Shown piece by piece: positions 1 through 64,000 of a DNA stretch of 64,000 nt; the first letter of the stretch is position 1, and the number at the start of each line of letters is the position of its first letter. The notes below the pieces were generated by a model, which did not search any database, was not told the DNA's origin, and saw nothing but the letters and a program-made list of their open reading frames with translations. The position numbers were made by a program, and so were the translations under genes. Source of the DNA: Marinobacterium sp. (GTDB lineage: Bacteria; Pseudomonadota; Gammaproteobacteria; Pseudomonadales; Balneatricaceae); NCBI GenBank assembly GCA_030602245.1, contig JAUWAC010000010.1, positions 1 to 64,000 on the forward strand, read 5' to 3'.

Positions 1-162
1 GTTGACATCATGAACCCGCTGAACGGTTTGGCCGCAGCTACCACAACGGGGCACATGCGAAGGGCGAGGCTTTAATCGAAGTAAGACTGTGTTGGCGGTG
101 GATACTTCGTAGCTTTCCAGCTCGAAGCCTTCCCAGAAGAGACTCAGCAGATTAGCATCCAT
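1..162 (-). mobile_element. ISL3-family transposase, N-terminal fragment cut by window edge
   Basis: Reading the minus strand from an ATG at 162 gives 54 residues with no stop before the window edge. The product starts MDANLLSLFWEGFELESYEV and carries a Cys-x-x-Cys pair (RCGSCG, residues 40-45) followed by VHDVN. This is the layout of the N-terminal zinc-binding domain of ISL3-type transposases. The DDE catalytic part lies outside the window. The stretch 163-331 up to sorA should hold the element's end, but no terminal inverted repeat or target duplication can be fixed with only one end visible. Family call from motif and length; fairly sure. Confidence 0.7.
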
Positions 163-331
163 GGTGTCGGCAGTAGTTGGGTTGTCGGTCGAGTTTTGGC
201 GAACACAACCTTAACCCTTCTTACTGCCGCACTCCCACCTTCCCGCTAATCTGCGATGAACCTAAAAATAGCCCGCCGAGCGAAAGGCTCAGCTCCGTTT
301 CGAGTGGTTGCGGGCCCCAGGAGTTCTCGCC

Positions 332-1663
332 ATGTCCAAGAAGAAGACCCCCGATACGCGTGGTCTGCACGCGCTCTATGCTGACGATCCGGCACAGGCC
401 GACCGCCTGGTCTGGGGACGCGATGTCGACCCCGAATCGCGTCGAGGTTTCCTGAAGAAAAGCGGACTGGCCGCGATGACCGCGGCGTTGGGCGCCGCTG
501 CCATTCCTTTTGCTGACAAGATGCCCGGCGGTCTGATTCCGGCGGCACTGGCCCAGACCAACGAGCCCTTTATGCTGGAAGGCAAGGACGGGCTGGTGGT
601 ACTCAATGATCGCCCGATCAACGCCGAAACGCCGGCCCATCTGCTCGATGACGCGGTGACGCCGGGGAATCGGATGTTCGTGCGCAACAACGGTATTCCC
701 CCGGCACTGAAGGATATCGATCCCGCCACCTGGACGCTGCGGATCGAAGGTGAGTCCTGTGCCAACCCGATGAGCTTCAGCATCGCCGAACTCAAGGAAA
801 AGTTCGAACATCATACCTACCAGCTGCAGATCGAATGCGGCGGTAACGGGCGCAGCGAATTCGTGCCCTCGGCCAGCGGTAACCAGTGGACCACCGGCGC
901 GGTCGCCTGTCCGACCTTCACCGGCGTGCGTCTGCGCGATGTGCTGGAGGCGTGCGGTATCAAGGATGATGCGGTCTACATCGGCTATTACGGTGCCGAT
1001 ACCCACGCCAGTGGCGACCCGAACAAGGACCCGATCTCCCGCGGTGTGCCGATGTCCAAGGCGCTCGAGGATGAGTCCCTGATCGCCTGGGCGATGAACG
1101 GCGAGGATATTCCCTACCTCAACGGCTACCCGCTGCGCCTTGTGTGCGGGGGCTGGCCGGGCTCCGTGTCCGGCAAGTGGCTGCAGCGGATCGTGATCCG
1201 CAATCAGGTGCACAACGGTGCCAAGATGGCCGCACCGTCCTACAGCATGCCGCGCTACCCCGTCGCGCCCGGAACCGAGGTGCCCAAGTCTGACTTCGTC
1301 ACCATCGAATCGATGCCGGTGAAGTCGCTGGTAACCTTCCCGCGCTCCGGTATCACCCACGCCAAAGGTGAAAAACTGGAGGTGCGTGGCCACGCCTGGG
1401 CCGGTGATCTGGCGGTATCGAAGGTGGAGATCTCGATCGATTTCGGCGCCACCTGGCATGAAGCGGAGCTGATGGAACCGGCCAACCGGCTCGCCTGGCA
1501 GCACTGGAAGGCCAGCGTCGAGTTCCCCGAGATCGGTTACTACGAGATCTGGGCCAGGGCCACGGATACGGACGGGGTGTCTCAACCGATGGTCGTGCCG
1601 GGCTGGAACCCGAAAGGCTATCTCAACAACGCCTGCCACCGCATTGCGGTTCAGGTGGCGTGA
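332..1663 (+). CDS. sorA: Periplasmic molybdopterin sulfite dehydrogenase, catalytic subunit (SorA/SoxC-like)
   Basis: A 443-residue sulfite oxidase-family molybdoenzyme that would oxidise sulfite to sulfate in the periplasm. The ATG at 332 has a caggag ribosome site 8 bases upstream; the longer frame from 308 lacks one. A twin-arginine signal (SRRGFLKKSG, Arg37-38, then an alanine-rich stretch) predicts Tat export. QIECGGNGRSEF holds the expected molybdenum-ligating cysteine (Cys169), and a C-terminal dimerisation domain is present (SVSGKWLQRIVIRNQ onward). A small c-type cytochrome follows after 9 bases, the SorAB arrangement. SoxC is an alternative name, but no sox genes are nearby. Confidence 0.85.
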   Translation: MSKKKTPDTRGLHALYADDPAQADRLVWGRDVDPESRRGFLKKSGLAAMTAALGAAAIPFADKMPGGLIPAALAQTNEPFMLEGKDGLVVLNDRPINAETPAHLLDDAVTPGNRMFVRNNGIPPALKDIDPATWTLRIEGESCANPMSFSIAELKEKFEHHTYQLQIECGGNGRSEFVPSASGNQWTTGAVACPTFTGVRLRDVLEACGIKDDAVYIGYYGADTHASGDPNKDPISRGVPMSKALEDESLIAWAMNGEDIPYLNGYPLRLVCGGWPGSVSGKWLQRIVIRNQVHNGAKMAAPSYSMPRYPVAPGTEVPKSDFVTIESMPVKSLVTFPRSGITHAKGEKLEVRGHAWAGDLAVSKVEISIDFGATWHEAELMEPANRLAWQHWKASVEFPEIGYYEIWARATDTDGVSQPMVVPGWNPKGYLNNACHRIAVQVA

Positions 1664-1672
1664 GGAGGCCCC

Positions 1673-2053
1673 ATGTCAGCATTTAAAGCAGGCCGCTGGC
1701 TGGCGGCCCTGATCCTGCTGCTGCCGCTGGCCGGTCAGGCGCAGGAAACCGATCCGGACACCGGTCTGATCAAGGCCGAGGGCTGGGAGACGGTGAAGCA
1801 GAACTGCACGGCGTGCCACTCGGCGGCGCTGGTCATTCAGAACAGCGGTTCGCGCAACCACTGGGAGTACCTGATCCGCTGGATGCAGGCGACGCAGGGG
1901 CTGTGGCCGTTCGCGCCGCAGGTTGAGGATACGATCCTTGACTACCTGGCCGAGCATTATGGTCCCAAGGAGGGCGCGCGCCGACCGCCGATTCCACGGC
2001 AGATGCTGCCGGACAATCCCTACAAGAAGACGGCAAGCCCGACATCGGGCTGA
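1673..2053 (+). CDS. sorB: Small periplasmic c-type cytochrome, likely SorB electron acceptor
   Basis: This 126-residue protein has a Sec signal peptide (about residues 1-23, ending GQAQ) and one haem c site, NCTACHS, with CxxCH at 45-49. Met71 in IRWMQ is a candidate axial ligand. It lies 9 bases after the molybdenum subunit with an aggaggcccc ribosome site, so the two are surely co-transcribed. By family knowledge it takes electrons from the molybdenum centre and passes them to a soluble cytochrome c. The proline-rich tail (RRPPIPRQMLPDNP) probably lies outside the haem fold. Confidence 0.78.
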   Translation: MSAFKAGRWLAALILLLPLAGQAQETDPDTGLIKAEGWETVKQNCTACHSAALVIQNSGSRNHWEYLIRWMQATQGLWPFAPQVEDTILDYLAEHYGPKEGARRPPIPRQMLPDNPYKKTASPTSG

Positions 2054-2178
2054 TCCGCCATCGACCGAGTCACGCGCCGGCCCGTTCAGGGCCGGCTGTC
2101 GTTTCGACCTGCGCGACGGGTTGATCTTTACCGCCGGCAGTGGCGAGATAGGCCCTTTGTACCATGACAGGGCTGCCC

Positions 2179-2595
2179 ATGCTGACGATCAACCGCACGC
2201 TTGCCATTCCCGATGACGAGATCGAACTGAGCGCGATTCGGGCGCAGGGCGCCGGTGGGCAGAATGTGAACAAGGTGGCCAGTGCGATCCACCTGCGGTT
2301 CGATATTCGGGCGTCCTCACTGCCCGAGACGGTCAAGGAACGCCTGCTGGCGCTGTCGGATCAGCGCATCAGTCAGGAGGGTGTTGTCGTGATCAAGGCG
2401 CAGCAGTTTCGCACGCAGGAGAAGAATCGCGAGGATGCGCTGGCGCGGTTGCGCGAGCTGATTGTGCAGGTCACACGGGTGCAGAAAAAACGGCGGCCAA
2501 CCAAACCGACGCGCGCATCGCAAAAGAAACGGATGGATCGCAAAAGTCAGCGCGGGCGCACCAAAGCGTTGCGTGGCCCCGTGCGGGGTGACTGA
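2179..2595 (+). CDS. arfB: Peptidyl-tRNA hydrolase ArfB (ribosome rescue)
   Basis: ArfB/YaeJ enters stalled ribosomes and releases the peptide from tRNA. The catalytic GGQ lies in [15 protein letters not shown], followed by [15 protein letters not shown], nearly identical to the Escherichia coli protein as I recall it. The long basic tail ([20 protein letters not shown]) is the part that sits in the empty mRNA channel. I chose ATG 2179 ([14 protein letters not shown]), which aligns with the family start, over ATG 2164. About 138 residues, normal for the family. No partner gene. Confidence 0.93.
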
Positions 2596-2616
2596 GCCGC
2601 GCGCCGCCCGCTCGAG

Positions 2617-4542
2617 TCAGAGAATATCGAACTGTTGTACCGGTGCCGGCCTGCCGATGGCGTAGCCCTGCAGGTACTGCACTCCCATCGCCTCCAGCTG
2701 GCGCCGCAGCGTTTCATCCTCGACGAACTCGGCGATCAGCGGAATGCCAAGGCTGCCGGCAAAGCTGATGATCGCCTCGACCAGCGCTCGGGCGCGGGCG
2801 CTGTGTGGCAGCTGGCGTACCAGCGCGCCGTCGATCTTGAGGAAGTCGGCATCGATCTTCAGCAGCTGATCGAAATTGGCGTAGCCGCTGCCGAAATCGT
2901 CCAGCGCAATGCGGATACCGGCGTCCTTGCAGCGCTGCAGCACGCGCAGCACTTCGTCCTGATAGTCGATCGATTCCGACTCGACGACTTCGATGATGAC
3001 ACGTCCCTGCAAGCCAAGTTGCTCGACGCGGCTGATCAGGGTCTCGATCGTGTGTGCGTCGATCAGATCAAACCGGGTCATGTTGATCGACACCGACGAG
3101 GTCTTGTGCGCAAAGGGCTGCAGCCCCTGCTCGATCATGGCGCAGGTCAGATGGCGATAGAGGTGGCTCTTGCGGATCGCGGGCAGGAACTGCCACGGCG
3201 TATAGACCTCGCCGTCGCTGCCGATCAGGCGGGCCAGCGCTTCGTAATGGCGTATCTCACCGCTGCGGCTGTCACAGATCGGCTGCAGCCAGGGCACCAG
3301 ACGGTTGTCACGGAACGCGCTGTTGACCTCGTTGAGCCAGTGCAGGTTACGGGCAAAACGTTGCTGCGGCAGCACCCGATCGTTGTAGATCAGATATTCG
3401 CGACCGCAGCGGCGCGCCTCGTCCATCGCCTCCCGTGCGATCACGACCAGATCGTCTGCCTGTGCGACGCCGATGGCGATACCGGCGCGGGCGGTCACTG
3501 TGATCCGAGTCTGGTCGTCGGTTTCGATCGGTGAAAAGATCGAATCGAGCAGCTGCTGTGTCACCGCCTGCAGGTGGTCGGGGTCCGCCTCGCGGTAGAG
3601 CAGCAGGAATTCGTCGACAAAGGTGCGGTAGACCGGCACCTCATCGCCCAACTCGCGTCGGATCGTGTTGGCGACCTGTACCAGCAGGCGGTCGCCCATG
3701 TCGTAGCCGAACAGCGTGTTGATGGCGTGGAAGTCGTCGAGGTTGATCAGAATGGCGCTCAGCGGTGCCGGGTCTGGCTCAAGGTCCAGTGTCAGGCGGG
3801 CGATATCCGGCAGTCCGGTGATGGCATCGTAATAGAGACGGCGCTCCAGCTCGTCCTCGCGGCGCCGCTGCAGGCGACGGTACAGATGCAACAGCGGGTA
3901 GACCGGCAGCAGTGCGATCAGCGACACCAGCGCGGCCTCTGACAGGCTGCGCCACAGCAGCGTGCCGGGGCTGTCGATCTTGACGTCCGCGGCCATGATG
4001 TAATGGCTGCCATCGGAGCGTGCGGTCGGCACGAACGCGGAGCGAAATGTCCCCCACTCGTTGGTATAGACCGGGGTGAAGATCGGCTGCCGGCGTCGGT
4101 GGGCTTCAAACAACGCGGGTGGCGCCGATGGATAGGGGTTGTAAAACAGGCTGGGCGTGCCGCGCTGCAGGTCTTCCGGCGTTTCGTTGCTGATGATGAA
4201 GTAGGCGTTGCCGTCGATCACGTCCATTGAGTAGACGTACTCCACATCGGGCAGATCCGCCACCAGGTGGTTCAGCGAGTCGACGATCAGGCGATAGTGC
4301 AGCTCGCCGGGGGCCTGACTGCGGCTGTAAATGTCGTGGAAGTAGAGCCCGATGATATGACCGCCGGCACGGGCGGCGGTGAGCAGTGTGGAGCGGGTGC
4401 TGGAGAGCTGTTCGATCTGGCTGGCGCGAAAGCTGATCAGAGTGACGACGCCGGTGGCGGCCAGGTAGAGCGCGAACAGGGACGCGATCAGCCCGCGCTC
4501 GCTGACGAAAAAAGTCCGGTCTCCCTGTGCACGTGTGCGCAT
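2617..4542 (-). CDS. Membrane GGDEF-EAL protein, likely cyclic-di-GMP phosphodiesterase
   Basis: The protein has an N-terminal membrane helix (about residues 16-38), a periplasmic sensor region, a second helix (about 195-220), then GGDEF and EAL domains; 641 residues from ATG 4542. The GGDEF signature is degenerate (TFVDEF), so cyclase activity is unlikely. The EAL domain keeps YEALARL, INMT, EVVESES, ALDDFGSGYA, FLKIDG and AEFVED, all metal or catalytic positions, so phosphodiesterase activity is expected. The degenerate GGDEF may act as a GTP sensor, as in related proteins. ATG 4542 lies just past a 15-bp hairpin that buries its ribosome site; an upstream ATG at 4602 would put that hairpin inside the gene. 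Confidence 0.88.
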   Translation of the reverse strand: MRTRAQGDRTFFVSERGLIASLFALYLAATGVVTLISFRASQIEQLSSTRSTLLTAARAGGHIIGLYFHDIYSRSQAPGELHYRLIVDSLNHLVADLPDVEYVYSMDVIDGNAYFIISNETPEDLQRGTPSLFYNPYPSAPPALFEAHRRRQPIFTPVYTNEWGTFRSAFVPTARSDGSHYIMAADVKIDSPGTLLWRSLSEAALVSLIALLPVYPLLHLYRRLQRRREDELERRLYYDAITGLPDIARLTLDLEPDPAPLSAILINLDDFHAINTLFGYDMGDRLLVQVANTIRRELGDEVPVYRTFVDEFLLLYREADPDHLQAVTQQLLDSIFSPIETDDQTRITVTARAGIAIGVAQADDLVVIAREAMDEARRCGREYLIYNDRVLPQQRFARNLHWLNEVNSAFRDNRLVPWLQPICDSRSGEIRHYEALARLIGSDGEVYTPWQFLPAIRKSHLYRHLTCAMIEQGLQPFAHKTSSVSINMTRFDLIDAHTIETLISRVEQLGLQGRVIIEVVESESIDYQDEVLRVLQRCKDAGIRIALDDFGSGYANFDQLLKIDADFLKIDGALVRQLPHSARARALVEAIISFAGSLGIPLIAEFVEDETLRRQLEAMGVQYLQGYAIGRPAPVQQFDIL

Positions 4543-4544
4543 CC

Positions 4545-4581
4545 GCGGTTCTCCGCTGCAACTGCCGCAGCGGAGAACCGC
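4545..4581 (-). promoter_or_regulatory. Perfect 15-bp hairpin covering the ribosome site of the GGDEF-EAL gene
   Basis: Arms 4545-4559 and 4567-4581 are exact reverse complements with a 7-base loop. In the minus-strand RNA the 3' arm contains gcggagaacc, the only purine-rich ribosome site in front of ATG 4542, and the stem ends two bases before that ATG. Folding would block translation. No T-run follows, so it is not a standard terminator. If the true start is ATG 4602, the stem would be coding. Confidence 0.6.
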
Positions 4582-4737
4582 CACGAACCCTGGCAGGGCC
4601 ATCTGACGGCCCGATCCTTTTTGATCAATACACACACTCTAGCGCACCGAGCACAAGTCGGCCTCCCCCGAGGGTTGGACAGCGCGCGTCTGGTACGGTT
4701 TGATGGGAGACGGCGAATGCCCAACAAAGGAGTCTCC

Positions 4738-5403
4738 ATGCGTACATTGATGGCAACCCTGTTGCTGGCCGCAGTCCTGCCGGCGCAGGCAGAACCGGTG
4801 GCAACACCCGACCGGCAGAAGTTTCGTGCTTACCTGACCAGCGCCGCCTATGTCGATGAGCTGGCCCGAATCGGTATTTACTGGGACCGCACGGTGCTGG
4901 AGCGGCAGACCGGCTGCGACAGTCAGTACGAGGTCGAACCGATGACCTTCGCCGTGCTCGATCCGCCCCTGTTCACCGCGGATTCGATCCGCCCGTGGCG
5001 TGGCATCTGGCGTCAGAAGTTCGGCCTGACCCGCTGCGGTGAGCAGGCGGTCTACAACGTGCTCGGTATCGCTCAGGACGGCAAGGTGCAGATCCAGCCG
5101 CAGGTGCCGGGGGAGTCTCAGGTGGCGCCGATGCTGCTCAGCGAGCTGATTCGCGACGCCGTGGCCGTGCGCTCGGCGCGACTGAGTGACAGCCTCGGCG
5201 AATGTCGGCGTACCGCGGTGGCCGACACACAGATAACGCTGGCCCTTGGCGACCGCGAGGTGGGCGGTGAGGCGGCGAAAAACGTGTGGCAGGAAACCTG
5301 GACCGTGAAACGCTGCGACAGCACGTTCGAGATGAATTTCTGCTTCAAGCAGTCACCACAGGGCGGTATCGACTGGGCGCCGGTGGCCTGCGACGCATTG
5401 TGA
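4738..5403 (+). CDS. Exported Cys-rich protein of unknown function
   Basis: I do not recognise this 221-residue protein. ATG 4738 follows a clear aaggag site 5 bases upstream; the much longer in-frame extension to 4267 overlaps the opposite-strand gene and is discarded. A signal peptide (MRTLMATLLLAAVLPAQAEP) is followed by a mature part with six cysteines (in TGCDS, TRCGE, GECRR, KRCDS, NFCFK, VACDAL), enough for three disulfides, fitting a periplasmic protein. There are no membrane helices beyond the signal. Probably monocistronic. Confidence 0.75.
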   Translation: MRTLMATLLLAAVLPAQAEPVATPDRQKFRAYLTSAAYVDELARIGIYWDRTVLERQTGCDSQYEVEPMTFAVLDPPLFTADSIRPWRGIWRQKFGLTRCGEQAVYNVLGIAQDGKVQIQPQVPGESQVAPMLLSELIRDAVAVRSARLSDSLGECRRTAVADTQITLALGDREVGGEAAKNVWQETWTVKRCDSTFEMNFCFKQSPQGGIDWAPVACDAL

Positions 5404-5465
5404 CGGTGACGGCGTTATCTATACTGTTGGGTAACACATCTCTCTGAGCAGTCGCGGGGGAGTCG

Positions 5466-5912
5466 ATGGCAAAGACAGACACTGCAGCGCCCCAACCGTC
5501 GTCGCGCCTGCGCTGGTTCTGGCTGGCGCTGACGTGGCTTGCGATTCTGCTGGCACTGCTCGGCGCCCTCCTGCCGGGACTGCCCACCACCGTGTTTGTC
5601 CTGATCGCGGCCTGGAGCGCATCGCGTTGCTCGCCGCGCCTGCGCTGCTGGCTCGAGCGGCACCCGCTGTTTGGCGAGCGGCTGCGTAACTGGGAGCAGG
5701 GCGGTGTCATCGACCGCCGATCCAAGCTGGCGGCGTCCGCGGGCATGCTGCTGGCACTGCTGATCGTGTTGCTGGTGATCCGCGAGCCGCTGCTGTTGGC
5801 GATCATCGTGGCCGCAATCGCTGGCGGCGCGCTGTTTGTCTGGTCGCGTCCCGAGCGGCGAGCAGATGCCTGTGTCGAGTCGGTGCGGGTCGAGGGCCTG
5901 AACAAACGGTGA
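5466..5912 (+). CDS. ybaN: YbaN-like DUF454 inner-membrane protein
   Basis: This 148-residue membrane protein has hydrophobic segments at about residues 17-48 and 90-125. It carries the DUF454 signature: LLPGLPTTVFVL followed by AWSASRCSPRLRCWLERHP and FGERLRNWEQGGVIDRRSK. The family is widespread in Proteobacteria and has no settled function. The ATG sits 8 bases after gcggggga. The C-terminal tail is charged and probably cytoplasmic. Confidence 0.82.
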   Translation: MAKTDTAAPQPSSRLRWFWLALTWLAILLALLGALLPGLPTTVFVLIAAWSASRCSPRLRCWLERHPLFGERLRNWEQGGVIDRRSKLAASAGMLLALLIVLLVIREPLLLAIIVAAIAGGALFVWSRPERRADACVESVRVEGLNKR

Positions 5913-6051
5913 CCTCAGCGTATCGCTGTTGGCTGGGGTGAAGCGGATCGGTGTGGCATAATGGCGCCTGTCATCGCGTCGTGCGGGCTCTCGCTGTAAC
6001 CCTCCTTTCGCGCCATCCTCTCACCTCTTTTTCGTGTTCCAGGAATCTCCC

Positions 6052-7638
6052 TTGCTGACCACTGCCAACATCACCATGCAGTTTGGCGCCAAGCCGCTGT
6101 TTGAAAATGTCTCCGTCAAGTTTGGCGATGGCAACCGTTACGGCCTGATCGGCGCCAACGGCTGCGGAAAATCCACCTTCATGAAGATTCTCGGCGGCGA
6201 TCTGGAGCCAAGCAGCGGCAATGTCGCGCGGGATCCGAACGAGCGGCTCGGCAAACTGCGTCAGGATCAGTTCGCCTACGAGGCGCTCAGTGTCATCGAT
6301 ACCGTGATCATGGGACACGAGGAGCTCTGGGCGGTGAAGTCCGAGCGCGATGCGATCTATGCCAGGGCCGAGATGAGCGAGGCGGATGGCATCCGTGCCG
6401 GCGAGCTGGAAGCGGAGTTTGCCGAAATGGATGGCTACACCGCCGATGCCCGCGCCGGTGAGCTGCTGCTGGGGCTGGGGATTCCGGTCGAGCAGCATGA
6501 CGGCCCGATGAGCGACATCGCGCCGGGCTGGAAGCTGCGCGTGCTGTTGGCGCAGGCGCTGTTCTCGGACCCGGATATCCTGCTGCTCGACGAGCCCACC
6601 AACAACCTGGATATCAACACCATCCGCTGGCTGGAAGGGGTGTTGAACCAGCGCACCTGCACCATGATCATCATCTCGCACGACCGCCACTTTCTGAACG
6701 CGGTCTGCACCCATATGGCGGATATCGATTACGGCGAGCTGCGCGTCTACCCGGGCAACTACGACGATTACATGACCGCGTCGACTCAGGCACGCGAGCG
6801 GATGCTGGCCGACAACGCCAGGAAAAAGGCACAGATTGCCGACCTCAAACAGTTTGTCAGCCGCTTCTCCGCCAACGCGTCCAAGTCGCGTCAGGCCACC
6901 TCCCGCCTGAAACAGATCGACAAGATTCAGCTCGAAGAGATCAAGCCCTCCAGCCGGCAGAATCCGTTTATCCGCTTCGAGCAGACGCGCAAGCTGCACC
7001 GCATTGCGCTCGAGGTCGAAGGGCTGGGCAAGGCGTTCGATGAGCCGGTGTTTGACGGCCTCGATCTGACCGTTGCCGTCGGCGAGCGCGTGGCCATCAT
7101 CGGTCCCAACGGGATCGGCAAGTCGACGCTGCTCAAGTGTCTGGTCGGCGACCTTGCGGCCGATGCCGGCCGCATCAAGTGGTCGGAGAACGCCGAGATC
7201 GGTTACTACGCACAGGATCATGCCCATGAGTTCGAGCAGGCGCTGAGCCTCTACGACTGGATGTCACAATGGGGCAGGGAGGGGGATGACGAGCAGGTGA
7301 TCCGCGGCACGCTCGGGCGCATGCTGTTCTCGCAGAAAGAGGTCGGCAAGTCGGTGCAGGTGATCTCCGGCGGCGAGCAGGGGCGGATGCTGTTTGGCAA
7401 GCTGGTGCTGCAAAAGCCCAACATCATGCTGCTCGATGAACCGACCAACCATCTGGACATGGAGTCGATCGAGTCGCTGAACCTGGCGCTGGAGAACTAT
7501 CCCGGGACGCTCGTGTTCGTCAGCCACGACCGTGAGTTTGTCTCCTCGCTGGCGACCCGGATCATCGAGCTGACGCCGGAAGGCGTGGTCGATTTCCATG
7601 GCGATTATGAGGCGTATCTGCGCGCCCAGGCGCAGTGA
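6052..7638 (+). CDS. ybiT: ABC-F family ATPase YbiT
   Basis: This soluble protein has two ATPase modules and no membrane part, as in ABC-F factors that act on the ribosome. Walker A motifs are [10 protein letters not shown] and [10 protein letters not shown]; signatures are [11 protein letters not shown] and ISGGEQGRM; Walker B regions are [11 protein letters not shown] and [11 protein letters not shown]. The linker between the halves is the charged helical segment around [15 protein letters not shown]. The sequence tracks E. coli YbiT through its whole length. I prefer TTG 6052 ([12 protein letters not shown]), which has an aggaa site 7 bases upstream and matches the family N-terminus, over GTG 6034. 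Confidence 0.93.
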
Positions 7639-7683
7639 AAACAGAACCGATGCCGCTGGCTGGCGGCACCGGTGGGGTGGCGA

Positions 7684-8293
7684 TTACGCGTCGGTGAGCA
7701 GGGCGTCGAGCTGGCTGTAGTTGTTTTTCAGCCATACTTTCATGCGCTGGCGCTCGGCGATGTTCATCAGCTCGCGGTTGTTGGCCGCGGCCCTGTGCCG
7801 CACGCCAGGCCGGCGAGGCCCTGAACTGACTGAAGTCGCTGCCGCGGCCCAGATTCTGCACCACGACGTACTGCAGTTCCGGCTGCGGGTTGCGCTCCAG
7901 ACTCCGGGCCAACAGATCGATGGAGTCGGCGCCATCGTCCATGACATGCCAGAGGTATACCTGATAGCCCATTTCATCGAGCAGGCCGAACACATCGGTC
8001 TCTTCGATCCACTCGCCGAGGCGGGTCGCGGTCTGGGCGGCCAGGTCGATGATCAGGTCGTGGTCCGGGTTGGATTCGCCGGCTTCCAGAATGCCGTCGA
8101 GGCTGTCATCCTCGCCGACGATCACCGGTGAGGCGAACTCGCCATAGAAACGCGAGAAGGTGCCGTGGGAGGCGTCGGAATCGAAACCGAGGAACGGGCG
8201 TTTCCGGTCGATGTAATATTGTGCCAGCAGTCGGGAGGTCATCGATTTGCCGACGCCGCCTTTTTCACCGCCGATGAAGTGAACGTTACTCAT
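7684..8293 (-). pseudogene. ParA/MinD-like ATPase, frameshifted
   Basis: The first 160 residues form a ParA/MinD-type nucleotide-binding domain with a deviant Walker A (IGGEKGGVGKSMTSRLL) and GFDSDASHGTFSRFYGEF. Near 7785-7830 the frame changes: the open frame runs into nonsense (RGQQPRADEHRRAP) that overlaps ybiT. The neighbouring frame gives a sensible ending, NNRELMNIAERQRMKVW to LDALLTDA, with a stop at 7684 that fits convergent ybiT. The 610-base span is one base off a multiple of three, so a single-base indel explains it. No ParB partner or plasmid gene is near, so the cellular role is open. Confidence 0.7.
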
Positions 8294-8492
8294 GTGCTTT
8301 CCCTGTTGATCCAGAATCAGTGGTGGAGCCTGAAAAATAGCCGGTGAGCCAAACCAGTGGTGTCAGCATCGGGTCGATCATACCGCACTCCGGTGTCAAA
8401 ACGGTGGCTGGCAACAATTTTCAGCGGCGCCAGCGATTGTTCCCTGCGCGGACGGCCGCCGCTTAGTACAACCCTTGCCCGGAGGCAATAGC

Positions 8493-9824
8493 GTGACCAC
8501 CTTTGCAGATCTGAATCTCTGCCCGGAACTGAATGCCACCCTTGAGGCGCTGGGGTATCGCGAACCGACGCCGATCCAGTGCGAAGCGATTCCGGCGATA
8601 CTGGCCGGGCACGACCTGATCGCGCAGGCGCAGACCGGTACCGGCAAGACCGCCAGCTTCGCATTGCCGATCATCGAGCGTCTGAGCCGACAGCCGGCGG
8701 CTGCCGACTACCACCCGATTCGCGCGCTGGTGCTGGTGCCAACCCGCGAACTGGCGGTGCAGGTGGGCGATAACATCCTCGACTACGGGCGCCTGCTGGG
8801 CCTGCGCGTGATCTCGATCTTCGGCGGTGTGCGTTTCGACAACCAGATTCGCAAGATGAAACGCGGTGCCGACATTCTGGTCGCCACGCCCGGGCGGCTG
8901 CTGGATATGCTGCGGCAGAACAAGCTCTCGCTGGCGCCGCTGGAGCTGCTGGTATTCGACGAGGCCGACCGCATGCTCGACCTCGGCTTCAGCAACGAGA
9001 TTCGGGCACTGCTCGAGTTCATGCCGGCGCAGAAGCAGACGCTGCTGTTTTCGGCCACCCTTGATGCCAGCGTCGAAGCGCTGGCCGAGGCGCTGCTCAG
9101 GGCGCCGCGACGGATCAGCGTTGCACCGCGCAACGCGGTCGCGACCGGGGTTCGGCAGCGTGCCTATGCGGTTGATCGCGCCGACAAGGCCGATGTGCTG
9201 GCGTACCTGATTCGTGGCGGCCGCTGGCAGCAGACGCTGGTGTTCACCCGCACCCGGCGGCGTGCGGACGAACTCTGCGCGGCGCTGATCGATGAGGGGA
9301 TCCCGGCGTGTGCGATTCACGGTGACAAACATCAGCGCGAGCGGATGGCGGCACTGGCCGCGTTCAGCGCCGGCGAGATCCCTGTGCTCGTGGCCACCGA
9401 TGTGGCGGCACGGGGACTCGATATCGATCGTCTGCCGCAGGTGGTCAATTACGATCTGCCGCAGCAGCCGGAGGACTACGTGCATCGCATCGGCCGCACC
9501 GGGCGGGCCGGGAATGCGGGACTGGCGGTGTCGTTGGTCGCGCCCGACGAACGTCGCCTGCTCAGTGCCATCGCCGAGCTGACCGGCAGGCCGCTGCAAC
9601 TGCAGCCGGTGCCGGTGGCCGAGGACGGCCGTCTGATCGACGGCAAGCCGCTGACGCCAAAGAACCGGGCGCCGAAGAGCCGGGCGCCGAAAGGAGCCGC
9701 TGCCAGGGCAGCCGGGAAAGGCGCAAAGCCGCGTCGCACCGAACCGACAGCGAAGGCGGCGCCGCCAGCGGCGGAACCGAAACCGGCCCGCTCGGCCGGG
9801 CGCCGCTCCCTGTTTTCGAAGTAG
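8493..9824 (+). CDS. rhlE: DEAD-box ATP-dependent RNA helicase RhlE
   Basis: The helicase core is complete: Q motif (EPTPIQCEAIPAIL), Walker A AQTGTGKT, PTRELA, TPGRLLDM, DEAD box VFDEADRMLDLGF, SAT, ATDVAARGLDID and HRIGRTGRAG. The C-terminal tail (about residues 385-443) is rich in Lys, Arg, Ala and Pro with repeated NRAPKSRAPKGAA, typical of RhlE-type RNA-binding tails. GTG 8493 follows ggagg by 7 bases and gives the family start TTFADLNL; TTG 8475 would place that ribosome site inside the gene. It unwinds structured RNA in the cytoplasm. Divergent from the ParA-like gene. Confidence 0.92.
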   Translation: MTTFADLNLCPELNATLEALGYREPTPIQCEAIPAILAGHDLIAQAQTGTGKTASFALPIIERLSRQPAAADYHPIRALVLVPTRELAVQVGDNILDYGRLLGLRVISIFGGVRFDNQIRKMKRGADILVATPGRLLDMLRQNKLSLAPLELLVFDEADRMLDLGFSNEIRALLEFMPAQKQTLLFSATLDASVEALAEALLRAPRRISVAPRNAVATGVRQRAYAVDRADKADVLAYLIRGGRWQQTLVFTRTRRRADELCAALIDEGIPACAIHGDKHQRERMAALAAFSAGEIPVLVATDVAARGLDIDRLPQVVNYDLPQQPEDYVHRIGRTGRAGNAGLAVSLVAPDERRLLSAIAELTGRPLQLQPVPVAEDGRLIDGKPLTPKNRAPKSRAPKGAAARAAGKGAKPRRTEPTAKAAPPAAEPKPARSAGRRSLFSK

Positions 9825-9933
9825 CGCGCAGCAACGCGCGCGCAACGGCGGCGGCCGGGCGCTGGCGTGCTGATTGTCGTTGCCGGCCGGTTCAGGCTAA
9901 GGTGGTGTTCGGGTCGGTGAGAAGGGGGCTGAG

Positions 9934-10647
9934 ATGGAACTGCTCAAGATTCTGCTGCTGACGCTGCTGGCCGGGCTGGCCATGTCGGCCGGTGCGTTGC
10001 TGGCACAACGGGAGCATATTCGTCCCAAATGGCTCGAACACGAGTTTCGCCACAGTGTGCTGGCGTTTGGCGGTGGCGCGCTGCTGGCCGCGATAGCGCT
10101 GGTGCTGGTGCCGGATGGGCTGGGTTATCTTGGCATCGACAGCGTGCTGTTCTGGTTCATTGTCGGCGGTCTCTTTTTCATGGCCATCGATATTCTGCTG
10201 CACCGGTATCGCACTTCGGCCAGCCAGCTGGTGGCGATGCTGATGGACTTCGTGCCGGAGTCGATAGCGATGGGCGCGGCGTTTGCGCTGGGCGACAGTA
10301 GTAACGGCCTGCTGCTGGCGCTGTTGATCGGGGCGCAGAATCTGCCGGAAGGGTTCAACGCCTATCGCGAACTGCGTCAGAGTACGCACTACAAACCGGC
10401 GCGCATCGTGCGCACTTTTGCCGTCATGGCGCTGCTGGGGCCGCTCGCCGGTGCCGCCGGCTATATCTGGTTTGCCGAGCATCCGCCGCTGGTGTCCGGC
10501 ATTATGCTGTTCGCCGCCGGGGGCATTCTCTACTCGGTGTTTCAGGACATCGCCCCCCAGGTCAAACTGGCGCGCCACTGGGGGCCGCCGATGGGCGCGG
10601 TGCTCGGGTTTGCGCTCGGCATACTGGGCCACATGGTGACCGGCTGA
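9934..10647 (+). CDS. ZIP-family metal transporter
   Basis: A 237-residue polytopic membrane protein with about eight helices. Two ZIP metal-site motifs stand out: DFVPESIAMGAAF in the fourth helix region and QNLPEGFNAYREL in the fifth. In this family these carry the intramembrane His/Glu/Asn ligands for zinc or other divalent ions; here Glu takes the usual His place in the first motif. The stop is 3 bases from the convergent solute-binding protein gene. Substrate cannot be told from sequence. Confidence 0.85.
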   Translation: MELLKILLLTLLAGLAMSAGALLAQREHIRPKWLEHEFRHSVLAFGGGALLAAIALVLVPDGLGYLGIDSVLFWFIVGGLFFMAIDILLHRYRTSASQLVAMLMDFVPESIAMGAAFALGDSSNGLLLALLIGAQNLPEGFNAYRELRQSTHYKPARIVRTFAVMALLGPLAGAAGYIWFAEHPPLVSGIMLFAAGGILYSVFQDIAPQVKLARHWGPPMGAVLGFALGILGHMVTG

Positions 10648-10650
10648 TAC

Positions 10651-12141
10651 TCAGTGTTGCCAGTACACGTCTTCCAGTACGAATGAGGGGATCGGGCTGT
10701 TCTCCCACAGGCCGGCGATATCGCGGTGCATCAGGTTCTGTTCCGGGCGCATGAACAGAAATACGTTGACCGCATCTTCGGTGATCCGGCGCTGGGCCTC
10801 ACCCAGCAGACGATGTAATTCCGCTTCGTCACGGGCATCCAGTACCTGCTGCCAGATCGCCTTGAACGCGTCGTTGGCATAATTGAAGTAGTAATCGTCG
10901 CGGGCGTAGATATTCAGGTCCATCGGCTCCACGTGCATGATCAGCGTCAGCGTGTAGTCCTTCTGTTCGAACACCTTGCTCAGCCATTCGCTCCAGCTCA
11001 GCTGCTCCAGCCGAACCCGAAAGCCGATCGCTTCCAGATCGTTGGCGATCATCAGGCCGCCGTAACGTCCGTAATCGGTGGGCGGAATCGTCAGCGTGAC
11101 CTCAGTGCCTTTCGCCACGCCGGCCTCATCCAGCAGTGCGCGGGCGCGCACGCGGTCGAACGGGTAGCGATCCACGAGGTCGACGTAGGCGGGATGGGAA
11201 GGGGGAAAGTGGCTGCCGATCGGTTCCGGATTGAACTGCTCACCGTAGAGCGTGCCGAGCGTGTCGCGATCAATGGCGTGGGCAAGTGCACGGCGCACGC
11301 GCAGGTCGTCGAACGGCGCTCGGGCGTTGTTGATGGCAAGGATCATCTTGCTTTCGAGCTTGCGCAGGCGCATGCGGTAATCAGGTCGCACGGTGAAGCG
11401 GTTGCTCACCCGGGTGACGCTGAGCAGGCCGTCGACGAGGCCTTCCGCGAGCATATTTTCGGTGCCGGCGCTGGTGTGCATGAACATGAAGGTGGCGCGA
11501 CTCAGATGCGGCGGCGTGCCCCAGTAGCCCGGGTTGCGTGCGAGCGTGACGGAGCGTCCCTTGTCCCAGGCGACGAAGCGAAACGGCCCGGTACCGACGG
11601 GGTGCGTAGCGTTGCCCGCGGCACTGGCCGGATGCACGATCACGGCGGCGGGCAGTGCCAGCGCGAAGGGCAGCAGCGCATCGGGCTGCTTCAGCTCGAT
11701 CACCAGACGATCCGGCGCCGGCGAGCGGATGGCGGCGACCTTCTCAAACCATTTCTGCTGCGGGTTGAGCGAGTCCGACGCCAGTATGCGTTCGAGGCTG
11801 AGGCGTGCGATCTGTGCATCAAACGGGTGACCGTCATGGAAATGGACCCCTTCGCGCAGCCGGAACTGGTAGCTCAGACCGTCGTCAGACAGGCTCCAGT
11901 CGCGCGCGAGGCGCGGCTGCAGCGTGCCGTTGCCATCGATGATGGTCAGTCCTTCCAGTACGTTGCCGTAGGTGATCTCGCCGGCCGCGGCGGCGGCCGT
12001 TACGGTCGGATCCAGCGCCGGGGGCTCCAGTTGCAGGCCGAGCCGAATATCGTCGCGCGCCCAGACACTTTGCACACAGAGTGCCAGCAGCAGGCAGAGT
12101 CCGGCGAGTGTGAGGCGGCACCTGGAGTGGATCGTCGTCAT
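10651..12141 (-). CDS. Family 5 (peptide/nickel type) solute-binding protein
   Basis: A 496-residue periplasmic protein with a Sec signal (about residues 1-28, ending QSVWA). It has hallmarks of SBP_bac_5: PPALDPT, LEGLTIIDGNGTLQPRLARDW, LREGVHFHDGHPFDA, HPVGTGPFRFVAW and NARAPFDDLRVRRALAHAIDR. No permease or ATPase genes accompany it. Instead its ATG overlaps the stop of an upstream diguanylate cyclase (ATGA), so the two are translationally coupled. It may be a ligand sensor for that cyclase rather than part of an importer (inference). Confidence 0.87.
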   Translation of the reverse strand: MTTIHSRCRLTLAGLCLLLALCVQSVWARDDIRLGLQLEPPALDPTVTAAAAAGEITYGNVLEGLTIIDGNGTLQPRLARDWSLSDDGLSYQFRLREGVHFHDGHPFDAQIARLSLERILASDSLNPQQKWFEKVAAIRSPAPDRLVIELKQPDALLPFALALPAAVIVHPASAAGNATHPVGTGPFRFVAWDKGRSVTLARNPGYWGTPPHLSRATFMFMHTSAGTENMLAEGLVDGLLSVTRVSNRFTVRPDYRMRLRKLESKMILAINNARAPFDDLRVRRALAHAIDRDTLGTLYGEQFNPEPIGSHFPPSHPAYVDLVDRYPFDRVRARALLDEAGVAKGTEVTLTIPPTDYGRYGGLMIANDLEAIGFRVRLEQLSWSEWLSKVFEQKDYTLTLIMHVEPMDLNIYARDDYYFNYANDAFKAIWQQVLDARDEAELHRLLGEAQRRITEDAVNVFLFMRPEQNLMHRDIAGLWENSPIPSFVLEDVYWQH

Positions 12142-13535
12142 ACGGGGGCTGTTCCTGTCGTGTCCGCCGATGGGGGAGCTGTTGTCATGTCGACCCGGTT
12201 ACGCCCGGCCCGCTTGGCCCGGTAGAGGGCGCTGTCGGCCTGACGCAGGGCATCGTTGAGCAGGGCCGGCAGCGCGCTTGCGGGCAGCGTTGAACGGGCG
12301 TCCAGGTCGGTGATCATGGTGAGGCCAAAACTGATCGTGACGCCGATCTGCTCGCCGTCATCCAGCGTCAGCGGGTGCCGGGCGATATCCTGTCGGATCT
12401 GCTCGAAGATCCGATAGCCGTCTTCGCTTGAACGCACGCTGAGCACGGCGGCAAACTCCTCGCCGCCGAAACGGGCGAGAATGTCGGTATCGCGCAGTCC
12501 GGCGCTGATGCGACGTGCGACGTGCACCAGAGTCTGGTCGCCGATGGCGTGGCCGTAACGGTCGTTGATCTGTTTGAAGTGGTCGATATCGCCGATCGCG
12601 ACACACAGTGGCTGCGTGGTCTGCTCGAGCAGGGCACGCGCCGCGACATGAAAGTGGCGACGGTTGGCCAGCTCGGTCAGCGGGTCGTGCTCGGCGAGGA
12701 ACGCCAGTTCGGTGTGGATCTTCTGCATGCGCGCTTCCTGCGACTGAATCCGCTCCACATAGCGCCCCATCGTGGCGCCAAGCTGGCTGATCTCGTCGCT
12801 GCCACCCACCCGGAGGTGGTCCGGGGTGACATCGGGCTCACCCAGCGCACGCTGAAAGCGCAGAATGCGCCGTACCACGGTCATCTCGAAGTAGATGCCG
12901 CTGACCAGCGCCGTCACCAGCAACAGCAGCGTCAGCCAGGTGAGGCGCTGCTGGTGGGTTTGAATCTCGGCGCTGAGCTGACGGCTCTGGTCCAGCATCT
13001 GAGTGCGCATCGTCGCGGCGACGTAGCCCATCAGCGCTGACAGGCGCCCCGCCAGTTCACGATTTTCCGTGGCCAGGGTACGGATATGGGCCAGTTCCGA
13101 GTCGCTGGCCTGCCCGTCGATACGGTCGCGAACCAGACTGTTGAGCAGCGTGATATTGTCGCTCAGGCGCTGCTGCGTGTGTTCGATGCGGGCGATCAGT
13201 TCAGTGTCGGCACCGGAGTCGTAGAACTCTGTCGTCAGCTGGCCGATCCAGGCGGTGCGGTCGGTCAGATCGATCAGCGCGGCGCGTCGCTCATGCTGGG
13301 TTTCGGCTGCGGTCAGCATCAGGCCCAGGCTGATCAGTGACTCGGTCTGCTGCACCAGCCGGACCGACGTCATCAGGTTGTCCATCTCGGTGTTGGTCAT
13401 GTTGACCACCAGCGCATCCAGACGCTGAAACGCACGACTGGTCCAGAGCGTGGCTCCGATCACCAGCACGGCAATGAGGCAGGTGATGCCTACGGTTTTG
13501 GCGGTCAGTCCCGACCGGTATCTGGCTGGAATCAT
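12138..13535 (-). CDS. Membrane diguanylate cyclase (GGEEF)
   Basis: Membrane helices at about 15-34 and 198-220 enclose a mostly helical periplasmic domain of about 160 residues, followed by a HAMP-like linker and a GGDEF domain. The active site is intact, RFGGEEFAAVL (357-361), as is the product-inhibition site RxxD five residues upstream (Arg348, Asp351). It should make cyclic-di-GMP from GTP. It is the first gene of a two-gene operon with the solute-binding protein downstream (4-base overlap). A 237-base divergent region separates it from a lipoprotein gene. Confidence 0.92.
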   Translation of the reverse strand: MIPARYRSGLTAKTVGITCLIAVLVIGATLWTSRAFQRLDALVVNMTNTEMDNLMTSVRLVQQTESLISLGLMLTAAETQHERRAALIDLTDRTAWIGQLTTEFYDSGADTELIARIEHTQQRLSDNITLLNSLVRDRIDGQASDSELAHIRTLATENRELAGRLSALMGYVAATMRTQMLDQSRQLSAEIQTHQQRLTWLTLLLLVTALVSGIYFEMTVVRRILRFQRALGEPDVTPDHLRVGGSDEISQLGATMGRYVERIQSQEARMQKIHTELAFLAEHDPLTELANRRHFHVAARALLEQTTQPLCVAIGDIDHFKQINDRYGHAIGDQTLVHVARRISAGLRDTDILARFGGEEFAAVLSVRSSEDGYRIFEQIRQDIARHPLTLDDGEQIGVTISFGLTMITDLDARSTLPASALPALLNDALRQADSALYRAKRAGRNRVDMTTAPPSADTTGTAPV

Positions 13536-13661
13536 CGGAGCTCTTTGGTGGAACGCCCGCCGCTGCGAAGCAAAAGTGTTCCCGAATATTTACGTATATT
13601 ACATGCGTCTTAACTAATTCGATTGAACCTGACAATGTGCGCAACTACAAGTCGTAAAATT

Positions 13662-13675
13662 CATGCCCGGGCATG
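13662..13675. promoter_or_regulatory. 14-bp perfect palindrome in a divergent promoter region
   Basis: The sequence catgcccgggcatg is a perfect palindrome. It lies between the divergent cyclase (start 13535) and lipoprotein (start 13773), just beside an AT-rich patch (about 13578-13660) that likely holds promoters. Size and place fit an operator for a dimeric regulator, but no regulator is assigned and chance is possible. Confidence 0.35.
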
Positions 13676-13772
13676 CCGATCACGGGATGTTATGCTGACA
13701 GCAGGGCGACGATGACCGTGATCTGAAACAGCGGACTCGCGGGCCGGTCAGAGCCCGGAACAGGAGGGTGAT

Positions 13773-14387
13773 ATGTTCAGCTGGCGTATGATTCTGAGCG
13801 CGCTGGTGCTTGTACTGAGCGGGTGTGCCGGCCCGCAATACTGGCATGAACCGCCGCAGCCGGCTGCCGATGCCGGGTTGCAGGGGCAGTGGCAGGGGCT
13901 GATGCGCAGCAGCAGCGTGCAGCATGACACCGGTGTCGGTCTGACGCCGCGGGTGCGCGTACGCTGTCCGCAGTACCGGGATCTGATCCGGTTCGAGGTG
14001 TCTGAGCAGCGGCTGGACGGGGGGCTGGGGCGCGAGCCGGTGGTCCGTTTCAGCACGACGCTGGATGCCGAGGGGCGCTTCAGTGTCGCACTGCCGGTGC
14101 AGGGCGATACCTGGATCTGGGGCGGTGTCCTGTTGCCGGGTATTGAGGACCGCTCGCCGCTGCTGGTGCTGCAGGGGCAGCTGGACGGCAGTCGCGGCAC
14201 AGGACGGGGCTGGCTCAGCGTGTCTCCGAATGAACCACGACTTGGCTGCAGTGGCCATTTTGAGGTCAGCCGCAACGGCGGCGCACCGCCTGATGATGCC
14301 TATGGCCGGCCTTTCGAGATCCGTTACTGGATCGATGAGGTCAGGACGGATCGGCGCATGCTGTGGCCGCATTGGCCGCGTTTCTGA
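13773..14387 (+). CDS. Predicted lipoprotein of unknown function
   Basis: ATG 13773 has a strong caggagg site. The N-terminus (MFSWRMILSALVLVLSGCAG) has a classic lipobox, LSGC, so the mature protein begins at Cys18 and is lipid-anchored; the +2 residue is Ala, which favours the outer membrane. The remaining 187 residues are soluble, with three cysteines beyond the lipid one and a beta-rich look. I do not recognise the family. Probably transcribed alone. Confidence 0.75.
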   Translation: MFSWRMILSALVLVLSGCAGPQYWHEPPQPAADAGLQGQWQGLMRSSSVQHDTGVGLTPRVRVRCPQYRDLIRFEVSEQRLDGGLGREPVVRFSTTLDAEGRFSVALPVQGDTWIWGGVLLPGIEDRSPLLVLQGQLDGSRGTGRGWLSVSPNEPRLGCSGHFEVSRNGGAPPDDAYGRPFEIRYWIDEVRTDRRMLWPHWPRF

Positions 14388-14465
14388 CCGAGATACCGCC
14401 CGCAGCGGAGCGGTTCCCCGGTCATGGGCTTGGCGAGTGCGTGAGCCCTTCTTCGTGGCGTTGCG

Positions 14466-14909
14466 TTATTGCAGGGTCGGAAACGCGAACGCGGCAATGA
14501 TCTCCTTGTGGGGGGCATGAGTCAGGTTTTTGTCGAGGTCGTTGCGCAGCGCCTTGCGCAGGTGGTCATCAAGCGCATCGCGCAACAGGCCGAGGAAGTG
14601 GGGCGGCGCGGCAAGGTAGAAACCGCGGATTTCGTTGGTATCCAGTGCGTGACGCACGCGGGCGATGATCTCTTTGGCGAAGCGTTTGTCTTCATGGGCC
14701 CGCGGCGAGGTTTTTGCCGCCATCCCGTGAAGTCCGCCCGGGTTGCCGGCGTCGGCCTGAACGCCCCGGTTGTCACTGGCCAGTGCCTGCTGTTTGAGGG
14801 TCGCTTCGGGATGCACGAGGTCCATCACCTCGTCGAGCTCCGCGCGTGGGCGTTCCTGTGCATAGATGATCGCTTTGGACGCGTCGGCAACAACAATCCA
14901 GTTAGACAT
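14466..14909 (-). CDS. Host attachment family protein
   Basis: This 147-residue cytosolic protein starts MSNWIVVADASKAIIYAQE and contains HEDKRFAKEIIARVRHAL and FYLAAPPHFLGLLRDAL, the pattern of the Host_attach family. That family is named after an Agrobacterium gene needed for attachment to plant cells, but most members are uncharacterised and structurally resemble release-factor-like folds. No adhesion or secretion genes are near, so the name should not be taken as function. The 271 bases upstream (14910-15180) contain no gene I can support. Confidence 0.8.
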   Translation of the reverse strand: MSNWIVVADASKAIIYAQERPRAELDEVMDLVHPEATLKQQALASDNRGVQADAGNPGGLHGMAAKTSPRAHEDKRFAKEIIARVRHALDTNEIRGFYLAAPPHFLGLLRDALDDHLRKALRNDLDKNLTHAPHKEIIAAFAFPTLQ

Positions 14910-15180
14910 ACAGCACCTCTCTGGTTGATCTGGGCTCCTTTCGCTGTGCAGGGAGTCATCAGTGGGTCGGTAGCCGATGGGCGTTGCCCGATCGGTGCGG
15001 TGGCAACACCCCGGTCGCCGGCAGAACGTGCTGCGACAGCGCAGGCGTGGGATTCTGCGGCGACGTATTCGTAAGTATCGTCAATTTTGCCCGGCTTGCC
15101 CGTTACACCAGCGAACGGCAGCGCGGGTGCAACGGCAATGCGGGGGTGACGGGAGGCTGTTCAGCCTGTGTGGTTGTCGA

Positions 15181-18057
15181 TCAGTGGGTCTGGCAACTGC
15201 TGGTAAGCCAGTCGGCGAACTGCGGCGGCGTCATCGGACGGCCGTACAGGTAGCCCTGCGCCCGGTCACAGCCGAGGCCGCGCAGCAGGGAGGCCTGACG
15301 TTCGTTTTCGATCCCTTCGGCGACGACTTCCATGCGCAGGCTCTGACCCAGCGCCAGAATCGTGCGTACGATCTGCGCATCCTCTTCGTTGTCCACCGCG
15401 TCGAGTACGAAGGAGCGGTCGATCTTGAGGATGTCCAGCGGCAGGCGCCGCAGGTAGGCAAGGCTGGAATAGCCGGTACCGAACTCATCCACTGCCACCC
15501 GCACGCCGGCGGCGCGCAGCTCGGTCAGCAGGCCGCTGCTCAGATCGATCTTGGGCTGATAGTGCAGCTCGAGTTCATCGTTGCTCAGCGCCCGGCGCAG
15601 GTCCATCTCGATCCGCAGGCGATGGGCGGTGCGCTCCAGCATCTCCTCACGGAAGAAGCGGTAGGTGTCGCCGCCGGCGCCCTTGGCGGCATACATCGCC
15701 ATGTCGGCGCGCTTCATCAGCTCCATCGGGTGGTCGCCATCTTCCGGGTAGAACGCCATCCCCATCGAGGCGCTGATCTCGAGTTCATAGCCCGGCAGCA
15801 CGACCGGCCGCGCAATCTCGTCCAGCAACTGCTGTGCCTTGGCGGCGCACTGGCGTGCCGAGTGCAGGTTCTCCATCAGCACCACGAATTCGTCGCCGCC
15901 GACGCGGGCGACGGTGTCGCTGGCGCGCAGTCGGGCGCGCAGGCGCTCGCCGATCTGTTGCAGCAGGCTGTCGCCGACATCGTGGCCCAGGGCATCGTTG
16001 AAGCCCTTGAAACGGTCCAGGTCGATGAACGTGATCGACAGCCGTCGCCCTTCGCGCGCAGCGCGTTCCAGCGCCTGCTGCAGCCGTTCGAGCAGCAGTT
16101 CGCGGTTGGGCAGGCCGGTCAGGGCATCGTGGAAGGCGAGACGGTGGATGTGTTCGTCCTTGCGTCGCAGTTCGGTGATGTCGTGGAACACGGCCACATA
16201 ACGGGCCGGGTTGCCGCGGTCGTCATCGATGCGGTTGATGGTCAGCCACTCCAGATAGGCCTGGCCGTCGCGGCGCCGGTTCCAGATCTCGCCCTGCCAT
16301 TGTCCCTGCGTGCTCAGCTCCTGCCACATCCGACGATAGAACTCGGGGGGCTGGCGATCCGAGCGCAGCATGCGAGGACTGTTGCCGAGCGCTTCTTCGC
16401 GACTGTAGCCGGTGATCTCGGTGAACGCCGGGTTGACCGACAGAATGACCCCGTTGGCATCGGTGATCATCACGCCTTCGGCCGAGGCGTGGAACACGCT
16501 GGCGGCCAGACGCAGCTCCTTCTCGGCATTTTTCAGCGCGGTGACGTCACGGCCCACGGCGAGCACGCTGGAGGGCGTATCGGTGGGGCCGTACTCGGGC
16601 ACCAGGCGTACCGACAGATAGCGCGCATCCTCATCACCGGGGACCAGCAACTCCAGCTCGCGAGGCTCGCCACTCTCGACGACCGCACGAACGGCACGCT
16701 CGAGCTCGGCCAGTTCGGGCTGCTCGAGCTGCGGTGACTGCGCGCGGCACTGCCGCAGCCGCGTCAGCATCCGTTCAACCACCGGGTTCATATACAGCAC
16801 ACGACCATCGGGGGCGTAACGCAGGATCGCGTCCGGGCTGTTGCTGGCCAGAGTGCGGTAGGCAAGTTCCCGGTTGGCCAGTGCCTCTTCGGCACGGCGT
16901 TTGTCGGTGATGTCCTGCATCATCAGCAGCAGGTGCGCACTGCCGTCGATATCGAACCGTGACAGCTGCATCTCGGCCCAGAGCTCGGCGCCGAAGGTGG
17001 TGATCAGCTGCCGCTCGAGCAGTTCGGTCGTGCCCGCTTTCAGGACGCGGTCGGCAGCCTGAATCAGGCCCGCCTCGTTCCAGGGCGACAGGGTACGGAA
17101 GTTCTGTGCTTCCAGCTGCTCGCGCGAGCCGCCGGTCATGCGCGCAGCGGCCGGGTTGGCGAGGATGCACTGACCATCCTCTCGAAACACCAGAATCGCC
17201 GACGAGGAGGTCATCAGGATGCGCTCGTTCAGAGTCAGCGCCTGGCGCAGTTGCTGGTCGGTGCGCGTCAACGCTTCGGTGCGCTCCTCAATGCGCTGCT
17301 CCAGCGTGCGGTTGAGCTCGAGCAGCGCCGCTTCGGCGGCCTTGCGGGCGGTAATGTCGGTGGCGATGCCACAGAGGGCATAGATGTCGCCGTGCCGGTC
17401 GCGCAGCGGGAATTTAATGGTCAGGAAGGTGCGTTCTTCGGCGCCGACGCAGGCGTGTTCTTCAAACTCGCACGACTGCCCCTGTTGCAGAACCTCGCGG
17501 TCGCGCTGCTGGAACGCTCGGGCAATGTCGGCCGGGAACAGGTCGGCATCGCTGCATCCGGGGATTGTGTCGGGATCGCGCCCAACCAGTCCGGCAAAGT
17601 GACGGTTTGCCAGCAGGTAGCGGCCGTCCGGGTCTTTGACGAAGATGACGGCCGTCGAATGGTCGATGATGGCGCGCAGCAGTATCTGCTGCTGTGCCAT
17701 CGCATCACCGGCGTTGTTCAATGCACTGAGATCGCGCGCGAAAAACAGTACCGCTTCCTGATCGTTGAAGCGGAACGGGGCACAGCGCAGCTCCACGATA
17801 ACCGGGCGCCCATCCAGTCGTTGCAACGTCTGACGCAGGCTGGCCGGGGCCGGTGCCACGGCGGGCAGCGCGGGTGTCGGCAGCTCACCGGTGCAGAAGC
17901 GGGCGAGGGGCTGGCCGATCAGGCTGTCCGGGCGCGTGTCACCGAGCAGACGGCACGTCTGTGCATTGGCATAGACAAAAACGCCCCCGATCGTGATGAA
18001 AATCGCGTCCAGTGAGTTGTCTGTCAGCAGGTGCAGGTGGTGGTCGGCTCGATTCAC
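15181..18057 (-). CDS. Five-PAS diguanylate cyclase with an internally deleted EAL domain
   Basis: A 958-residue cytoplasmic protein with five PAS/PAC modules in the first 640 residues, then a GGDEF domain with intact VGGDEF (about 720-724) and an RxxD inhibition site (RASD). The EAL domain is shortened: KIDLSSG (about residue 840) joins directly to LLTELRAAGVRVAVDEFGTGYSSL. About 100 residues are missing, including the EAL motif, the Asn site and the second catalytic Glu. The end (LKIDRSFV, AEGIEN, QGYLYGRP) is normal. The frame is kept. It should be cyclase only. GTG 18057, with gggaagga 7 bases upstream, is preferred over ATG 18105. Confidence 0.88.
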   Translation of the reverse strand: MNRADHHLHLLTDNSLDAIFITIGGVFVYANAQTCRLLGDTRPDSLIGQPLARFCTGELPTPALPAVAPAPASLRQTLQRLDGRPVIVELRCAPFRFNDQEAVLFFARDLSALNNAGDAMAQQQILLRAIIDHSTAVIFVKDPDGRYLLANRHFAGLVGRDPDTIPGCSDADLFPADIARAFQQRDREVLQQGQSCEFEEHACVGAEERTFLTIKFPLRDRHGDIYALCGIATDITARKAAEAALLELNRTLEQRIEERTEALTRTDQQLRQALTLNERILMTSSSAILVFREDGQCILANPAAARMTGGSREQLEAQNFRTLSPWNEAGLIQAADRVLKAGTTELLERQLITTFGAELWAEMQLSRFDIDGSAHLLLMMQDITDKRRAEEALANRELAYRTLASNSPDAILRYAPDGRVLYMNPVVERMLTRLRQCRAQSPQLEQPELAELERAVRAVVESGEPRELELLVPGDEDARYLSVRLVPEYGPTDTPSSVLAVGRDVTALKNAEKELRLAASVFHASAEGVMITDANGVILSVNPAFTEITGYSREEALGNSPRMLRSDRQPPEFYRRMWQELSTQGQWQGEIWNRRRDGQAYLEWLTINRIDDDRGNPARYVAVFHDITELRRKDEHIHRLAFHDALTGLPNRELLLERLQQALERAAREGRRLSITFIDLDRFKGFNDALGHDVGDSLLQQIGERLRARLRASDTVARVGGDEFVVLMENLHSARQCAAKAQQLLDEIARPVVLPGYELEISASMGMAFYPEDGDHPMELMKRADMAMYAAKGAGGDTYRFFREEMLERTAHRLRIEMDLRRALSNDELELHYQPKIDLSSGLLTELRAAGVRVAVDEFGTGYSSLAYLRRLPLDILKIDRSFVLDAVDNEEDAQIVRTILALGQSLRMEVVAEGIENERQASLLRGLGCDRAQGYLYGRPMTPPQFADWLTSSCQTH

Positions 18058-18323
18058 CCTGTGTCCTTCCCGATAGTGGCGGTAGCGGTGACGGCAAAGG
18101 CGCAAGCGTACACGAGTGTTGGTATTTTGCGTCGAGTTTCAAATCTGTGTTTGATCCGCGTCAAAGTGTCGTTTTGCGGCGCGCGGATGGAGCCCGGCAG
18201 CAGCCCCGAACGACCGGATTTTCGCGCTGAGTTGGCCGGTGCCGAGGTGGGCGCCGGTTGTGTCACCGCGCGTTTGAAATTATTGTCGTTGCCGTTCTCC
18301 CCCAACGACAAAGGAATCCACAG

Positions 18324-19526
18324 ATGGGCTATCTGAAAAATTACCCCAGCAAGGACGGCTACTTCGGTGACTTTGGTGGTGCCTTCCTGCCGCCGGAGCT
18401 GGAGCCGCATTTTGCCGAGATCAACAGGGCCTACCTGACGCTGGGCCGTTCGGCCGACTTCCTCAATGAGCTGCGCTATATCCGCAAGCACTATCAGGGC
18501 CGGCCGACGCCGGTCTACTACGCGCACAACCTCAGCCGCGAAGTCGGTGCGCATATCTATCTCAAGCGCGAAGATCTGAATCACTCCGGTGCCCACAAGC
18601 TGAACCACTGCATGGCCGAGGCGCTGCTGGCCAAGCACATGGGCAAGACCAAGCTGATCGCCGAAACCGGTGCCGGACAACATGGTGTGGCACTGGCGAC
18701 GGCAGCGGCCTATTTCGGCATGGAGTGCGAAATCCATATGGGCGAGATCGATATCGCCAAGGAGTCGCCCAACGTCACCCGCATGAAGCTGCTCGGGGCG
18801 AAGGTGGTACCGGTCGGCTTCGGCGGCCGCAGTCTGAAAGAGGCGGTCGACTCGGCGTTTCAGTCCTATCTGGGGCAGGTGGAGCATGCCCTGTTCGCGA
18901 TCGGTTCCGTGGTCGGACCGCACCCGTTCCCGCTGATGGTGCGTGACTTCCAGTCGGTGATCGGCGTCGAAGCGAAGGAGCAGTTCCTGGAGCTGGTCGG
19001 TGAGCTGCCGGATCAGGTCGGCGCCTGCGTCGGGGGCGGCTCGAACGCGATGGGTCTGTTCAGTGCCTTCCTCGATGATGAGGGCGTGACGCTGAACGGG
19101 GTCGAGCCGCTGGGCAAAGGCACGGCACTTGGCGAGCACTCGGCGACCATGACGTTCGGTAAACCCGGCATGATTCACGGCTTCAAATGCCTGCTGCTGA
19201 GCGACGACGAGGGCAATCCGGCACCGGTGCACTCGATCGCCTCCGGCCTCGATTACCCGGGCGTCGGGCCTGAGCACTCGTTCCTGAAAACGGTCGGCAA
19301 GGTGCACTATCACGCCGTGACCGACGACGAGACGCTGGATGCGTTCTACAAGCTGTCGCGCATGGAGGGGATCATCCCGGTGCTGGAAAGCGCTCACGCG
19401 GTCGCCTGGGCGATGAAACACGGTCGCGAGAATCCGGGTGAGACAATTCTGATCAACCTGTCCGGTCGTGGTGACAAGGATATCGACTACGTGGCGCAGA
19501 ACTTCGGTTTCGAAGCCGTCAGCTGA
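18324..19526 (+). CDS. trpB: Tryptophan synthase beta chain, divergent stand-alone copy
   Basis: This 400-residue PLP enzyme has the TrpB active-site set: Lys92 in GAHKLNH, Glu114 in AETGAGQHG, the phosphate loop GGGSNA and a C-terminal SGRGDKD. It differs from common TrpB in places: HKLNHC instead of HKxNN/Q, and [18 protein letters not shown]. No trpA or other trp gene is in the window, whereas trpB normally precedes trpA. It may make tryptophan from indole and serine alone or with a distant TrpA, or act on another substrate. ATG 18324 follows aaagga. The 266-base upstream region has nothing else I can name. Confidence 0.85.
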
Positions 19527-19650
19527 GGATCCTGGCGGCGGGCTGCGTCCCGCCGCCTGTTCCGGTGCACTGTCGCAGTTTCCATACTGTGCAGAAGCCT
19601 TTAAACTGGAACGGTTCTTGTGTTGGGCGATACGCCCGGAGGCCTGCAGT

Positions 19651-20568
19651 ATGGAATGGCACTTGGTAGGCCGTATCGGTCAACGCATTCTGTTACTCCT
19701 TCTGTGTCTGCTGTGTACGCTGTTCACGCTGCCATCGCGCGCGCAGTCGCAGCCACAGCAGCCGATCACGCTGGCAACCTACCCGTTTGGCGATGCCGCC
19801 CGTATTCACCGGGCTTTTTCACCGCTGGCACTCTATCTGGAACAGGTGCTGGACACACCGGTACGCCTGATTGTGACCCGTGACTACGGCGAGCTGGCGG
19901 ACCGCCTGAGCGAGGGCAGCGTGGATCTGGCCTGGATCGGTTCGGCCAACTACATCAGTACCTTCGGCATGGCCCCGGCGCTGCACTATATTGCGACCTA
20001 CCGTGAGCGCTCGCAGGAAACCGGCGAGTTGCAGGCGTTCTATCGTGCCGCGATCCTGACGCAGGATGACTCCGATTACCACGCGCTCAGCGATCTGAAT
20101 GGTGCGCGCTTCGCGTTTACCGATCCGGATTCAACTTCTGGTCATGCCTACCCGCGCATGATGCTGCAACAGCAGGGCATCGAGCCGGAAGCTGTTTTCG
20201 CCGATACCTATTACCTTGGTACCCATCGCAGCGTCATCGAAGCGCTGATCGCCGGCTCCATTCATGCCGGTGCCGTGTCCGATGGCACCTATTACAACGC
20301 GGCTGCAGATTACCCCGGCCGTCTGCGGGTACTGGCCTGGTCCGACCCGATACCGCTGGACGCCTTCGTGGCGGCGCCCGATGTTTCAGCGTCGGTGGTC
20401 GAGCAGGTGCAAGCGGCGCTGCTCGCCATCGGCAGTGAGGATCACGCCGTCAACCGGGCGATTCGCGCGCATCTGGGCTGGCCGGCGGCCGGTTTTGAGC
20501 AGCGTTCGGCCGCGTTCTATGAGCCGCTGGCGCAGGCGCTTGCCGGCGTCCGGCGGCGGCCGCAATGA
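19651..20568 (+). CDS. PhnD-like periplasmic solute-binding protein
   Basis: A 305-residue exported protein with a Sec signal ending at PSRAQ. The pattern matches the PhnD (phosphate/phosphite/phosphonate type) fold: TLATYPFGDAARIHRAFSPLALYLEQ, VDLAWIGSANYI, and FTDPDSTSGHAYPRMML. No transporter genes are adjacent. Its stop overlaps the start of a membrane diguanylate cyclase (ATGA), which suggests it presents a ligand to that cyclase's periplasmic domain (inference). PhnD-like proteins often serve as sensor inputs. ATG 19651 has an upstream cggagg. Confidence 0.87.
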   Translation: MEWHLVGRIGQRILLLLLCLLCTLFTLPSRAQSQPQQPITLATYPFGDAARIHRAFSPLALYLEQVLDTPVRLIVTRDYGELADRLSEGSVDLAWIGSANYISTFGMAPALHYIATYRERSQETGELQAFYRAAILTQDDSDYHALSDLNGARFAFTDPDSTSGHAYPRMMLQQQGIEPEAVFADTYYLGTHRSVIEALIAGSIHAGAVSDGTYYNAAADYPGRLRVLAWSDPIPLDAFVAAPDVSASVVEQVQAALLAIGSEDHAVNRAIRAHLGWPAAGFEQRSAAFYEPLAQALAGVRRRPQ

Positions 20569-22130
20569 AACTGGTACGGCAGGTTCTGGTCACGGCCATC
20601 GTGCCGCTGGTCGGCGTCCTGCTGGCCGGTATCTGGCTGCTCAACAGCTCCGTCGGCAATCAGCAGGAGCAGATCCAGCATGAGGATGAGCTGCTGCAGC
20701 AGGTGGTGCAGTCCCGGGTCGACGCACTGCTGCGACACATCGATGCGGCCAGCACGATTCTCGCGCACAGCGCCGAGGCTGCGCATGCGGTGGAGACGCG
20801 CGACCTGAACACGCTGCATGCGCTGGGGCGTCAGTACGAGCCGTTGCAGATGAGCCGTATCATCTATCTGGATCTCGAGGGGCGGGTGCTGAGCCGGTCT
20901 GATGATCGCTATCGCTTCGGCGACGACCTCAGCCACTTTGAGCCGATCCGCCGTCTGCTGCACGGCGGCGTGCAGGCCGACGAGCGTATCACCGGACTGT
21001 TCCGTTATGAGGGAGCACTCTACTACCTGATCGCCAGACCGGTGCTGCTGTACCGCGAGATTCCGATTGGGCTCGCGGTCAGCTTCGTGCAGGTGACGTC
21101 TGAGCGGCTGCAGGAGCTGGTGCTGGGCACCAGTGCCGATATTGAAATCCAGATCGACGGTGAGCGCTTTGCCTCGATGACCGGCGAAAGACCGGAGGCT
21201 GCGCAGCAGATCCGCCGGCTGATCCCGATGAGCTTTGTCGGTCATAACGATGGTCTGCGCGTGCAGGATGCCCGGATCGTGCTGCATCCGGATCGCGGCA
21301 TGCACGGGCTGGACAGTCTGGCGCGACAGTTTCTGGTGCTGTTTGCGGCACTGCTGATCCTGTTGCCGCTGCTGCTGGTGATGATCCTGCGCCGCTACCT
21401 GCGCCCCTATGCGGCCCTCGTCGATGGGCTGCAGTCGCTGTCCACCGGCAGTGCCGATCTGGCGGCCATTCGACAGGCGCTGCGGCGTGATTTTCTGACC
21501 GGCCCGGACGAGGTCAATCGCGTCGCGGGCGCCGTCGCCGACATGACGCAGATACTGGAACGGCAGATGGATGAGCTGGAATATCTGGCCGATACCGACC
21601 AACTCACCGGCCTGAAGAACCGCCGTTTCATGACCGGCGCCATTGAGCGCGAGATGATCCGTGTCGAGCGCCACGGCGGCAGCCTGAGCGTCTTGCTGGT
21701 GGATCTGGACGAGTTCAAACGGATCAACGATGCCCTCGGACATGCCGCCGGTGATACCCATCTGCGCAGTGTCGCCACGGCCTTCAACGACAACTGCCGG
21801 CGCAGTGATGTGATCGCGCGCTGGGGCGGTGAGGAATTTCTGTTGCTGTGCCCGGCGATCGATCTGCAGGGCGCGCGGGAGCTGGCAGAAAAGCTGCGTG
21901 ATCTGGTGGACGTCGTGCGTGCGCCCGAACTGAGACGGATCGGGCAGGGCAATGGCGTCGGTACGCTCAGCGTCGGTGTCGCCCAGTGGCGCCAGGGTGA
22001 GACGGTCGAGCACCTGGTCAACCGCGCCGACAAGGCGCTGTATCGCGCCAAGCTGCAGGGGCGCAACCGGGTCGAGGTCTGCGACGGCGCGGTCGTGGTC
22101 GAGGGCGTCGCGGAGCCGGTGCAGGAGTAA
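20565..22130 (+). CDS. Membrane diguanylate cyclase with periplasmic sensor domain
   Basis: Helix one (about 6-27), a periplasmic domain of about 215 residues with a Cache-like look (MSRIIYLDLEGRVLSRSDDRY, RPVLLYREIPIGLAV), helix two (about 246-272), then a GGDEF domain. The active site RWGGEEF lies at 421-425 and the inhibitory RxxD (RRSD) is five residues ahead, so active and feedback-inhibited cyclase is expected. Translationally coupled to the PhnD-like gene by a 4-base overlap. A strong terminator follows 15 bases after the stop. Confidence 0.92.
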   Translation: MKLVRQVLVTAIVPLVGVLLAGIWLLNSSVGNQQEQIQHEDELLQQVVQSRVDALLRHIDAASTILAHSAEAAHAVETRDLNTLHALGRQYEPLQMSRIIYLDLEGRVLSRSDDRYRFGDDLSHFEPIRRLLHGGVQADERITGLFRYEGALYYLIARPVLLYREIPIGLAVSFVQVTSERLQELVLGTSADIEIQIDGERFASMTGERPEAAQQIRRLIPMSFVGHNDGLRVQDARIVLHPDRGMHGLDSLARQFLVLFAALLILLPLLLVMILRRYLRPYAALVDGLQSLSTGSADLAAIRQALRRDFLTGPDEVNRVAGAVADMTQILERQMDELEYLADTDQLTGLKNRRFMTGAIEREMIRVERHGGSLSVLLVDLDEFKRINDALGHAAGDTHLRSVATAFNDNCRRSDVIARWGGEEFLLLCPAIDLQGARELAEKLRDLVDVVRAPELRRIGQGNGVGTLSVGVAQWRQGETVEHLVNRADKALYRAKLQGRNRVEVCDGAVVVEGVAEPVQE

Positions 22131-22145
22131 GCCGACGCAGACAGC

Positions 22146-22181
22146 AAAAAGGCCGGCGCAGTTGCCTGCACCGGCCTTTTT
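22146..22181. terminator. Bidirectional rho-independent terminator
   Basis: Arms aaaaaggccgg (22146-22156) and ccggccttttt (22171-22181) pair perfectly, with an A-run on one side and a T-run on the other. It follows the cyclase gene and faces the convergent valS, so it can stop transcription both ways. Confidence 0.85.
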
Positions 22182-22220
22182 GGTCCGCCGTGACACCCTC
22201 AGTGGCGCCCTCAGAGCGCC

Positions 22221-22280
22221 ACCACGTTGGGCGTCACCACGCTGGGCGTCACCACGCTGGGTGCCATAGCGCTGGGCGTC
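22221..22280. repeat. Four 15-bp tandem repeats next to the valS stop
   Basis: Units at 22221, 22236, 22251 and 22266 share the pattern accacgctgggcgtc. The second is the clean form and the others differ at one to four bases. The array touches the valS stop codon (22279-22281), so it lies in the 3' untranslated region of valS. It is too short for a satellite with known role. Confidence 0.75.
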
Positions 22281-25134
22281 ACAACGCTTCGATCTTCGCG
22301 TACTGTTCCTTCAGCTTGGCGTAGGATTCCTGTGCTGCCGCGATCTTCTCGCGCTCCTTGGCGACCACCGCTTCGGGGGCGTTGGCAACGAATTTCTCGT
22401 TGGCCAGCTTGCCCTCGACGCGTTTGATCTCGCCGCTCAGACGGTCGAGTTCCTTCTGCAGACGTGACAGCTCCGCGTCCTTGTCGATCAGGCCGGCCAT
22501 CGGTACCAGCACTTCCATCTTGCCGACCAGCGCGGTGGCGGACATCGGCGCCTGTTCCGGGTTGTCGAGCCAGGTCAGTGATGACAGTTTGGCCAGCTTC
22601 TTCAGGAAGGCCGCGTTTTCGTCCATGCGGCGCTTGTCGTCCGCGTTGCCGTGGGCAAAGAGCACGTCCAGCTCCTGCGACGGCGGAATCTTCATCTCGC
22701 CGCGGATGTTGCGCACGCCGGTGATGACGCCCTTGAGCCACTCGATATCGGTTTCCGCCTGAGCGTCGATGCGGCTGTCATCGGCAACCGGGAACGGCTG
22801 CAGCATGATGGTGTCGCCCTCGGCGCCGGCCAGTTCCTTGACCGCCTGCCAGATCTCTTCGGTGATGAACGGCATGATCGGGTGTGCCAGGCGCAGTGTG
22901 GCCTCGAGCACGCGAACCAGGGTGCGGCGGGTGCCGCGCTTGGCTTCCGGCGCCGCGTTGTCATCCCACAGCACCGGCTTGGACAGCTCCAGATACCAGT
23001 CGCAGTACTGGTTCCAGATGAAGTCGTAGATGGTGTGCGCGGCGAGGTCGAAGCGGTACTCGTCCAGATGTTTGGTAACGGTGGCTTCGGCGCGCTGCAG
23101 CTCACTGATGATCCAGCGGTCCGCCAGTGACAGGGTGACATCGCCGCCGTTCTGGCCGCAGTCCTCGCCTTCGGTGTTCATCAGCACATAGCGGGCCGCG
23201 TTCCAGATCTTGTTACAGAAGTTGCGGTAGCCTTCCAGACGCTTCATGTCCCAGTTGATGTCGCGACCGGTGGAGGCGAGCGCTGCCAGTGTGAAGCGCA
23301 GCGCGTCGGTACCGTGTGCGGCAATGCCGTCCGGGAACTGCTTTTCGGTACGCTTGCCGATCTTTTCCGCCAGCTGCGGCTGCATCATGTTGCCGGTACG
23401 CTTCTCGAGCAGCTCCGGCAGACTGATGCCGTCGATCATGTCCAGCGGGTCGAGGACGTTGCCCTTGGACTTGGACATCTTGTCGCCGTTCTCGTCGCGG
23501 ATCAGGCCGGTGACGTAGACGTTCCGGAACGGCACCTGCGGCTTGCCATCCTCGTCCTTCATGAAGTGCAGCGTGAACATGATCATGCGTGCGACCCAGA
23601 AGAAGATGATGTCGAAGCCGGTGACCAGCGTATCGGACGGGTGGAAGGTTTTCAGGCGCTCGGTGTTCTCGGGCCAGCCGAGGGTACCGAAGGTCCAGAG
23701 CGCGGAGCTGAACCAGGTGTCGAGCACGTCGTCGTCCTGACGCAGCTCCAGTTCCGGATCCAGACCGTACTTCTCGCGCGCGGCCTGTGCGGACGCGGCC
23801 ACGTAGACATTGCCTTCGTTGTCATAGAACGCCGGAATGCGGTGACCCCACCACAGCTGACGGGAGATACACCAGTCCTGAATGTCGCGCATCCAGGCGA
23901 AATACATGTTTTCGTACTGCTTGGGTACGAACTTGATGTCGCCGTCTTCGACCGCCTTGATGGCCGGTTTGGCCAGCGTCTTGGCGTCGCAGAACCACTG
24001 GTCGGTCAGCATCGGCTCGATGACGACGCCGCCACGGTCGCCATAGGGCACGGTCATCGCGTTTTCTTCGATCTTGACCAGCAGCCCCGCTTCTTCCATA
24101 TCGGCGACGATCTGACGACGCGCTTCGAAGCGTTCGAGGCCCCGATATTTCGCCGGCAGCGACGGGTCGATCTCGTCGTTCGGCGTGCCGTCGAAGTTGA
24201 ACACCTGCGCCTCGTCACGGATCTCCGCGTTCAACGTCATGACGTTGATCATCGGCAGCTGCTGGCGCTGGCCGACCTGGTAGTCGTTGAAGTCGTGCGC
24301 CGGGGTGATCTTCACGCAGCCGGTGCCCTTCTCCATGCTGGCGTGTTCGTCGGCGACGATGGGGATGCGCCGGCCAGTCAGCGGCAGTTCGACAAACTTG
24401 CCGACCAGATTGTCATAGCGCTCGTCGTCCGGGTTGACCGCCACGCCGGTGTCACCAAGGAGGGTTTCCGGGCGGGTGGTACCGACGACGATATAATCGA
24501 GGCCGTCCTTGGTTTTGACGCCATCCGCCAGCGGGTAGCGCAGGTACCACATCTTGCCCTTGACCTCACGGTTCTCCACTTCCAGATCGGAGATCGCGGT
24601 GTGCAGTTTGGGATCCCAGTTGACCAGACGCTTGCCACGGTAGATCAGGCCTTCGTCATAGAGACGGATGAAGACTTCCTGCACCGCGTGGTAGAAACCG
24701 GAATCCATCGTGAAGCGCTCGGTGGGCCAGTCCACCGAGTTGCCCAGACGGCGCATCTGGCTGGTGATGGTGCCGCCGGACTGCTCCTTCCATTCCCAGA
24801 CTTTTTCGATGAAGGCGTCGCGGCCGAGATCATAGCGGCTCTCGCCGGTTTCGGCGGCCAGCTTGCGCTCGACAACCATCTGCGTGGCGATGCCGGCGTG
24901 GTCGGTGCCTACCTGCCACAGGGTGTTGCGGCCCTGCATGCGGCGGTAGCGGATCAACGTGTCCATGAGGGTGTGCTGAAAGGCGTGGCCCATGTGCAGG
25001 CTGCCGGTGACATTGGGCGGCGGAATCATGATGCAGTAGGGATCGCCTTTACCGGAGGGGGCGAAGTAACCCTTCTTTTCCCAGGTCTGGTACCAGGATT
25101 GCTCGATCTCATGGGGCTGGTAGGTCTTGTCCAT
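22279..25134 (-). CDS. valS: Valyl-tRNA synthetase
   Basis: A class I aminoacyl-tRNA synthetase of 951 residues, the usual proteobacterial length. The HIGH-type motif is [13 protein letters not shown] (about 38-50) and the KMSKS loop is [10 protein letters not shown] (about 550-560). The editing domain and the C-terminal coiled coil ([20 protein letters not shown] to [10 protein letters not shown]) are present. In E. coli valS is last in pepA-holC-valS; here holC and pepA lie on the same strand 4.7 kb upstream, with opposite-strand genes between, so valS uses its own promoter. Confidence 0.97.
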
Positions 25135-25238
25135 TGGGTGCGTGTCTCTGAATCGTTGGCCGCTCGGGGACGCCGACGGGCCGGTCTGCTCGAGGGTGGG
25201 CAGTGGTGGCGGATCGCTCGGCGCTATCGAAACCGGCC

Positions 25239-25267
25239 ATTATACAGTGCACCTTTCCCCGGTGACA
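25239..25267 (-). promoter_or_regulatory. valS: Predicted sigma-70 promoter of valS
   Basis: On the minus strand a perfect TATAAT -10 box covers 25244-25239. An 18-base spacer separates it from ctgtca, a modest -35 match ending near 25267. It lies about 105 bases ahead of the valS ATG. The rest of 25135-25394 shows no gene. Confidence 0.55.
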
Positions 25268-25394
25268 GGGCTCCTCCGGCGGCCCCGGAGACAGGCGCGG
25301 CGGGGAGCCGAGCGGCAACCTGCCTTTCGCTCTTGCAGCAGCGGGGGTACAAGGGGAAAATGAACCCTCTCATCTGGGGCGGGCGCTATCAGGG

Positions 25395-26528
25395 ATGCAA
25401 AGATCGAACGAAAACGCCACCGCCGTGACGGTGGAGCGGGAGGGGGATCGCCTCTGCCTCGGTGGCAGTTGGACATTGGCCCACTACCGCGCACTGAAAC
25501 GGCTCCTGGAGCACCAGCCGGTGCCGGCGGGTGAGCTGACGTTGCAGCTGGATGGTGTTCGGGCACTGGATACCGCCGGCGCCACCTTGTTGGCCAACTG
25601 GCTGGGAGCCCAGCGGCTGCAACACTGGCTCGTTGCCGATCGAACCCTGGCGCCCGAGCGCCGGGCGCTGCTGGAGACGGTGATAAAGGCTGTCAGCCGG
25701 GAGCCTGCCCCGCCCCCGCGGGCGGCCCCGCTGGCGCTGGTGGCGCTGGCCTACCTGGGGGCGCAGGTGGAGTCGCTCTACCGCCACTTTTTGCAGTTGA
25801 GCGGCTTCATCGGTCTGGTGCTGCAGACCCTGTTCTCTCTGCTGCTGCGCCCCTGGCGCTGGCGGATGACGGCGCTGGTGAACCAGATCCAGGAGACCGG
25901 TTTCAACGCGGTTCCCATCGTGGCACTTTTGACCTTTCTGGTGGGGGCCGTGGTGGCCTTTCTCGGTGCCACGGTGCTGGGGGAGTTCGGCGCCGAGATC
26001 TACACGGTCAATCTGGTGGCCTACGCCTTTCTGCGCGAGTTTGGCGTGGTGCTGGCCGCGATTTTGCTGGCGGGGCGCACCGCCAGTGCGTTCACCGCCC
26101 AGATCGGCTCGATGAAGGCCAACGAGGAGCTGGACGCGCTGCGCACCCTGGGGCTGAATCCGATGGAGCTGCTGGTGATTCCACGGGTGCTGGCGCTGGT
26201 GCTCACCTTGCCGTTGCTCACCTTCGTCGCCATCATGGCGGGGCTTGCTGGCGGGGCGCTGGTGGCGCTGCTGTCACTGGATATTCCGCTGGGGCAGTTT
26301 TTTCGCATTCTGGCCGATGTGCCGTTGCGACACTACCTGGTCGGGCTGGGCAAGGCGCCGCTGTTTGCCTTCGTGGTGGCGGTGATCGGCTGCATGGAGG
26401 GGTTCAACGTCAGCGGCAGCGCCGAGTCGGTGGGCCAGCACACCACCTCGGCGGTGGTGCAGTCGATCTTCATGGTGATACTGCTGGATGCGGTGGCCGC
26501 TCTGTTCTTTATGCAGGTGGGGTGGTGA
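25395..26528 (+). CDS. mlaE: MlaE-family ABC permease with N-terminal STAS domain
   Basis: A 377-residue permease. Residues 10-100 form a STAS-like domain (VRALDTAGATLLANWL); the rest is the MlaE permease with about five helices, including ETGFNAVPIVALLTFLVGAVVAF, RTASAFTAQIGSMKANEELDAL and GSAESVGQHTTSAVV. The STAS part stands in for MlaB, which is a separate protein in E. coli. First gene of a lipid-transport operon with ATPase, MCE protein and lipoprotein following. The ribosome site is weak (caggg directly before ATG), so the exact start is less sure. Confidence 0.9.
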   Translation: MQRSNENATAVTVEREGDRLCLGGSWTLAHYRALKRLLEHQPVPAGELTLQLDGVRALDTAGATLLANWLGAQRLQHWLVADRTLAPERRALLETVIKAVSREPAPPPRAAPLALVALAYLGAQVESLYRHFLQLSGFIGLVLQTLFSLLLRPWRWRMTALVNQIQETGFNAVPIVALLTFLVGAVVAFLGATVLGEFGAEIYTVNLVAYAFLREFGVVLAAILLAGRTASAFTAQIGSMKANEELDALRTLGLNPMELLVIPRVLALVLTLPLLTFVAIMAGLAGGALVALLSLDIPLGQFFRILADVPLRHYLVGLGKAPLFAFVVAVIGCMEGFNVSGSAESVGQHTTSAVVQSIFMVILLDAVAALFFMQVGW

Positions 26529-27316
26529 TGGCGGCGGATGGGAAGCAAACCGCACTGATCGAGGTGCGCGGCCTGTGCAACCGGTTTGGCAGCAATAGCG
26601 TGCATGAGAATCTGGATCTGGCGCTCTATCCCGGTGAGATCCTGGGGGTGGTCGGCGGCTCCGGTAGCGGCAAGTCGGTGCTGCTGCGCTCCATCGTTGG
26701 GCTCAACCGGCCCAGCGGCGGTGAGGTGCGGTTGTTTGGCGAGAATCTGCTGGCGCTCTCCGGGCGCAAACGCTCGCAGCTGGAGCAGCGGCTGGGGGTG
26801 CTGTTTCAGGGCGGGGCACTGTTCAGCTCCCTGACCGTGCGAGAGAATGTCGCCCTGCCGCTGATGGAGCACGCCGGCCTGGGGCGCGCCGACGCCGAGG
26901 CCCTGGCGGAGATGAAACTGGCACTGACCGGGCTGGCGGCCCATGCCGGCGATCTCTATCCGGCTTCGCTCTCGGGGGGGATGGTCAAACGCGCCGCCCT
27001 GGCGCGGGCGCTGGCGCTGGACCCGGATGTCCTGTTTCTGGACGAGCCCACCGCGGGGCTCGATCCCATCGGTGCCGCCGACTTCGACCAGTTGCTATTG
27101 ACGCTGCGCAACGCGCTGAGGGTTGCGGTGTTCATGGTAACCCACGATCTGGACTCACTCTGGACGGTGTGTGATCGCATCGCGGTGCTGTCGCAAAAAC
27201 GGGTGCTGGTGGCCGACACCCCGGAGCGGGTGGCACAGCATGAGGATGAGTGGGTACAGGCCTATTTCAATGGCCCGCGGGGCCGTGCCGCCCATACGGC
27301 GGCAAGGGAGACCTGA
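26528..27316 (+). CDS. mlaF: MlaF-family ABC ATPase
   Basis: An ATPase of the Mla lipid transporter. Walker A GGSGSGKSVLL, Q-loop VLFQGGALFSSLTVREN, signature SLSGGMVKRAALARA, Walker B LFLDEPTAGLDPIGA and switch His in VTHDLDSLW are all present. The ATG overlaps the permease stop by one base (TGATG), showing tight coupling. It powers movement of phospholipid, or possibly another lipid, between the inner membrane and the periplasmic MCE subunit. Length about 262 residues, normal for the family. Confidence 0.92.
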   Translation: MAADGKQTALIEVRGLCNRFGSNSVHENLDLALYPGEILGVVGGSGSGKSVLLRSIVGLNRPSGGEVRLFGENLLALSGRKRSQLEQRLGVLFQGGALFSSLTVRENVALPLMEHAGLGRADAEALAEMKLALTGLAAHAGDLYPASLSGGMVKRAALARALALDPDVLFLDEPTAGLDPIGAADFDQLLLTLRNALRVAVFMVTHDLDSLWTVCDRIAVLSQKRVLVADTPERVAQHEDEWVQAYFNGPRGRAAHTAARET

Positions 27317-27318
27317 AG

Positions 27319-28257
27319 ATGGAAACACGCGCACACCATGTGCTGATCGGATTTTTTACCCTGGGGATGCTGCTGGCGGCGCTCGCGTTTGGCATCTGGC
27401 TGGTAAAGTCCGGACACCAGCAGGAAACCCGGCGCTACCGGGTGGTATTCAATGAAGCGGTGACCGGGTTGGCGCAGGGCAGCGTGGTACTCTACAACGG
27501 CTTGCGGGTGGGGGAGGTCAAACAGCTGCTGCTGGACCCGAATGACCCGCGCCGGGTGCTGGCCGATATGGAGATCAGCGCCTCCACCCCGATCAATCAG
27601 GCCACCCGCGCCCGCATGGCGATCGCCAACATCACCGGCTCCACCAATATCATGCTCAGTACCGATGATCCGGGGGCGCCGCCGCTGAGCCAGCCGGACC
27701 AGGGGCCACCGATCATCCAGGCCGAACCGTCGCCGATCGGTGCCCTGCTGGGGAATGGCGAAGCCCTGTTGGCGGGGGTCAATGAGCTGGTCGATCAGGG
27801 GGTGCGGTTGCTCTCACCGCAGAACATCGAACGTGTGAGTCGGAGCATCCACAACCTGGAGCAGCTCTCGGCGGAGCTGGCCAGGTCGCGCACCGGGGTG
27901 GGGCAGACGCTGGAGTCTCTGATCGCCACCGCCCAAGAGGCCCAGGCGGCATTGCAGGCGGCGACCGCATTGACCCAACGCGCCGACCGGTTGCTGCAGG
28001 AGGAGGGCGCCCCCATGCTCGCCGATGGTCGACGGGCGATGCGCTCCCTGGCGCAAAGCAGCGCGCAGCTCGAACGTCTGCTGGGAGACAACGCCGCGGC
28101 GCTGGATAGCGGCCTGGCGGGAGTGGCTGAAATCGGGCCGGTGATGCGGGATCTACAGCGCACTGTGGGAACCCTGAACCGAATTCTGTCGCGGTTGGAG
28201 GAAGATCCGGCGGCCTACCTGACCGGGCGGCCACCCGCCCCTGAATTCACCCCCTGA
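27319..28257 (+). CDS. mlaD: MCE-domain (MlaD-like) periplasmic lipid-binding protein
   Basis: A 312-residue protein with one N-terminal helix (VLIGFFTLGMLLAALAFGIW, about residues 8-28), a single MCE domain (about 35-125; FNEAVTGLAQGSVVLYNGLRVGEVKQL), and a long helical tail (about 150-295) rich in Gln, Ala and Leu. This is longer than E. coli MlaD (about 183 residues), and the tail may form a helical channel in the hexamer as in tube-forming MCE proteins (inference). ATG 27319 is 2 bases after the mlaF stop. Confidence 0.9.
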   Translation: METRAHHVLIGFFTLGMLLAALAFGIWLVKSGHQQETRRYRVVFNEAVTGLAQGSVVLYNGLRVGEVKQLLLDPNDPRRVLADMEISASTPINQATRARMAIANITGSTNIMLSTDDPGAPPLSQPDQGPPIIQAEPSPIGALLGNGEALLAGVNELVDQGVRLLSPQNIERVSRSIHNLEQLSAELARSRTGVGQTLESLIATAQEAQAALQAATALTQRADRLLQEEGAPMLADGRRAMRSLAQSSAQLERLLGDNAAALDSGLAGVAEIGPVMRDLQRTVGTLNRILSRLEEDPAAYLTGRPPAPEFTP

Positions 28258-28267
28258 ACGAGGCGCC

Positions 28268-28894
28268 ATGATGAAGCGTAGGCTGGGTACGATGATTGTG
28301 TTGCTGTCGGTGCTGGGCGGTTGCGGTTGGCTGCCCTCGAGCGAGCCGACGCAGAGCTGGACACTGGAACCGGTTCCCGCCGTGACGGGCCAACCGGTTC
28401 GGGTTGATGGCGTGCGGGTGCTTACGCCGCAGGTGCCGGATCTGCTCGCCGGCCGCTTCATCCTGGTGGTGCCGGAGGGGCAGCCCCCCGGGGTCTACGC
28501 CGGGGCGCGCTGGAGCAGTGCCATCCCCCGTCTGTGGCGGGATCATCTACTCTCGGCCCTGCAGCGGGACAGCCGCTTCAGTCGGATCAGCGGTGATGAG
28601 GTGCGCCTGGCGGCCGACAAACTGCTGGTGAGCCGGCTGGATGCCTTTCAGGTTGAATATCAGCAGAGAGAGCCCCAGGTGGTGATCCGTGGCTATCTGC
28701 AGCTGGTGGATGCCGAAAGCCGCCGCGTTCTGGCCGAGCGATCGGTCGATCTGCGCCGGCAGGCGGACAGCGGCGAGCTACCCGACGTGGTGGCGGCTTT
28801 CTCCCGTCTGAGTGCCGACATGGTCGACCAAATCCGTGCGTGGCTACTGGAAACCGCGGCGGGAAACACCGCCACCGGTGAGCCGTCCGCATAA
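28268..28894 (+). CDS. PqiC-like ABC-transport auxiliary lipoprotein
   Basis: A 208-residue outer-membrane-type lipoprotein: signal with lipobox (SVLGGC) followed by the PqiC/ABC_trans_aux fold. Recognisable parts are VRVLTPQVPDLLAGRFILVV, ARWSSAIPRLWRDHLLSALQ and LLVSRLDAFQVEYQ. Fourth gene of the lipid-transport operon, 10 bases after the MCE gene. PqiC interacts with MCE tunnels at the outer membrane, so it probably completes the envelope-spanning machine. There is no MlaC-type shuttle or MlaA here, setting this operon apart from canonical mlaFEDCB. Confidence 0.85.
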   Translation: MMKRRLGTMIVLLSVLGGCGWLPSSEPTQSWTLEPVPAVTGQPVRVDGVRVLTPQVPDLLAGRFILVVPEGQPPGVYAGARWSSAIPRLWRDHLLSALQRDSRFSRISGDEVRLAADKLLVSRLDAFQVEYQQREPQVVIRGYLQLVDAESRRVLAERSVDLRRQADSGELPDVVAAFSRLSADMVDQIRAWLLETAAGNTATGEPSA

Positions 28895-28919
28895 AACGAA
28901 TCCAGCCCAGAGGTGAAGC

Positions 28920-29786
28920 ATGTCCTACAAGAAACTGACAGCGGAAGAGGAATACGTCATTTTGCACAAGGGGACCGAGCCCCCCTTCAGCGGTGAGTAC
29001 AATGAGTTGTTCGAGAGCGGTGTTTATGTGTGTCGCCAGTGTGGCGCGCCGCTTTATCGCTCCGAGCACAAGTTTCCCTCCCATTGCGGCTGGCCCAGCT
29101 TCGATGACCAGATCGAGGGGGCGATCCGCCGCCAGCCCGATGCCGACGGGCAGCGCACCGAGATCACCTGCGCCAACTGTGGCGGTCATCTTGGCCATCT
29201 GTTCGAGGGGGAGGGGTTGACCCCCAGGAATGTGCGCCACTGCGTGAACTCCCTCTCGATGCAGTTCATCAGCGCGCAGGAGTGGGCGCAGCGGCAGGGG
29301 CGCTCACTCAAAAAAGCCTACTTTGCCGGTGGCTGTTTCTGGGGTGTGGAGCATCTGCTGCAGCAGCAGCCCGGCGTGGTCGCGGTGGTCTCCGGCTATA
29401 TGGGCGGTCAGCTGGAGAACCCCAGCTATGAGCAGGTGTGCAGCCAGCGCAGCGGCCATCTGGAAACCGTCGAGGTGCTCTACGATCCGGCCCGGGTGAG
29501 CTTTGAGGCACTGGCAAAACTGTTTTTCGAAATTCACGATCCCACCCAGGCCGATGGTCAGGGGCCCGACATCGGCCCCCAGTACCGCTCGGCGATCTTC
29601 GTCCAGGATGAGGAGGAGCGGGCGATCAGCGAGCGGCTGATCGCGGCGCTGCGAAAACGGGGTTACGACGTGGTCACCCGGGTGCTGCCGCTGGCGCCGT
29701 TCTGGCGAGCGGAGGCGTACCATCAGGACTACTACGCGCGCACGGGCAAGACCCCCTACTGCCACCGCTACCAGAAGCGGTTTTGA
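28920..29786 (+). CDS. msrBA: Fused peptide methionine sulfoxide reductase MsrB-MsrA
   Basis: A 288-residue fusion with MsrB first (about 1-125) and MsrA second (about 135-288). MsrB has two zinc CxxC pairs (VCRQCG, TCANCG) and the catalytic Cys in RHCVNS, where RYCINS or RFCINS is more usual. MsrA has GGCFWGVEH with its catalytic Cys. No signal peptide, so cytoplasmic. It repairs both R- and S-methionine sulfoxide. Ribosome site agaggtgaag. Proline codons are mostly CCC, unlike neighbouring valS and lptF, where CCG dominates. Confidence 0.95.
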   Translation: MSYKKLTAEEEYVILHKGTEPPFSGEYNELFESGVYVCRQCGAPLYRSEHKFPSHCGWPSFDDQIEGAIRRQPDADGQRTEITCANCGGHLGHLFEGEGLTPRNVRHCVNSLSMQFISAQEWAQRQGRSLKKAYFAGGCFWGVEHLLQQQPGVVAVVSGYMGGQLENPSYEQVCSQRSGHLETVEVLYDPARVSFEALAKLFFEIHDPTQADGQGPDIGPQYRSAIFVQDEEERAISERLIAALRKRGYDVVTRVLPLAPFWRAEAYHQDYYARTGKTPYCHRYQKRF

Positions 29787-29791
29787 TCCGT

Positions 29792-30223
29792 TCAGCCCCG
29801 GCGGCGCAGGTCGGTGCGGTGCAGCTCCACCCCCCGCTCACGACAGCGGGCGTAGTTCTCCCGCGTCGCCGCCAGCACCTGCGGGGTTTGGATCACCACC
29901 TCGACGATGCGCTCGAATTGGAAGGCGGCCTCGGGCAGCCGGGCGGAGAGGTTGACGAACACCTCGCGGTGGTCCGGCAGCTGCTCACCCCAGCCGATCT
30001 CGATCGGCGCGGCGGGCTCCCCGCCCAGTAGCCCATGGGGGAGAAAACTCTGCGCGCGTGCGCTCCACAGCTGCTGATCCAGCCGTCGTGCCGCCATCTC
30101 ATCGGCGGTGCTGATGAACACCGCCATGCCAAGCCCGAGGATCTTTTCGCACAGGCGGCAGAGAAAGGCCGCCCGGCTCCCGGGCTCGCTGTCGGGCAGA
30201 ATATAATAGTCCGCGCGGGCCAC
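29792..30223 (-). CDS. holC: DNA polymerase III chi subunit
   Basis: About 143 residues in the chi fold: ADYYILPDSEPGSRAAFLCRL, then ADEMAARRLDQQLWS, SFLPHGLLG, PIEIGWGEQLPDHREVFVNL and QTPQVLAATRENYARCRERG. Chi links the clamp loader to single-strand binding protein. The start is a GTG (30223, or 30229 overlapping the pepA stop), so it is coupled to pepA just upstream. It is read in a frame open far past the gene start; the extra part is not real. The stop is 5 bases from the convergent msrBA stop. Confidence 0.88.
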   Translation of the reverse strand: MARADYYILPDSEPGSRAAFLCRLCEKILGLGMAVFISTADEMAARRLDQQLWSARAQSFLPHGLLGGEPAAPIEIGWGEQLPDHREVFVNLSARLPEAAFQFERIVEVVIQTPQVLAATRENYARCRERGVELHRTDLRRRG

Positions 30224-30225
30224 GC

Positions 30226-31746
30226 TCACTCCCCGTGGTCGTGGCCGTCCGGCTCGACCTGTTCCGCCAGATCGAGCAGATACTGACACAGCATCGGCAC
30301 GCAGCGACCGGTGGCGCCCTTCTCCTTGCCGTGGCTGTTCCAGGCAACCCCGGCGATATCCAGATGGGCCCACCTGTACTCTTTGGTAAAGCGGGAGAGG
30401 AAGCAGGCGGCGGTGATGGTGCCGGCCGGGCGGCCGCCGATGTTGGCGATGTCGGCAAAGTTGGAGTCCAGCTGTTCCTGGAACTCGTCCCACAGCGGCA
30501 GCTGCCAGGCGCGATCGGCGGCGTATTCGCCGGCATCCAGCAGTGCTTCGGCCAGTTCGTCGTCGTTGGCGAGCAGGCCGGTGGCCTGATGGCCCAGCGC
30601 GATGATGCAGGCGCCGGTCAGGGTGGCGATATCGATGACGCTGGCCGGTTCGAAGCGTTCGGTATAGGTCAGCGCGTCGCACAGCACCAGACGGCCTTCG
30701 GCGTCGGTGTTGAGAATCTCGACGGTCTGGCCGGACAGCGTTGTGACGATGTCGCCGGGTTTGGTGGCGTTACCGGCCGGCATGTTCTCGGCGGCGGCGA
30801 TGACACCGACCACATTCAGTGGCAGCTGCATCTCGGCGACCGCTTCCATGGCACCGAGCACGCTGGCGGCGCCGCACATGTCGAACTTCATCTCGTCCAT
30901 CTCGGCACCGGGCTTGAGGCTGATGCCGCCGGTATCGAAGGTGATGCCCTTGCCGACCAGTGCGTGTGGTTTTTCATCCGCGTCGCCGCCCTGGTACTGC
31001 ATCACGATCAGCCGTGACGGCTGCGAGCTGCCGCGGCCAACGGCGAGCAGGGCGCCCATGCCGAGCGCTTCCATCTGAGCTTCGTCGAGGACCTCGACCT
31101 TGATGCTGTCATACTGCTCGGCGAGGCTGATCGCACGCTCGGCAAGGTGGCTCGGGGTGCAGATGTTGCCGGGCAGGTTGCCCACGTCGCGGGCGGTGCT
31201 GACACCATTGGCGATCGCGACGCCATCGAGCAGGGCGCCTTCACCGAGTTCGGTATCGTCCTCGCTGAGCAGGATGCCGATACGCTCGAGCCGGATCGGG
31301 TCCGCTTTCTTGCTCTTGGTGGTGTCGTACTGATACAGCTCGGCCGAGATCCACTCGACCAGCTGGCGTGTCTCGCGGTAGACGTCGTCCTGATCGCTGG
31401 CCAGACCGTCGAGCGCAATGGTGGCACTGGCGATGCCGGCCTTTTTCAGCGTCGTGGCCAGCGCGGCGACCAGCTTGCGATAGTGACGGTCCTTGCGCTC
31501 GTCGCTCTTGCCAAGACCCACGACCAGCACGCGCCGTGCCTTGATGCCGGGCACACGGTACAGCATCTGCTGTTCACCCGCCTTGCCGGTCAGGTCGCCG
31601 CTGTCGATCAGCTCCTTGAGGTAGCCGGAAGACGCCGCGTCTACTGCGGCCGCGGACGGGGCCAGTTTGCCCTCGGCCTCGACACCGACCACGATGCACT
31701 CCGTTTCCTGCGCTTCCACCGGACCATTGACGATCTCGAAATCCAT
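30226..31746 (-). CDS. pepA: Leucyl aminopeptidase (M17)
   Basis: A cytosolic hexameric metallo-aminopeptidase of 506 residues. The M17 signature NTDAEGRLVLCDAL is intact, as are KGITFDTGGISLKP and DMCGAASVLGAM, supplying the metal ligands (Lys, Asp, Asp, Glu). ATG 31746 (MDFEIVNG) has ggag upstream and is preferred over 31761. In E. coli PepA also binds DNA. It heads pepA-holC on the minus strand and is divergent from lptF across 191 bases that probably hold both promoters. Confidence 0.96.
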   Translation of the reverse strand: MDFEIVNGPVEAQETECIVVGVEAEGKLAPSAAAVDAASSGYLKELIDSGDLTGKAGEQQMLYRVPGIKARRVLVVGLGKSDERKDRHYRKLVAALATTLKKAGIASATIALDGLASDQDDVYRETRQLVEWISAELYQYDTTKSKKADPIRLERIGILLSEDDTELGEGALLDGVAIANGVSTARDVGNLPGNICTPSHLAERAISLAEQYDSIKVEVLDEAQMEALGMGALLAVGRGSSQPSRLIVMQYQGGDADEKPHALVGKGITFDTGGISLKPGAEMDEMKFDMCGAASVLGAMEAVAEMQLPLNVVGVIAAAENMPAGNATKPGDIVTTLSGQTVEILNTDAEGRLVLCDALTYTERFEPASVIDIATLTGACIIALGHQATGLLANDDELAEALLDAGEYAADRAWQLPLWDEFQEQLDSNFADIANIGGRPAGTITAACFLSRFTKEYRWAHLDIAGVAWNSHGKEKGATGRCVPMLCQYLLDLAEQVEPDGHDHGE

Positions 31747-31937
31747 GACGACTCCATACAAGACATTGCTGACTGATTACGGGATAATGCGTGCGCTCAC
31801 GCGCGCCTCTCCCGATATGATAGCTGAACTATACAGCGCTACCGGGAACCAGTGCCAGACTCGACGGCGCAGCGGTGGCGCCGTTCTCCGTGTGCTCTTG
31901 CATCATTGATATCCAGGTTCGCGACAGGGATTGAGTT

Positions 31938-33065
31938 TTGATCATTTTTCGTTATCTCTCCCGCGAGGTTCTACTCTCCACCACAGCGGTCACGGCCGTG
32001 CTGCTGCTGATTATCACCAGTGCCCGGCTGATCAAGTATCTGAGCGATGCCGCGACCGGCAAGCTCGACGCCGATTTCGTCATGCTGGTGCTGGCGTACC
32101 GGATTCCCGGCTTTCTTGAACTGCTGCTGCCGCTGGGGCTGTTTCTTGGCATCCTGCTCGGCTTCGGGCGGCTTTATCTGGAAAGCGAAATGGTGGTGCT
32201 GCGTGCCTGCGGCGTCAGTCATAAACGGCTGGTGCTGTACGCGCTGGGACCGGCGTTGCTGGTGTCCTGTCTGGTGGCGGTGATCTCGCTGCTGGTGGCG
32301 CCCTGGGGCGTGGGCGAGGCGAAGCAGATTTTTGCGCAGCAGGAGTCGCGCAGCGAGCTTGAACTGCTGACGCCGGGCCGCTTCCAGTCGCAGAGCGGCG
32401 GCCGGCAGGTGACCTATGCACAGCGGCTGGACACCGACAGCGGTGTGCTGGAGGAGGTGTTCGTGGCGCAGCGCAATGCGCAGGGACAGCCGGTGCTGCT
32501 GTTTGCCGAACGTGCCGAGCAGGCCCGCATCGACGGGCAGGGACGTTTCCTGGTCCTGGAGAACGGTTACCGGTTCGACGGTGCACCCGGACAGGCCGAT
32601 TACAGCGCCACCCGTTACGGCCAGTATGGCGTGCGTCTGCCGGAGGCGCCGGGAGCGCTGGAGATCAAAGAGATCGAGGCGCGCCCGACCGCACAGCTGT
32701 GGGGCAGCGCTGATCTGCGCGACCGGGCCCAGTTGCACTGGCGTCTGTCGCTGCCGGTGCTGGCTTTCATCGTCACCCTGATCGCGGTGCCGATGTCGCG
32801 CACCAATCCGCGCCAGGGCCGCTTTGCCAAGCTGATCCCGTCGATCATCCTTTACCTGCTGTATGTGGCCCTGCTGACCGCGACCCGCTCGGCGATCGAG
32901 GACGGCTCGGTCGGCCCCTGGGCGCTGTGGCTGATCCATGCGCTGTTCCTGCTGGTCGCCGCGAACCTGATCTTTGCCGACCGTTTCTGGGAGGCGGTAT
33001 TCAACCGCATACCGGCGTTGCCCCGGCTCCGGCGCGCGTGTGGCAACGGGGAGGGCAGTGCATGA
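31938..33065 (+). CDS. lptF: LPS export ABC permease LptF
   Basis: A 375-residue permease with membrane helices at both ends (about 12-35, 55-75, 95-120, then 275-350) and a periplasmic beta-jellyroll between. Typical stretches: RLIKYLSDAATGKL, IPGFLELLLPLGLFLGILLGFGRLY, MVVLRACGVS and HWRLSLPVLAFIVTLIAVPMSRTNPRQGRF. With LptG and LptB it extracts LPS from the inner membrane. The likely start is TTG 31938. The stop overlaps the lptG start (ATGA). Confidence 0.95.
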   Translation: MIIFRYLSREVLLSTTAVTAVLLLIITSARLIKYLSDAATGKLDADFVMLVLAYRIPGFLELLLPLGLFLGILLGFGRLYLESEMVVLRACGVSHKRLVLYALGPALLVSCLVAVISLLVAPWGVGEAKQIFAQQESRSELELLTPGRFQSQSGGRQVTYAQRLDTDSGVLEEVFVAQRNAQGQPVLLFAERAEQARIDGQGRFLVLENGYRFDGAPGQADYSATRYGQYGVRLPEAPGALEIKEIEARPTAQLWGSADLRDRAQLHWRLSLPVLAFIVTLIAVPMSRTNPRQGRFAKLIPSIILYLLYVALLTATRSAIEDGSVGPWALWLIHALFLLVAANLIFADRFWEAVFNRIPALPRLRRACGNGEGSA

Positions 33066-34129
33066 TCGCCAATCGACTGGACCGCTATATCGGGCGTCAG
33101 GTGCTGTCGGCGATCGCCGTGGTGCTGCTGATCGTGGTCGGCCTTGATCTGCTGTCGGCACTGATCGACGAGCTCGATCGCCTCAGTGAACGCTATAGGT
33201 TTTCGGATCTGCTTTATTACCTGTCGCTGACGGCGCCGCGGCGTATCTATGAGATGTTGCCGCTCAGCGCGCTGGTGGGCTGTCTGATCGGGCTGGGCTC
33301 GCTGGCCAGTCAGTCGGAGCTGACGGTGATGCGAGCGGCGGGCTTCTCGACTGCCCGTATCGTGCTGGCGGTATTCAAGCCGGTGTTGCTGCTGATGCTG
33401 CTGGAGCTTGCGCTGGGGCAGTATATCGCGCCGGTGACGGAGCGGATGGCGGTCAGCTCCCGCGCGGTGGCGCTGGCCAGCGATGGCGTGCTGCGTGCCG
33501 ATGAGGGAGCATGGCATCGGGATGGCAACGAGTTTATCCACATCGCCGCGGTCGAACCCAACGGGGTCATTCATGGCGTGACCCGCTACGAGTTTGGCGA
33601 GGACCGCGCACTGATCCGCGCCAGCTACGCCCGTCGTGGCGAGGCGATGGACGACGGCTGGCGCCTCGAGAGCGTGCGCGAAACCCGCTTCGTCGGCGAG
33701 CGCACCGAAGCCGGGCGGGTCAAAACCGAACACTGGCAGACCGGGCTGACGCCGGAGCTGCTGTCGGTGATTATCGTCGACCCGACCGATCTGTCGATCA
33801 CCGGGCTGGCCCGCTACGCGTCCTATCTCGAGCATCAGGGCGTGAACTCCGATACCTATCGGCTGGCGTTCTGGAGCAAGCTGCTGCAGCCGCTGTCGCT
33901 GGCGGCACTGGTGCTGATCGGGGTGTCGTTCATCTTCGGGCCGCTGCGCAATGTCACGGCCGGTCAGCGCGTGATCGCAGGCGTGATCGGCGGGGTCGGC
34001 TTCAAATTCGTGCAGGATATTCTGGGACCGGCCAGCAGCGTATTCGGCTTTGCACCGCTGCTGGCGGTGCTGCTGCCGATACTGATCTGCTTCGTGGCGG
34101 GCGTCTGGCTGCTGCGGCGGGCGGGCTAA
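33062..34129 (+). CDS. lptG: LPS export ABC permease LptG
   Basis: A 355-residue partner of LptF with the same topology: LDRYIGRQVLSAIAVVLLIV at the start, MLPLSALVGCLIGLGSLASQSELTVMRAAGFS, and a C-terminal membrane block (LAALVLIGVSFIFGPLRNVTAGQR). ATG 33062 overlaps the lptF stop by 4 bases. Its stop (34127-34129) overlaps by two bases the position where the opposite-strand kinase gene would end. No lptB is in the window. Confidence 0.95.
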   Translation: MIANRLDRYIGRQVLSAIAVVLLIVVGLDLLSALIDELDRLSERYRFSDLLYYLSLTAPRRIYEMLPLSALVGCLIGLGSLASQSELTVMRAAGFSTARIVLAVFKPVLLLMLLELALGQYIAPVTERMAVSSRAVALASDGVLRADEGAWHRDGNEFIHIAAVEPNGVIHGVTRYEFGEDRALIRASYARRGEAMDDGWRLESVRETRFVGERTEAGRVKTEHWQTGLTPELLSVIIVDPTDLSITGLARYASYLEHQGVNSDTYRLAFWSKLLQPLSLAALVLIGVSFIFGPLRNVTAGQRVIAGVIGGVGFKFVQDILGPASSVFGFAPLLAVLLPILICFVAGVWLLRRAG

Positions 34130-36947
34130 CGCAGCCGCTGCTGCAGCGCGCGCGGTATCGGCTGCCGCGGTGAAATCAAACTCGCCGGCCTGCTTGCTCA
34201 GCGTCTCGATCAGCGCCTGACAGTCCGTGTCGTTCGGTCTGTGTGTCAGCAGTTGCTCGATCAGCTCCAGACTGTCGATATCGCCGGCATCCAGCAGCGG
34301 CAACAGCTGCCCGACCTGCGCCATCAGCATTGCCTTATCGCGCGCCGCCTCGTCGGCCGAGCGTGCCGGCTCGGCCGTGGGCTGTGTCGGGCTGTCGGCA
34401 CTCGAGGTACCGACACAGCGGCGCAGCTGGTCGATGCCGCGCGCCAGCGCGTCGTCCAGTGACGGCAGCAGGGCCCGGCACTCCTGCGTTGCCTGAGCTT
34501 TCAGCGCCGCTTCACCACGGGCGGCGAGCGTCGACAGCTCGCCCAGTGCCAGTGTCTGGGCAATCCCTTTCAGCGTATGCACCAGCAGCAGGGCACTGTC
34601 TCGATCCTCCGCCTGCAGCCGCTGCCTGAGTGTGGCGATATCCCCCGCATGCTGCTCGATGAACTTGTCGATCAACCGATTCAGCAGCTCGGGACTGTTG
34701 CCGGTCTGGCGCAGCGCCAGGGCGCTGTCGAACACCCGGTGGCCGCTTTTCGGTCCGGAGGTGGCCTCCGGCGCCGGGGCTGCCGTGTGCTCCGTGAGAG
34801 GGTGCCAGCGCTGCAGGCAGTTATGCAGCCGCTTCGGGTCCAGCGGTTTGGTCAGATAGTCGTTCATGCCCGCTTCCAGCGCCCGGCTGCGATCGCTGGT
34901 CATGGCATGGGCGGTCAGTGCGATGATCGGCACGTCGCGGCAGTTGTCGAGGGTGCGGATCCGTTCGGTGGTCTGGTAGCCGTCCAGCCCCGGCATCTGG
35001 ATATCCATCAGGATCAGATCCAGCTGCTGCAGGTGCGGCGCGAGTTCCAGCGCCTGTTCGCCGCTGGCGGCGTGGTGTACCACGTAGCCCTCGCTTTCCA
35101 GCATGCGGGACGCGACTTCGGCGTTGATCTCGTGATCTTCAACCAGCAGCAGGTTGCCGCGGGCTTCGACGGGGCGGGCCGGCGCAGTCGGCCGCTCCTC
35201 GTGTGGCGCGAGTGCGCGTTCCAGTGCCTTTTGCGTAAACAGGTGGCAGCAGTGGAAGTTGCCGTCGCCGAAGCGTTGGCGCAGGGTCAGCTCCTGTCGG
35301 GCCGAGTCCGGTACCGCCAAAGCGGCGCGTGGTGGAGGTGTCGGCCTGCGAGAACGGTGTGCCCAGCTGCGCGATCTTGTCGGCGGAGATGCCGATGCCG
35401 CTGTCGCGCACGCTGATATTCAGTCGGAGACTGTCATCCTCGGTTCGCGCGCCGCCGACGTTGATCTCGACCCGGCCGGCGGCGGTAAATTTGACCGCAT
35501 TGCTGGTCAGGTTCATCAGTACCTGACGGATCCGCAGCGGGTCACCCAGCAGGTGGTGACACAGCTGGCAGTGGTTGGTAATGACAAACTCCAGCTGTTT
35601 TTCGTCGGCCTTGATGTGGTTGACGGTGTAGATGTCCTCAAGGATGTCGTCGAGATCGAAGGCGACCTCTTCAAGGTGCAGGTTGCCGAAGTCGATCTTG
35701 GAGAAGTCGAGGATGTCGTTGCTGATGCCCAGCAGGTTGTGCGCCGAGCTCTGGATCTTCGCGGCGTAGTCGTGCTGGCGTCGGTCGAGTGGGGTCTGCA
35801 GCAGCAGATGGCTGAGGCCGACCACCGCATTCATCGGCGTGCGGATCTCGTGGCTCCTATTGGCGAGGAAGTTGGATTTCGCCGTCGCGTTCTGTTCCGC
35901 CTGGCGCACGGCCAGGGCGCGCGCCTCTTCCAGTTGCAGACTCTTGGTGATATCGCGGAACACGCAAACCGCGCTGCGGTACTCGCCGGACATCATCAGT
36001 GAGCGGGCATTGAGCGTCACCGGGAAACGGGAGCCGTCCGGACGCAGGAACTCGAGGGTATCGGTCTCGACCCGTTCGTCACGGGTCAGCGCCGTCAGCA
36101 CCGGGTCGGCGGGCTGGCGCTCGAAGTCGCGGATGATAAGTGGGTGGAGCTGGTGGCCGAGCAGGGTTTCGCGCTCACGGCCGAGCAGCTGCGTGGCGGC
36201 CTGGTTGACGAACAGGCAGCGCCCGGAGGCGTCGATGACGTAGACGCCCTCATCCATGCTGTCGGTGAGGCTGTTGAGAAAGTTTTTCTCGTGCTCCAGT
36301 GCCTGCTCCAGCGCCTTGCGCTCGGTCAGGTCGGTCTGGATAGAGATGTATTCGACCGGGCGGTCGTGCTCGTCGAGGATCGGCACAATGGTGGCGGCCA
36401 CCCAGAAGCGGTTGCCGTGACGGCCGCGGCGGTTGATCTCGCCACTCCAGACCCGTCCGGCACGCAACAGCGCCCGCATCGATTCGAAGAATTCGGGGCG
36501 GTGGTAGCCGGAGTCGAGCACGGAATAGGTCTTGCCGAGAATCTCCTTCTCGCTGTAGCCGGAGATGGCGCTGAAGCGCTGGTTGACGTAGGTAATGACG
36601 CCGCGGCGGTCACAGATGCTGACGATCGCGTGCTGGTCCAGCGCGAACTTCTGTCGCGCCAGCAGGCGCTGGGCGCGGGCGTTATCGTTGATCAGGCCGG
36701 CCAGCAGTTGTGGCAGCTCGCTGGTGCTGATGCCGCCGGCGGGTAGTTCGGTGCCGGCGTCCCGCAGCAGCTGGTTGACCGACTGTTCGACGGTACTGAT
36801 CAGTGTCTTGAGCTGTGCCTGCTCCTGCTTGAGCTGCTCGTTGGCATGGAACAGCTCCGTTGCCTTGGCCTCGAGCAGATCCTCCGCCGCCTTGCGCGAG
36901 GCACGCTCACGCTCAAGGCGGCGCTGCCAGCGTACCTCGTCGATCAT
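34126..36947 (-). pseudogene. Hybrid histidine kinase of the NO-sensing operon, disrupted
   Basis: Domains in order: coiled coil, two PAS modules, HisKA (H-box SHEIRTPMNAVVGL), HATPase with N-box (NLTSNAVKF) and G1 box (DSGIGI), receiver (LMDIQMPGLDG) and Hpt (HTLKGIAQTL). It is broken twice. Near 35310 the ATPase domain reaches FGGTGLG, then loses the expected next 35 or so residues and changes frame, resuming as RFGDGNFHCCHLF before the receiver. Near 34140 a second indel shifts the frame so that the natural ending (ALQQRLR, TAG at 34126) is missed and the frame runs on antisense through lptG. ATG 36947 overlaps the H-NOX stop. An HnoK-like role is inferred. Confidence 0.8.
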
Positions 36948-37488
36948 GCTGTCGCTCTGATTCTGAAGTCGCCTTGTTGTATTCGCCTTCGGTCGAGCGT
37001 TCGACCTCAATGTCGTACGGCTGCTGGTAGTGTTTGGCACACCCCTCGATCAGGCCCAGCGCCAGATTCACGAACGGACGCTTGGAGGCGTAATGCATCG
37101 TCAGGCTGTCGGCGTCGTGACGGATACACTCGAACCGGGGCAGCTCGGCATTGGGGTAGAGCTTGCGCACCTGCGTGTGCACGCTGGTCTCGATCACTTC
37201 GAGGAAGTCGAGCATCCGCTCCCGATCGCCGAGCACATCGGGGTAGCGGCTGGCCAGCTGCGCGAACAGATACTCGCCGAACGCCTTGACCAGATCGTCG
37301 ACCGGAATATCGGTCAGCTCGCTCAGATGCACGACCATGCGGATCATGTCGCCGTGATCATAGGAGCCGACGGCGGTGTAGACGCCGTCATACTTCAGTT
37401 GCGGGTTCTCGAGCAGATCGTCGGCCACATCGGTTGAGAAGCGCTCCTCGACCATCTCGATAAAGCTGGTATACACGACGCCTAACAT
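36944..37488 (-). pseudogene. hnoX: H-NOX haem nitric-oxide sensor, C-terminal frameshift
   Basis: Residues 1-172 are a well-preserved H-NOX domain with proximal haem ligand His104 (TSVHTQVRKLYP) and the propionate-binding YxSxR motif YASKR (133-137). After GEYNK the frame runs to SESERQHDRR, stopping at 36913. The third frame gives GDFRIRATA with a TGA that overlaps the kinase ATG (ATGA), just what the family and operon predict. One missing G near 36972 explains it. The open product keeps all haem residues and may still fold. Binds NO in the cytoplasm and controls its partner kinase (family knowledge). Confidence 0.85.
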
Positions 37489-37503
37489 GGTAACTCCCTT
37501 TGA

Positions 37504-38601
37504 TCAGTCTTCGTCGGCGTATCGCGCCGCGATATCGACGAATTGTTGTTCTATGGCGATGAAGGCTTCGACGACAGCGGGATCGAAATGGTGTCCCCGG
37601 CCTTCGAGAATCAGATCCCGTGCCTTTTCGTGGCTGAACGCCGGCTTGTAGACGCGCTTCGAGATCAGCGCATCGTAGACATCGGCCAGTGCCATCAGGC
37701 GCCCGGAGAGCGGAATCGCCTCTCCCTTGAGGCCGCGCGGGTAGCCGGAGCCGTCCCACTTTTCGTGGTGGCAGACTGCGATCTCGCGCGCGTAGCGCAG
37801 AAAAGAAGTGTCGGTATCGCCGAGGCTTTTTTCCGCTGCCTCGATCGCGGCGCCACCGATCTCGGCATGGGTTTTCATGATCGCGAACTCGTCCGCATCA
37901 AGCCGGCCCGGCTTGAGCAGAATGCGGTCGGGGATGCCGACCTTGCCGATATCGTGCAGCGGTGCCGAACGGTAGAGCAGGTCGATATTCTCGTCGGTCA
38001 GCTCGGGGTAGTCGCCCTGACGGCGCAGCTGCTCGGCCAGTGCCTTGACGTAAAACTGGGTGCGACGGATGTGGTTGCCGGTTTCGTTGTCGCGGGTTTC
38101 GGCCAGCGTGGCCATCGCATGAATGGTGACCTGCTGCGTCGTCGCGACCTCTTCCGTGCGCTGGCGCACCAGCTCGTCGAGGGTGCGGTTTTCCTATGCC
38201 AGTCGCTGGCGGTGCTGTTGCAGCTCGAGTTGGGCACGCACCCGCGCCAGCACGATGGCCGGGCGTACCGGTTTGGTGATGTAATCCACGGCGCCCGCCT
38301 CAAAACCGGCGGTTTCGTCCACGTCCTGGCTCATGGCGGTGACAAACATGACCGGGATGTTGGCCGTGTATTCGCTGTCTTTGAGCCGCCGGCACACGTC
38401 GAGCCCGTCCATGTCCGGCATCATCACATCCAGCAGAATCAGGTCGGGCACGGGCTGTGTCCCGGCGCGGACCAGTGCCTGTTCGCCATTGCGTGCGGCC
38501 AGCACCCGGTAGCAGGGCTTGAGGATGTCGGAGAGAACCGAAATATTGATCGGTTCGTCATCGACGACGAGAACGGTGGCGCGGGAGTCTTGTTGCAGCA
38601 T
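37504..38601 (-). pseudogene. Receiver-HD-GYP response regulator interrupted by an amber codon
   Basis: The N-terminal 135 residues form a receiver domain (VLVVDDEP, phospho-Asp in LILLDVMMPDMDG, Lys in ITKPVRP). A TAG at 38194-38196 then stops the frame at HRQRLA. The same frame continues with ENRTLDELVRQRTEEV and a full HD-GYP domain: HDIGKVGIPD and HHEKWDGSGYP are intact, so a cyclic-di-GMP phosphodiesterase would be active. A GTG at 38169 could restart translation and give a free HD-GYP protein. First gene of an operon with H-NOX (15-base gap) and the hybrid kinase. Glu (GAG) or Gln (CAG) is the likely ancestral codon. Confidence 0.82.
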
Positions 38602-38682
38602 GGGCGTCGTCCATACGGGACCGGCTATTAGCGCTAACCTTAGCCGAGATCGGTCGCGCCCGTAAACTGCTGCGGCAGGGGA

Positions 38683-39159
38683 TCAGTTGGACGGTTTTTT
38701 CTTTTTCAGTGCGTCCCTGGGCAGCTGCACGACGCAGCTTTCCGACCAACGGTCGTGCCAGGTCAGGCGTTCGTCGCTGAACAGCATCCAGATATAGCCC
38801 AGCCCAAGGGGGATCCAGGAGACGATGGCGGTAACGAAGCGGATCAGCGCCTGGGTCCAGGTCAGGCGCTGGCCATCAAAGGTCTGCACGCGCAGGCGCC
38901 ACGCCTGCATTCCCAGCGTCTGCCCGTTGCGGGTCCAGAAATAGCCGAAGAACAGAAAGCTGAGACAGAATTGCGCCGACTGCAGCGCGGCGCGCCCCAG
39001 CGGCGAGGTGACACCGCCCTGATTCAGCACGGTGGCAAGGATCGCCACGCAGAGCCAGATCGCCACCAGTATCAGCCCGTCATAGACCATCGCCATCAGG
39101 CGCTTGCCAAACGAGGCGGGGCGGATATCGGAGTAGTCGTAACGAAACGGGCGCTGCAT
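38683..39159 (-). CDS. RDD-family membrane protein
   Basis: A 158-residue membrane protein with the RDD pattern: FGKRLMAMVYDGLILVAIWL (Arg and Asp in the first helix), a second helix near residues 62-78, NGQTLGMQAWRLRV and a C-terminal LTWHDRWSESCVVQ. Members are poorly understood and are sometimes linked to ion transport. The KKKKPSN tail is cytoplasmic. It stands alone. Confidence 0.85.
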   Translation of the reverse strand: MQRPFRYDYSDIRPASFGKRLMAMVYDGLILVAIWLCVAILATVLNQGGVTSPLGRAALQSAQFCLSFLFFGYFWTRNGQTLGMQAWRLRVQTFDGQRLTWTQALIRFVTAIVSWIPLGLGYIWMLFSDERLTWHDRWSESCVVQLPRDALKKKKPSN

Positions 39160-39226
39160 GATCGTGGTAAACCTGTGCGGGAGCGTACGCTGAAGCCGGC
39201 CGGAGGCGGGGCTCCGGCCGCTGGGG

Positions 39227-40036
39227 TTACTGACTGAACGGCGTGACGTACTGTGCCTTGTACTCTTCGGCCAGTGCCTGTGCTTCGGCCATCTGGGCGT
39301 CGTCCAGTTTCATTTTCAGACGTGACTCGATCGCCTGTGCGGTGGGGTCGCCCTGCTGTGCCACGTTGCTCATCCAGGCGTAGGCGATCACGTCCGCATC
39401 GTGGCTGTTGTCGCCGCCGTGAGCGGTGGCATACAGCGTGCCGAGGAAGAACATCGCCTGTTGGTGGCCACGTTCGGCGGCTTTGCGATACCACTCCTCC
39501 GCCTTGGCGTAATCCTGCGGTACGCCGGTGCCGAAGTTGTAGGCGCGACCCAGGTTGTGCCAGGCGGTGACGTTGCCCTGATCGGCGGCCTTGCGGTACC
39601 ACGCGAAGGCGGCGTCGGTGTCGCGCTCAACGCCCTGGCCGAATTCGTACATCTCGCCGATGCGGTTCTGAGCGGCGGCGTCGCCGCTCTCGGCCTGCGG
39701 CAGGATGTCAGCGAACTCGGCCTTGTACGCCTTGTTCTTCAACGCACGCAGGCTGTTGACGCTGTCGAGGTCGCCAAGGCGGGCGCCCTGCTCATAGTAA
39801 CGGCGGGCCTGTTCGTCGTCGGCGTCGACGCCCCAGCCGTTCTCGTACATCTGCCCGAGCAGGTTGAGGGCGGTGGCATCACCATCCTTTGCCAGTGGGC
39901 GCAGTTCGTTCAGTGCAGCAGGGTAATCCTTGGCATCCAGCGCGCGCTGGGCGGCGGTGATGGAAGCGGCGGCGACGATCTCGACTTGCATGCTCAGCAG
40001 CAGGCCGGCGGTGGTCAGAAGTGCAAATTTTTTCAT
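39227..40036 (-). CDS. Exported Sel1-repeat protein
   Basis: A 269-residue protein with a signal peptide (about 1-23) and Sel1-like TPR repeats. The repeats read ALNLLGQMYENGWGVDADDEQARRYYEQGA, AQNRIGEMYEFGQGVERD, AWHNLGRAYNFGTGVPQDYAKAEEWY and AMFFLGTLYATA, giving four or five helical pairs in residues 45-225. Such proteins scaffold other proteins; no partner is evident. It lies 67 bases upstream of the RDD gene, same strand. The 204 bases 40037-40240 contain no gene I can support. Confidence 0.85.
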   Translation of the reverse strand: MKKFALLTTAGLLLSMQVEIVAAASITAAQRALDAKDYPAALNELRPLAKDGDATALNLLGQMYENGWGVDADDEQARRYYEQGARLGDLDSVNSLRALKNKAYKAEFADILPQAESGDAAAQNRIGEMYEFGQGVERDTDAAFAWYRKAADQGNVTAWHNLGRAYNFGTGVPQDYAKAEEWYRKAAERGHQQAMFFLGTLYATAHGGDNSHDADVIAYAWMSNVAQQGDPTAQAIESRLKMKLDDAQMAEAQALAEEYKAQYVTPFSQ

Positions 40037-40240
40037 TGACTACATGCCTTGCGAAATGACTGTCCGGATCCGTGGACGGATCCTCCGGTAAGTGCTCTCT
40101 CAATCGGCTACGCTGCTCTTTCCGGGGCCACCGGTCACGCTGGCGGCAGGAAGATCAGTTTCTTCTAATATGTGTCGCGGATTGTACCGGAAATCGGCGC
40201 CGGGCGCAGCCCATGCCACGCCCGTCCGGGCTGAGCCGGA

Positions 40241-40633
40241 TCAGTCCTTGCGCTCGGGGCTGAGCAGTTCGACCATGTAGCCGTCCGGATCCTTGACGAA
40301 GGCGAGGATGCTGCTGCCGTGTTTCATCGGGCCGGCTTCGCGGACCACTTCGCCGCCCTTGGCCTTGATCGCATCGCAGGCTGCATAGACATCATCCACT
40401 TCGATCGCGATATGGCCGTAGGCATTGCCCAGCTCGTAGCTGTCGGTATCCCAGTTGTGGGTCAGTTCCAGCACCGCCTGCTCGGACTCGTCGCCGTAGC
40501 CAACGAACGCCAGCGTGAACTTGCCTTCCGGGTAGTCCTTGCGGCGCAGCAGCTTCATGCCGAGAACATCGGTGTAGAACGACAATGACTTTTCCAGGTC
40601 GGTGACGCGGAGCATCGTGTGCAAAATGCGCAT
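40241..40633 (-). CDS. gloA: Lactoylglutathione lyase (glyoxalase I)
   Basis: A 130-residue cytosolic metalloenzyme converting the methylglyoxal-glutathione adduct to S-lactoylglutathione. It closely follows E. coli Glo[22 protein letters not shown] (metal His5), LELTHNWD (Glu metal ligand), [18 protein letters not shown] (His) and [13 protein letters not shown] (Glu). All four metal ligands are present. No gloB nearby. Confidence 0.95.
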
Positions 40634-40753
40634 GAATCAGCCTCTGTTGGTGAATAATTGAATTCGCGTGAACGCAGTCACTTGCTCAGACAAGTCTACA
40701 ATGCTTAATTAGAGCAATCGAATAACAGCAACAAGCAAAGGATGGGATGCGCC

Positions 40754-41083
40754 ATGTTTCAAGATATGAATAAAATGCTGAGCCAGTCGATGGAGCCGTT
40801 CAAGGAGCTGGTCGATATTCAGACACGGATGCTCGAAGAGCTGACCCGTCAGCAGATGGACTGCACCAAGGCGTGCATCGAAGCAACCGTACAGCAGACC
40901 AAGGAACTGCAGAAGTGCAAGACACCGGCGGACCTGCTGGAACTTCAGCAGGCCTACGCCAAAGAGCTCGAAGAGACACTGCGGGCCGCCAATCAGCAGA
41001 ACCTCAAAGCGCTGACCGAAGCGCGCGAGGCGATGCAGGCGCTGACGCAGGGCGCATTCGACCGTTTTACTCAGAGCAAGTAA
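40754..41083 (+). CDS. Small phasin-like protein
   Basis: A 109-residue, almost wholly helical, amphipathic protein (MLSQSMEPFKELVDIQTRML, then AYAKELEETLRAANQQNLKALTEAREAMQ) resembling phasin proteins that coat polyhydroxyalkanoate granules. No PHA synthase or depolymerase gene is in the window. ATG 40754 is preferred over 40742 because ggga lies 6 bases upstream of it. A rho-independent terminator follows. The family call rests on overall composition and is moderate. Confidence 0.65.
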   Translation: MFQDMNKMLSQSMEPFKELVDIQTRMLEELTRQQMDCTKACIEATVQQTKELQKCKTPADLLELQQAYAKELEETLRAANQQNLKALTEAREAMQALTQGAFDRFTQSK

Positions 41084-41112
41084 GCCGATTCTCCGGGCTG
41101 CGGCCCGGCCAG

Positions 41113-41141
41113 AAAAGCAGCCCCGCCGTGGCTGCTTTTTT
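41113..41141 (+). terminator. Rho-independent terminator after the phasin gene
   Basis: Arms aaaagcagcc (41113-41122) and ggctgctttt (41130-41139) with a 7-base loop and a T-run to 41141. It ends the phasin transcript. Confidence 0.85.
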
Positions 41142-41241
41142 ATGTGCAGGACGCACGGTATCCCGCGGGTGCAGGGATGCACAGGAGCGGGTATGTGCAG
41201 GACGTACGATATCGAGCCGTGCAGGGATGTATCACAGCGGC
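41141..41241. repeat. Two tandem imperfect 50-bp repeats
   Basis: Copy one (41141-41191) and copy two (41192-41241) both begin tatgtgcaggacg, share acg-tatc and gtgcagggatg, and end with ca-agcgg. They sit between the phasin terminator and fldB, in the fldB leader. No coding role is likely. Confidence 0.65.
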
Positions 41242-41283
41242 AGTTGAAAGATGCAGCGTTGGATTTCCTGAGGGGCAGATGTA

Positions 41284-41802
41284 ATGACGCAACGAATTGG
41301 TCTCTTTTATGCCAGCACCACCGGCAATACCGAGACCGTGGCCGAGCAGATTGCCGGTCTGATCGAGGAGGCGCAGGTGGACCTGCACGATCTGGCCAGC
41401 GAGCCGGTCAGCTCGATCACGCAGTATGACCGGCTGATCATGGGCATCCCGACCTGGGACTTCGGCGAGTTGCAGGAGGACTGGGATGCGGTGTGGCCGG
41501 AGCTGGAGCAGATCGACTTCAGCGGTCGCAAGGTGGCCCTGTTCGGGCTCGGCGATCAGCTCGGCTATGGCGAGTGGTTTCTCGATGCGATGGGGCTGCT
41601 CGGGGAGTTGGTTCAGGCCCGTGGCGGCGAGCTGGTCGCGCCCTGGCCGGTAAACGGATATGAATTTGAGCAGTCGCGGGCACTGAATCCGGACGGTACG
41701 CATTTTATCGGACTGGCGATCGACGAAGATGGCCAGGCCGGCGAGACGGCGGAGCGCATTGCCCGCTGGGTGCCGGAAGTGCTCAGTGCATTCGAGCTTT
41801 AA
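41284..41802 (+). CDS. fldB: Flavodoxin (FldB-like)
   Basis: A 172-residue flavodoxin. The FMN phosphate loop is YASTTGNTETVAEQ, and the aromatic loops are GIPTWDFGELQEDWD and LGLGDQLGYGEWFLDAMG-type (GDQLGYGEWFLDA). The last matches the long-chain flavodoxin FldB of E. coli. Low-potential electron carrier in the cytosol. ATG 41284 follows gaggggcag closely. Confidence 0.9.
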   Translation: MTQRIGLFYASTTGNTETVAEQIAGLIEEAQVDLHDLASEPVSSITQYDRLIMGIPTWDFGELQEDWDAVWPELEQIDFSGRKVALFGLGDQLGYGEWFLDAMGLLGELVQARGGELVAPWPVNGYEFEQSRALNPDGTHFIGLAIDEDGQAGETAERIARWVPEVLSAFEL

Positions 41803-41887
41803 CTTGATTGTGCCCGTTAAACGCTCTTTAATCGGTGTTGTCTAATATACGCTTTAGCCTGTCAAACCCGATGCAGAAGGATACTGA

Positions 41888-42334
41888 ATGATGAAGAAGC
41901 TAGCGTTTGCCACCCTTGCCGGCTCGTTACTGTTGGGCACCCTGAACGCTCAGGCTGCCGATGTGGATAATGCGATCGAACATCGCCAGGGCGTGTTTTC
42001 GGCGATGAAGTGGTACTTCGGCCCGATGGGCGCGATGATCAAAGGCGACATGCCGTACGATCAGGCCGAATTCACGCGTCGTGCCGAGCAGCTTGCCAAG
42101 CTGGCGCCGATGGCTGAGGAAGGGTTTGTCGAAGGCTCGGCCGAAGGCACCGAAGCGCTGCCGGCGATCTGGGAGGATATGGATACGTTCAGCGGCGGGT
42201 TCGACAAGCTCGAGAGCACCACGGCGGCGCTGGTCGAGGCGTCGATGAGTGGCGATATGGCGCAGATCAAGCCGGCCTTCGGCGACGTGGCCAAGACCTG
42301 CAAGGGCTGTCACGACAACTTCCGCGAAGACTGA
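41888..42334 (+). CDS. Cytochrome c'/c-556 family protein
   Basis: A 148-residue exported haem protein. The signal peptide ends at NAQA (about residue 23); the mature part is a four-helix bundle with a C-terminal haem site CKGCH (about 139-143), as in cytochrome c' and c-556. The N-terminal helix HRQGVFSAMKWYFGPM contains candidate Met axial ligands. These proteins bind NO or carry electrons. A cytochrome b561 gene lies convergently downstream across a shared terminator. Confidence 0.9.
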   Translation: MMKKLAFATLAGSLLLGTLNAQAADVDNAIEHRQGVFSAMKWYFGPMGAMIKGDMPYDQAEFTRRAEQLAKLAPMAEEGFVEGSAEGTEALPAIWEDMDTFSGGFDKLESTTAALVEASMSGDMAQIKPAFGDVAKTCKGCHDNFRED

Positions 42335-42349
42335 CACGAAACAGTTGTA

Positions 42350-42375
42350 AAAACGGGCGCTGCGGCGCCCGTTTT
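42350..42375. terminator. Bidirectional terminator with TGCG loop
   Basis: Arms aaaacgggcgc (42350-42360) and gcgcccgtttt (42365-42375) close a 4-base loop. A-run and T-run flank it. It serves the cytochrome c' gene and the convergent cytochrome b561 gene. Confidence 0.9.
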
Positions 42376-42398
42376 GATTGGGTCTCGCCGCTGGCTGC

Positions 42399-43070
42399 TT
42401 ATCCCAGCCAGACCAGCAACAGGAACAGTGCCGCGCAGCTGCCGATCGTCAGCAGTGCCGGCACCGGTTGAATGCGGCCTGCGGCGGGTACAGTCGCCGC
42501 GTCAGTTACCGGTTTGCGGCCGTGAATCATGCCCTGCACCAGCGGCTCGCGCTTGAAGCGCTGGTGGTAGATCACCCCGGCCAGGTGCAGTGCAACCGCC
42601 GCCAGCAGCAGGTTGAAATTGAGCTTGTGAATGCGGGTCAGCGCCGATGCCATGTCCGAGCTGACAAGGCCGGTAAGCGGGCCCTCGGTGAAAATATCGT
42701 CGGTGGCGAACAGCCCGGTTCCGGCCTGGACCAGACACAGAACCAGCAGCACGACCACCATCCAGCCCCCGAGGGGATTATGTCCCAGATAGCCGGCTTC
42801 GCGTCCGGCCAGCAGCGCGCGGGCGTAGTTCAGCGTCTCCCGAGGCGGGCGCACGAAGTCGCGAAAACGCGCATGCGGTGTGCCGATGAACCCCCAGATC
42901 AGCCGGAACAGCATCAGGGCCAGCACCAGATAACCGGCCTGCATGTGCCAGTCCATCCAGTTGCCGCCCTCTTCGCCGCTCCACCATGCGAACAGAATGC
43001 TGGCGGCCAGCGTCCAGTGGAACAGGCGGATGAAAATATCCCAGACCGGGTGTGACAGGTGGCTGTGCAT
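42399..43070 (-). CDS. Cytochrome b561 family membrane protein
   Basis: A 223-residue di-haem b-type cytochrome with four to five helices. HPVWDIFIRLFHWTLAASILF, DWHMQAGYLVLALMLFRLIWGFIGTPHARF, KLNFNLLLAAVALHLAGVIYHQRF carry the haem His residues. The closest general annotation is cytochrome b561/Ni-Fe hydrogenase b-type subunit. It likely passes quinol electrons to a periplasmic cytochrome. ATG 43070 is chosen; the frame extends upstream into nhaD but that part is not real. It is 5 bases after the nhaD stop. Confidence 0.88.
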   Translation of the reverse strand: MHSHLSHPVWDIFIRLFHWTLAASILFAWWSGEEGGNWMDWHMQAGYLVLALMLFRLIWGFIGTPHARFRDFVRPPRETLNYARALLAGREAGYLGHNPLGGWMVVVLLVLCLVQAGTGLFATDDIFTEGPLTGLVSSDMASALTRIHKLNFNLLLAAVALHLAGVIYHQRFKREPLVQGMIHGRKPVTDAATVPAAGRIQPVPALLTIGSCAALFLLLVWLG

Positions 43071-43075
43071 GAGGT

Positions 43076-44551
43076 TCAGACTCCATTGATCCAAAGGTGG
43101 CAGGCGATGCTCAGGATGTAGCCCAACATGATCGCCCAGCTCCATTTCAGGTGGCTTACAAAGGTGTAGGTGGCGCCGGCCTGACCCATGAGGGCAACGC
43201 CGGCTGCCGAGCCGATCGCCAGCAGTGAGCCGCCGGTGCCGACCGTCAGTGTGACCAGCAACCAGCCCTGAAGATCCATCGGGGGCTGCATCGACAACAC
43301 GGCGAACATGATCGGGATGTTGTCGATCGCCGCCGAGATGATGCCGACCAGCGCATTGGCCCAGACGCTGCCGAGCTCGCCGTAGAGCAGGGCGGAAAGG
43401 CCGTTCAGATAGCCCAGCGTTGCCAGCCCGTCGATGCAGAGCACGATGCCGTAGAAAAACATCAGCGTGTCCCACGCCGAGCGCTCGACGACGCGGAACA
43501 TGTCGAAGCGCTGCACGACACTGGTGTGATCGCCGCGAATCTCCTCATGGCTGCCGCCCAGATTGTCATGGTGATGGGTGCGGATATGGCCCTGCTCGTG
43601 CAGGATCGGGTCGTGCTTGCTGAGAAAGAACGCGTACAGCTTGAGTACGCCAAGACCGGTCATCATGCCCAGTACCGGCGGCAGGTGGAGCTGGGCATGG
43701 ATCATCACCGACAGCGCCACCGTGGCGACGAACAGCCCCATGATCTTGACTGCCCCCTTTTTCATACGCTGGCGGTTATGCCGCGCCTGCGGCGGTCCGT
43801 TCGGAACCCTGAGGCTGATCAGCAGCGCCGGTACCAGCCAGTTGATCAGCGCCGGCGGCAGCAGGGCGAGAAACTCGGTGAACTGCACCAGCCCCTGCTG
43901 CCACACCATCAGCGAGGTAATATCGCCAAACGGACTGAACACGCCACCGGCGTTGGCGGCGACGACGATATTGATGCAGCCAAGGCTGACGAAGCGGGGG
44001 GTATGGCCGCCCACCGCCATGACGACCGCGCCCATCAGCAGTGCCGACGACAGGTTGTCGGCGATCGGCGAAAGCAGGAAGGTCAGGCTGCCGGTCAGCC
44101 AGTAGACGGTGCGCAGCGAGTAGTTGCGTGAAATCAGCCAGCTGCGCAGCGCGACGAAGACGTGGCGCTCCTCCATCACGTTGATAAAGGTCATCGCCGA
44201 GAGCAGAAACAGAAACAGCTCCGCGTAATCGAGAATCGCCTTGCGCAGCTCAAGGCCCGCCGTGACCGAGTCGCCGTGGGCAGCATAGGCAAAGCCGACC
44301 AGAATCCAGATGATGCCGGCGGCGACGATGACCGGTTTTGATTTCTGTAGTCGCACGTAATCTTCGCCGGCGATAAACAGGTAGGCGATGGCGAAGATGA
44401 ACAGGGCGATGTAGCCGTAGGCGGTGTTGGTCAGATCCAGCAGTTGCGCGCCCTGTTCGGCGGTAAAGCCCCAGCTCGGCGGGCAGACCAGTATGGCGGT
44501 CAGTGCAGTCAGCAGGCGCACGGCTGCTGGGGGGGCAGGAATCCTTTGCAT
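43076..44551 (-). CDS. nhaD: NhaD-type sodium/proton antiporter
   Basis: A 491-residue transporter with a signal-like N-terminus and about 12 helices. Family features: FINVMEERHVFVALRSWLISRNYSLR, SPIADNLSSALLMGAVVMAVG, INIVVAANAGGVFSPFGDITSLMVW and GIISAAIDNIPIMFAVLS. A His-rich loop (RTHHHDNLGGSHEE) lies in the cytoplasmic region. It exports sodium or lithium in exchange for protons; common in marine and halophilic bacteria. Operon with the b561 gene. Confidence 0.93.
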   Translation of the reverse strand: MQRIPAPPAAVRLLTALTAILVCPPSWGFTAEQGAQLLDLTNTAYGYIALFIFAIAYLFIAGEDYVRLQKSKPVIVAAGIIWILVGFAYAAHGDSVTAGLELRKAILDYAELFLFLLSAMTFINVMEERHVFVALRSWLISRNYSLRTVYWLTGSLTFLLSPIADNLSSALLMGAVVMAVGGHTPRFVSLGCINIVVAANAGGVFSPFGDITSLMVWQQGLVQFTEFLALLPPALINWLVPALLISLRVPNGPPQARHNRQRMKKGAVKIMGLFVATVALSVMIHAQLHLPPVLGMMTGLGVLKLYAFFLSKHDPILHEQGHIRTHHHDNLGGSHEEIRGDHTSVVQRFDMFRVVERSAWDTLMFFYGIVLCIDGLATLGYLNGLSALLYGELGSVWANALVGIISAAIDNIPIMFAVLSMQPPMDLQGWLLVTLTVGTGGSLLAIGSAAGVALMGQAGATYTFVSHLKWSWAIMLGYILSIACHLWINGV

Positions 44552-44688
44552 GAGGCCTCGTCCGGGCGTTGTCCGGGTGATCAGACTATTGTTCTACAGT
44601 CGTCGCGATAAGTCGACGCGAATTCAAACAGCCCGGCAGATCGGGTAGAATACGCTCCTTTTCCCAGGCAGCGAGTTTTAGTCCCAAG

Positions 44689-45783
44689 ATGGAAATCAAT
44701 CCGATACTGAACAGCCTCAAGGATATCGGCGAGCGTACCGAGCTGCTGCGCACCTATCTCGAGTACGACACCAAGAAGGAACGTCTCGAAGAGGTGCAAC
44801 GCGAGCTCGAGGATCCGGCGGTCTGGAACGATCCGGACAACGCTCAGCAGTTGGGGCGTGAGCGTGCCAGCCTCGAGGCGGTCGTGGAAACCATCGATGA
44901 TCTGACGCAGGGTGTCGCCGATGCCCGTGAGCTGCTGGATCTGGCCGTCGAAGAGCAGGACGAGGATACCGTCGCCGAGGTGGAAGCCGAGGTTGAGGCA
45001 CTGACCGAAAAGCTGACTCAGCTCGAGTTTCGCCGCATGTTCTCCGGCGAAGCGGACGCCAACAACGCCTATGTCGATATTCAGGCGGGCTCCGGCGGTA
45101 CCGAAGCGCAGGACTGGGCCAACATGATGCTGCGTATGTACCTGCGCTGGGGTGAGGCCAAGGGCTTCAAGACCGAGCTGATCGAAGTCTCGGCCGGTGA
45201 AGTGGCCGGTATCAAGTCCGCCACCATTCGCTTCGAGGGCGAGTATGCGTTCGGCTGGCTGCGCACCGAAACCGGCGTGCACCGTCTTGTGCGCAAATCG
45301 CCATTTGACTCCGGCGGCCGTCGTCACACCTCGTTCGCATCCGTTTTCGTCTCCCCCGAGATCGATGACAACGTTGAGATCGAGATCAACCCGGCCGACC
45401 TGCGTGTCGATGTTTACCGTGCATCCGGTGCCGGTGGTCAGCACGTTAACCGTACCGAGTCCGCGGTACGTATTACCCACGAACCGTCCGGTATCGTGGT
45501 GCAGAGTCAGTCCGCCCGCTCGCAGCATCAGAACCGCGATGTCTGTATGAAACAGCTGCGTGCGAAGCTGTATGAGATGGAGATGCTGAAACGGCGTGAA
45601 GCGGCGCAGGAGCTGGAAGACTCCAAGGCTGATATCGGCTGGGGCAGCCAGATCCGTTCCTACGTGCTCGACGACCAGCGCATCAAGGATCTGCGTACCG
45701 GTGTGCAGACCTCCAACTGCGATCGCGTGCTCGACGGCGATCTCGACCCGTTTATCGTAGCCAGCCTCAAGGCCGGGCTCTGA
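44689..45783 (+). CDS. prfB: Peptide chain release factor 2, without the programmed frameshift
   Basis: A 364-residue RF2 with the SPF stop-recognition motif ([11 protein letters not shown]) and the GGQ catalytic loop ([12 protein letters not shown]). In E. coli, codon 26 is an in-frame UGA requiring a +1 frameshift that autoregulates RF2. Here the same spot reads TAT CTC GAG TAC GAC (44755-44769; [12 protein letters not shown]), with no stop and no slippery CTTTGA. So translation is uninterrupted and autoregulation is lost. lysS follows after 37 bases, the conserved gene pair. Confidence 0.96.
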
Positions 45784-45820
45784 TCCGAACCGAATTTGAC
45801 CGAGTTAAGGTAGCGACCCG

Positions 45821-47332
45821 ATGTCCGACAACGCTCAGACCAATCCCGTGCAAGATGAAAACCGCCTGATCGCGGAGCGCCGCGAGAAGCTCGCCGCGCT
45901 GCGCGAGCAGGGCAACGCGTTCCCCAACAGCTTCCGCCGCGACAGCTATGCGGACGATCTGCAGAAGGCGTACGGCGACAAGAGCAAGGAAGAGCTGGCC
46001 GAGGCGGGTATCCGGGTATCGGTGGCTGGCCGTATCATGCTCAACCGCGGGGCCTTCATGGTGCTGCAGGACATGAGCGGGCGCATCCAGCTCTACGTCA
46101 CCAAGGAGGCGCGGCCGTTCGCCAAATCGCTGGATCTTGGCGATATCGTCGGCGTGACCGGCACCCTGCACAAGTCCGGCAAGGGGGATCTCTACGTCGA
46201 GCTGGAACAGTATCAGCTGCTGACCAAGAGCCTGCGTCCGCTGCCCGACAAGCACAAGGGACTGCAGGACATGGAGATGCGCTACCGTCAGCGCTACGTG
46301 GACCTGATCACCAACGAGCAGTCACGCAAGGTATTCGAAACCCGCTTCCGTATCATCGCCGCGATCCGTCAGTTCCTCGCCGAGCGCCGTTTCCTCGAGG
46401 TGGAAACGCCGATGCTGCAGGCGATCCCGGGCGGCGCCTCGGCGCGTCCGTTCGTGACCCATCACAACGCGCTGGATATCGACATGTACCTGCGCATCGC
46501 GCCGGAGCTGTACCTGAAGCGTCTGGTGGTGGGCGGGTTCGAGCGCGTGTTCGAGATCAACCGCAACTTCCGCAACGAGGGGCTCTCAACGCGTCACAAC
46601 CCCGAGTTCACCATGATCGAGTTCTACCAGGCCTACGCCGATTACCACGATCTGATGGACCTGACCGAAGAGATGCTGCGCACCGTGGCGCAGAACGTGC
46701 TGGGTACCACCACTCTGGTCAACACCGTGCGCAACGAGGCCGGCGAAGTGCTGGATAGAGTCGAGTACGACCTGTCCAAGCCGTTCACCCGCATGTCGGT
46801 GTTCGATGCGATCCTGCACTTCAACCCGGATATCAGTGCCGAGGCGCTGGCCAATGAGCACGCCGCGCGCGAGATCGCCCAGCACCTGGATATCGACGTC
46901 AAGGACAGCTGGGGGCTGGGCAAGATCCAGATCGAGATCTTCGAAGAGACCTGCGAGCACCGCCTGCAGCAGCCCACCTTCATCACCGAGTACCCGACCG
47001 AAGTCAGCCCGCTGGCCCGTCGCAACGACGACAACCCGTTCGTCACCGACCGCTTCGAGTTCTTCGTTGGCGGCCGCGAGCTGGCCAACGGCTTCTCGGA
47101 GCTGAACGACGCCGAGGACCAGGCCGAGCGCTTCCGCAAGCAGGTGGAGGAGAAGGACGCCGGTGACGACGAGGCGATGCACTACGACGGCGACTTCGTC
47201 AACGCGCTGGAGTACGGCTTGCCGCCGACCGCGGGCGAAGGGATCGGCATCGATCGCCTGGTGATGCTGTTCACCGACTCCGCGTCGATCCGCGACGTGA
47301 TCCTGTTCCCGGCCATGCGTCCACGCGTGTAA
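45821..47332 (+). CDS. lysS: Lysyl-tRNA synthetase, class II
   Basis: 503 residues. An N-terminal OB-fold anticodon-binding domain (about 60-170; [17 protein letters not shown]) is followed by the class II core: motif 1 region around [16 protein letters not shown], motif 2 [24 protein letters not shown] and motif 3 [13 protein letters not shown]. Cytosolic. Downstream of prfB and followed by a strong terminator 8 bases after the stop. Confidence 0.97.
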
Positions 47333-47340
47333 ATCGATCC

Positions 47341-47371
47341 ACAAGAGGCTGTCTTCGGACGGCCTCTTGTT
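47341..47371 (+). terminator. Rho-independent terminator of prfB-lysS
   Basis: A 13-bp stem, ACAAGAGGCTGTC pairing with GACGGCCTCTTGT (one T-G pair), closed by a TTCG tetraloop and followed by TT. Ends the lysS transcript. Confidence 0.85.
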
Positions 47372-47386
47372 TATCCACAGCCCGCC

Positions 47387-47833
47387 ATGTCGATCTTATC
47401 TCAGCTGTTCCCCGATCCGTCGCGCAAGATTCCAGGCAAACGCCATTTGAGCGTGCTGCTGCGCAGCCTGCACTTGGTCGGCATCGCCGGTCTGGCCGGA
47501 CACTTCCTGTTTGATCTGGCGCCGGCACAGTGGTTGCCCTACGCGATTGTGGCGCTGGGCAGTGGTGGGCTGATGGTGGCGATGGAGCTCTGGTGCGACG
47601 GCATCTGGCTATTGCAGCTCAGAGGCCAGGCGATTCTGCTCAAGCTGCTGCTGCTGGCCGGGGCGGTAATGATCCCCACGCTGGCGGTTCCGCTGTTTGT
47701 GCTGATCGTGCTGATCTCCGGCTTTTTCGCTCATGCACCGGGCAAGGTTCGCTACTATTCGCTCTGGCACGGTCGGGTGGTGAAGGCGCTGCGCGGCCCT
47801 GACGGCCTGATCCGCGACTGCGGCCAGCCCTGA
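47387..47833 (+). CDS. Membrane protein of unknown function
   Basis: 148 residues with four likely helices (about 24-42, 48-66, 80-112). Parts such as GKRHLSVLLRSLHLVGIAGLAG, MELWCDGIWLLQLRGQAILLKL and FFAHAPGKVRYYSLWHGRVV look like a conserved proteobacterial family that I cannot name. The ribosome site is poor (cagcccgcc before the ATG). It lies 45 bases ahead of ung on the same strand. Confidence 0.7.
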   Translation: MSILSQLFPDPSRKIPGKRHLSVLLRSLHLVGIAGLAGHFLFDLAPAQWLPYAIVALGSGGLMVAMELWCDGIWLLQLRGQAILLKLLLLAGAVMIPTLAVPLFVLIVLISGFFAHAPGKVRYYSLWHGRVVKALRGPDGLIRDCGQP

Positions 47834-47878
47834 AATGACTTATCCACAACTGGGAACGAACCTTTGGACGAGGTTGTA

Positions 47879-48574
47879 ATGGCACTGGACAACGCTCCGA
47901 GCTGGCAGCCGCTGCTGGCGCCCGAATTCGACAAACCCTACATGCAGGCGCTGAAAGGCTTTCTGGCCGAGCGCAAGGCGCAGCGGGTCACCATCTACCC
48001 CCACTCGCAGGATTGGTTCCATGCCCTGGAAGCCACGCCGCTAGAGCAGGTCAAGGTGGTCATCATCGGCCAGGATCCGTACCACCAACCGGGACAGGCC
48101 CATGGCCTCTGCTTCTCCGTGCGCCCCGGCGTACGGGTGCCGCCCTCGCTGGTGAATATCTACAAGGAGCTGCAGTCGGATCTGGGCATTGTGCCGGTCA
48201 ATCACGGCTATCTGGAGTCTTGGGCCCGACAGGGCGTGCTGCTGCTCAACGCCGTACTGACGGTGGAGGAGAGCAGCGCCAATGCCCACCAGGGCAAAGG
48301 CTGGGAGCAGTTCACTGACCGCATCATCCACCTGGTCAATGAGCAGTGCGACCACGTGGTGTTCATGCTCTGGGGTAGCTACGCCCAGAAGAAGGGCGCT
48401 TTTATAGACCGCAACAAACACTTGGTGCTGAAGGCGCCCCATCCGTCACCGCTGTCGGCTCACCGCGGTTTTCTCGGCTGCAGGCACTTCTCTCAGGCGA
48501 ACGCCTGGCTGCAAGCGCAGGGGCGAAAGGCGATCGAGTGGCAGTTGCCGGCTCAGGTAGCATCGACTCACTGA
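47879..48574 (+). CDS. ung: Uracil-DNA glycosylase
   Basis: A 231-residue family 1 enzyme that removes uracil from DNA. The catalytic water-activating loop GQDPYHQ (Asp66), the uracil pocket (GLCFSV), [10 protein letters not shown] and the Leu-loop [11 protein letters not shown] are all intact. ATG 47879 has gagg 6 bases upstream and is preferred over TTG 47864. The stop is 14 bases from the convergent AraC-type regulator. Confidence 0.96.
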
Positions 48575-48588
48575 ACCGAGCGTCGAGA

Positions 48589-49650
48589 TCAGGCACCCTT
48601 CAGCCAGTCGCTCAGGAAACGGGAACGCATCTGGGTCGGGGATAGACCAAAGATGTCGCGAAAGCTGTGGCTGAAATGGGTGCTGCTCAGAAAGCCGCAG
48701 GCGACCGATACCTCCGCCACCGAGCGGTCCGACTGCAGCAGCAGTTGGCGCGCCTTGGTCAGGCGTAGCTCCAGGTAATAGCGCGACGGGCTGATGTCGA
48801 AATAGCGTGCGAACAGACGCTCGATCTGCCGTCGCGAGATATCGACATAACGGGCGATCTCGGCCAGCGTCAGTGGTTCTTCGATATTGTTCTCCATCAA
48901 CTCGATCACGGCGCGCAGATGGGCCGGCAATGCGCGATGCTTGCTCTTGGTGATCAGGTTGTCGTCGGCATCGAGCCGGGTGTCACAGGTCAGGATCTCC
49001 TCTGCGCTGAGCCTGATCTCCGGCCCGAACAGCCGCGCAGTCAGGTCCAGCATCATCTGCATGGCGCTGTTGGGGCCCGCGCAGCTGAAGTACGCGCCGT
49101 CGATCACATAGGGCTTGTGCAGAATCTCGGTTTTCGGGAACAGCTCGGTCAGCAGGGCTATGTTGTCCGGGTGGGCAGTGGCGCTGCGTTCGTGCAGCAG
49201 TCCTGCATGGGCGATCTGATAGACGCCATTCCAGAGGCTACCAATCCAGCACTGGCGCGCGGCGCTGCTGTGCAGCAGAGCCTGCAGGCCGCGTTGTGCC
49301 TTCAGTGGCGTACGATACCCGCCGCAGATCACCAGCATGTCGTGGTCATTCAGTGTGGTCTGTTCGACGCTGTGTTCAGTGCGGATCTCCAGACCGATGT
49401 CGCTGATAACGCTCTGCCCGGACAGGCTGCAGTGCACGCACTCGATCATCGGGGAGCGGCTCACCAGGTTGGCGGTGGCCAGCACATCCACGGCACTGGT
49501 GAAGGCGGCGATCGAAAAGTTTTCCAGTAATACGAACACCACCTTGAACTGCTGGCGGCTGGAGCTGGCGTCCTTGGTAAAGGAGCGGTTGAGATGTTTG
49601 GCGGGTCCGTTGAAGCCTTTGAGTCGCTCCTTGATCGCATGGTTTGGCAT
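48589..49650 (-). CDS. GATase1-like AraC-family (GlxA-type) transcription regulator
   Basis: 353 residues. An N-terminal DJ-1/PfpI-like domain (FVLLENFSIAAFTSAVDVL, MLVICGGYRT, WIGSLWNGVYQIAHAGLL) is followed by a C-terminal AraC double helix-turn-helix (LTLAEIARYVDISRRQIERLF, SVAEVSVACGFLSSTHFSHSFRDIFG). GbdR, SouR and CdhR, which control betaine, sarcosine and carnitine use in Pseudomonas, share this layout. It borders creatine genes, so it probably activates them (inference). Divergent from a LysR gene over a 179-base AT-rich region. Confidence 0.88.
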   Translation of the reverse strand: MPNHAIKERLKGFNGPAKHLNRSFTKDASSSRQQFKVVFVLLENFSIAAFTSAVDVLATANLVSRSPMIECVHCSLSGQSVISDIGLEIRTEHSVEQTTLNDHDMLVICGGYRTPLKAQRGLQALLHSSAARQCWIGSLWNGVYQIAHAGLLHERSATAHPDNIALLTELFPKTEILHKPYVIDGAYFSCAGPNSAMQMMLDLTARLFGPEIRLSAEEILTCDTRLDADDNLITKSKHRALPAHLRAVIELMENNIEEPLTLAEIARYVDISRRQIERLFARYFDISPSRYYLELRLTKARQLLLQSDRSVAEVSVACGFLSSTHFSHSFRDIFGLSPTQMRSRFLSDWLKGA

Positions 49651-49829
49651 AGGGTAACCCTCGAGCTGGCTTTTCTTGTTATGGCGGCGGCGTTCGCCGT
49701 TTGGAATGCGGATGCACTCAAAGCGATGGTACGAGGCGGTGGTGTATTTTAAAAATTAATAGTGCTAATTTTGTTATTTGATTTGCTTATGTGGGGCCGG
49801 CCTGCTGGACGGCCAAGGAGTGTCGCGCT

Positions 49830-50699
49830 GTGAAAAACCTGCCGATGGATCTGTTACGCACCTTCGTCACCATTCAGGAGCTGGGTGGCTTCACCCAGGC
49901 AGGGGAGCTGCTGGGCCGCTCCCAGCCGGCGATCAGCCTGCAGATCAAGCGCCTCGAGGAGCTGGTCAATGTGCCTCTGTTCAACCGCACCAGCGGGTTG
50001 CGGTTGACCGAGGAGGGGCAGTTGCTGTACGAGTATGCGCGCAAGATCCTGGAGCTGAATGACACCGCGGTATCGCGGCTGGTCACGTCGACGGTGAGCG
50101 GGTCGGTGCGCCTTGGCATTCCAAACGACTTTGAGGTTTCGTTTCTGCCATTGACGCTGTCGCGTTTTTCCCACGCCCATCCCGGGGTGACGCTGGATGT
50201 CACCAGTGAGCTGAGCGTCAACCTGCGGCGGGATTACCGGCGTGGCGAGTATGATCTGGTGATGAGCATGGATGAGAACCCCTCCAGCGAGATTCTGGCC
50301 CAGGACGCCATCGTCGAGCCCTTGGTCTGGGTCAGCGGCCCCGGTTTCCAGCTCGATCCGCAGGCGCCCGTACCGCTGGTACTGTACCCGGAGGGGTGCG
50401 TGTATCGACGTCATATCACGGAGGCGTTGAATCGCGCCGGCATCCCCTGGCGCATCATGTACTGCACCTCCAGTCTGCTCGGCATTCAGGCCGCGATCGA
50501 GGCGGGGCTGGGGATCAGTGCGCTGGCGAGTACCACCGTGCCGGCGTCGCTGAAGGCGGACCGTACCCTGCAGCACCTGCCTGCGCTGGGCGAGGTGACC
50601 ATCGGTTTCAATTACGACAGCAGCAATCTGGCGCCGGCGTCGGTGCGCCTGCTGGATTACCTGCGCAGTGGCTTGCATCAGAGTCAACGCTTCGGATGA
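49830..50699 (+). CDS. LysR-family transcription regulator
   Basis: 289 residues. The N-terminal winged helix reads MDLLRTFVTIQELGGFTQAGELLGRSQPAISLQIKRLEELVNVPLF, followed by an effector-binding domain (VRLGIPNDFEVSFLPLTLSRFSHAHPGVTL, GIQAAIEAGLGISALAS). GTG 49830 with aaggag 9 bases upstream is preferred; ATG 49845 is possible. It may regulate the creatine cluster or itself; no operator is assigned. Convergent with the ACT-domain gene. Confidence 0.88.
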   Translation: MKNLPMDLLRTFVTIQELGGFTQAGELLGRSQPAISLQIKRLEELVNVPLFNRTSGLRLTEEGQLLYEYARKILELNDTAVSRLVTSTVSGSVRLGIPNDFEVSFLPLTLSRFSHAHPGVTLDVTSELSVNLRRDYRRGEYDLVMSMDENPSSEILAQDAIVEPLVWVSGPGFQLDPQAPVPLVLYPEGCVYRRHITEALNRAGIPWRIMYCTSSLLGIQAAIEAGLGISALASTTVPASLKADRTLQHLPALGEVTIGFNYDSSNLAPASVRLLDYLRSGLHQSQRFG

Positions 50700-50747
50700 G
50701 TTGCCAGGCTCGGGTTCAGCGTGGTGGCTGCACCCTGGAGTAACGGG

Positions 50748-51302
50748 TCAATGCACCGTGGTGGGCAGAGCCGCATCGTTAAACTGCAGGTCGATTTGAA
50801 GTCCCCGTGCCAAACGGCTCAGCGCCAGCTGCAGACGCTGGGCGTTGAAACGCTCAGCGTCGGTGCGTCCGCTGATCAGGGTTTGAAACGGCTGAGTGCC
50901 GGCGGCGCCCGGTGCGCCGGTTCGCTGGTTGTAGTGATCGACCTGCACCCGATGGCTCTCCAGAATCAGCCGGATCTCGTGGTCCAGTCCGACGCGATAA
51001 GCGCCCTGAATATGCAGCGTCAGGGGACGTTTCCTGATCGGTTCGCTTACCGGATCACGGCAGAGCAGGTGCAGTCCCTGGGCTGACAGCTGCTGCAGTT
51101 GAGCCCAGGCGTGGGCGGCATGCTGATCGGGCAGGCGTACCTGGATCAGACCCGTCAGACGTCCGTGCAGCGCGCTGATCTTTTGCTCCTGTATTTCACC
51201 TTCGCACAGGGCGAGGGTTTCGATCAGACGTCGCACCAGCTCCGGATCGTCCTGTCCGGCCACGCATAACAGCCAGGTCGAGTGTGTCGGGGGTGTTGCC
51301 AT
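50748..51302 (-). CDS. ACT-domain protein, GcvR-like
   Basis: A 184-residue protein with two ACT-type modules: WLLCVAGQDDPELVRRLIETLALCEGEIQEQKIS at the start and LTLHIQGAYRVGLDHEIRLIL then VDHYNQRT in the second half. It resembles GcvR, the glycine-responsive co-repressor of the glycine cleavage system, but is divergent. It lies after the creatininase gene and beyond a terminator. Creatine breakdown yields sarcosine and then glycine, so a glycine sensor here makes sense (inference). Confidence 0.65.
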   Translation of the reverse strand: MATPPTHSTWLLCVAGQDDPELVRRLIETLALCEGEIQEQKISALHGRLTGLIQVRLPDQHAAHAWAQLQQLSAQGLHLLCRDPVSEPIRKRPLTLHIQGAYRVGLDHEIRLILESHRVQVDHYNQRTGAPGAAGTQPFQTLISGRTDAERFNAQRLQLALSRLARGLQIDLQFNDAALPTTVH

Positions 51303-51332
51303 GGCTCAATGGGTCACTCAATGGAAGGGGTC

Positions 51333-51358
51333 AAAACGGCCGGCGCTCAGGCCGGCCG
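51333..51358 (-). terminator. Rho-independent terminator after the creatininase gene
   Basis: Arms cggccggc (51337-51344) and gccggccg (51351-51358) with a 6-base loop. Read on the minus strand, TTTT follows (51336-51333). It separates the BCCT-creatininase operon from the ACT-domain gene. Confidence 0.75.
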
Positions 51359-51389
51359 CAGTTTCAGGTTGAGGTATCGCGCCCTGGTT

Positions 51390-52154
51390 TCAGCCGAATT
51401 CGCCGCGGATACTCTCTTGTATCCCTGCCACGCAAACATCGAACAGCAGCTTGCCGTGTTCAGCCGAAGCCTTGCGCGCCGATGACAGGGTGCCGCTTTC
51501 CGGTACCCAGGAGGGATCCGCCGGGAAGCGGTCGTAGGGCGGGAAGGTGGCTGGCGGGTGATCCACTGTTTTGTCCATGTCCACCAGATTCGGGTGCAGA
51601 TGCAGCATCAGCGAGGTCTCCAGTACACCGCCATGCTCCACGTCCCAGCCGGTGAAACCATCGGGGAATACGGTGGCGATGGTGTCCTGGTTCACGTAAT
51701 CCCAGTAGGAGAGCACCAGCACCTTGGCGTCGATACCGTCGCGGCGCAGCGCTGTCAGTGCCAGGTCGATCCCTTCGACGATGAACATGGAGTTCTCGTA
51801 ATGCCCGTTAATCAGGACGAAGCGGCGGTTGCCGTGGCGCGCCAGCGCCACCACCACATCATGCACGGTGTCGATCAGGGTCTTGCCGTTGATGCAGGTG
51901 GTGCCGGGAAAGAAATTGCCACCACCGGATTTCACCTGGGATTTGTAGCCGTAGGCGATGGGCGGGGCCACCAGGGCGTTGGGCAGCGAGGCTGCCACGC
52001 CCAGTCCGATCGCCTCGGGGATCAGCACATCCGGGTTCATCGACATGTGTGGGCCGTGCTGTTCGATCGCGCCAATCGGCAGCAGAATCACGGCCTCGCC
52101 ACTCTGTACCCGGGCCTCATAGGTTTTCCAATCTAGATCGGCCAGCCGGCTCAT
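51390..52154 (-). CDS. Creatininase (creatinine amidohydrolase)
   Basis: A 254-residue metal-dependent hydrolase interconverting creatinine and creatine. It matches Pseudomonas putida creatininase closely: LPIGAIEQHGPHMSMNPDVL (metal Glu/His/Asp), YGYKSQVKSGGGNFFPGTT, INGHYENSMFIVEGIDLAL, DVEHGGVLETSLML (His/Glu) and DHPPATFPPYDRFP. The start overlaps the BCCT transporter stop (ATGA), so the two are co-translated and creatinine or creatine is the probable cargo. A terminator follows. Confidence 0.93.
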   Translation of the reverse strand: MSRLADLDWKTYEARVQSGEAVILLPIGAIEQHGPHMSMNPDVLIPEAIGLGVAASLPNALVAPPIAYGYKSQVKSGGGNFFPGTTCINGKTLIDTVHDVVVALARHGNRRFVLINGHYENSMFIVEGIDLALTALRRDGIDAKVLVLSYWDYVNQDTIATVFPDGFTGWDVEHGGVLETSLMLHLHPNLVDMDKTVDHPPATFPPYDRFPADPSWVPESGTLSSARKASAEHGKLLFDVCVAGIQESIRGEFG

Positions 52155-53758
52155 TGGGAGATCTCCTGTAGATGGATGTTGTTGCTCTGGGGTGCCATCA
52201 GGAGGCGTTTATGCTCCTGATGTACGCCCTTGGCCAGTGAGATGCACATCAGCACCATCAGCACCGAGAACGGCAGTGCCGCCGTGATGGAGGCGGTTTG
52301 CAGCGTGCTGAGGGCGGCGTTGCCGCCGGCGACCAGCAGTACGGATGCGACCACACCCTGCATGACACCCCAGAAGGTGCGATGCCGTTTCAGGGGGTGT
52401 TCAGCCCCTTCACTCATTATAGTGCTCAGCACCAGGGTGCCGGAGTCGGACGAGGTGATGAAGTAGGTTGCGACCAACAGGGTGCCAGCGATGGTGGCAA
52501 TATAGCCGACGGTGCCCACATCCATGCCCGCGAAGGTGGCATACAGCGCTTGCGACACATTTTGATTGACCGTTGCGGCGATAGAACCGCCAGAGAACAG
52601 ATCGATATGCAGCGCGGTACCGCCGTAGGCGGCAAGCCAGACGAAGGAGAGCAGGCTGGAAACACCGATGACGCCGAACACGAATTCACGGATGGTGCGG
52701 CCACGGGATACGCGCGCCACGAACACACCGACGAACGGTGCCCAGGAGATCCACCAGCCCCAGTAGAACACGGTCCACCAGCCCTGCCACATGCTTTTCC
52801 AGCTGGCATCGGCATCGCCCAGATGTTGGCTGGTGCCCTCAACGAAGATATTCAGGGCCAGCAGGTCCACCAGGTAGTCCACCGAGACACCAAACAGCAG
52901 GTCTAGAATGTAGAGTGTGGGTCCAAACAGGATGAAGAATGCCAGCAGTACGATGGTTAGCCACATATTGCTGATCGACAGGTATTTGATGCCGCGCTTG
53001 AGTCCGGTCAACACCGAAACCAGCGCACAGGCAGAGATGACGACCACCAGCAGCAGCTGGATCGAGGTGCTCTGCGGTACGCCCCAGATGGAGTGCAAGC
53101 CGGCGTTGATCTGCTGAACGCCAAGCCCGAGCGACGTGGCGATGCCAAACAGGGTGGCGAAGATCGCAATCACGTCGACCAGAATGCCGACGCCGCCTTC
53201 AACCCGTTTTCCAAGCAGGGGGAACAGGGTGTAACGGATGCTCAGTGGTTTCTGTAGGCGATAGGCCACGAACGCCAGCGCCAGTCCCACCACGCAGTAG
53301 ATCGCCCAGGCATTGAGGCCCCAGTGGAAGAAGGTCACCTTCATCGCCACGCGGGCCGCTTCTTCGTTGGCGACCGCATCCGAGAAGGGGGTTCCGCCTG
53401 AAAAGTGGAACATGGGTTCTGCGATGGACCAGAAGATGATGCCGATCCCCTGTCCAGCCGCGTAGACCATGGCGAACCAGGCGAAGTAGCTGAATTCGGG
53501 CTTCTCATGGTCTGCGCCGAGACGGATCTGGCCGTAGCGACTGAAGCCAATCCAGACGCAGAACGCGAGAAAACCGGCGGCCAGCAGGACATACCAGCCA
53601 TTGGCAGTGAGTGTGATGATGGTGCGGGTTTGGTCAATCAGTTGTGCTGATTGCTCGGGAAAGATTAGAGTGTAAAACGTGAAAGCTAGGGTCACGGCCA
53701 GGGAGATCAACATGATGTACGGGTTGATTCCTCGCAAAAGGCCTCTCGATAGAACCAT
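52151..53758 (-). CDS. BCCT-family transporter, probably creatine/creatinine or betaine uptake
   Basis: A 535-residue secondary transporter with twelve expected helices. BCCT features are present: FAWFAMVYAAGQGIGIIFWSIAEPMFHF (the GIGIIFW segment), FHWGLNAWAIYCVVGLALAFVAYR and the aromatic WTVFYWGWWISWAPFVGVFVARVSRGRTIREF. The family imports quaternary ammonium or related compounds by ion symport. Coupling to creatininase and proximity to creatinase point to creatine-type substrates (inference). Confidence 0.9.
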   Translation of the reverse strand: MVLSRGLLRGINPYIMLISLAVTLAFTFYTLIFPEQSAQLIDQTRTIITLTANGWYVLLAAGFLAFCVWIGFSRYGQIRLGADHEKPEFSYFAWFAMVYAAGQGIGIIFWSIAEPMFHFSGGTPFSDAVANEEAARVAMKVTFFHWGLNAWAIYCVVGLALAFVAYRLQKPLSIRYTLFPLLGKRVEGGVGILVDVIAIFATLFGIATSLGLGVQQINAGLHSIWGVPQSTSIQLLLVVVISACALVSVLTGLKRGIKYLSISNMWLTIVLLAFFILFGPTLYILDLLFGVSVDYLVDLLALNIFVEGTSQHLGDADASWKSMWQGWWTVFYWGWWISWAPFVGVFVARVSRGRTIREFVFGVIGVSSLLSFVWLAAYGGTALHIDLFSGGSIAATVNQNVSQALYATFAGMDVGTVGYIATIAGTLLVATYFITSSDSGTLVLSTIMSEGAEHPLKRHRTFWGVMQGVVASVLLVAGGNAALSTLQTASITAALPFSVLMVLMCISLAKGVHQEHKRLLMAPQSNNIHLQEISQ

Positions 53759-53900
53759 AGTGGTTACCTCGTCGAGTGGAGTTCAGCCGGCAGCCGTCAG
53801 GCGGCCACGGCTAAGCACCTCATGGATGTTATTTTTATCATCTGAGCGACGTCGCGAAGACGGGCCTCGTGTGCTTGGATGACCTGCGCGTCATCGGATT

Positions 53901-53932
53901 GACACCGGCCGCCCCCGCGGGCCGCCGGTGTC
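53901..53932 (-). terminator. GC-rich hairpin after the creatinase gene
   Basis: gacaccgg (53901-53908) pairs with ccggtgtc (53925-53932), with further pairing inside. It lies 8 bases beyond the creatinase stop on the minus strand. No clear T-run, so it may be a weak terminator or an RNA-stabilising stem that lets some read-through into the BCCT gene. Confidence 0.45.
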
Positions 53933-53939
53933 GGGGTAT

Positions 53940-55154
53940 TTATCCCTTGATAATGTTGTACTCCGGACCGAACGGGAAGCGGGTAATGTTTTCCGCACCG
54001 CTCTCGCCCACCACCAGAATGTCGTGCTCGCGATAGCCGCCAGCGCCCGGTTTACCTTCCGGAATCATTAGCATCGGCTCCATCGATACCACCATGCCCG
54101 GCTCCAGCACCGTTTCGATATCCTCGCGCAGCTCCAGGCCCGCCTCGCGGCCATAGTAGTGGCTCAGCGTGCCGAAGGAGTGACCGTAGCCGAAGGTGCG
54201 GTATTGCAGCACGTCGTGTTCGGCGAAGATCTCGTTCAGTTCGGCGGCGATGTCGCAGCAGCGGGCGCCGGGCTTGATCAGTTCCAGGCCACGACGGTGC
54301 ACCTTGCAGTTGATCTCCCACAACTCCAGGTGGCGGTCGGAGGCGTGTTCGGCGAACAGGGTGCGCTCCAGCGCGGTGTAGTAACCGGCGATCATCGGGA
54401 AGGTGTTGAGGCTCAGAATATCGCCAGCCTGTACCTTGCGTGTGGTGACCGGGTTGTGGGCACCATCGGTGTTGATGCCGGACTGGAACCAGACCCAGGT
54501 GTCCATCAGCTCGCCGTGCGGGAAGGTGCCGGCGATCTCGCGTACCATCGCCTGGGTGCCGGCGAGAGCGATCTCATATTCAGGCACGCCCACGGCGATG
54601 GCATCGCGAATTGCGGCGCCGCCCACGTCGGCCACACGAGCCCCTTGCTTGATCAGGGCGATCTCTTCGGCGGACTTGATCATGCGCATTTTCATGGTCG
54701 GCACGCCTATATCAACAAACTCGGCGCCCGGCAGTGCGTCTTTCATCTTCTGCAGGTTCTGCAGCGTCATATGGTCATATTCGATACCAACCTTGCCACC
54801 GTCCTTGACCAGCTGCTGCACGGCATAGAAGAAGTTGTCCTTCTGCCAGTCGGTGTAGACCACATTGTCGCCGAGCTGGTTGCGGCGGTAGGGCTGGCCG
54901 CCGTCGATGTTGGCGGTGATGGTGGTGTAGCCCTCCTGGGTGACGACCAGACCGTAATCGCGGCCAAAACGGCAGTAGACGAAGTCGCTGTAGTAGTTGA
55001 TGTTGTGATACGAGGTGAACAGCACGGCGTCGATCTGCTGCTCGGCCATATAGCCGCGCAGCTTATCCAGACGGGACTGCATCTCCGCTTTGGAGAAGGT
55101 CGGCCGTACCTTGTCGCCGTTGGGGATGGTGAGGGTTTTGGGCATCGGTAACAT
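53940..55154 (-). CDS. Creatinase (creatine amidinohydrolase)
   Basis: 404 residues of the pita-bread (M24-like) fold, hydrolysing creatine to sarcosine and urea. It parallels P. putida creatinase along its length: FTSYHNINYYSDFVYCRFGR, NIDGGQPYRRN, MDTWVWFQSGINTDGAHNP, RTFGYGHSFGTLSHYYGREAG (catalytic His) and VVSMEPMLMIPEG. ATG 55154 has aggag 8 bases upstream; ATG 55145 (MPKTLTIP) is close by. Sarcosine oxidase and urease genes are not in the window. The BCCT-creatininase operon follows after 181 bases. Confidence 0.95.
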   Translation of the reverse strand: MLPMPKTLTIPNGDKVRPTFSKAEMQSRLDKLRGYMAEQQIDAVLFTSYHNINYYSDFVYCRFGRDYGLVVTQEGYTTITANIDGGQPYRRNQLGDNVVYTDWQKDNFFYAVQQLVKDGGKVGIEYDHMTLQNLQKMKDALPGAEFVDIGVPTMKMRMIKSAEEIALIKQGARVADVGGAAIRDAIAVGVPEYEIALAGTQAMVREIAGTFPHGELMDTWVWFQSGINTDGAHNPVTTRKVQAGDILSLNTFPMIAGYYTALERTLFAEHASDRHLELWEINCKVHRRGLELIKPGARCCDIAAELNEIFAEHDVLQYRTFGYGHSFGTLSHYYGREAGLELREDIETVLEPGMVVSMEPMLMIPEGKPGAGGYREHDILVVGESGAENITRFPFGPEYNIIKG

Positions 55155-55308
55155 CTTTACAACTCCTGCTGTTGTTCTTGTCGTGAGGTCGAGCAAAGAA
55201 CCGTGAACATGGGAACCTGCGTGTGTCAGCGGTTGGGTCGCTGATCATCGAGGTTGAGTTGATGCTAGCGCTGCGCTTTGCATTAAAGAAATCAATAGTT
55301 CAAATATG

Positions 55309-55329
55309 ATCATTTGCATTGCAAATGAT
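55309..55329. promoter_or_regulatory. 21-bp perfect palindrome upstream of the creatinase gene
   Basis: atcatttgca and tgcaaatgat flank a single central t, a perfect palindrome in an AT-rich stretch. It is 155 bases ahead of creatinase ATG 55154 and the ygfZ stop is 101 bases away on the other side. Symmetry and place suggest an operator or activator site for the creatine genes. The remainder of the 275-base gap 55155-55429 holds a second hairpin (gcgacaccgg/ccggtgtcgc, 55378-55405) that may end ygfZ transcripts. Confidence 0.55.
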
Positions 55330-55429
55330 AGAGGCGAGCGTGGTGCCGGGCGGGATGAGACTGCAGCTTGAGAGAGTGCGACACCGGTGTCTGGCCCGGT
55401 GTCGCGTGACGGACGAGTGGACGGAGGTA

Positions 55430-56458
55430 TCAGCGCTTGCTTTCAAACAAGCGCGGATCCAGTGTATAGGGCAGGTCGAGGAGAGCGAGTGTCGGTCCCT
55501 GCTGGGTTTCGAGGTGGATCGTGCCGGACTCGGCCTGCTCCTTGCTGATGACGGCGAGCAGTTCGTAGCGGCCGTTGTCAGCCGGGGCGGCGACAACCAC
55601 TTCGCCGACGTTTTCTTTCTCTGCGGTATGCAGCATCTGGCCCGGCTGCGGGCGGCTGTCGGTTGTGACGGCGGCGCGGTACATCGGTTTTTTCAGGATG
55701 CCGCGGTGCTGCAGTCGGGTGACGACCTCCTGTCCGGTATAGCAGCCCTTGGCGAAGCTGACGCCCGCGTATACCTGCAGGTTGGTCATCTGTGGGATAA
55801 ACGCTTCTGACGTGGCGGCGCGCAGATCAGCGATGCCGGCGCGGATCTCCTGCAGCAGCCAAGCGTCGGTAGCGGCGAGCTTCGCCTGTTGCAACAGGGT
55901 ATCGAGCAGTGTGCTCGCGTCTCTGGCGGGCAGCCAGCACTCGTAGCGCTCCCCGGGTACCTTCACCAGCAGGCGATCGCCGTTGCGAGAGACTGCGTCG
56001 GTCTCCGTGGGGACAGGGGAAACCAGTTGTGCGGCCAGTTCAGCCGCGCCAGGGCCGCTCAAGCCAAGCCCGACCAGCTCCTCGTCCAGGGTCGCCTCAG
56101 CCTTGGAGAAAATAATGTACTTTTTCAGGGTGGCCAGTGCCTTGTCGGTTAGCTCGCCGCTGGTGCGCAGCCAGAAGCTGTCGGGGCCCTGCTTCATGAC
56201 CCGGAACAGGCTGATCATGTGCCCCTTGATATTGCAGTGGGCGCCGAGGCGGCTGCCCAAACGGCTGACGTCGCTCAGGTTGCAGCTGAGTTGGCCCTGC
56301 AGGAACTTCTCGCTGTCCGGACCGCTGATGCGGATGATGCGCTGATGGCTCAGCGGTACGATGCCGGCCTCGCTGCCGGGGGCTGCCAGTTGCGCCTGCC
56401 CCTGCTCATCAAGGCTGTAGCCAAGAGATTCCAGTTTCTGTTGCCAGGTCGTGTTCAT
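55430..56458 (-). CDS. ygfZ: Folate-binding YgfZ (iron-sulfur cluster maintenance)
   Basis: A 342-residue GcvT-related protein. The YgfZ signature KGCYTGQEVVTRLQHRG is intact, including the conserved Cys. RISGPDSEKFLQGQLSCNLSDV near the start is also typical. Its family helps keep certain iron-sulfur enzymes active in a folate-dependent way. It lacks the catalytic context of true GcvT. Monocistronic in appearance, 43 bases after psd on the same strand. Confidence 0.93.
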   Translation of the reverse strand: MNTTWQQKLESLGYSLDEQGQAQLAAPGSEAGIVPLSHQRIIRISGPDSEKFLQGQLSCNLSDVSRLGSRLGAHCNIKGHMISLFRVMKQGPDSFWLRTSGELTDKALATLKKYIIFSKAEATLDEELVGLGLSGPGAAELAAQLVSPVPTETDAVSRNGDRLLVKVPGERYECWLPARDASTLLDTLLQQAKLAATDAWLLQEIRAGIADLRAATSEAFIPQMTNLQVYAGVSFAKGCYTGQEVVTRLQHRGILKKPMYRAAVTTDSRPQPGQMLHTAEKENVGEVVVAAPADNGRYELLAVISKEQAESGTIHLETQQGPTLALLDLPYTLDPRLFESKR

Positions 56459-56501
56459 GTGCTCCCGCCTTTAATGGTTCGCGTGAAAGGGTCGGATAGG
56501 T

Positions 56502-57386
56502 TCAGCTGTCGCCGGAGACTGTTGCAATGGTGCGGCCGAGCGTCACCGGGGTGCGGTGGGTCAGCGTATCGACCCAGCGCACCTGGTCCGGTCCGAATGC
56601 CAGAATGACGGTGGAGCCCAGATGAAAGCGTCCCATCTCCTGTCCCTTCTCCAGCGTGATGCGGGCGGGTTCCGCGCGGCTGTAGAGGGTCTGGGGCTGT
56701 CGGGGGAGAGGGGCCACCTGGCCGGACCAGACGGTTTCGATACCGGCCACGATCATAGCGCCAACCAGTACCATTGCCATAGGACCGTACTCGGTATCGA
56801 AGATGGTGACAAGGCGTTCGTTGCGGGCGAACAGGCTGTCGACGCCGGCCGCCGTGGCATGGTTGACGGAGAACAGGTCGCCGGGGATGTAGATCGCCTC
56901 GCGCAGGGTGCCCGTCACCGGCATATGCACGCGGTGGTAGTCCCGTGGCGAGAGGTAAAGGGTGGCGAAACGGCCGTTGATAAAGGGCTCCGCGCGGCGG
57001 CTGTCACCGCCGAGCAGGGTGGTCAGCGAGTAGCCCCGGCCCTTGGCCTGAATCAGACGGCCGTAGCTGATGTCGCCGGCCTGACTGACAACGCCATCCA
57101 CCGGTGACACGATGCTGCCCGGGTCGGGGTCGATCGGGCGGGCGCCGGGCTTCAGGGCACGGGTGAAGAAGTCATTGAAGCAGGGGTAGGCGCGCGGGTT
57201 TTCCTCCAGCGCTTCGCTCATGTCGACGTTGTACTGGCGTCGGAACAGGTCGATAAACAGGTTCTTGAACCAGCGTACGCGGCAGTCGGCGAGACGGCCG
57301 ATCAGACGTGACAGCAGATGCTGGGGCACGATCTGTTGCAGCAGAATGAAGAGTTTGTCTTTGAGCCTGTGCAGTGTGGTGTTCAA
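56502..57386 (-). CDS. psd: Phosphatidylserine decarboxylase proenzyme
   Basis: 294 residues. The self-cleavage site that forms the pyruvoyl cofactor is present as [12 protein letters not shown] near residue 253, and [16 protein letters not shown] and FSPVDG-type [12 protein letters not shown] are typical. It makes phosphatidylethanolamine at the inner membrane. In E. coli psd sits next to rsgA and orn, and here the same genes lie just upstream with rhdA and an HDOD gene between. Confidence 0.95.
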
Positions 57387-57405
57387 ACAGGTGTCTCCGG
57401 GCAGT

Positions 57406-58224
57406 TCAGCGTTCTATCGGCAGGTCCGGGGTGTTCCCCCATTCGAACCAGGAGCCGTCGTAGCAGCGGATGTCACGAATGCCGAGCCAGCGGCCGACCA
57501 GCCAGGTCAGACCGGAGCGGCGGTGGGTCTGGCAGTGGGTGACCAGTGTGTTGCGGCTGTCGAGGCCGGCATCGGCCAGCAGCTGCTTGAGTTCGTCGCG
57601 AGGGCGCAGTCGCGGTACCGGGCCGGGCTGCAGCAGGTCGGTCCACTCCAGCAGGCGCGCGCCCGGCAGGTGGCCGCCCACCCTGGCGTTGACGACCTTT
57701 TCGCCGCGGTACTCATCGGCGCCGCGAGCATCCCAGATCTGGACGCGGGGATCATTCAGGTGCTCAAGCAGCCAGGGGATATCCACAACAAGGTCATCGT
57801 CGTAGAGGGCCTCAAAGCGCGTCGGCTGCGGCGCGTTCGGTTGCTGTTCCAGTGCCAGTCCGGCGTCCTGCCAGGCGGCGAGTTGCCCATCCAGAAAGCT
57901 GGCGTGCGTGTGGCCGGCATAGGCCAGTGTCCAGATCAGGCGCCCGGCCCAGGGGCCATTCTGGTCGTCGTAGGCGATGACGTGGGTGTCACGGCTGATG
58001 CCGAGTTCTGAGAACAGGGCTTCGAGCTGCGCCGGCGTCGGCAGCTTGTTCGGCACCGGGCCGTCACCGCACAGCAGGCGACGCGACTCGAGATGGACGG
58101 CGCCGGGAATATGCCCTGCGGCGTAATGTTCTGCGCTGGACAGATCAACGATCAGCAGGTTCGGGTCCTGCAGCTGATCCGCCAGCTGTTCTGCGGTGAT
58201 GACCAGAGGAAGTGCGTTGGACAA
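57406..58224 (-). CDS. rhdA: Thiosulfate sulfurtransferase, two-domain rhodanese (RhdA-like)
   Basis: 272 residues in two rhodanese domains. The active-site loop is [12 protein letters not shown] with the catalytic Cys near residue 230; the Azotobacter RhdA signature is CQTHHR, so one His is Arg here. The N-terminal domain lacks the Cys, as usual. It transfers sulfane sulfur from thiosulfate to cyanide or other acceptors. 19 bases upstream of psd on the same strand, an arrangement also seen in Pseudomonas. Confidence 0.9.
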
Positions 58225-58258
58225 GAGAGGTCTCCTGATGCTTCAGGTCGGCGCCGCG

Positions 58259-59881
58259 TCAGGCGGTATCGCCGGACGGTAGTTTTTTCAGTGCCAGCGT
58301 GGCTGCCGCACAGAGCGAGCGGAAATGGTCGCGGTGGAACGTGGTCAGCGGCGCATTGGCGCCGATGCGGTCGGCGTAGATCAGCGCGATCGGCGTGCGG
58401 CCGCGGAACACCGACATCAGCAGGCAGTCGTCGGCACCGAGCCAGCTGCGCAGCTCCGGCGGCAGGGCCGCCTGAATCTGCGCGCGATTGTGTTCGTCGA
58501 TCGCCAGCATCGCCGGTTTTTCACACAGTTTTGCCAGCAGTCCCGGCTGATTCAGGTTGGTCTGCAGGCGGGCCAGCGGTGCATCAGTTTCGGCGCCAAC
58601 GACGCGCGCGGCGGTCAGCTCGCCGGTTTTGGGCCGCACCAGCCAGAGGGCAACCCGCTCAAGACCAATCCCGCGATTCAGTCCCTGCAGCAGCCCCTGC
58701 AGGATGTGTGCGGGCTTGGTGTAGAGCTCATAACCGTTGCGCATCCGGTCCAGCACCTGCTCGAAAATATGCGGATTGAGCAGTTCCGGCTCCTGCGAGA
58801 TCGGCTCCATCGGCTCCGTCGGCGCTGCCGGTTGCGCAGGTTCGACCGGTTCCGGGAACAGTTTTTCATAGGCCTGCAGCTCGCGCTCAGTCAACCGGTA
58901 GGGCAGACGGTCGGCACCGGGCAGCATGATCAGTTCGGCGGCCGGTGTCATGACGCCGGGCACATGGTAGCCGCGTGCGGCGTGCGCGCAGTTGCGGTGC
59001 AGGCGGGCCATGGTGTCGCCCAGCGGCTGGTCGAGGTAGTCGCTGATAATGTCGAACATGCGAGCCGCGCGGGGGTGGTCCCAGCCGCGGCTGACGGTCA
59101 GGGTCATCCAGTTGGCCAGCTTGACCGGGAAATAATGCTGCTGCACCAGATGGTTCAGCTCGCGCATGTCCCGCTCTTCGAGGCGCGGATCTTTCAATGC
59201 CCGCATGTGCAGCTGTTTCAGGGTCGTCAGCGACGGCGAAGTGTCGTGATCCAGTGCCTTGACGGTCAGCTCGGTCAGCTTCCAGTGATCCGCCAGCGCC
59301 TTACCCATCTCCTGCGTGGTGCAGCCGAAGATCTCACGCTCCGCCTCGACCGGACTGCGATTGTCTTCGATGACGGCGATCTGGAACCGGTGCTTGTGCA
59401 GCGGCGCGTAGAGCCAGAGCATCCAGTGGACGAGGCCGTAGAACAGCGCCGCAAGGCGTGCCTCCTCGGCGTAGGGCAGCTGCTTGAACTGGACCCAGTC
59501 GGCGGCCTGTACCGAGGCGTGACGGCTGGCAGCGATGGAGCGGAAGAAGCTGCGCTGTGCCACGCTGTGCGGGTGCAGTTTGATGGTGTCCAGCTCACCG
59601 GCCAGCTGCGCGATCATATCCATGCCGACAGAGGCGATGGCATGATCGACGCTGGTCACGGCGCTACCCTTGGCCTCGTGGCGCGTCTGCGCCATGCGCG
59701 TGACGTGCAGTGACAGCACCGGGTCGCGACGGATCTGATGGCCGAGCTGGATCAGCGTCGTGCGATCGTCCGCCAGTGCGCGCTTGAGCCGCACCAGCGT
59801 GCTGGCACGCACGGGCAGATTCTTTTCGCCCAGATAACGGGTCCAGTCGTCGAGGCCGTACAGGTTTTGGGTACTGCTCAT
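58259..59881 (-). CDS. HDOD-domain signalling protein with C-terminal GAF-like region
   Basis: A 540-residue cytosolic protein. Residues about 20-215 form an HDOD domain, a non-catalytic relative of HD domains (VRASTLVRLKRALADDRTTLIQLGHQIRRDPVLSLHVTRMAQ, SVDHAIASVGMDMIAQLAGEL). A Pro/Glu-rich linker near 345-370 and a C-terminal GAF-like part (RVALWLVRPKTGELTAARVVG) follow. A similar gene occupies this place in Pseudomonas, near motAB. HDOD proteins act in signalling and stress control. Exact role unknown. Confidence 0.82.
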   Translation of the reverse strand: MSSTQNLYGLDDWTRYLGEKNLPVRASTLVRLKRALADDRTTLIQLGHQIRRDPVLSLHVTRMAQTRHEAKGSAVTSVDHAIASVGMDMIAQLAGELDTIKLHPHSVAQRSFFRSIAASRHASVQAADWVQFKQLPYAEEARLAALFYGLVHWMLWLYAPLHKHRFQIAVIEDNRSPVEAEREIFGCTTQEMGKALADHWKLTELTVKALDHDTSPSLTTLKQLHMRALKDPRLEERDMRELNHLVQQHYFPVKLANWMTLTVSRGWDHPRAARMFDIISDYLDQPLGDTMARLHRNCAHAARGYHVPGVMTPAAELIMLPGADRLPYRLTERELQAYEKLFPEPVEPAQPAAPTEPMEPISQEPELLNPHIFEQVLDRMRNGYELYTKPAHILQGLLQGLNRGIGLERVALWLVRPKTGELTAARVVGAETDAPLARLQTNLNQPGLLAKLCEKPAMLAIDEHNRAQIQAALPPELRSWLGADDCLLMSVFRGRTPIALIYADRIGANAPLTTFHRDHFRSLCAAATLALKKLPSGDTA

Positions 59882-59917
59882 CCCAGCCGGTCCATTCTGA
59901 TGTCAGCCATGACAGGT

Positions 59918-60955
59918 TCAATCATTGCGTAGCTGGCCATCCTGCAGTGACTGCAGGATCTGGCGGTAACTGTTGAAGCGACTGGCACTGATCCGGCCCT
60001 CGTCGAGTGCGGCGCGAAAGGCGCAGCCCGGTTCGCTCTCATGACGGCAGTCGCGGAAGCGGCAGTGGCCGCGCAGTTCGCGCAACTCTGGAAAGCCGTC
60101 GAGCACCTGATCCGGGTCCACATGCCACAGCGCAAATTCTCGTATCCCCGGCGAATCGATCAGGTCGCCGCCGTCGGGGAAGTGGAACAGGCGCGCGGTT
60201 GTGGTCGTGTGACGCCCCTTGCGGGTCTGCTCGGACAACTCGCCGACCTTAAGATCGACCCCGGGCAGCAGCGCGTTGATCAGCGAGGATTTGCCGACGC
60301 CCGACTGGCCGACGAATACGCTGATGCGGTCCTTCAGCAGCTGCTTCAACTCATCCAGTCCGTGGGCCGCGGTGGTCGATGCTTTCAGTACGCGATAGCC
60401 CAGCGCCTCATACTGCTCGAGCAGCGGGCGCAGGTAGTCGCCGGCGTCGGTATCGAGCAGGTCTACCTTGTTCAGCAGCAGCACCGGCTCGATGCCGGAC
60501 GCTTCGGCGGCCACCAGATAGCGGTCGATCAGGTTGGCGTGGGCGCGCGGCTCGACCGCGAACACGATGACAATGAAGTCGATGTTGGCCGCGACCGGTT
60601 TCAGCTCGCCCTGATTGTTGGGGCGTTGCAGCTCGCTGCTGCGTGGCTGCGCGGCCACGACGACACCGCCGTCGTTGGCGGCACGCCAGACGACCCGGTC
60701 GCCGGTGACCAGCTGGCCCAGGTTGGCGCGCAGGTGGCAGCGATGAATGCTGCCGGCCAGCGGCCCTTCCAGCGCCTCCACATCGACGCTGCGGCCGAAG
60801 TGAGAAATGATCAGGCCGGCCTGTTCGGGCCCCAGCTCTCCCCCTTCCAGCTGGGCGTTGAGCTGGCTTTCGCGCCGCTCGGCCCGCTGCGCGCGTTCTG
60901 CCTGTATCTTTTCGATGCGCCAGGCCTGGCGTCTTGTCAGCTTGCGTTTCGCCAT
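59918..60955 (-). CDS. rsgA: Ribosome small-subunit GTPase RsgA
   Basis: 345 residues: basic N-terminus ([20 protein letters not shown]), OB-fold, circularly permuted GTPase (G4 LNKVDLLD before G1 [16 protein letters not shown], then G3 [10 protein letters not shown]) and a zinc domain ([18 protein letters not shown]). It checks 30S maturation. Divergent from orn across 95 bases, as in E. coli. Confidence 0.96.
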
Positions 60956-61050
60956 CGCGGTGGGCGTTGTCCCCGATATCGCTTGTATTGATGTGCTAAG
61001 GTATTCGAAAATCAGCGAAATTTACAGCGTTTGCATGGGAGAACCTGGGG

Positions 61051-61593
61051 ATGGCGCGCGATCAGAATCTGATCTGGATCGACCTTGAGATGACCGGCCT
61101 GACACCGGAGACCGACCGTATTATCGAGATGGCGGCCATCGTCACCGACGCCGATCTGAATCTGATCGCCGAAGGGCCGGTGATTGCGGTGCATCAGCCG
61201 GACTCGGTGCTGGCGCAGATGGATGAATGGTGTACGCGCCAGCATGGTCAGTCCGGTCTCACCGAGCGGGTGCGCGCCAGCCGTATCAGCGAGGCGGAAG
61301 CAGAGCAGATGATGCTCGAGTTTCTCGCTCAGCATGCCGACAAGGGCAGCTCACCGATGTGCGGCAACAGCATCGGTCAGGACCGTCGCTTCCTGTACCG
61401 CTACATGCCGGAGCTGGAAGCGTTTTTCCACTACCGCAATCTGGATGTCAGCACGATCAAGGAGCTGGCGCGGCGCTGGAAACCGGCGCTGCTGGACGGG
61501 TTCAGGAAAACCGGCACACATTTGGCGCTGGACGATATCCGCGAATCGATCGCGGAGCTGCGTTACTACCGCGAGCATTTCTTCCGCCTCTGA
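61051..61593 (+). CDS. orn: Oligoribonuclease
   Basis: A 180-residue DEDDh 3'-5' exonuclease. WIDLEMTGL supplies the first Asp and Glu, [11 protein letters not shown] the second Asp, and [22 protein letters not shown] the His and last Asp. It degrades very short RNAs, including pGpG formed by EAL phosphodiesterases, so it ends the cyclic-di-GMP breakdown path that is prominent in this window. ATG 61051, ggagaacctggggatg context. Confidence 0.97.
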
Positions 61594-61640
61594 GCCGCGT
61601 GCGCTGATCCGGGCGCAGCCGGTGCGCGCGGGCGTCGTGC

Positions 61641-62801
61641 TCAGTCCGGCACGCGGTGGGCGCCGGGGTGGCTGAGCAGCGGCAGCGGGTGCGGCTCTGT
61701 GCGGCTGGCCAGCTGTGCCAGTGCCCAGTCGATATGCTCGCGTACCAGCTCGCTGGCCGTGCTGCGCCGCGCTCGCAGGGCGCGCTCTACCTGCTCGCCG
61801 CCGCGGCTGTTGCCCAGCGCAACCGCCAGATTGCGTTGCCAGCCCTGATAGCCCGTGCGTCGGATCGCCGAGCCTTCGGTGAGCCGCAGAAAAGTCTCTT
61901 CATCCCACTCGAACAGTGTCAGCAGATCGGCGTCGTCGAGCGCGTGACGCGGCCTGAAGTCATCTTCCGTCGAGCGTCTGGCAAACCGGTTCCAGGGGCA
62001 GATCAGCTGGCAGTCATCGCAGCCGAAAATGCGGTTGCCGATCAGCGCACGCAGCGCCACCGGGATCGGGCCGCTGTGCTCGATGGTCAGATAGGAGATG
62101 CAGCGTCGTGCATCCAGTACGCCGGCCCTTGGGAACGCCCGTGTCGGACAGACATCGAGGCAGGCAGTACAGCTGCCGCAATGGGATTCCTGCTGCGGGG
62201 CGTCGATCGGCAGGGGCAGGTTGGTAAACAGCTCGCCGAGAAAGAACAGTGAACCGGCCTGTCGATTCAGAATCAGCGTGTGCTTGCCGACCCAGCCGAT
62301 ACCGGCGTTGCGTGCCAGCGGGCGTTCGAGCACCGGGGCGCTGTCGACAAAGGGGCGAAACTGTACCTGAGTGTCGCCGCCGGCTTCTGTCTGCAGCCAC
62401 TGGCCAAGCTGCTTGAGTCGTTTGCGGATCAGCTTGTGATAGTCGCGACCCAGCGTATAGCGGGAGATGTAGGCCTTGTCCGGGTTTGACAGGGTGCGTA
62501 GCAGGCTGGTTTCAGGCGGCAGGTAGTCCATGCGTACCATGATGATGCGTTCGCTGCCCGGAACCAGCAGACGCGGGTCGAGCCGTTTCTCGAGGTGCTC
62601 CTCAAGGTAGCGCATCTCACCCTGGTAACCCTGCTGCAGCCACTGCTTCAGGTGGTCGGCTTCCATGGAGGCATCGGGCAGGGTAATTGCACACTGCTGA
62701 AAACCCAGCTCCCGGGCGCGCCGTTTGAGGCCCTGAGCCAGCTGCGCGAGGCGCTCGGCAGGCGGCTGTGCGGGGTTTGCGTTGGGCGCCGGCTGTTCCA
62801 C
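61641..62801 (-). CDS. queG: Epoxyqueuosine reductase
   Basis: 386 residues. A cobalamin-dependent enzyme for the last step of queuosine in tRNA. Two 4Fe-4S sites are visible: CGSCTACLDVCPTRAF and GCDDCQLICPWN. Also YISRYTLGRDYHKLIRKRL and GKHTLILNRQAGSLFFLGEL. The C-terminal HEAT-like part (IRRTGYQGWQRNLAVALGNS) is present. The start is probably GTG 62801. Divergent from nnr with only 36 bases between. Confidence 0.94.
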   Translation of the reverse strand: MEQPAPNANPAQPPAERLAQLAQGLKRRARELGFQQCAITLPDASMEADHLKQWLQQGYQGEMRYLEEHLEKRLDPRLLVPGSERIIMVRMDYLPPETSLLRTLSNPDKAYISRYTLGRDYHKLIRKRLKQLGQWLQTEAGGDTQVQFRPFVDSAPVLERPLARNAGIGWVGKHTLILNRQAGSLFFLGELFTNLPLPIDAPQQESHCGSCTACLDVCPTRAFPRAGVLDARRCISYLTIEHSGPIPVALRALIGNRIFGCDDCQLICPWNRFARRSTEDDFRPRHALDDADLLTLFEWDEETFLRLTEGSAIRRTGYQGWQRNLAVALGNSRGGEQVERALRARRSTASELVREHIDWALAQLASRTEPHPLPLLSHPGAHRVPD

Positions 62802-62807
62802 TATAAT
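62777..62807 (+). promoter_or_regulatory. Predicted promoter of nnr
   Basis: A perfect tataat lies at 62802-62807, 31 bases ahead of the nnr ATG. The -35 candidates (ttgcgt at 62777, 19 bases away) are weak. It overlaps the queG start region. Confidence 0.45.
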
Positions 62808-62837
62808 GCGTGCAGTTTCAACAGGATTGGATGAATC

Positions 62838-64000
62838 ATGAGTGTCAGCAGAGAGGTGCTGCCAGTCGCATTATACACGGCTGAACAGTGTCGTGCGCTG
62901 GACCGCACCGCGATCGAGCAGTTCGGTATTCCCGGCTTCAGACTGATGCAGCGGGCCGGCCACGCCGTGTGGGCCGTTATCGGTCAGCGCTGGCCCGGGC
63001 TCAGGACGATGACGGTACTGTGCGGTGCCGGCAACAACGGGGGCGACGGTCTGGTGGTGGCCGGGCTCGCCTTTCAGGCCGGGCTTGAGGTGCAGCTGCT
63101 GGTGCTGGGCGACGACTACGAAGCACGCCTGCACGGCGAGGCGCTGGAGGCCTGGCACTGGATCTCGGGTCTGGGCATGAGAGCCGAGCGCTGGCATCCG
63201 GGGGTGGAGTTCGGCGGCGAGCTGATTGTCGATGCGGTGCTCGGCATCGGGCTGTCGGGGCCGGTGCGAGGAGAGGCTGCGCAGCTGATTGCTCAGATCA
63301 ATCGGGCCGCGGCTCCGGTTGTGGCGGTGGATATCCCCTCCGGGCTTTGTGCCGATACCGGTGCGGTGCTGGGCAGTGCGGTGCGTGCCGATCTGACGCT
63401 GACCTTCATCGCACTGAAACAGGGACTGTTGACCCATGAAGGAGTGGACTGTACCGGCGAGCTGCTGTTTGACGCGCTGCTGTTGCCGGATGAGGTCTAT
63501 GAGCAGGTGCCGGTCAGTGCCTTTCGCACCGATAGCGACGATCTGCGGGAGCTGCTGCCACCGCGTGCCCGCTCAGGGCACAAGGGGCGATATGGCCATC
63601 TGCTGGTGATCGGTGGCGATCTGGGGATGGGCGGCGCGGCGTTGATGGCGGCGCAGGCGGCACTGCGCAGCGGCGCCGGACTGGTGACGCTGGCGACACG
63701 GGCCGAGCATCGCCAGGCGGCCCTGACGCGGATCCCGGAGGTGATGTGTCATGGCGTTGAGGATGGCGATGATCTGGAGCCGCTGCTGGCAAAGGCGGAT
63801 GCGCTGGTGATCGGTCCGGGCCTTGGGCAGAGCGAATGGGGTGAGAGTCTGTTGCAGGCGGCGCTGGCGAGCGATCTGCCGATGCTGCTGGATGCCGACG
63901 CGCTGAATCTGATCGCCGAACGTGAGGAGCGGCTGCCAGCGATCAACTGGGTACTGACGCCGCACCCGGGCGAGGCGGCGCGCCTGCTGGAGACGGACAG
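62838..64000 (+). CDS. nnr: Bifunctional NAD(P)HX epimerase/dehydratase, partial (runs off window)
   Basis: 387 codons are visible with no stop before the edge. The N-terminal epimerase domain (LYTAEQCRALDRTAIEQFGI, CGAGNNGGDGLVVAGLAF, IVDAVLGIGLSGPVRG, VDIPSGLCADTGAV) is complete; the ADP-dependent dehydratase domain begins near residue 235 (GRYGHLLVIGGDLGMGGAALMAAQAAL, VIGPGLGQSEW, LLDADALNLIAE, LTPHPGEAARLL) and is cut. It repairs damaged NADH and NADPH. Gene order queG-nnr matches other gammaproteobacteria; tsaE is expected next. Confidence 0.94.
   Translation, partial: MSVSREVLPVALYTAEQCRALDRTAIEQFGIPGFRLMQRAGHAVWAVIGQRWPGLRTMTVLCGAGNNGGDGLVVAGLAFQAGLEVQLLVLGDDYEARLHGEALEAWHWISGLGMRAERWHPGVEFGGELIVDAVLGIGLSGPVRGEAAQLIAQINRAAAPVVAVDIPSGLCADTGAVLGSAVRADLTLTFIALKQGLLTHEGVDCTGELLFDALLLPDEVYEQVPVSAFRTDSDDLRELLPPRARSGHKGRYGHLLVIGGDLGMGGAALMAAQAALRSGAGLVTLATRAEHRQAALTRIPEVMCHGVEDGDDLEPLLAKADALVIGPGLGQSEWGESLLQAALASDLPMLLDADALNLIAEREERLPAINWVLTPHPGEAARLLETD

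Follow-up and report, generated by a model that had tools for sequence, protein, structure and literature searches.

The 64,000-nucleotide stretch of a Marinobacterium sp. genome analysed here (hereafter the window) carries a broken operon for a haem-nitric oxide (H-NOX) sensor, a hybrid histidine kinase and a cyclic-di-GMP (c-di-GMP) phosphodiesterase, and comparison with related sequences indicates, with a probability of roughly 0.85, a real and recent inactivation of this operon with loss of the relay that it would have encoded. The source genome is a draft of 2,386,350 bases in 26 contigs with 90.67% completeness, in which the window corresponds to contig 20.

The operon lies on the minus strand from 38601 to about 34126 as fragments of three genes, encoding a receiver (REC)-HD-GYP response regulator, an H-NOX protein and a hybrid PAS kinase, to whose reading frames domains were assigned by Pfam search. 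Together with the genes on either side, its parts are as follows.

38194-38601, minus strand: receiver part (135 aa) of the REC-HD-GYP response regulator, ended by a TAG at 38194-38196 (Pfam Response_reg; congener ORFs of 365-379 aa cross this codon)
37504-38193, minus strand: HD-GYP part behind the TAG, open from GTG 38169 (Pfam HD_5 and HD, 37504-38169)
36913-37488, minus strand: H-NOX gene, an ORF of 191 aa with a whole HNOB domain and a stop displaced into the kinase gene (Pfam HNOB)
35305-36947, minus strand: 5' part of the kinase gene, in frame, with PAS, PAS, HisKA and the start of HATPase_c (Pfam, congener alignment)
35300-35312, minus strand: deletion junction in the kinase gene, where the G2 end of HATPase_c and the sequence after it are missing (congener alignment)
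34145-35300, minus strand: 3' part of the kinase gene, in another frame, with REC, Hpt and a C-terminal segment (Pfam Response_reg and Hpt; congeners)
31938-34129, plus strand: lptF and lptG, intact and convergent to the cassette, forming one cassette edge (NCBIfam equivalogs TIGR04407 and TIGR04408)
38686-39159, minus strand: intact gene for an RDD-family protein, the other cassette edge (Pfam RDD)

The identity of the sensor is well marked, with an HNOB (PF07700) match of 135.9 bits over residues 3-162 against a curated cut-off of 25.5, solved structural relatives among its matches (best 6ocv, E 1.9e-45), and a proximal haem histidine in ETSVHTQVRKLYP that aligns with the histidine of the two solved relatives displayed. 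The Y-x-S-x-R motif is present as YASKR. Haem binding is predicted from sequence, with NO as the probable ligand.

Intact counterparts of the operon were found within the genus. A DNA search of 57 genomes, the source included, gave long colinear matches in three congeners, and the same species supplied the best three of 17 loci in a protein search of named genomes with H-NOX. In these three of seven congeners (M. litorale DSM 23545, M. lutimaris DSM 22012 and M. mangrovicola DSM 27697), the operon occupies the same locus, with the gene order and domains of the window operon and the same neighbours (lptFG; RDD, Sel1 and glyoxalase genes), but its frames are whole, whereas the window operon bears four lesions. 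The intact forms encode a REC-HD-GYP protein of 365-379 aa, an H-NOX protein of 181-182 aa and a kinase of 1018-1063 aa, the H-NOX and kinase genes overlapping by four bases. Identity to M. litorale amounts to 78% for REC-HD-GYP, 81% for H-NOX, 71% for the 5' part of the kinase and 48.5% for its 3' part. Among the 17 H-NOX loci, H-NOX is preceded on its own strand by an HD-GYP match only at the three of Marinobacterium; at three Pseudoalteromonas loci there is a weak match on the opposite strand. A kinase core with receiver follows H-NOX in the three Marinobacterium and in seven others (L031, L032, L033, L035-L038) and is absent at the remaining seven of the 17, as surveyed by tblastn (E 1e-6, queries from M. 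litorale), a search that more distant kinases would escape.

Alignment with the three intact operons confirmed all four lesions that a prior sequence-only reading had proposed and placed them at 38194-38196, ~36970, ~35305 and ~34147, while Pfam bore out the domains that it had named (REC-HD-GYP, H-NOX and a PAS-hybrid kinase with receiver and Hpt). In the REC-HD-GYP gene, an in-frame TAG at 38194-38196 stands between receiver and HD-GYP domain, where the same frame is open in the congeners; the two domains therefore do not share a single open frame here, although HD_5 is recognisable and both the HD and GYP motifs are kept (HDIGK and HHEKWDGSGYP). Near 36970, a single gap column corresponds to a one-base frame change after about residue 172 of H-NOX, at a site that is a T run in the congeners and where both slippage and base-calling errors occur. 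This lesion falls behind the HNOB domain and alters only the tail, lengthening the ORF to 191 aa against 181-182 aa; the claim of a lesion in every gene is thus literally true, but too strong for H-NOX. The kinase has suffered a net loss of about 359 nt together with a frame change near 35305, within its ATPase domain, a figure obtained by arithmetic (118 codons plus 5 nt of overlap) against M. litorale, M. lutimaris and M. mangrovicola differing in length there. HATPase_c is consequently matched at profile positions 1-76 of 111 only, the 5' ORF continues out of frame to 35139 (with PAS, HisKA and HATPase_c matches within 35139-37040), and REC and Hpt lie in another frame, so that the hallmark of an active hybrid kinase, an uninterrupted frame from a full-length HATPase_c into REC and Hpt, is absent. 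A short direct repeat may have lain at the ends of this deletion. At the 3' end of the kinase gene, a second frame change near 34147 precedes the stop expected from the congeners. The assertion that all catalytic and haem residues are otherwise intact proved nearly right: the phospho-accepting histidine is kept, but the residue two before it is Arg (codon 35856-35858) instead of the Met of the congeners (N-M-S-H). The lesions are thus of mixed kinds (nonsense, large deletion and small frame changes), and the two weighty ones are those of the kinase, whose ATPase end is gone, and of the phosphodiesterase, which is split.

The remainder of the genus places this operon in a wider pattern, the H-NOX family being present in four of eight genus genomes with the source genome included. 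In the four congeners that lack it, DNA matches to lptFG and the RDD gene end 41-54 nt apart (18-50 nt for protein alignments), leaving an empty site; where present, the cassette sits invariably between lptG and the RDD gene and, given these empty sites, is dispensable in the genus. Neither gain nor loss of the cassette was favoured, as a tree built from four proteins of the flanks (1157 columns) does not resolve the base, with supports of 0.51 and 0.81. Sequence matching 311-11688 of the window extends across about 19.8 kb in M. litorale, and in M. lutimaris the matches to 357-9824 occupy about 48 kb; between neighbours that are conserved, this small genome is packed more tightly than those two, which may reflect loss here or gain there.

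Within the source genome, DNA search revealed no second copy of the operon, the best other matches being a hybrid kinase/REC-HD-GYP pair on contig 2 that has no H-NOX match. This pair is intact (L045:4705-9020, G000:C2) and consists of an MHYT-PAS hybrid kinase of 1107 aa and a REC-HD-GYP protein of 330 aa, the latter representing the sole other HD-GYP match in the genome. HD-GYP (PF13487) matches thus number two here, the broken gene included, compared with 5-10 per genome in the seven congeners, and GGDEF matches number 45 against 42-78 in congeners, in a genome of 2.39 Mb against 3.5-5.6 Mb. In this descriptive comparison of eight genomes, HD-GYP proteins are few here and GGDEF proteins are not.

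Errors of assembly or sequencing in an operon that is intact in the organism would offer an alternative to decay, as the sequence-only reading had itself allowed, and such an explanation draws on the draft state of the genome, on the small size (one or two bases) of two of the four lesions, and on the apparent breakage of one more gene in the window and of two GGDEF genes elsewhere. Errors should scatter, yet four of the five lesions found in the congener-supported genes of the window sit within 4.5 kb of the 64 kb (binomial P = 1.1e-4 under uniform placement, or 0.0013 when the H-NOX tail lesion is set aside), although both values are optimistic, being post hoc, for an operon chosen for its lesions and with placement-free parts of the window left out. 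These counts come from a census of congener ORFs over the window, with 50 placements, three of them inside the operon, which covers only stretches with such placements (excluding, for example, 48.6-55.4 kb) and passed over the H-NOX tail lesion, beyond the aligned part, as it may other lesions at gene ends. Ten placements were flagged, and three proved real breaks: the kinase, REC-HD-GYP and a ParA-like gene at 7699-8293, the one further broken gene among the 47 placements outside the operon. The other seven were discounted: each lies over an open gene, as a shadow ORF or an upstream extension, and these genes include prfB, lysS, rsgA, orn and a glyoxalase gene. Of these, prfB (release factor 2, 44689-45783) is open from its start and does not contain the inner stop of the programmed frameshift that E. 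coli prfB has. The gene at 7699-8293, the only broken window gene found outside the operon, resembles a 228-aa congener protein and shows a frame change with about 25 residues missing near 7784-7791; by eye it is ParA/MinD-like, with Pfam CbiA just below cut-off in the congener.

The kinds of lesion and the rest of the genome also speak against error, given that a loss of ~359 nt and an in-frame TAG are atypical of indel errors. No inner stop was seen inside the domain in any of the 53 ABC-ATPase (PF00005, ABC_tran) or 33 receiver (PF00072) matches of the genome, and a rough gene call over 464 kb of it (the window and 20 other stretches), which rests on codon usage and not on homology, gave a coding fraction of 0.885 and a mean gene of 345 aa, resembling the 0.851-0.879 and 297-402 aa of stretches from three congeners. 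The 45 GGDEF matches represent 43 places, two of which gave two rows each; one match contains an inner TGA, another a frame change, and a further one has a short frame of 184 aa. The two GGDEF genes that appear broken, L069 (G000:C12:14281-14757) and L068 (G000:C1:4452-4930), carry an inner TGA in one and, in the other, a frame change inside the domain with an apparent short tandem duplication; they fit wider decay and would fit scattered errors too. On lesion clustering, lesion types and these genome controls, error was rejected as the main reading and appears unlikely from the sequence data.

Recent decay, by contrast with error, agrees with the intact orthologues of three congeners, the mixed lesion kinds, the clean neighbourhood and an unaccelerated rate of protein change, in line with what had been proposed. 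Amino-acid changes unique to the window lineage or to M. litorale stand at 85:88 in the operon and at 315:245 in 11 other window genes (Fisher P = 0.12), and with no acceleration in the operon the decay looks recent. Of the unique changes in the operon, a share of 0.60 falls at codon positions 1+2 in the window against 0.46 in M. litorale (P = 2e-4), but the other 11 window genes show a raised share as well (0.45 against 0.39, P = 0.005), so that an extra relaxation of constraint in the operon is merely suggestive; a signal this weak fits decay that we infer to be recent.

In its intact form, the operon would tie H-NOX gas sensing to c-di-GMP breakdown, by a mechanism deduced from its domains and from studied H-NOX/kinase pairs, including the direction of signalling. 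On binding NO, H-NOX would modulate the hybrid kinase of the same operon, and phosphate would pass from the kinase histidine through the REC and Hpt domains of the kinase to the receiver of the HD-GYP enzyme. In the window, a kinase deprived of its ATPase end and of a continuous frame should not feed this relay, and the phosphodiesterase is cut between receiver and catalytic domain; given these two lesions, the relay should not run and its function has presumably been lost. What could still be produced is the H-NOX domain, perhaps along with a receiver and an HD-GYP domain as separate products, but these would be uncoupled.

Whether such pieces retain separate uses, as a stand-alone H-NOX, a receiver and a restarted, unregulated HD-GYP phosphodiesterase, with the contig-2 MHYT-PAS hybrid kinase as a possible new partner, deserves consideration in view of the intact HNOB and HD-GYP domains and motifs, the unaccelerated amino-acid change and the presence of that intact pair. 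This is nevertheless very improbable: the cognate kinase is without part of its ATPase domain, no ribosome site was seen by eye 5-10 nt ahead of GTG 38169, the kinase on contig 2 comes with an MHYT input and a REC-HD-GYP protein of its own, and slow change is equally explained by recent decay. Read-through of the TAG by recoding or a suppressor, producing a whole REC-HD-GYP protein, would accord with the continuation of HD-GYP in the same frame with conserved sequence, but TAG ends one of 28 window genes (TGA 21, TAA 6, TAG 1) and thus works as a stop here, no inner TAG occurs in other real genes of the window census, and the kinase is broken regardless; we regard it as scarcely credible, even with an estimate that can overlap the other readings. 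Inactivation of the whole relay accordingly remains the preferred reading.

The operon is a broken member of an already known operon kind. As in the HnoX-HnoK-HnoB-HnoD network of Shewanella oneidensis and Vibrio cholerae, H-NOX stands beside a histidine kinase, and both systems use response regulators acting on c-di-GMP. The outputs of that network are the EAL protein HnoB and HnoD, the latter described as a degenerate HD-GYP in one review and as an inactive DGC in another (PMC8846402, PMC8738867, PMC6335343), with PMC6335343 giving HnoB as an EAL protein and HnoD as a degenerate HD-GYP protein. The window operon, unlike this network, combines a single HD-GYP regulator that retains its motifs with a kinase of hybrid type bearing REC and Hpt, and neither EAL-type HnoB nor HnoD was found in its gene cluster by Pfam, with no EAL domain in the operon. 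The suggested likeness to HnoX/HnoK therefore holds for the pairing of H-NOX with a histidine kinase and not for the kinase architecture or the HD-GYP partner. Excerpts of other studies describe pairing of H-NOX with the kinase HahK in Vibrio fischeri, where NO inhibits biofilm through HnoX (PMC12369376), and with the hybrid kinase HqsK in V. parahaemolyticus (PMC8738867). Both systems, so described, have H-NOX acting on a co-encoded or partner kinase, like the scheme proposed for the window operon. By description and not by sequence, HahK (which we take to be a hybrid kinase) and HqsK differ from it in signalling to biofilm or quorum-sensing regulators (SypF, LuxU), an HD-GYP partner being unmentioned in those excerpts. 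Going by titles and the opening lines of abstracts, the papers retrieved on H-NOX pseudogenes, Marinobacterium H-NOX and Marinobacterium genome reduction included no such case. Within the window, no tRNAs were found in the 64 kb, and a search for repeats in the operon led to nothing of use.

Altogether, the locus would represent a dispensable NO/c-di-GMP cassette caught mid-loss, in a small genome with few HD-GYP proteins. A more speculative and unlikely extension views the locus as a modular NO-to-c-di-GMP cassette recorded in the course of its loss, intact in three congeners, missing at the same junction in four and broken in one genome, in which the H-NOX sensor domain outlasts kinase and output and may persist as an orphan gas sensor acting elsewhere, for example on the remaining hybrid kinase/HD-GYP pair. 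No new mechanism is revealed, and what is seen is ordinary gene decay caught part-way; as an example of a whole gas-sensing two-component relay abandoned, with relatives intact, broken and empty at a single locus, it could serve to study which component is the first to fail and whether loss of the cassette accompanies shrinkage of the c-di-GMP network.
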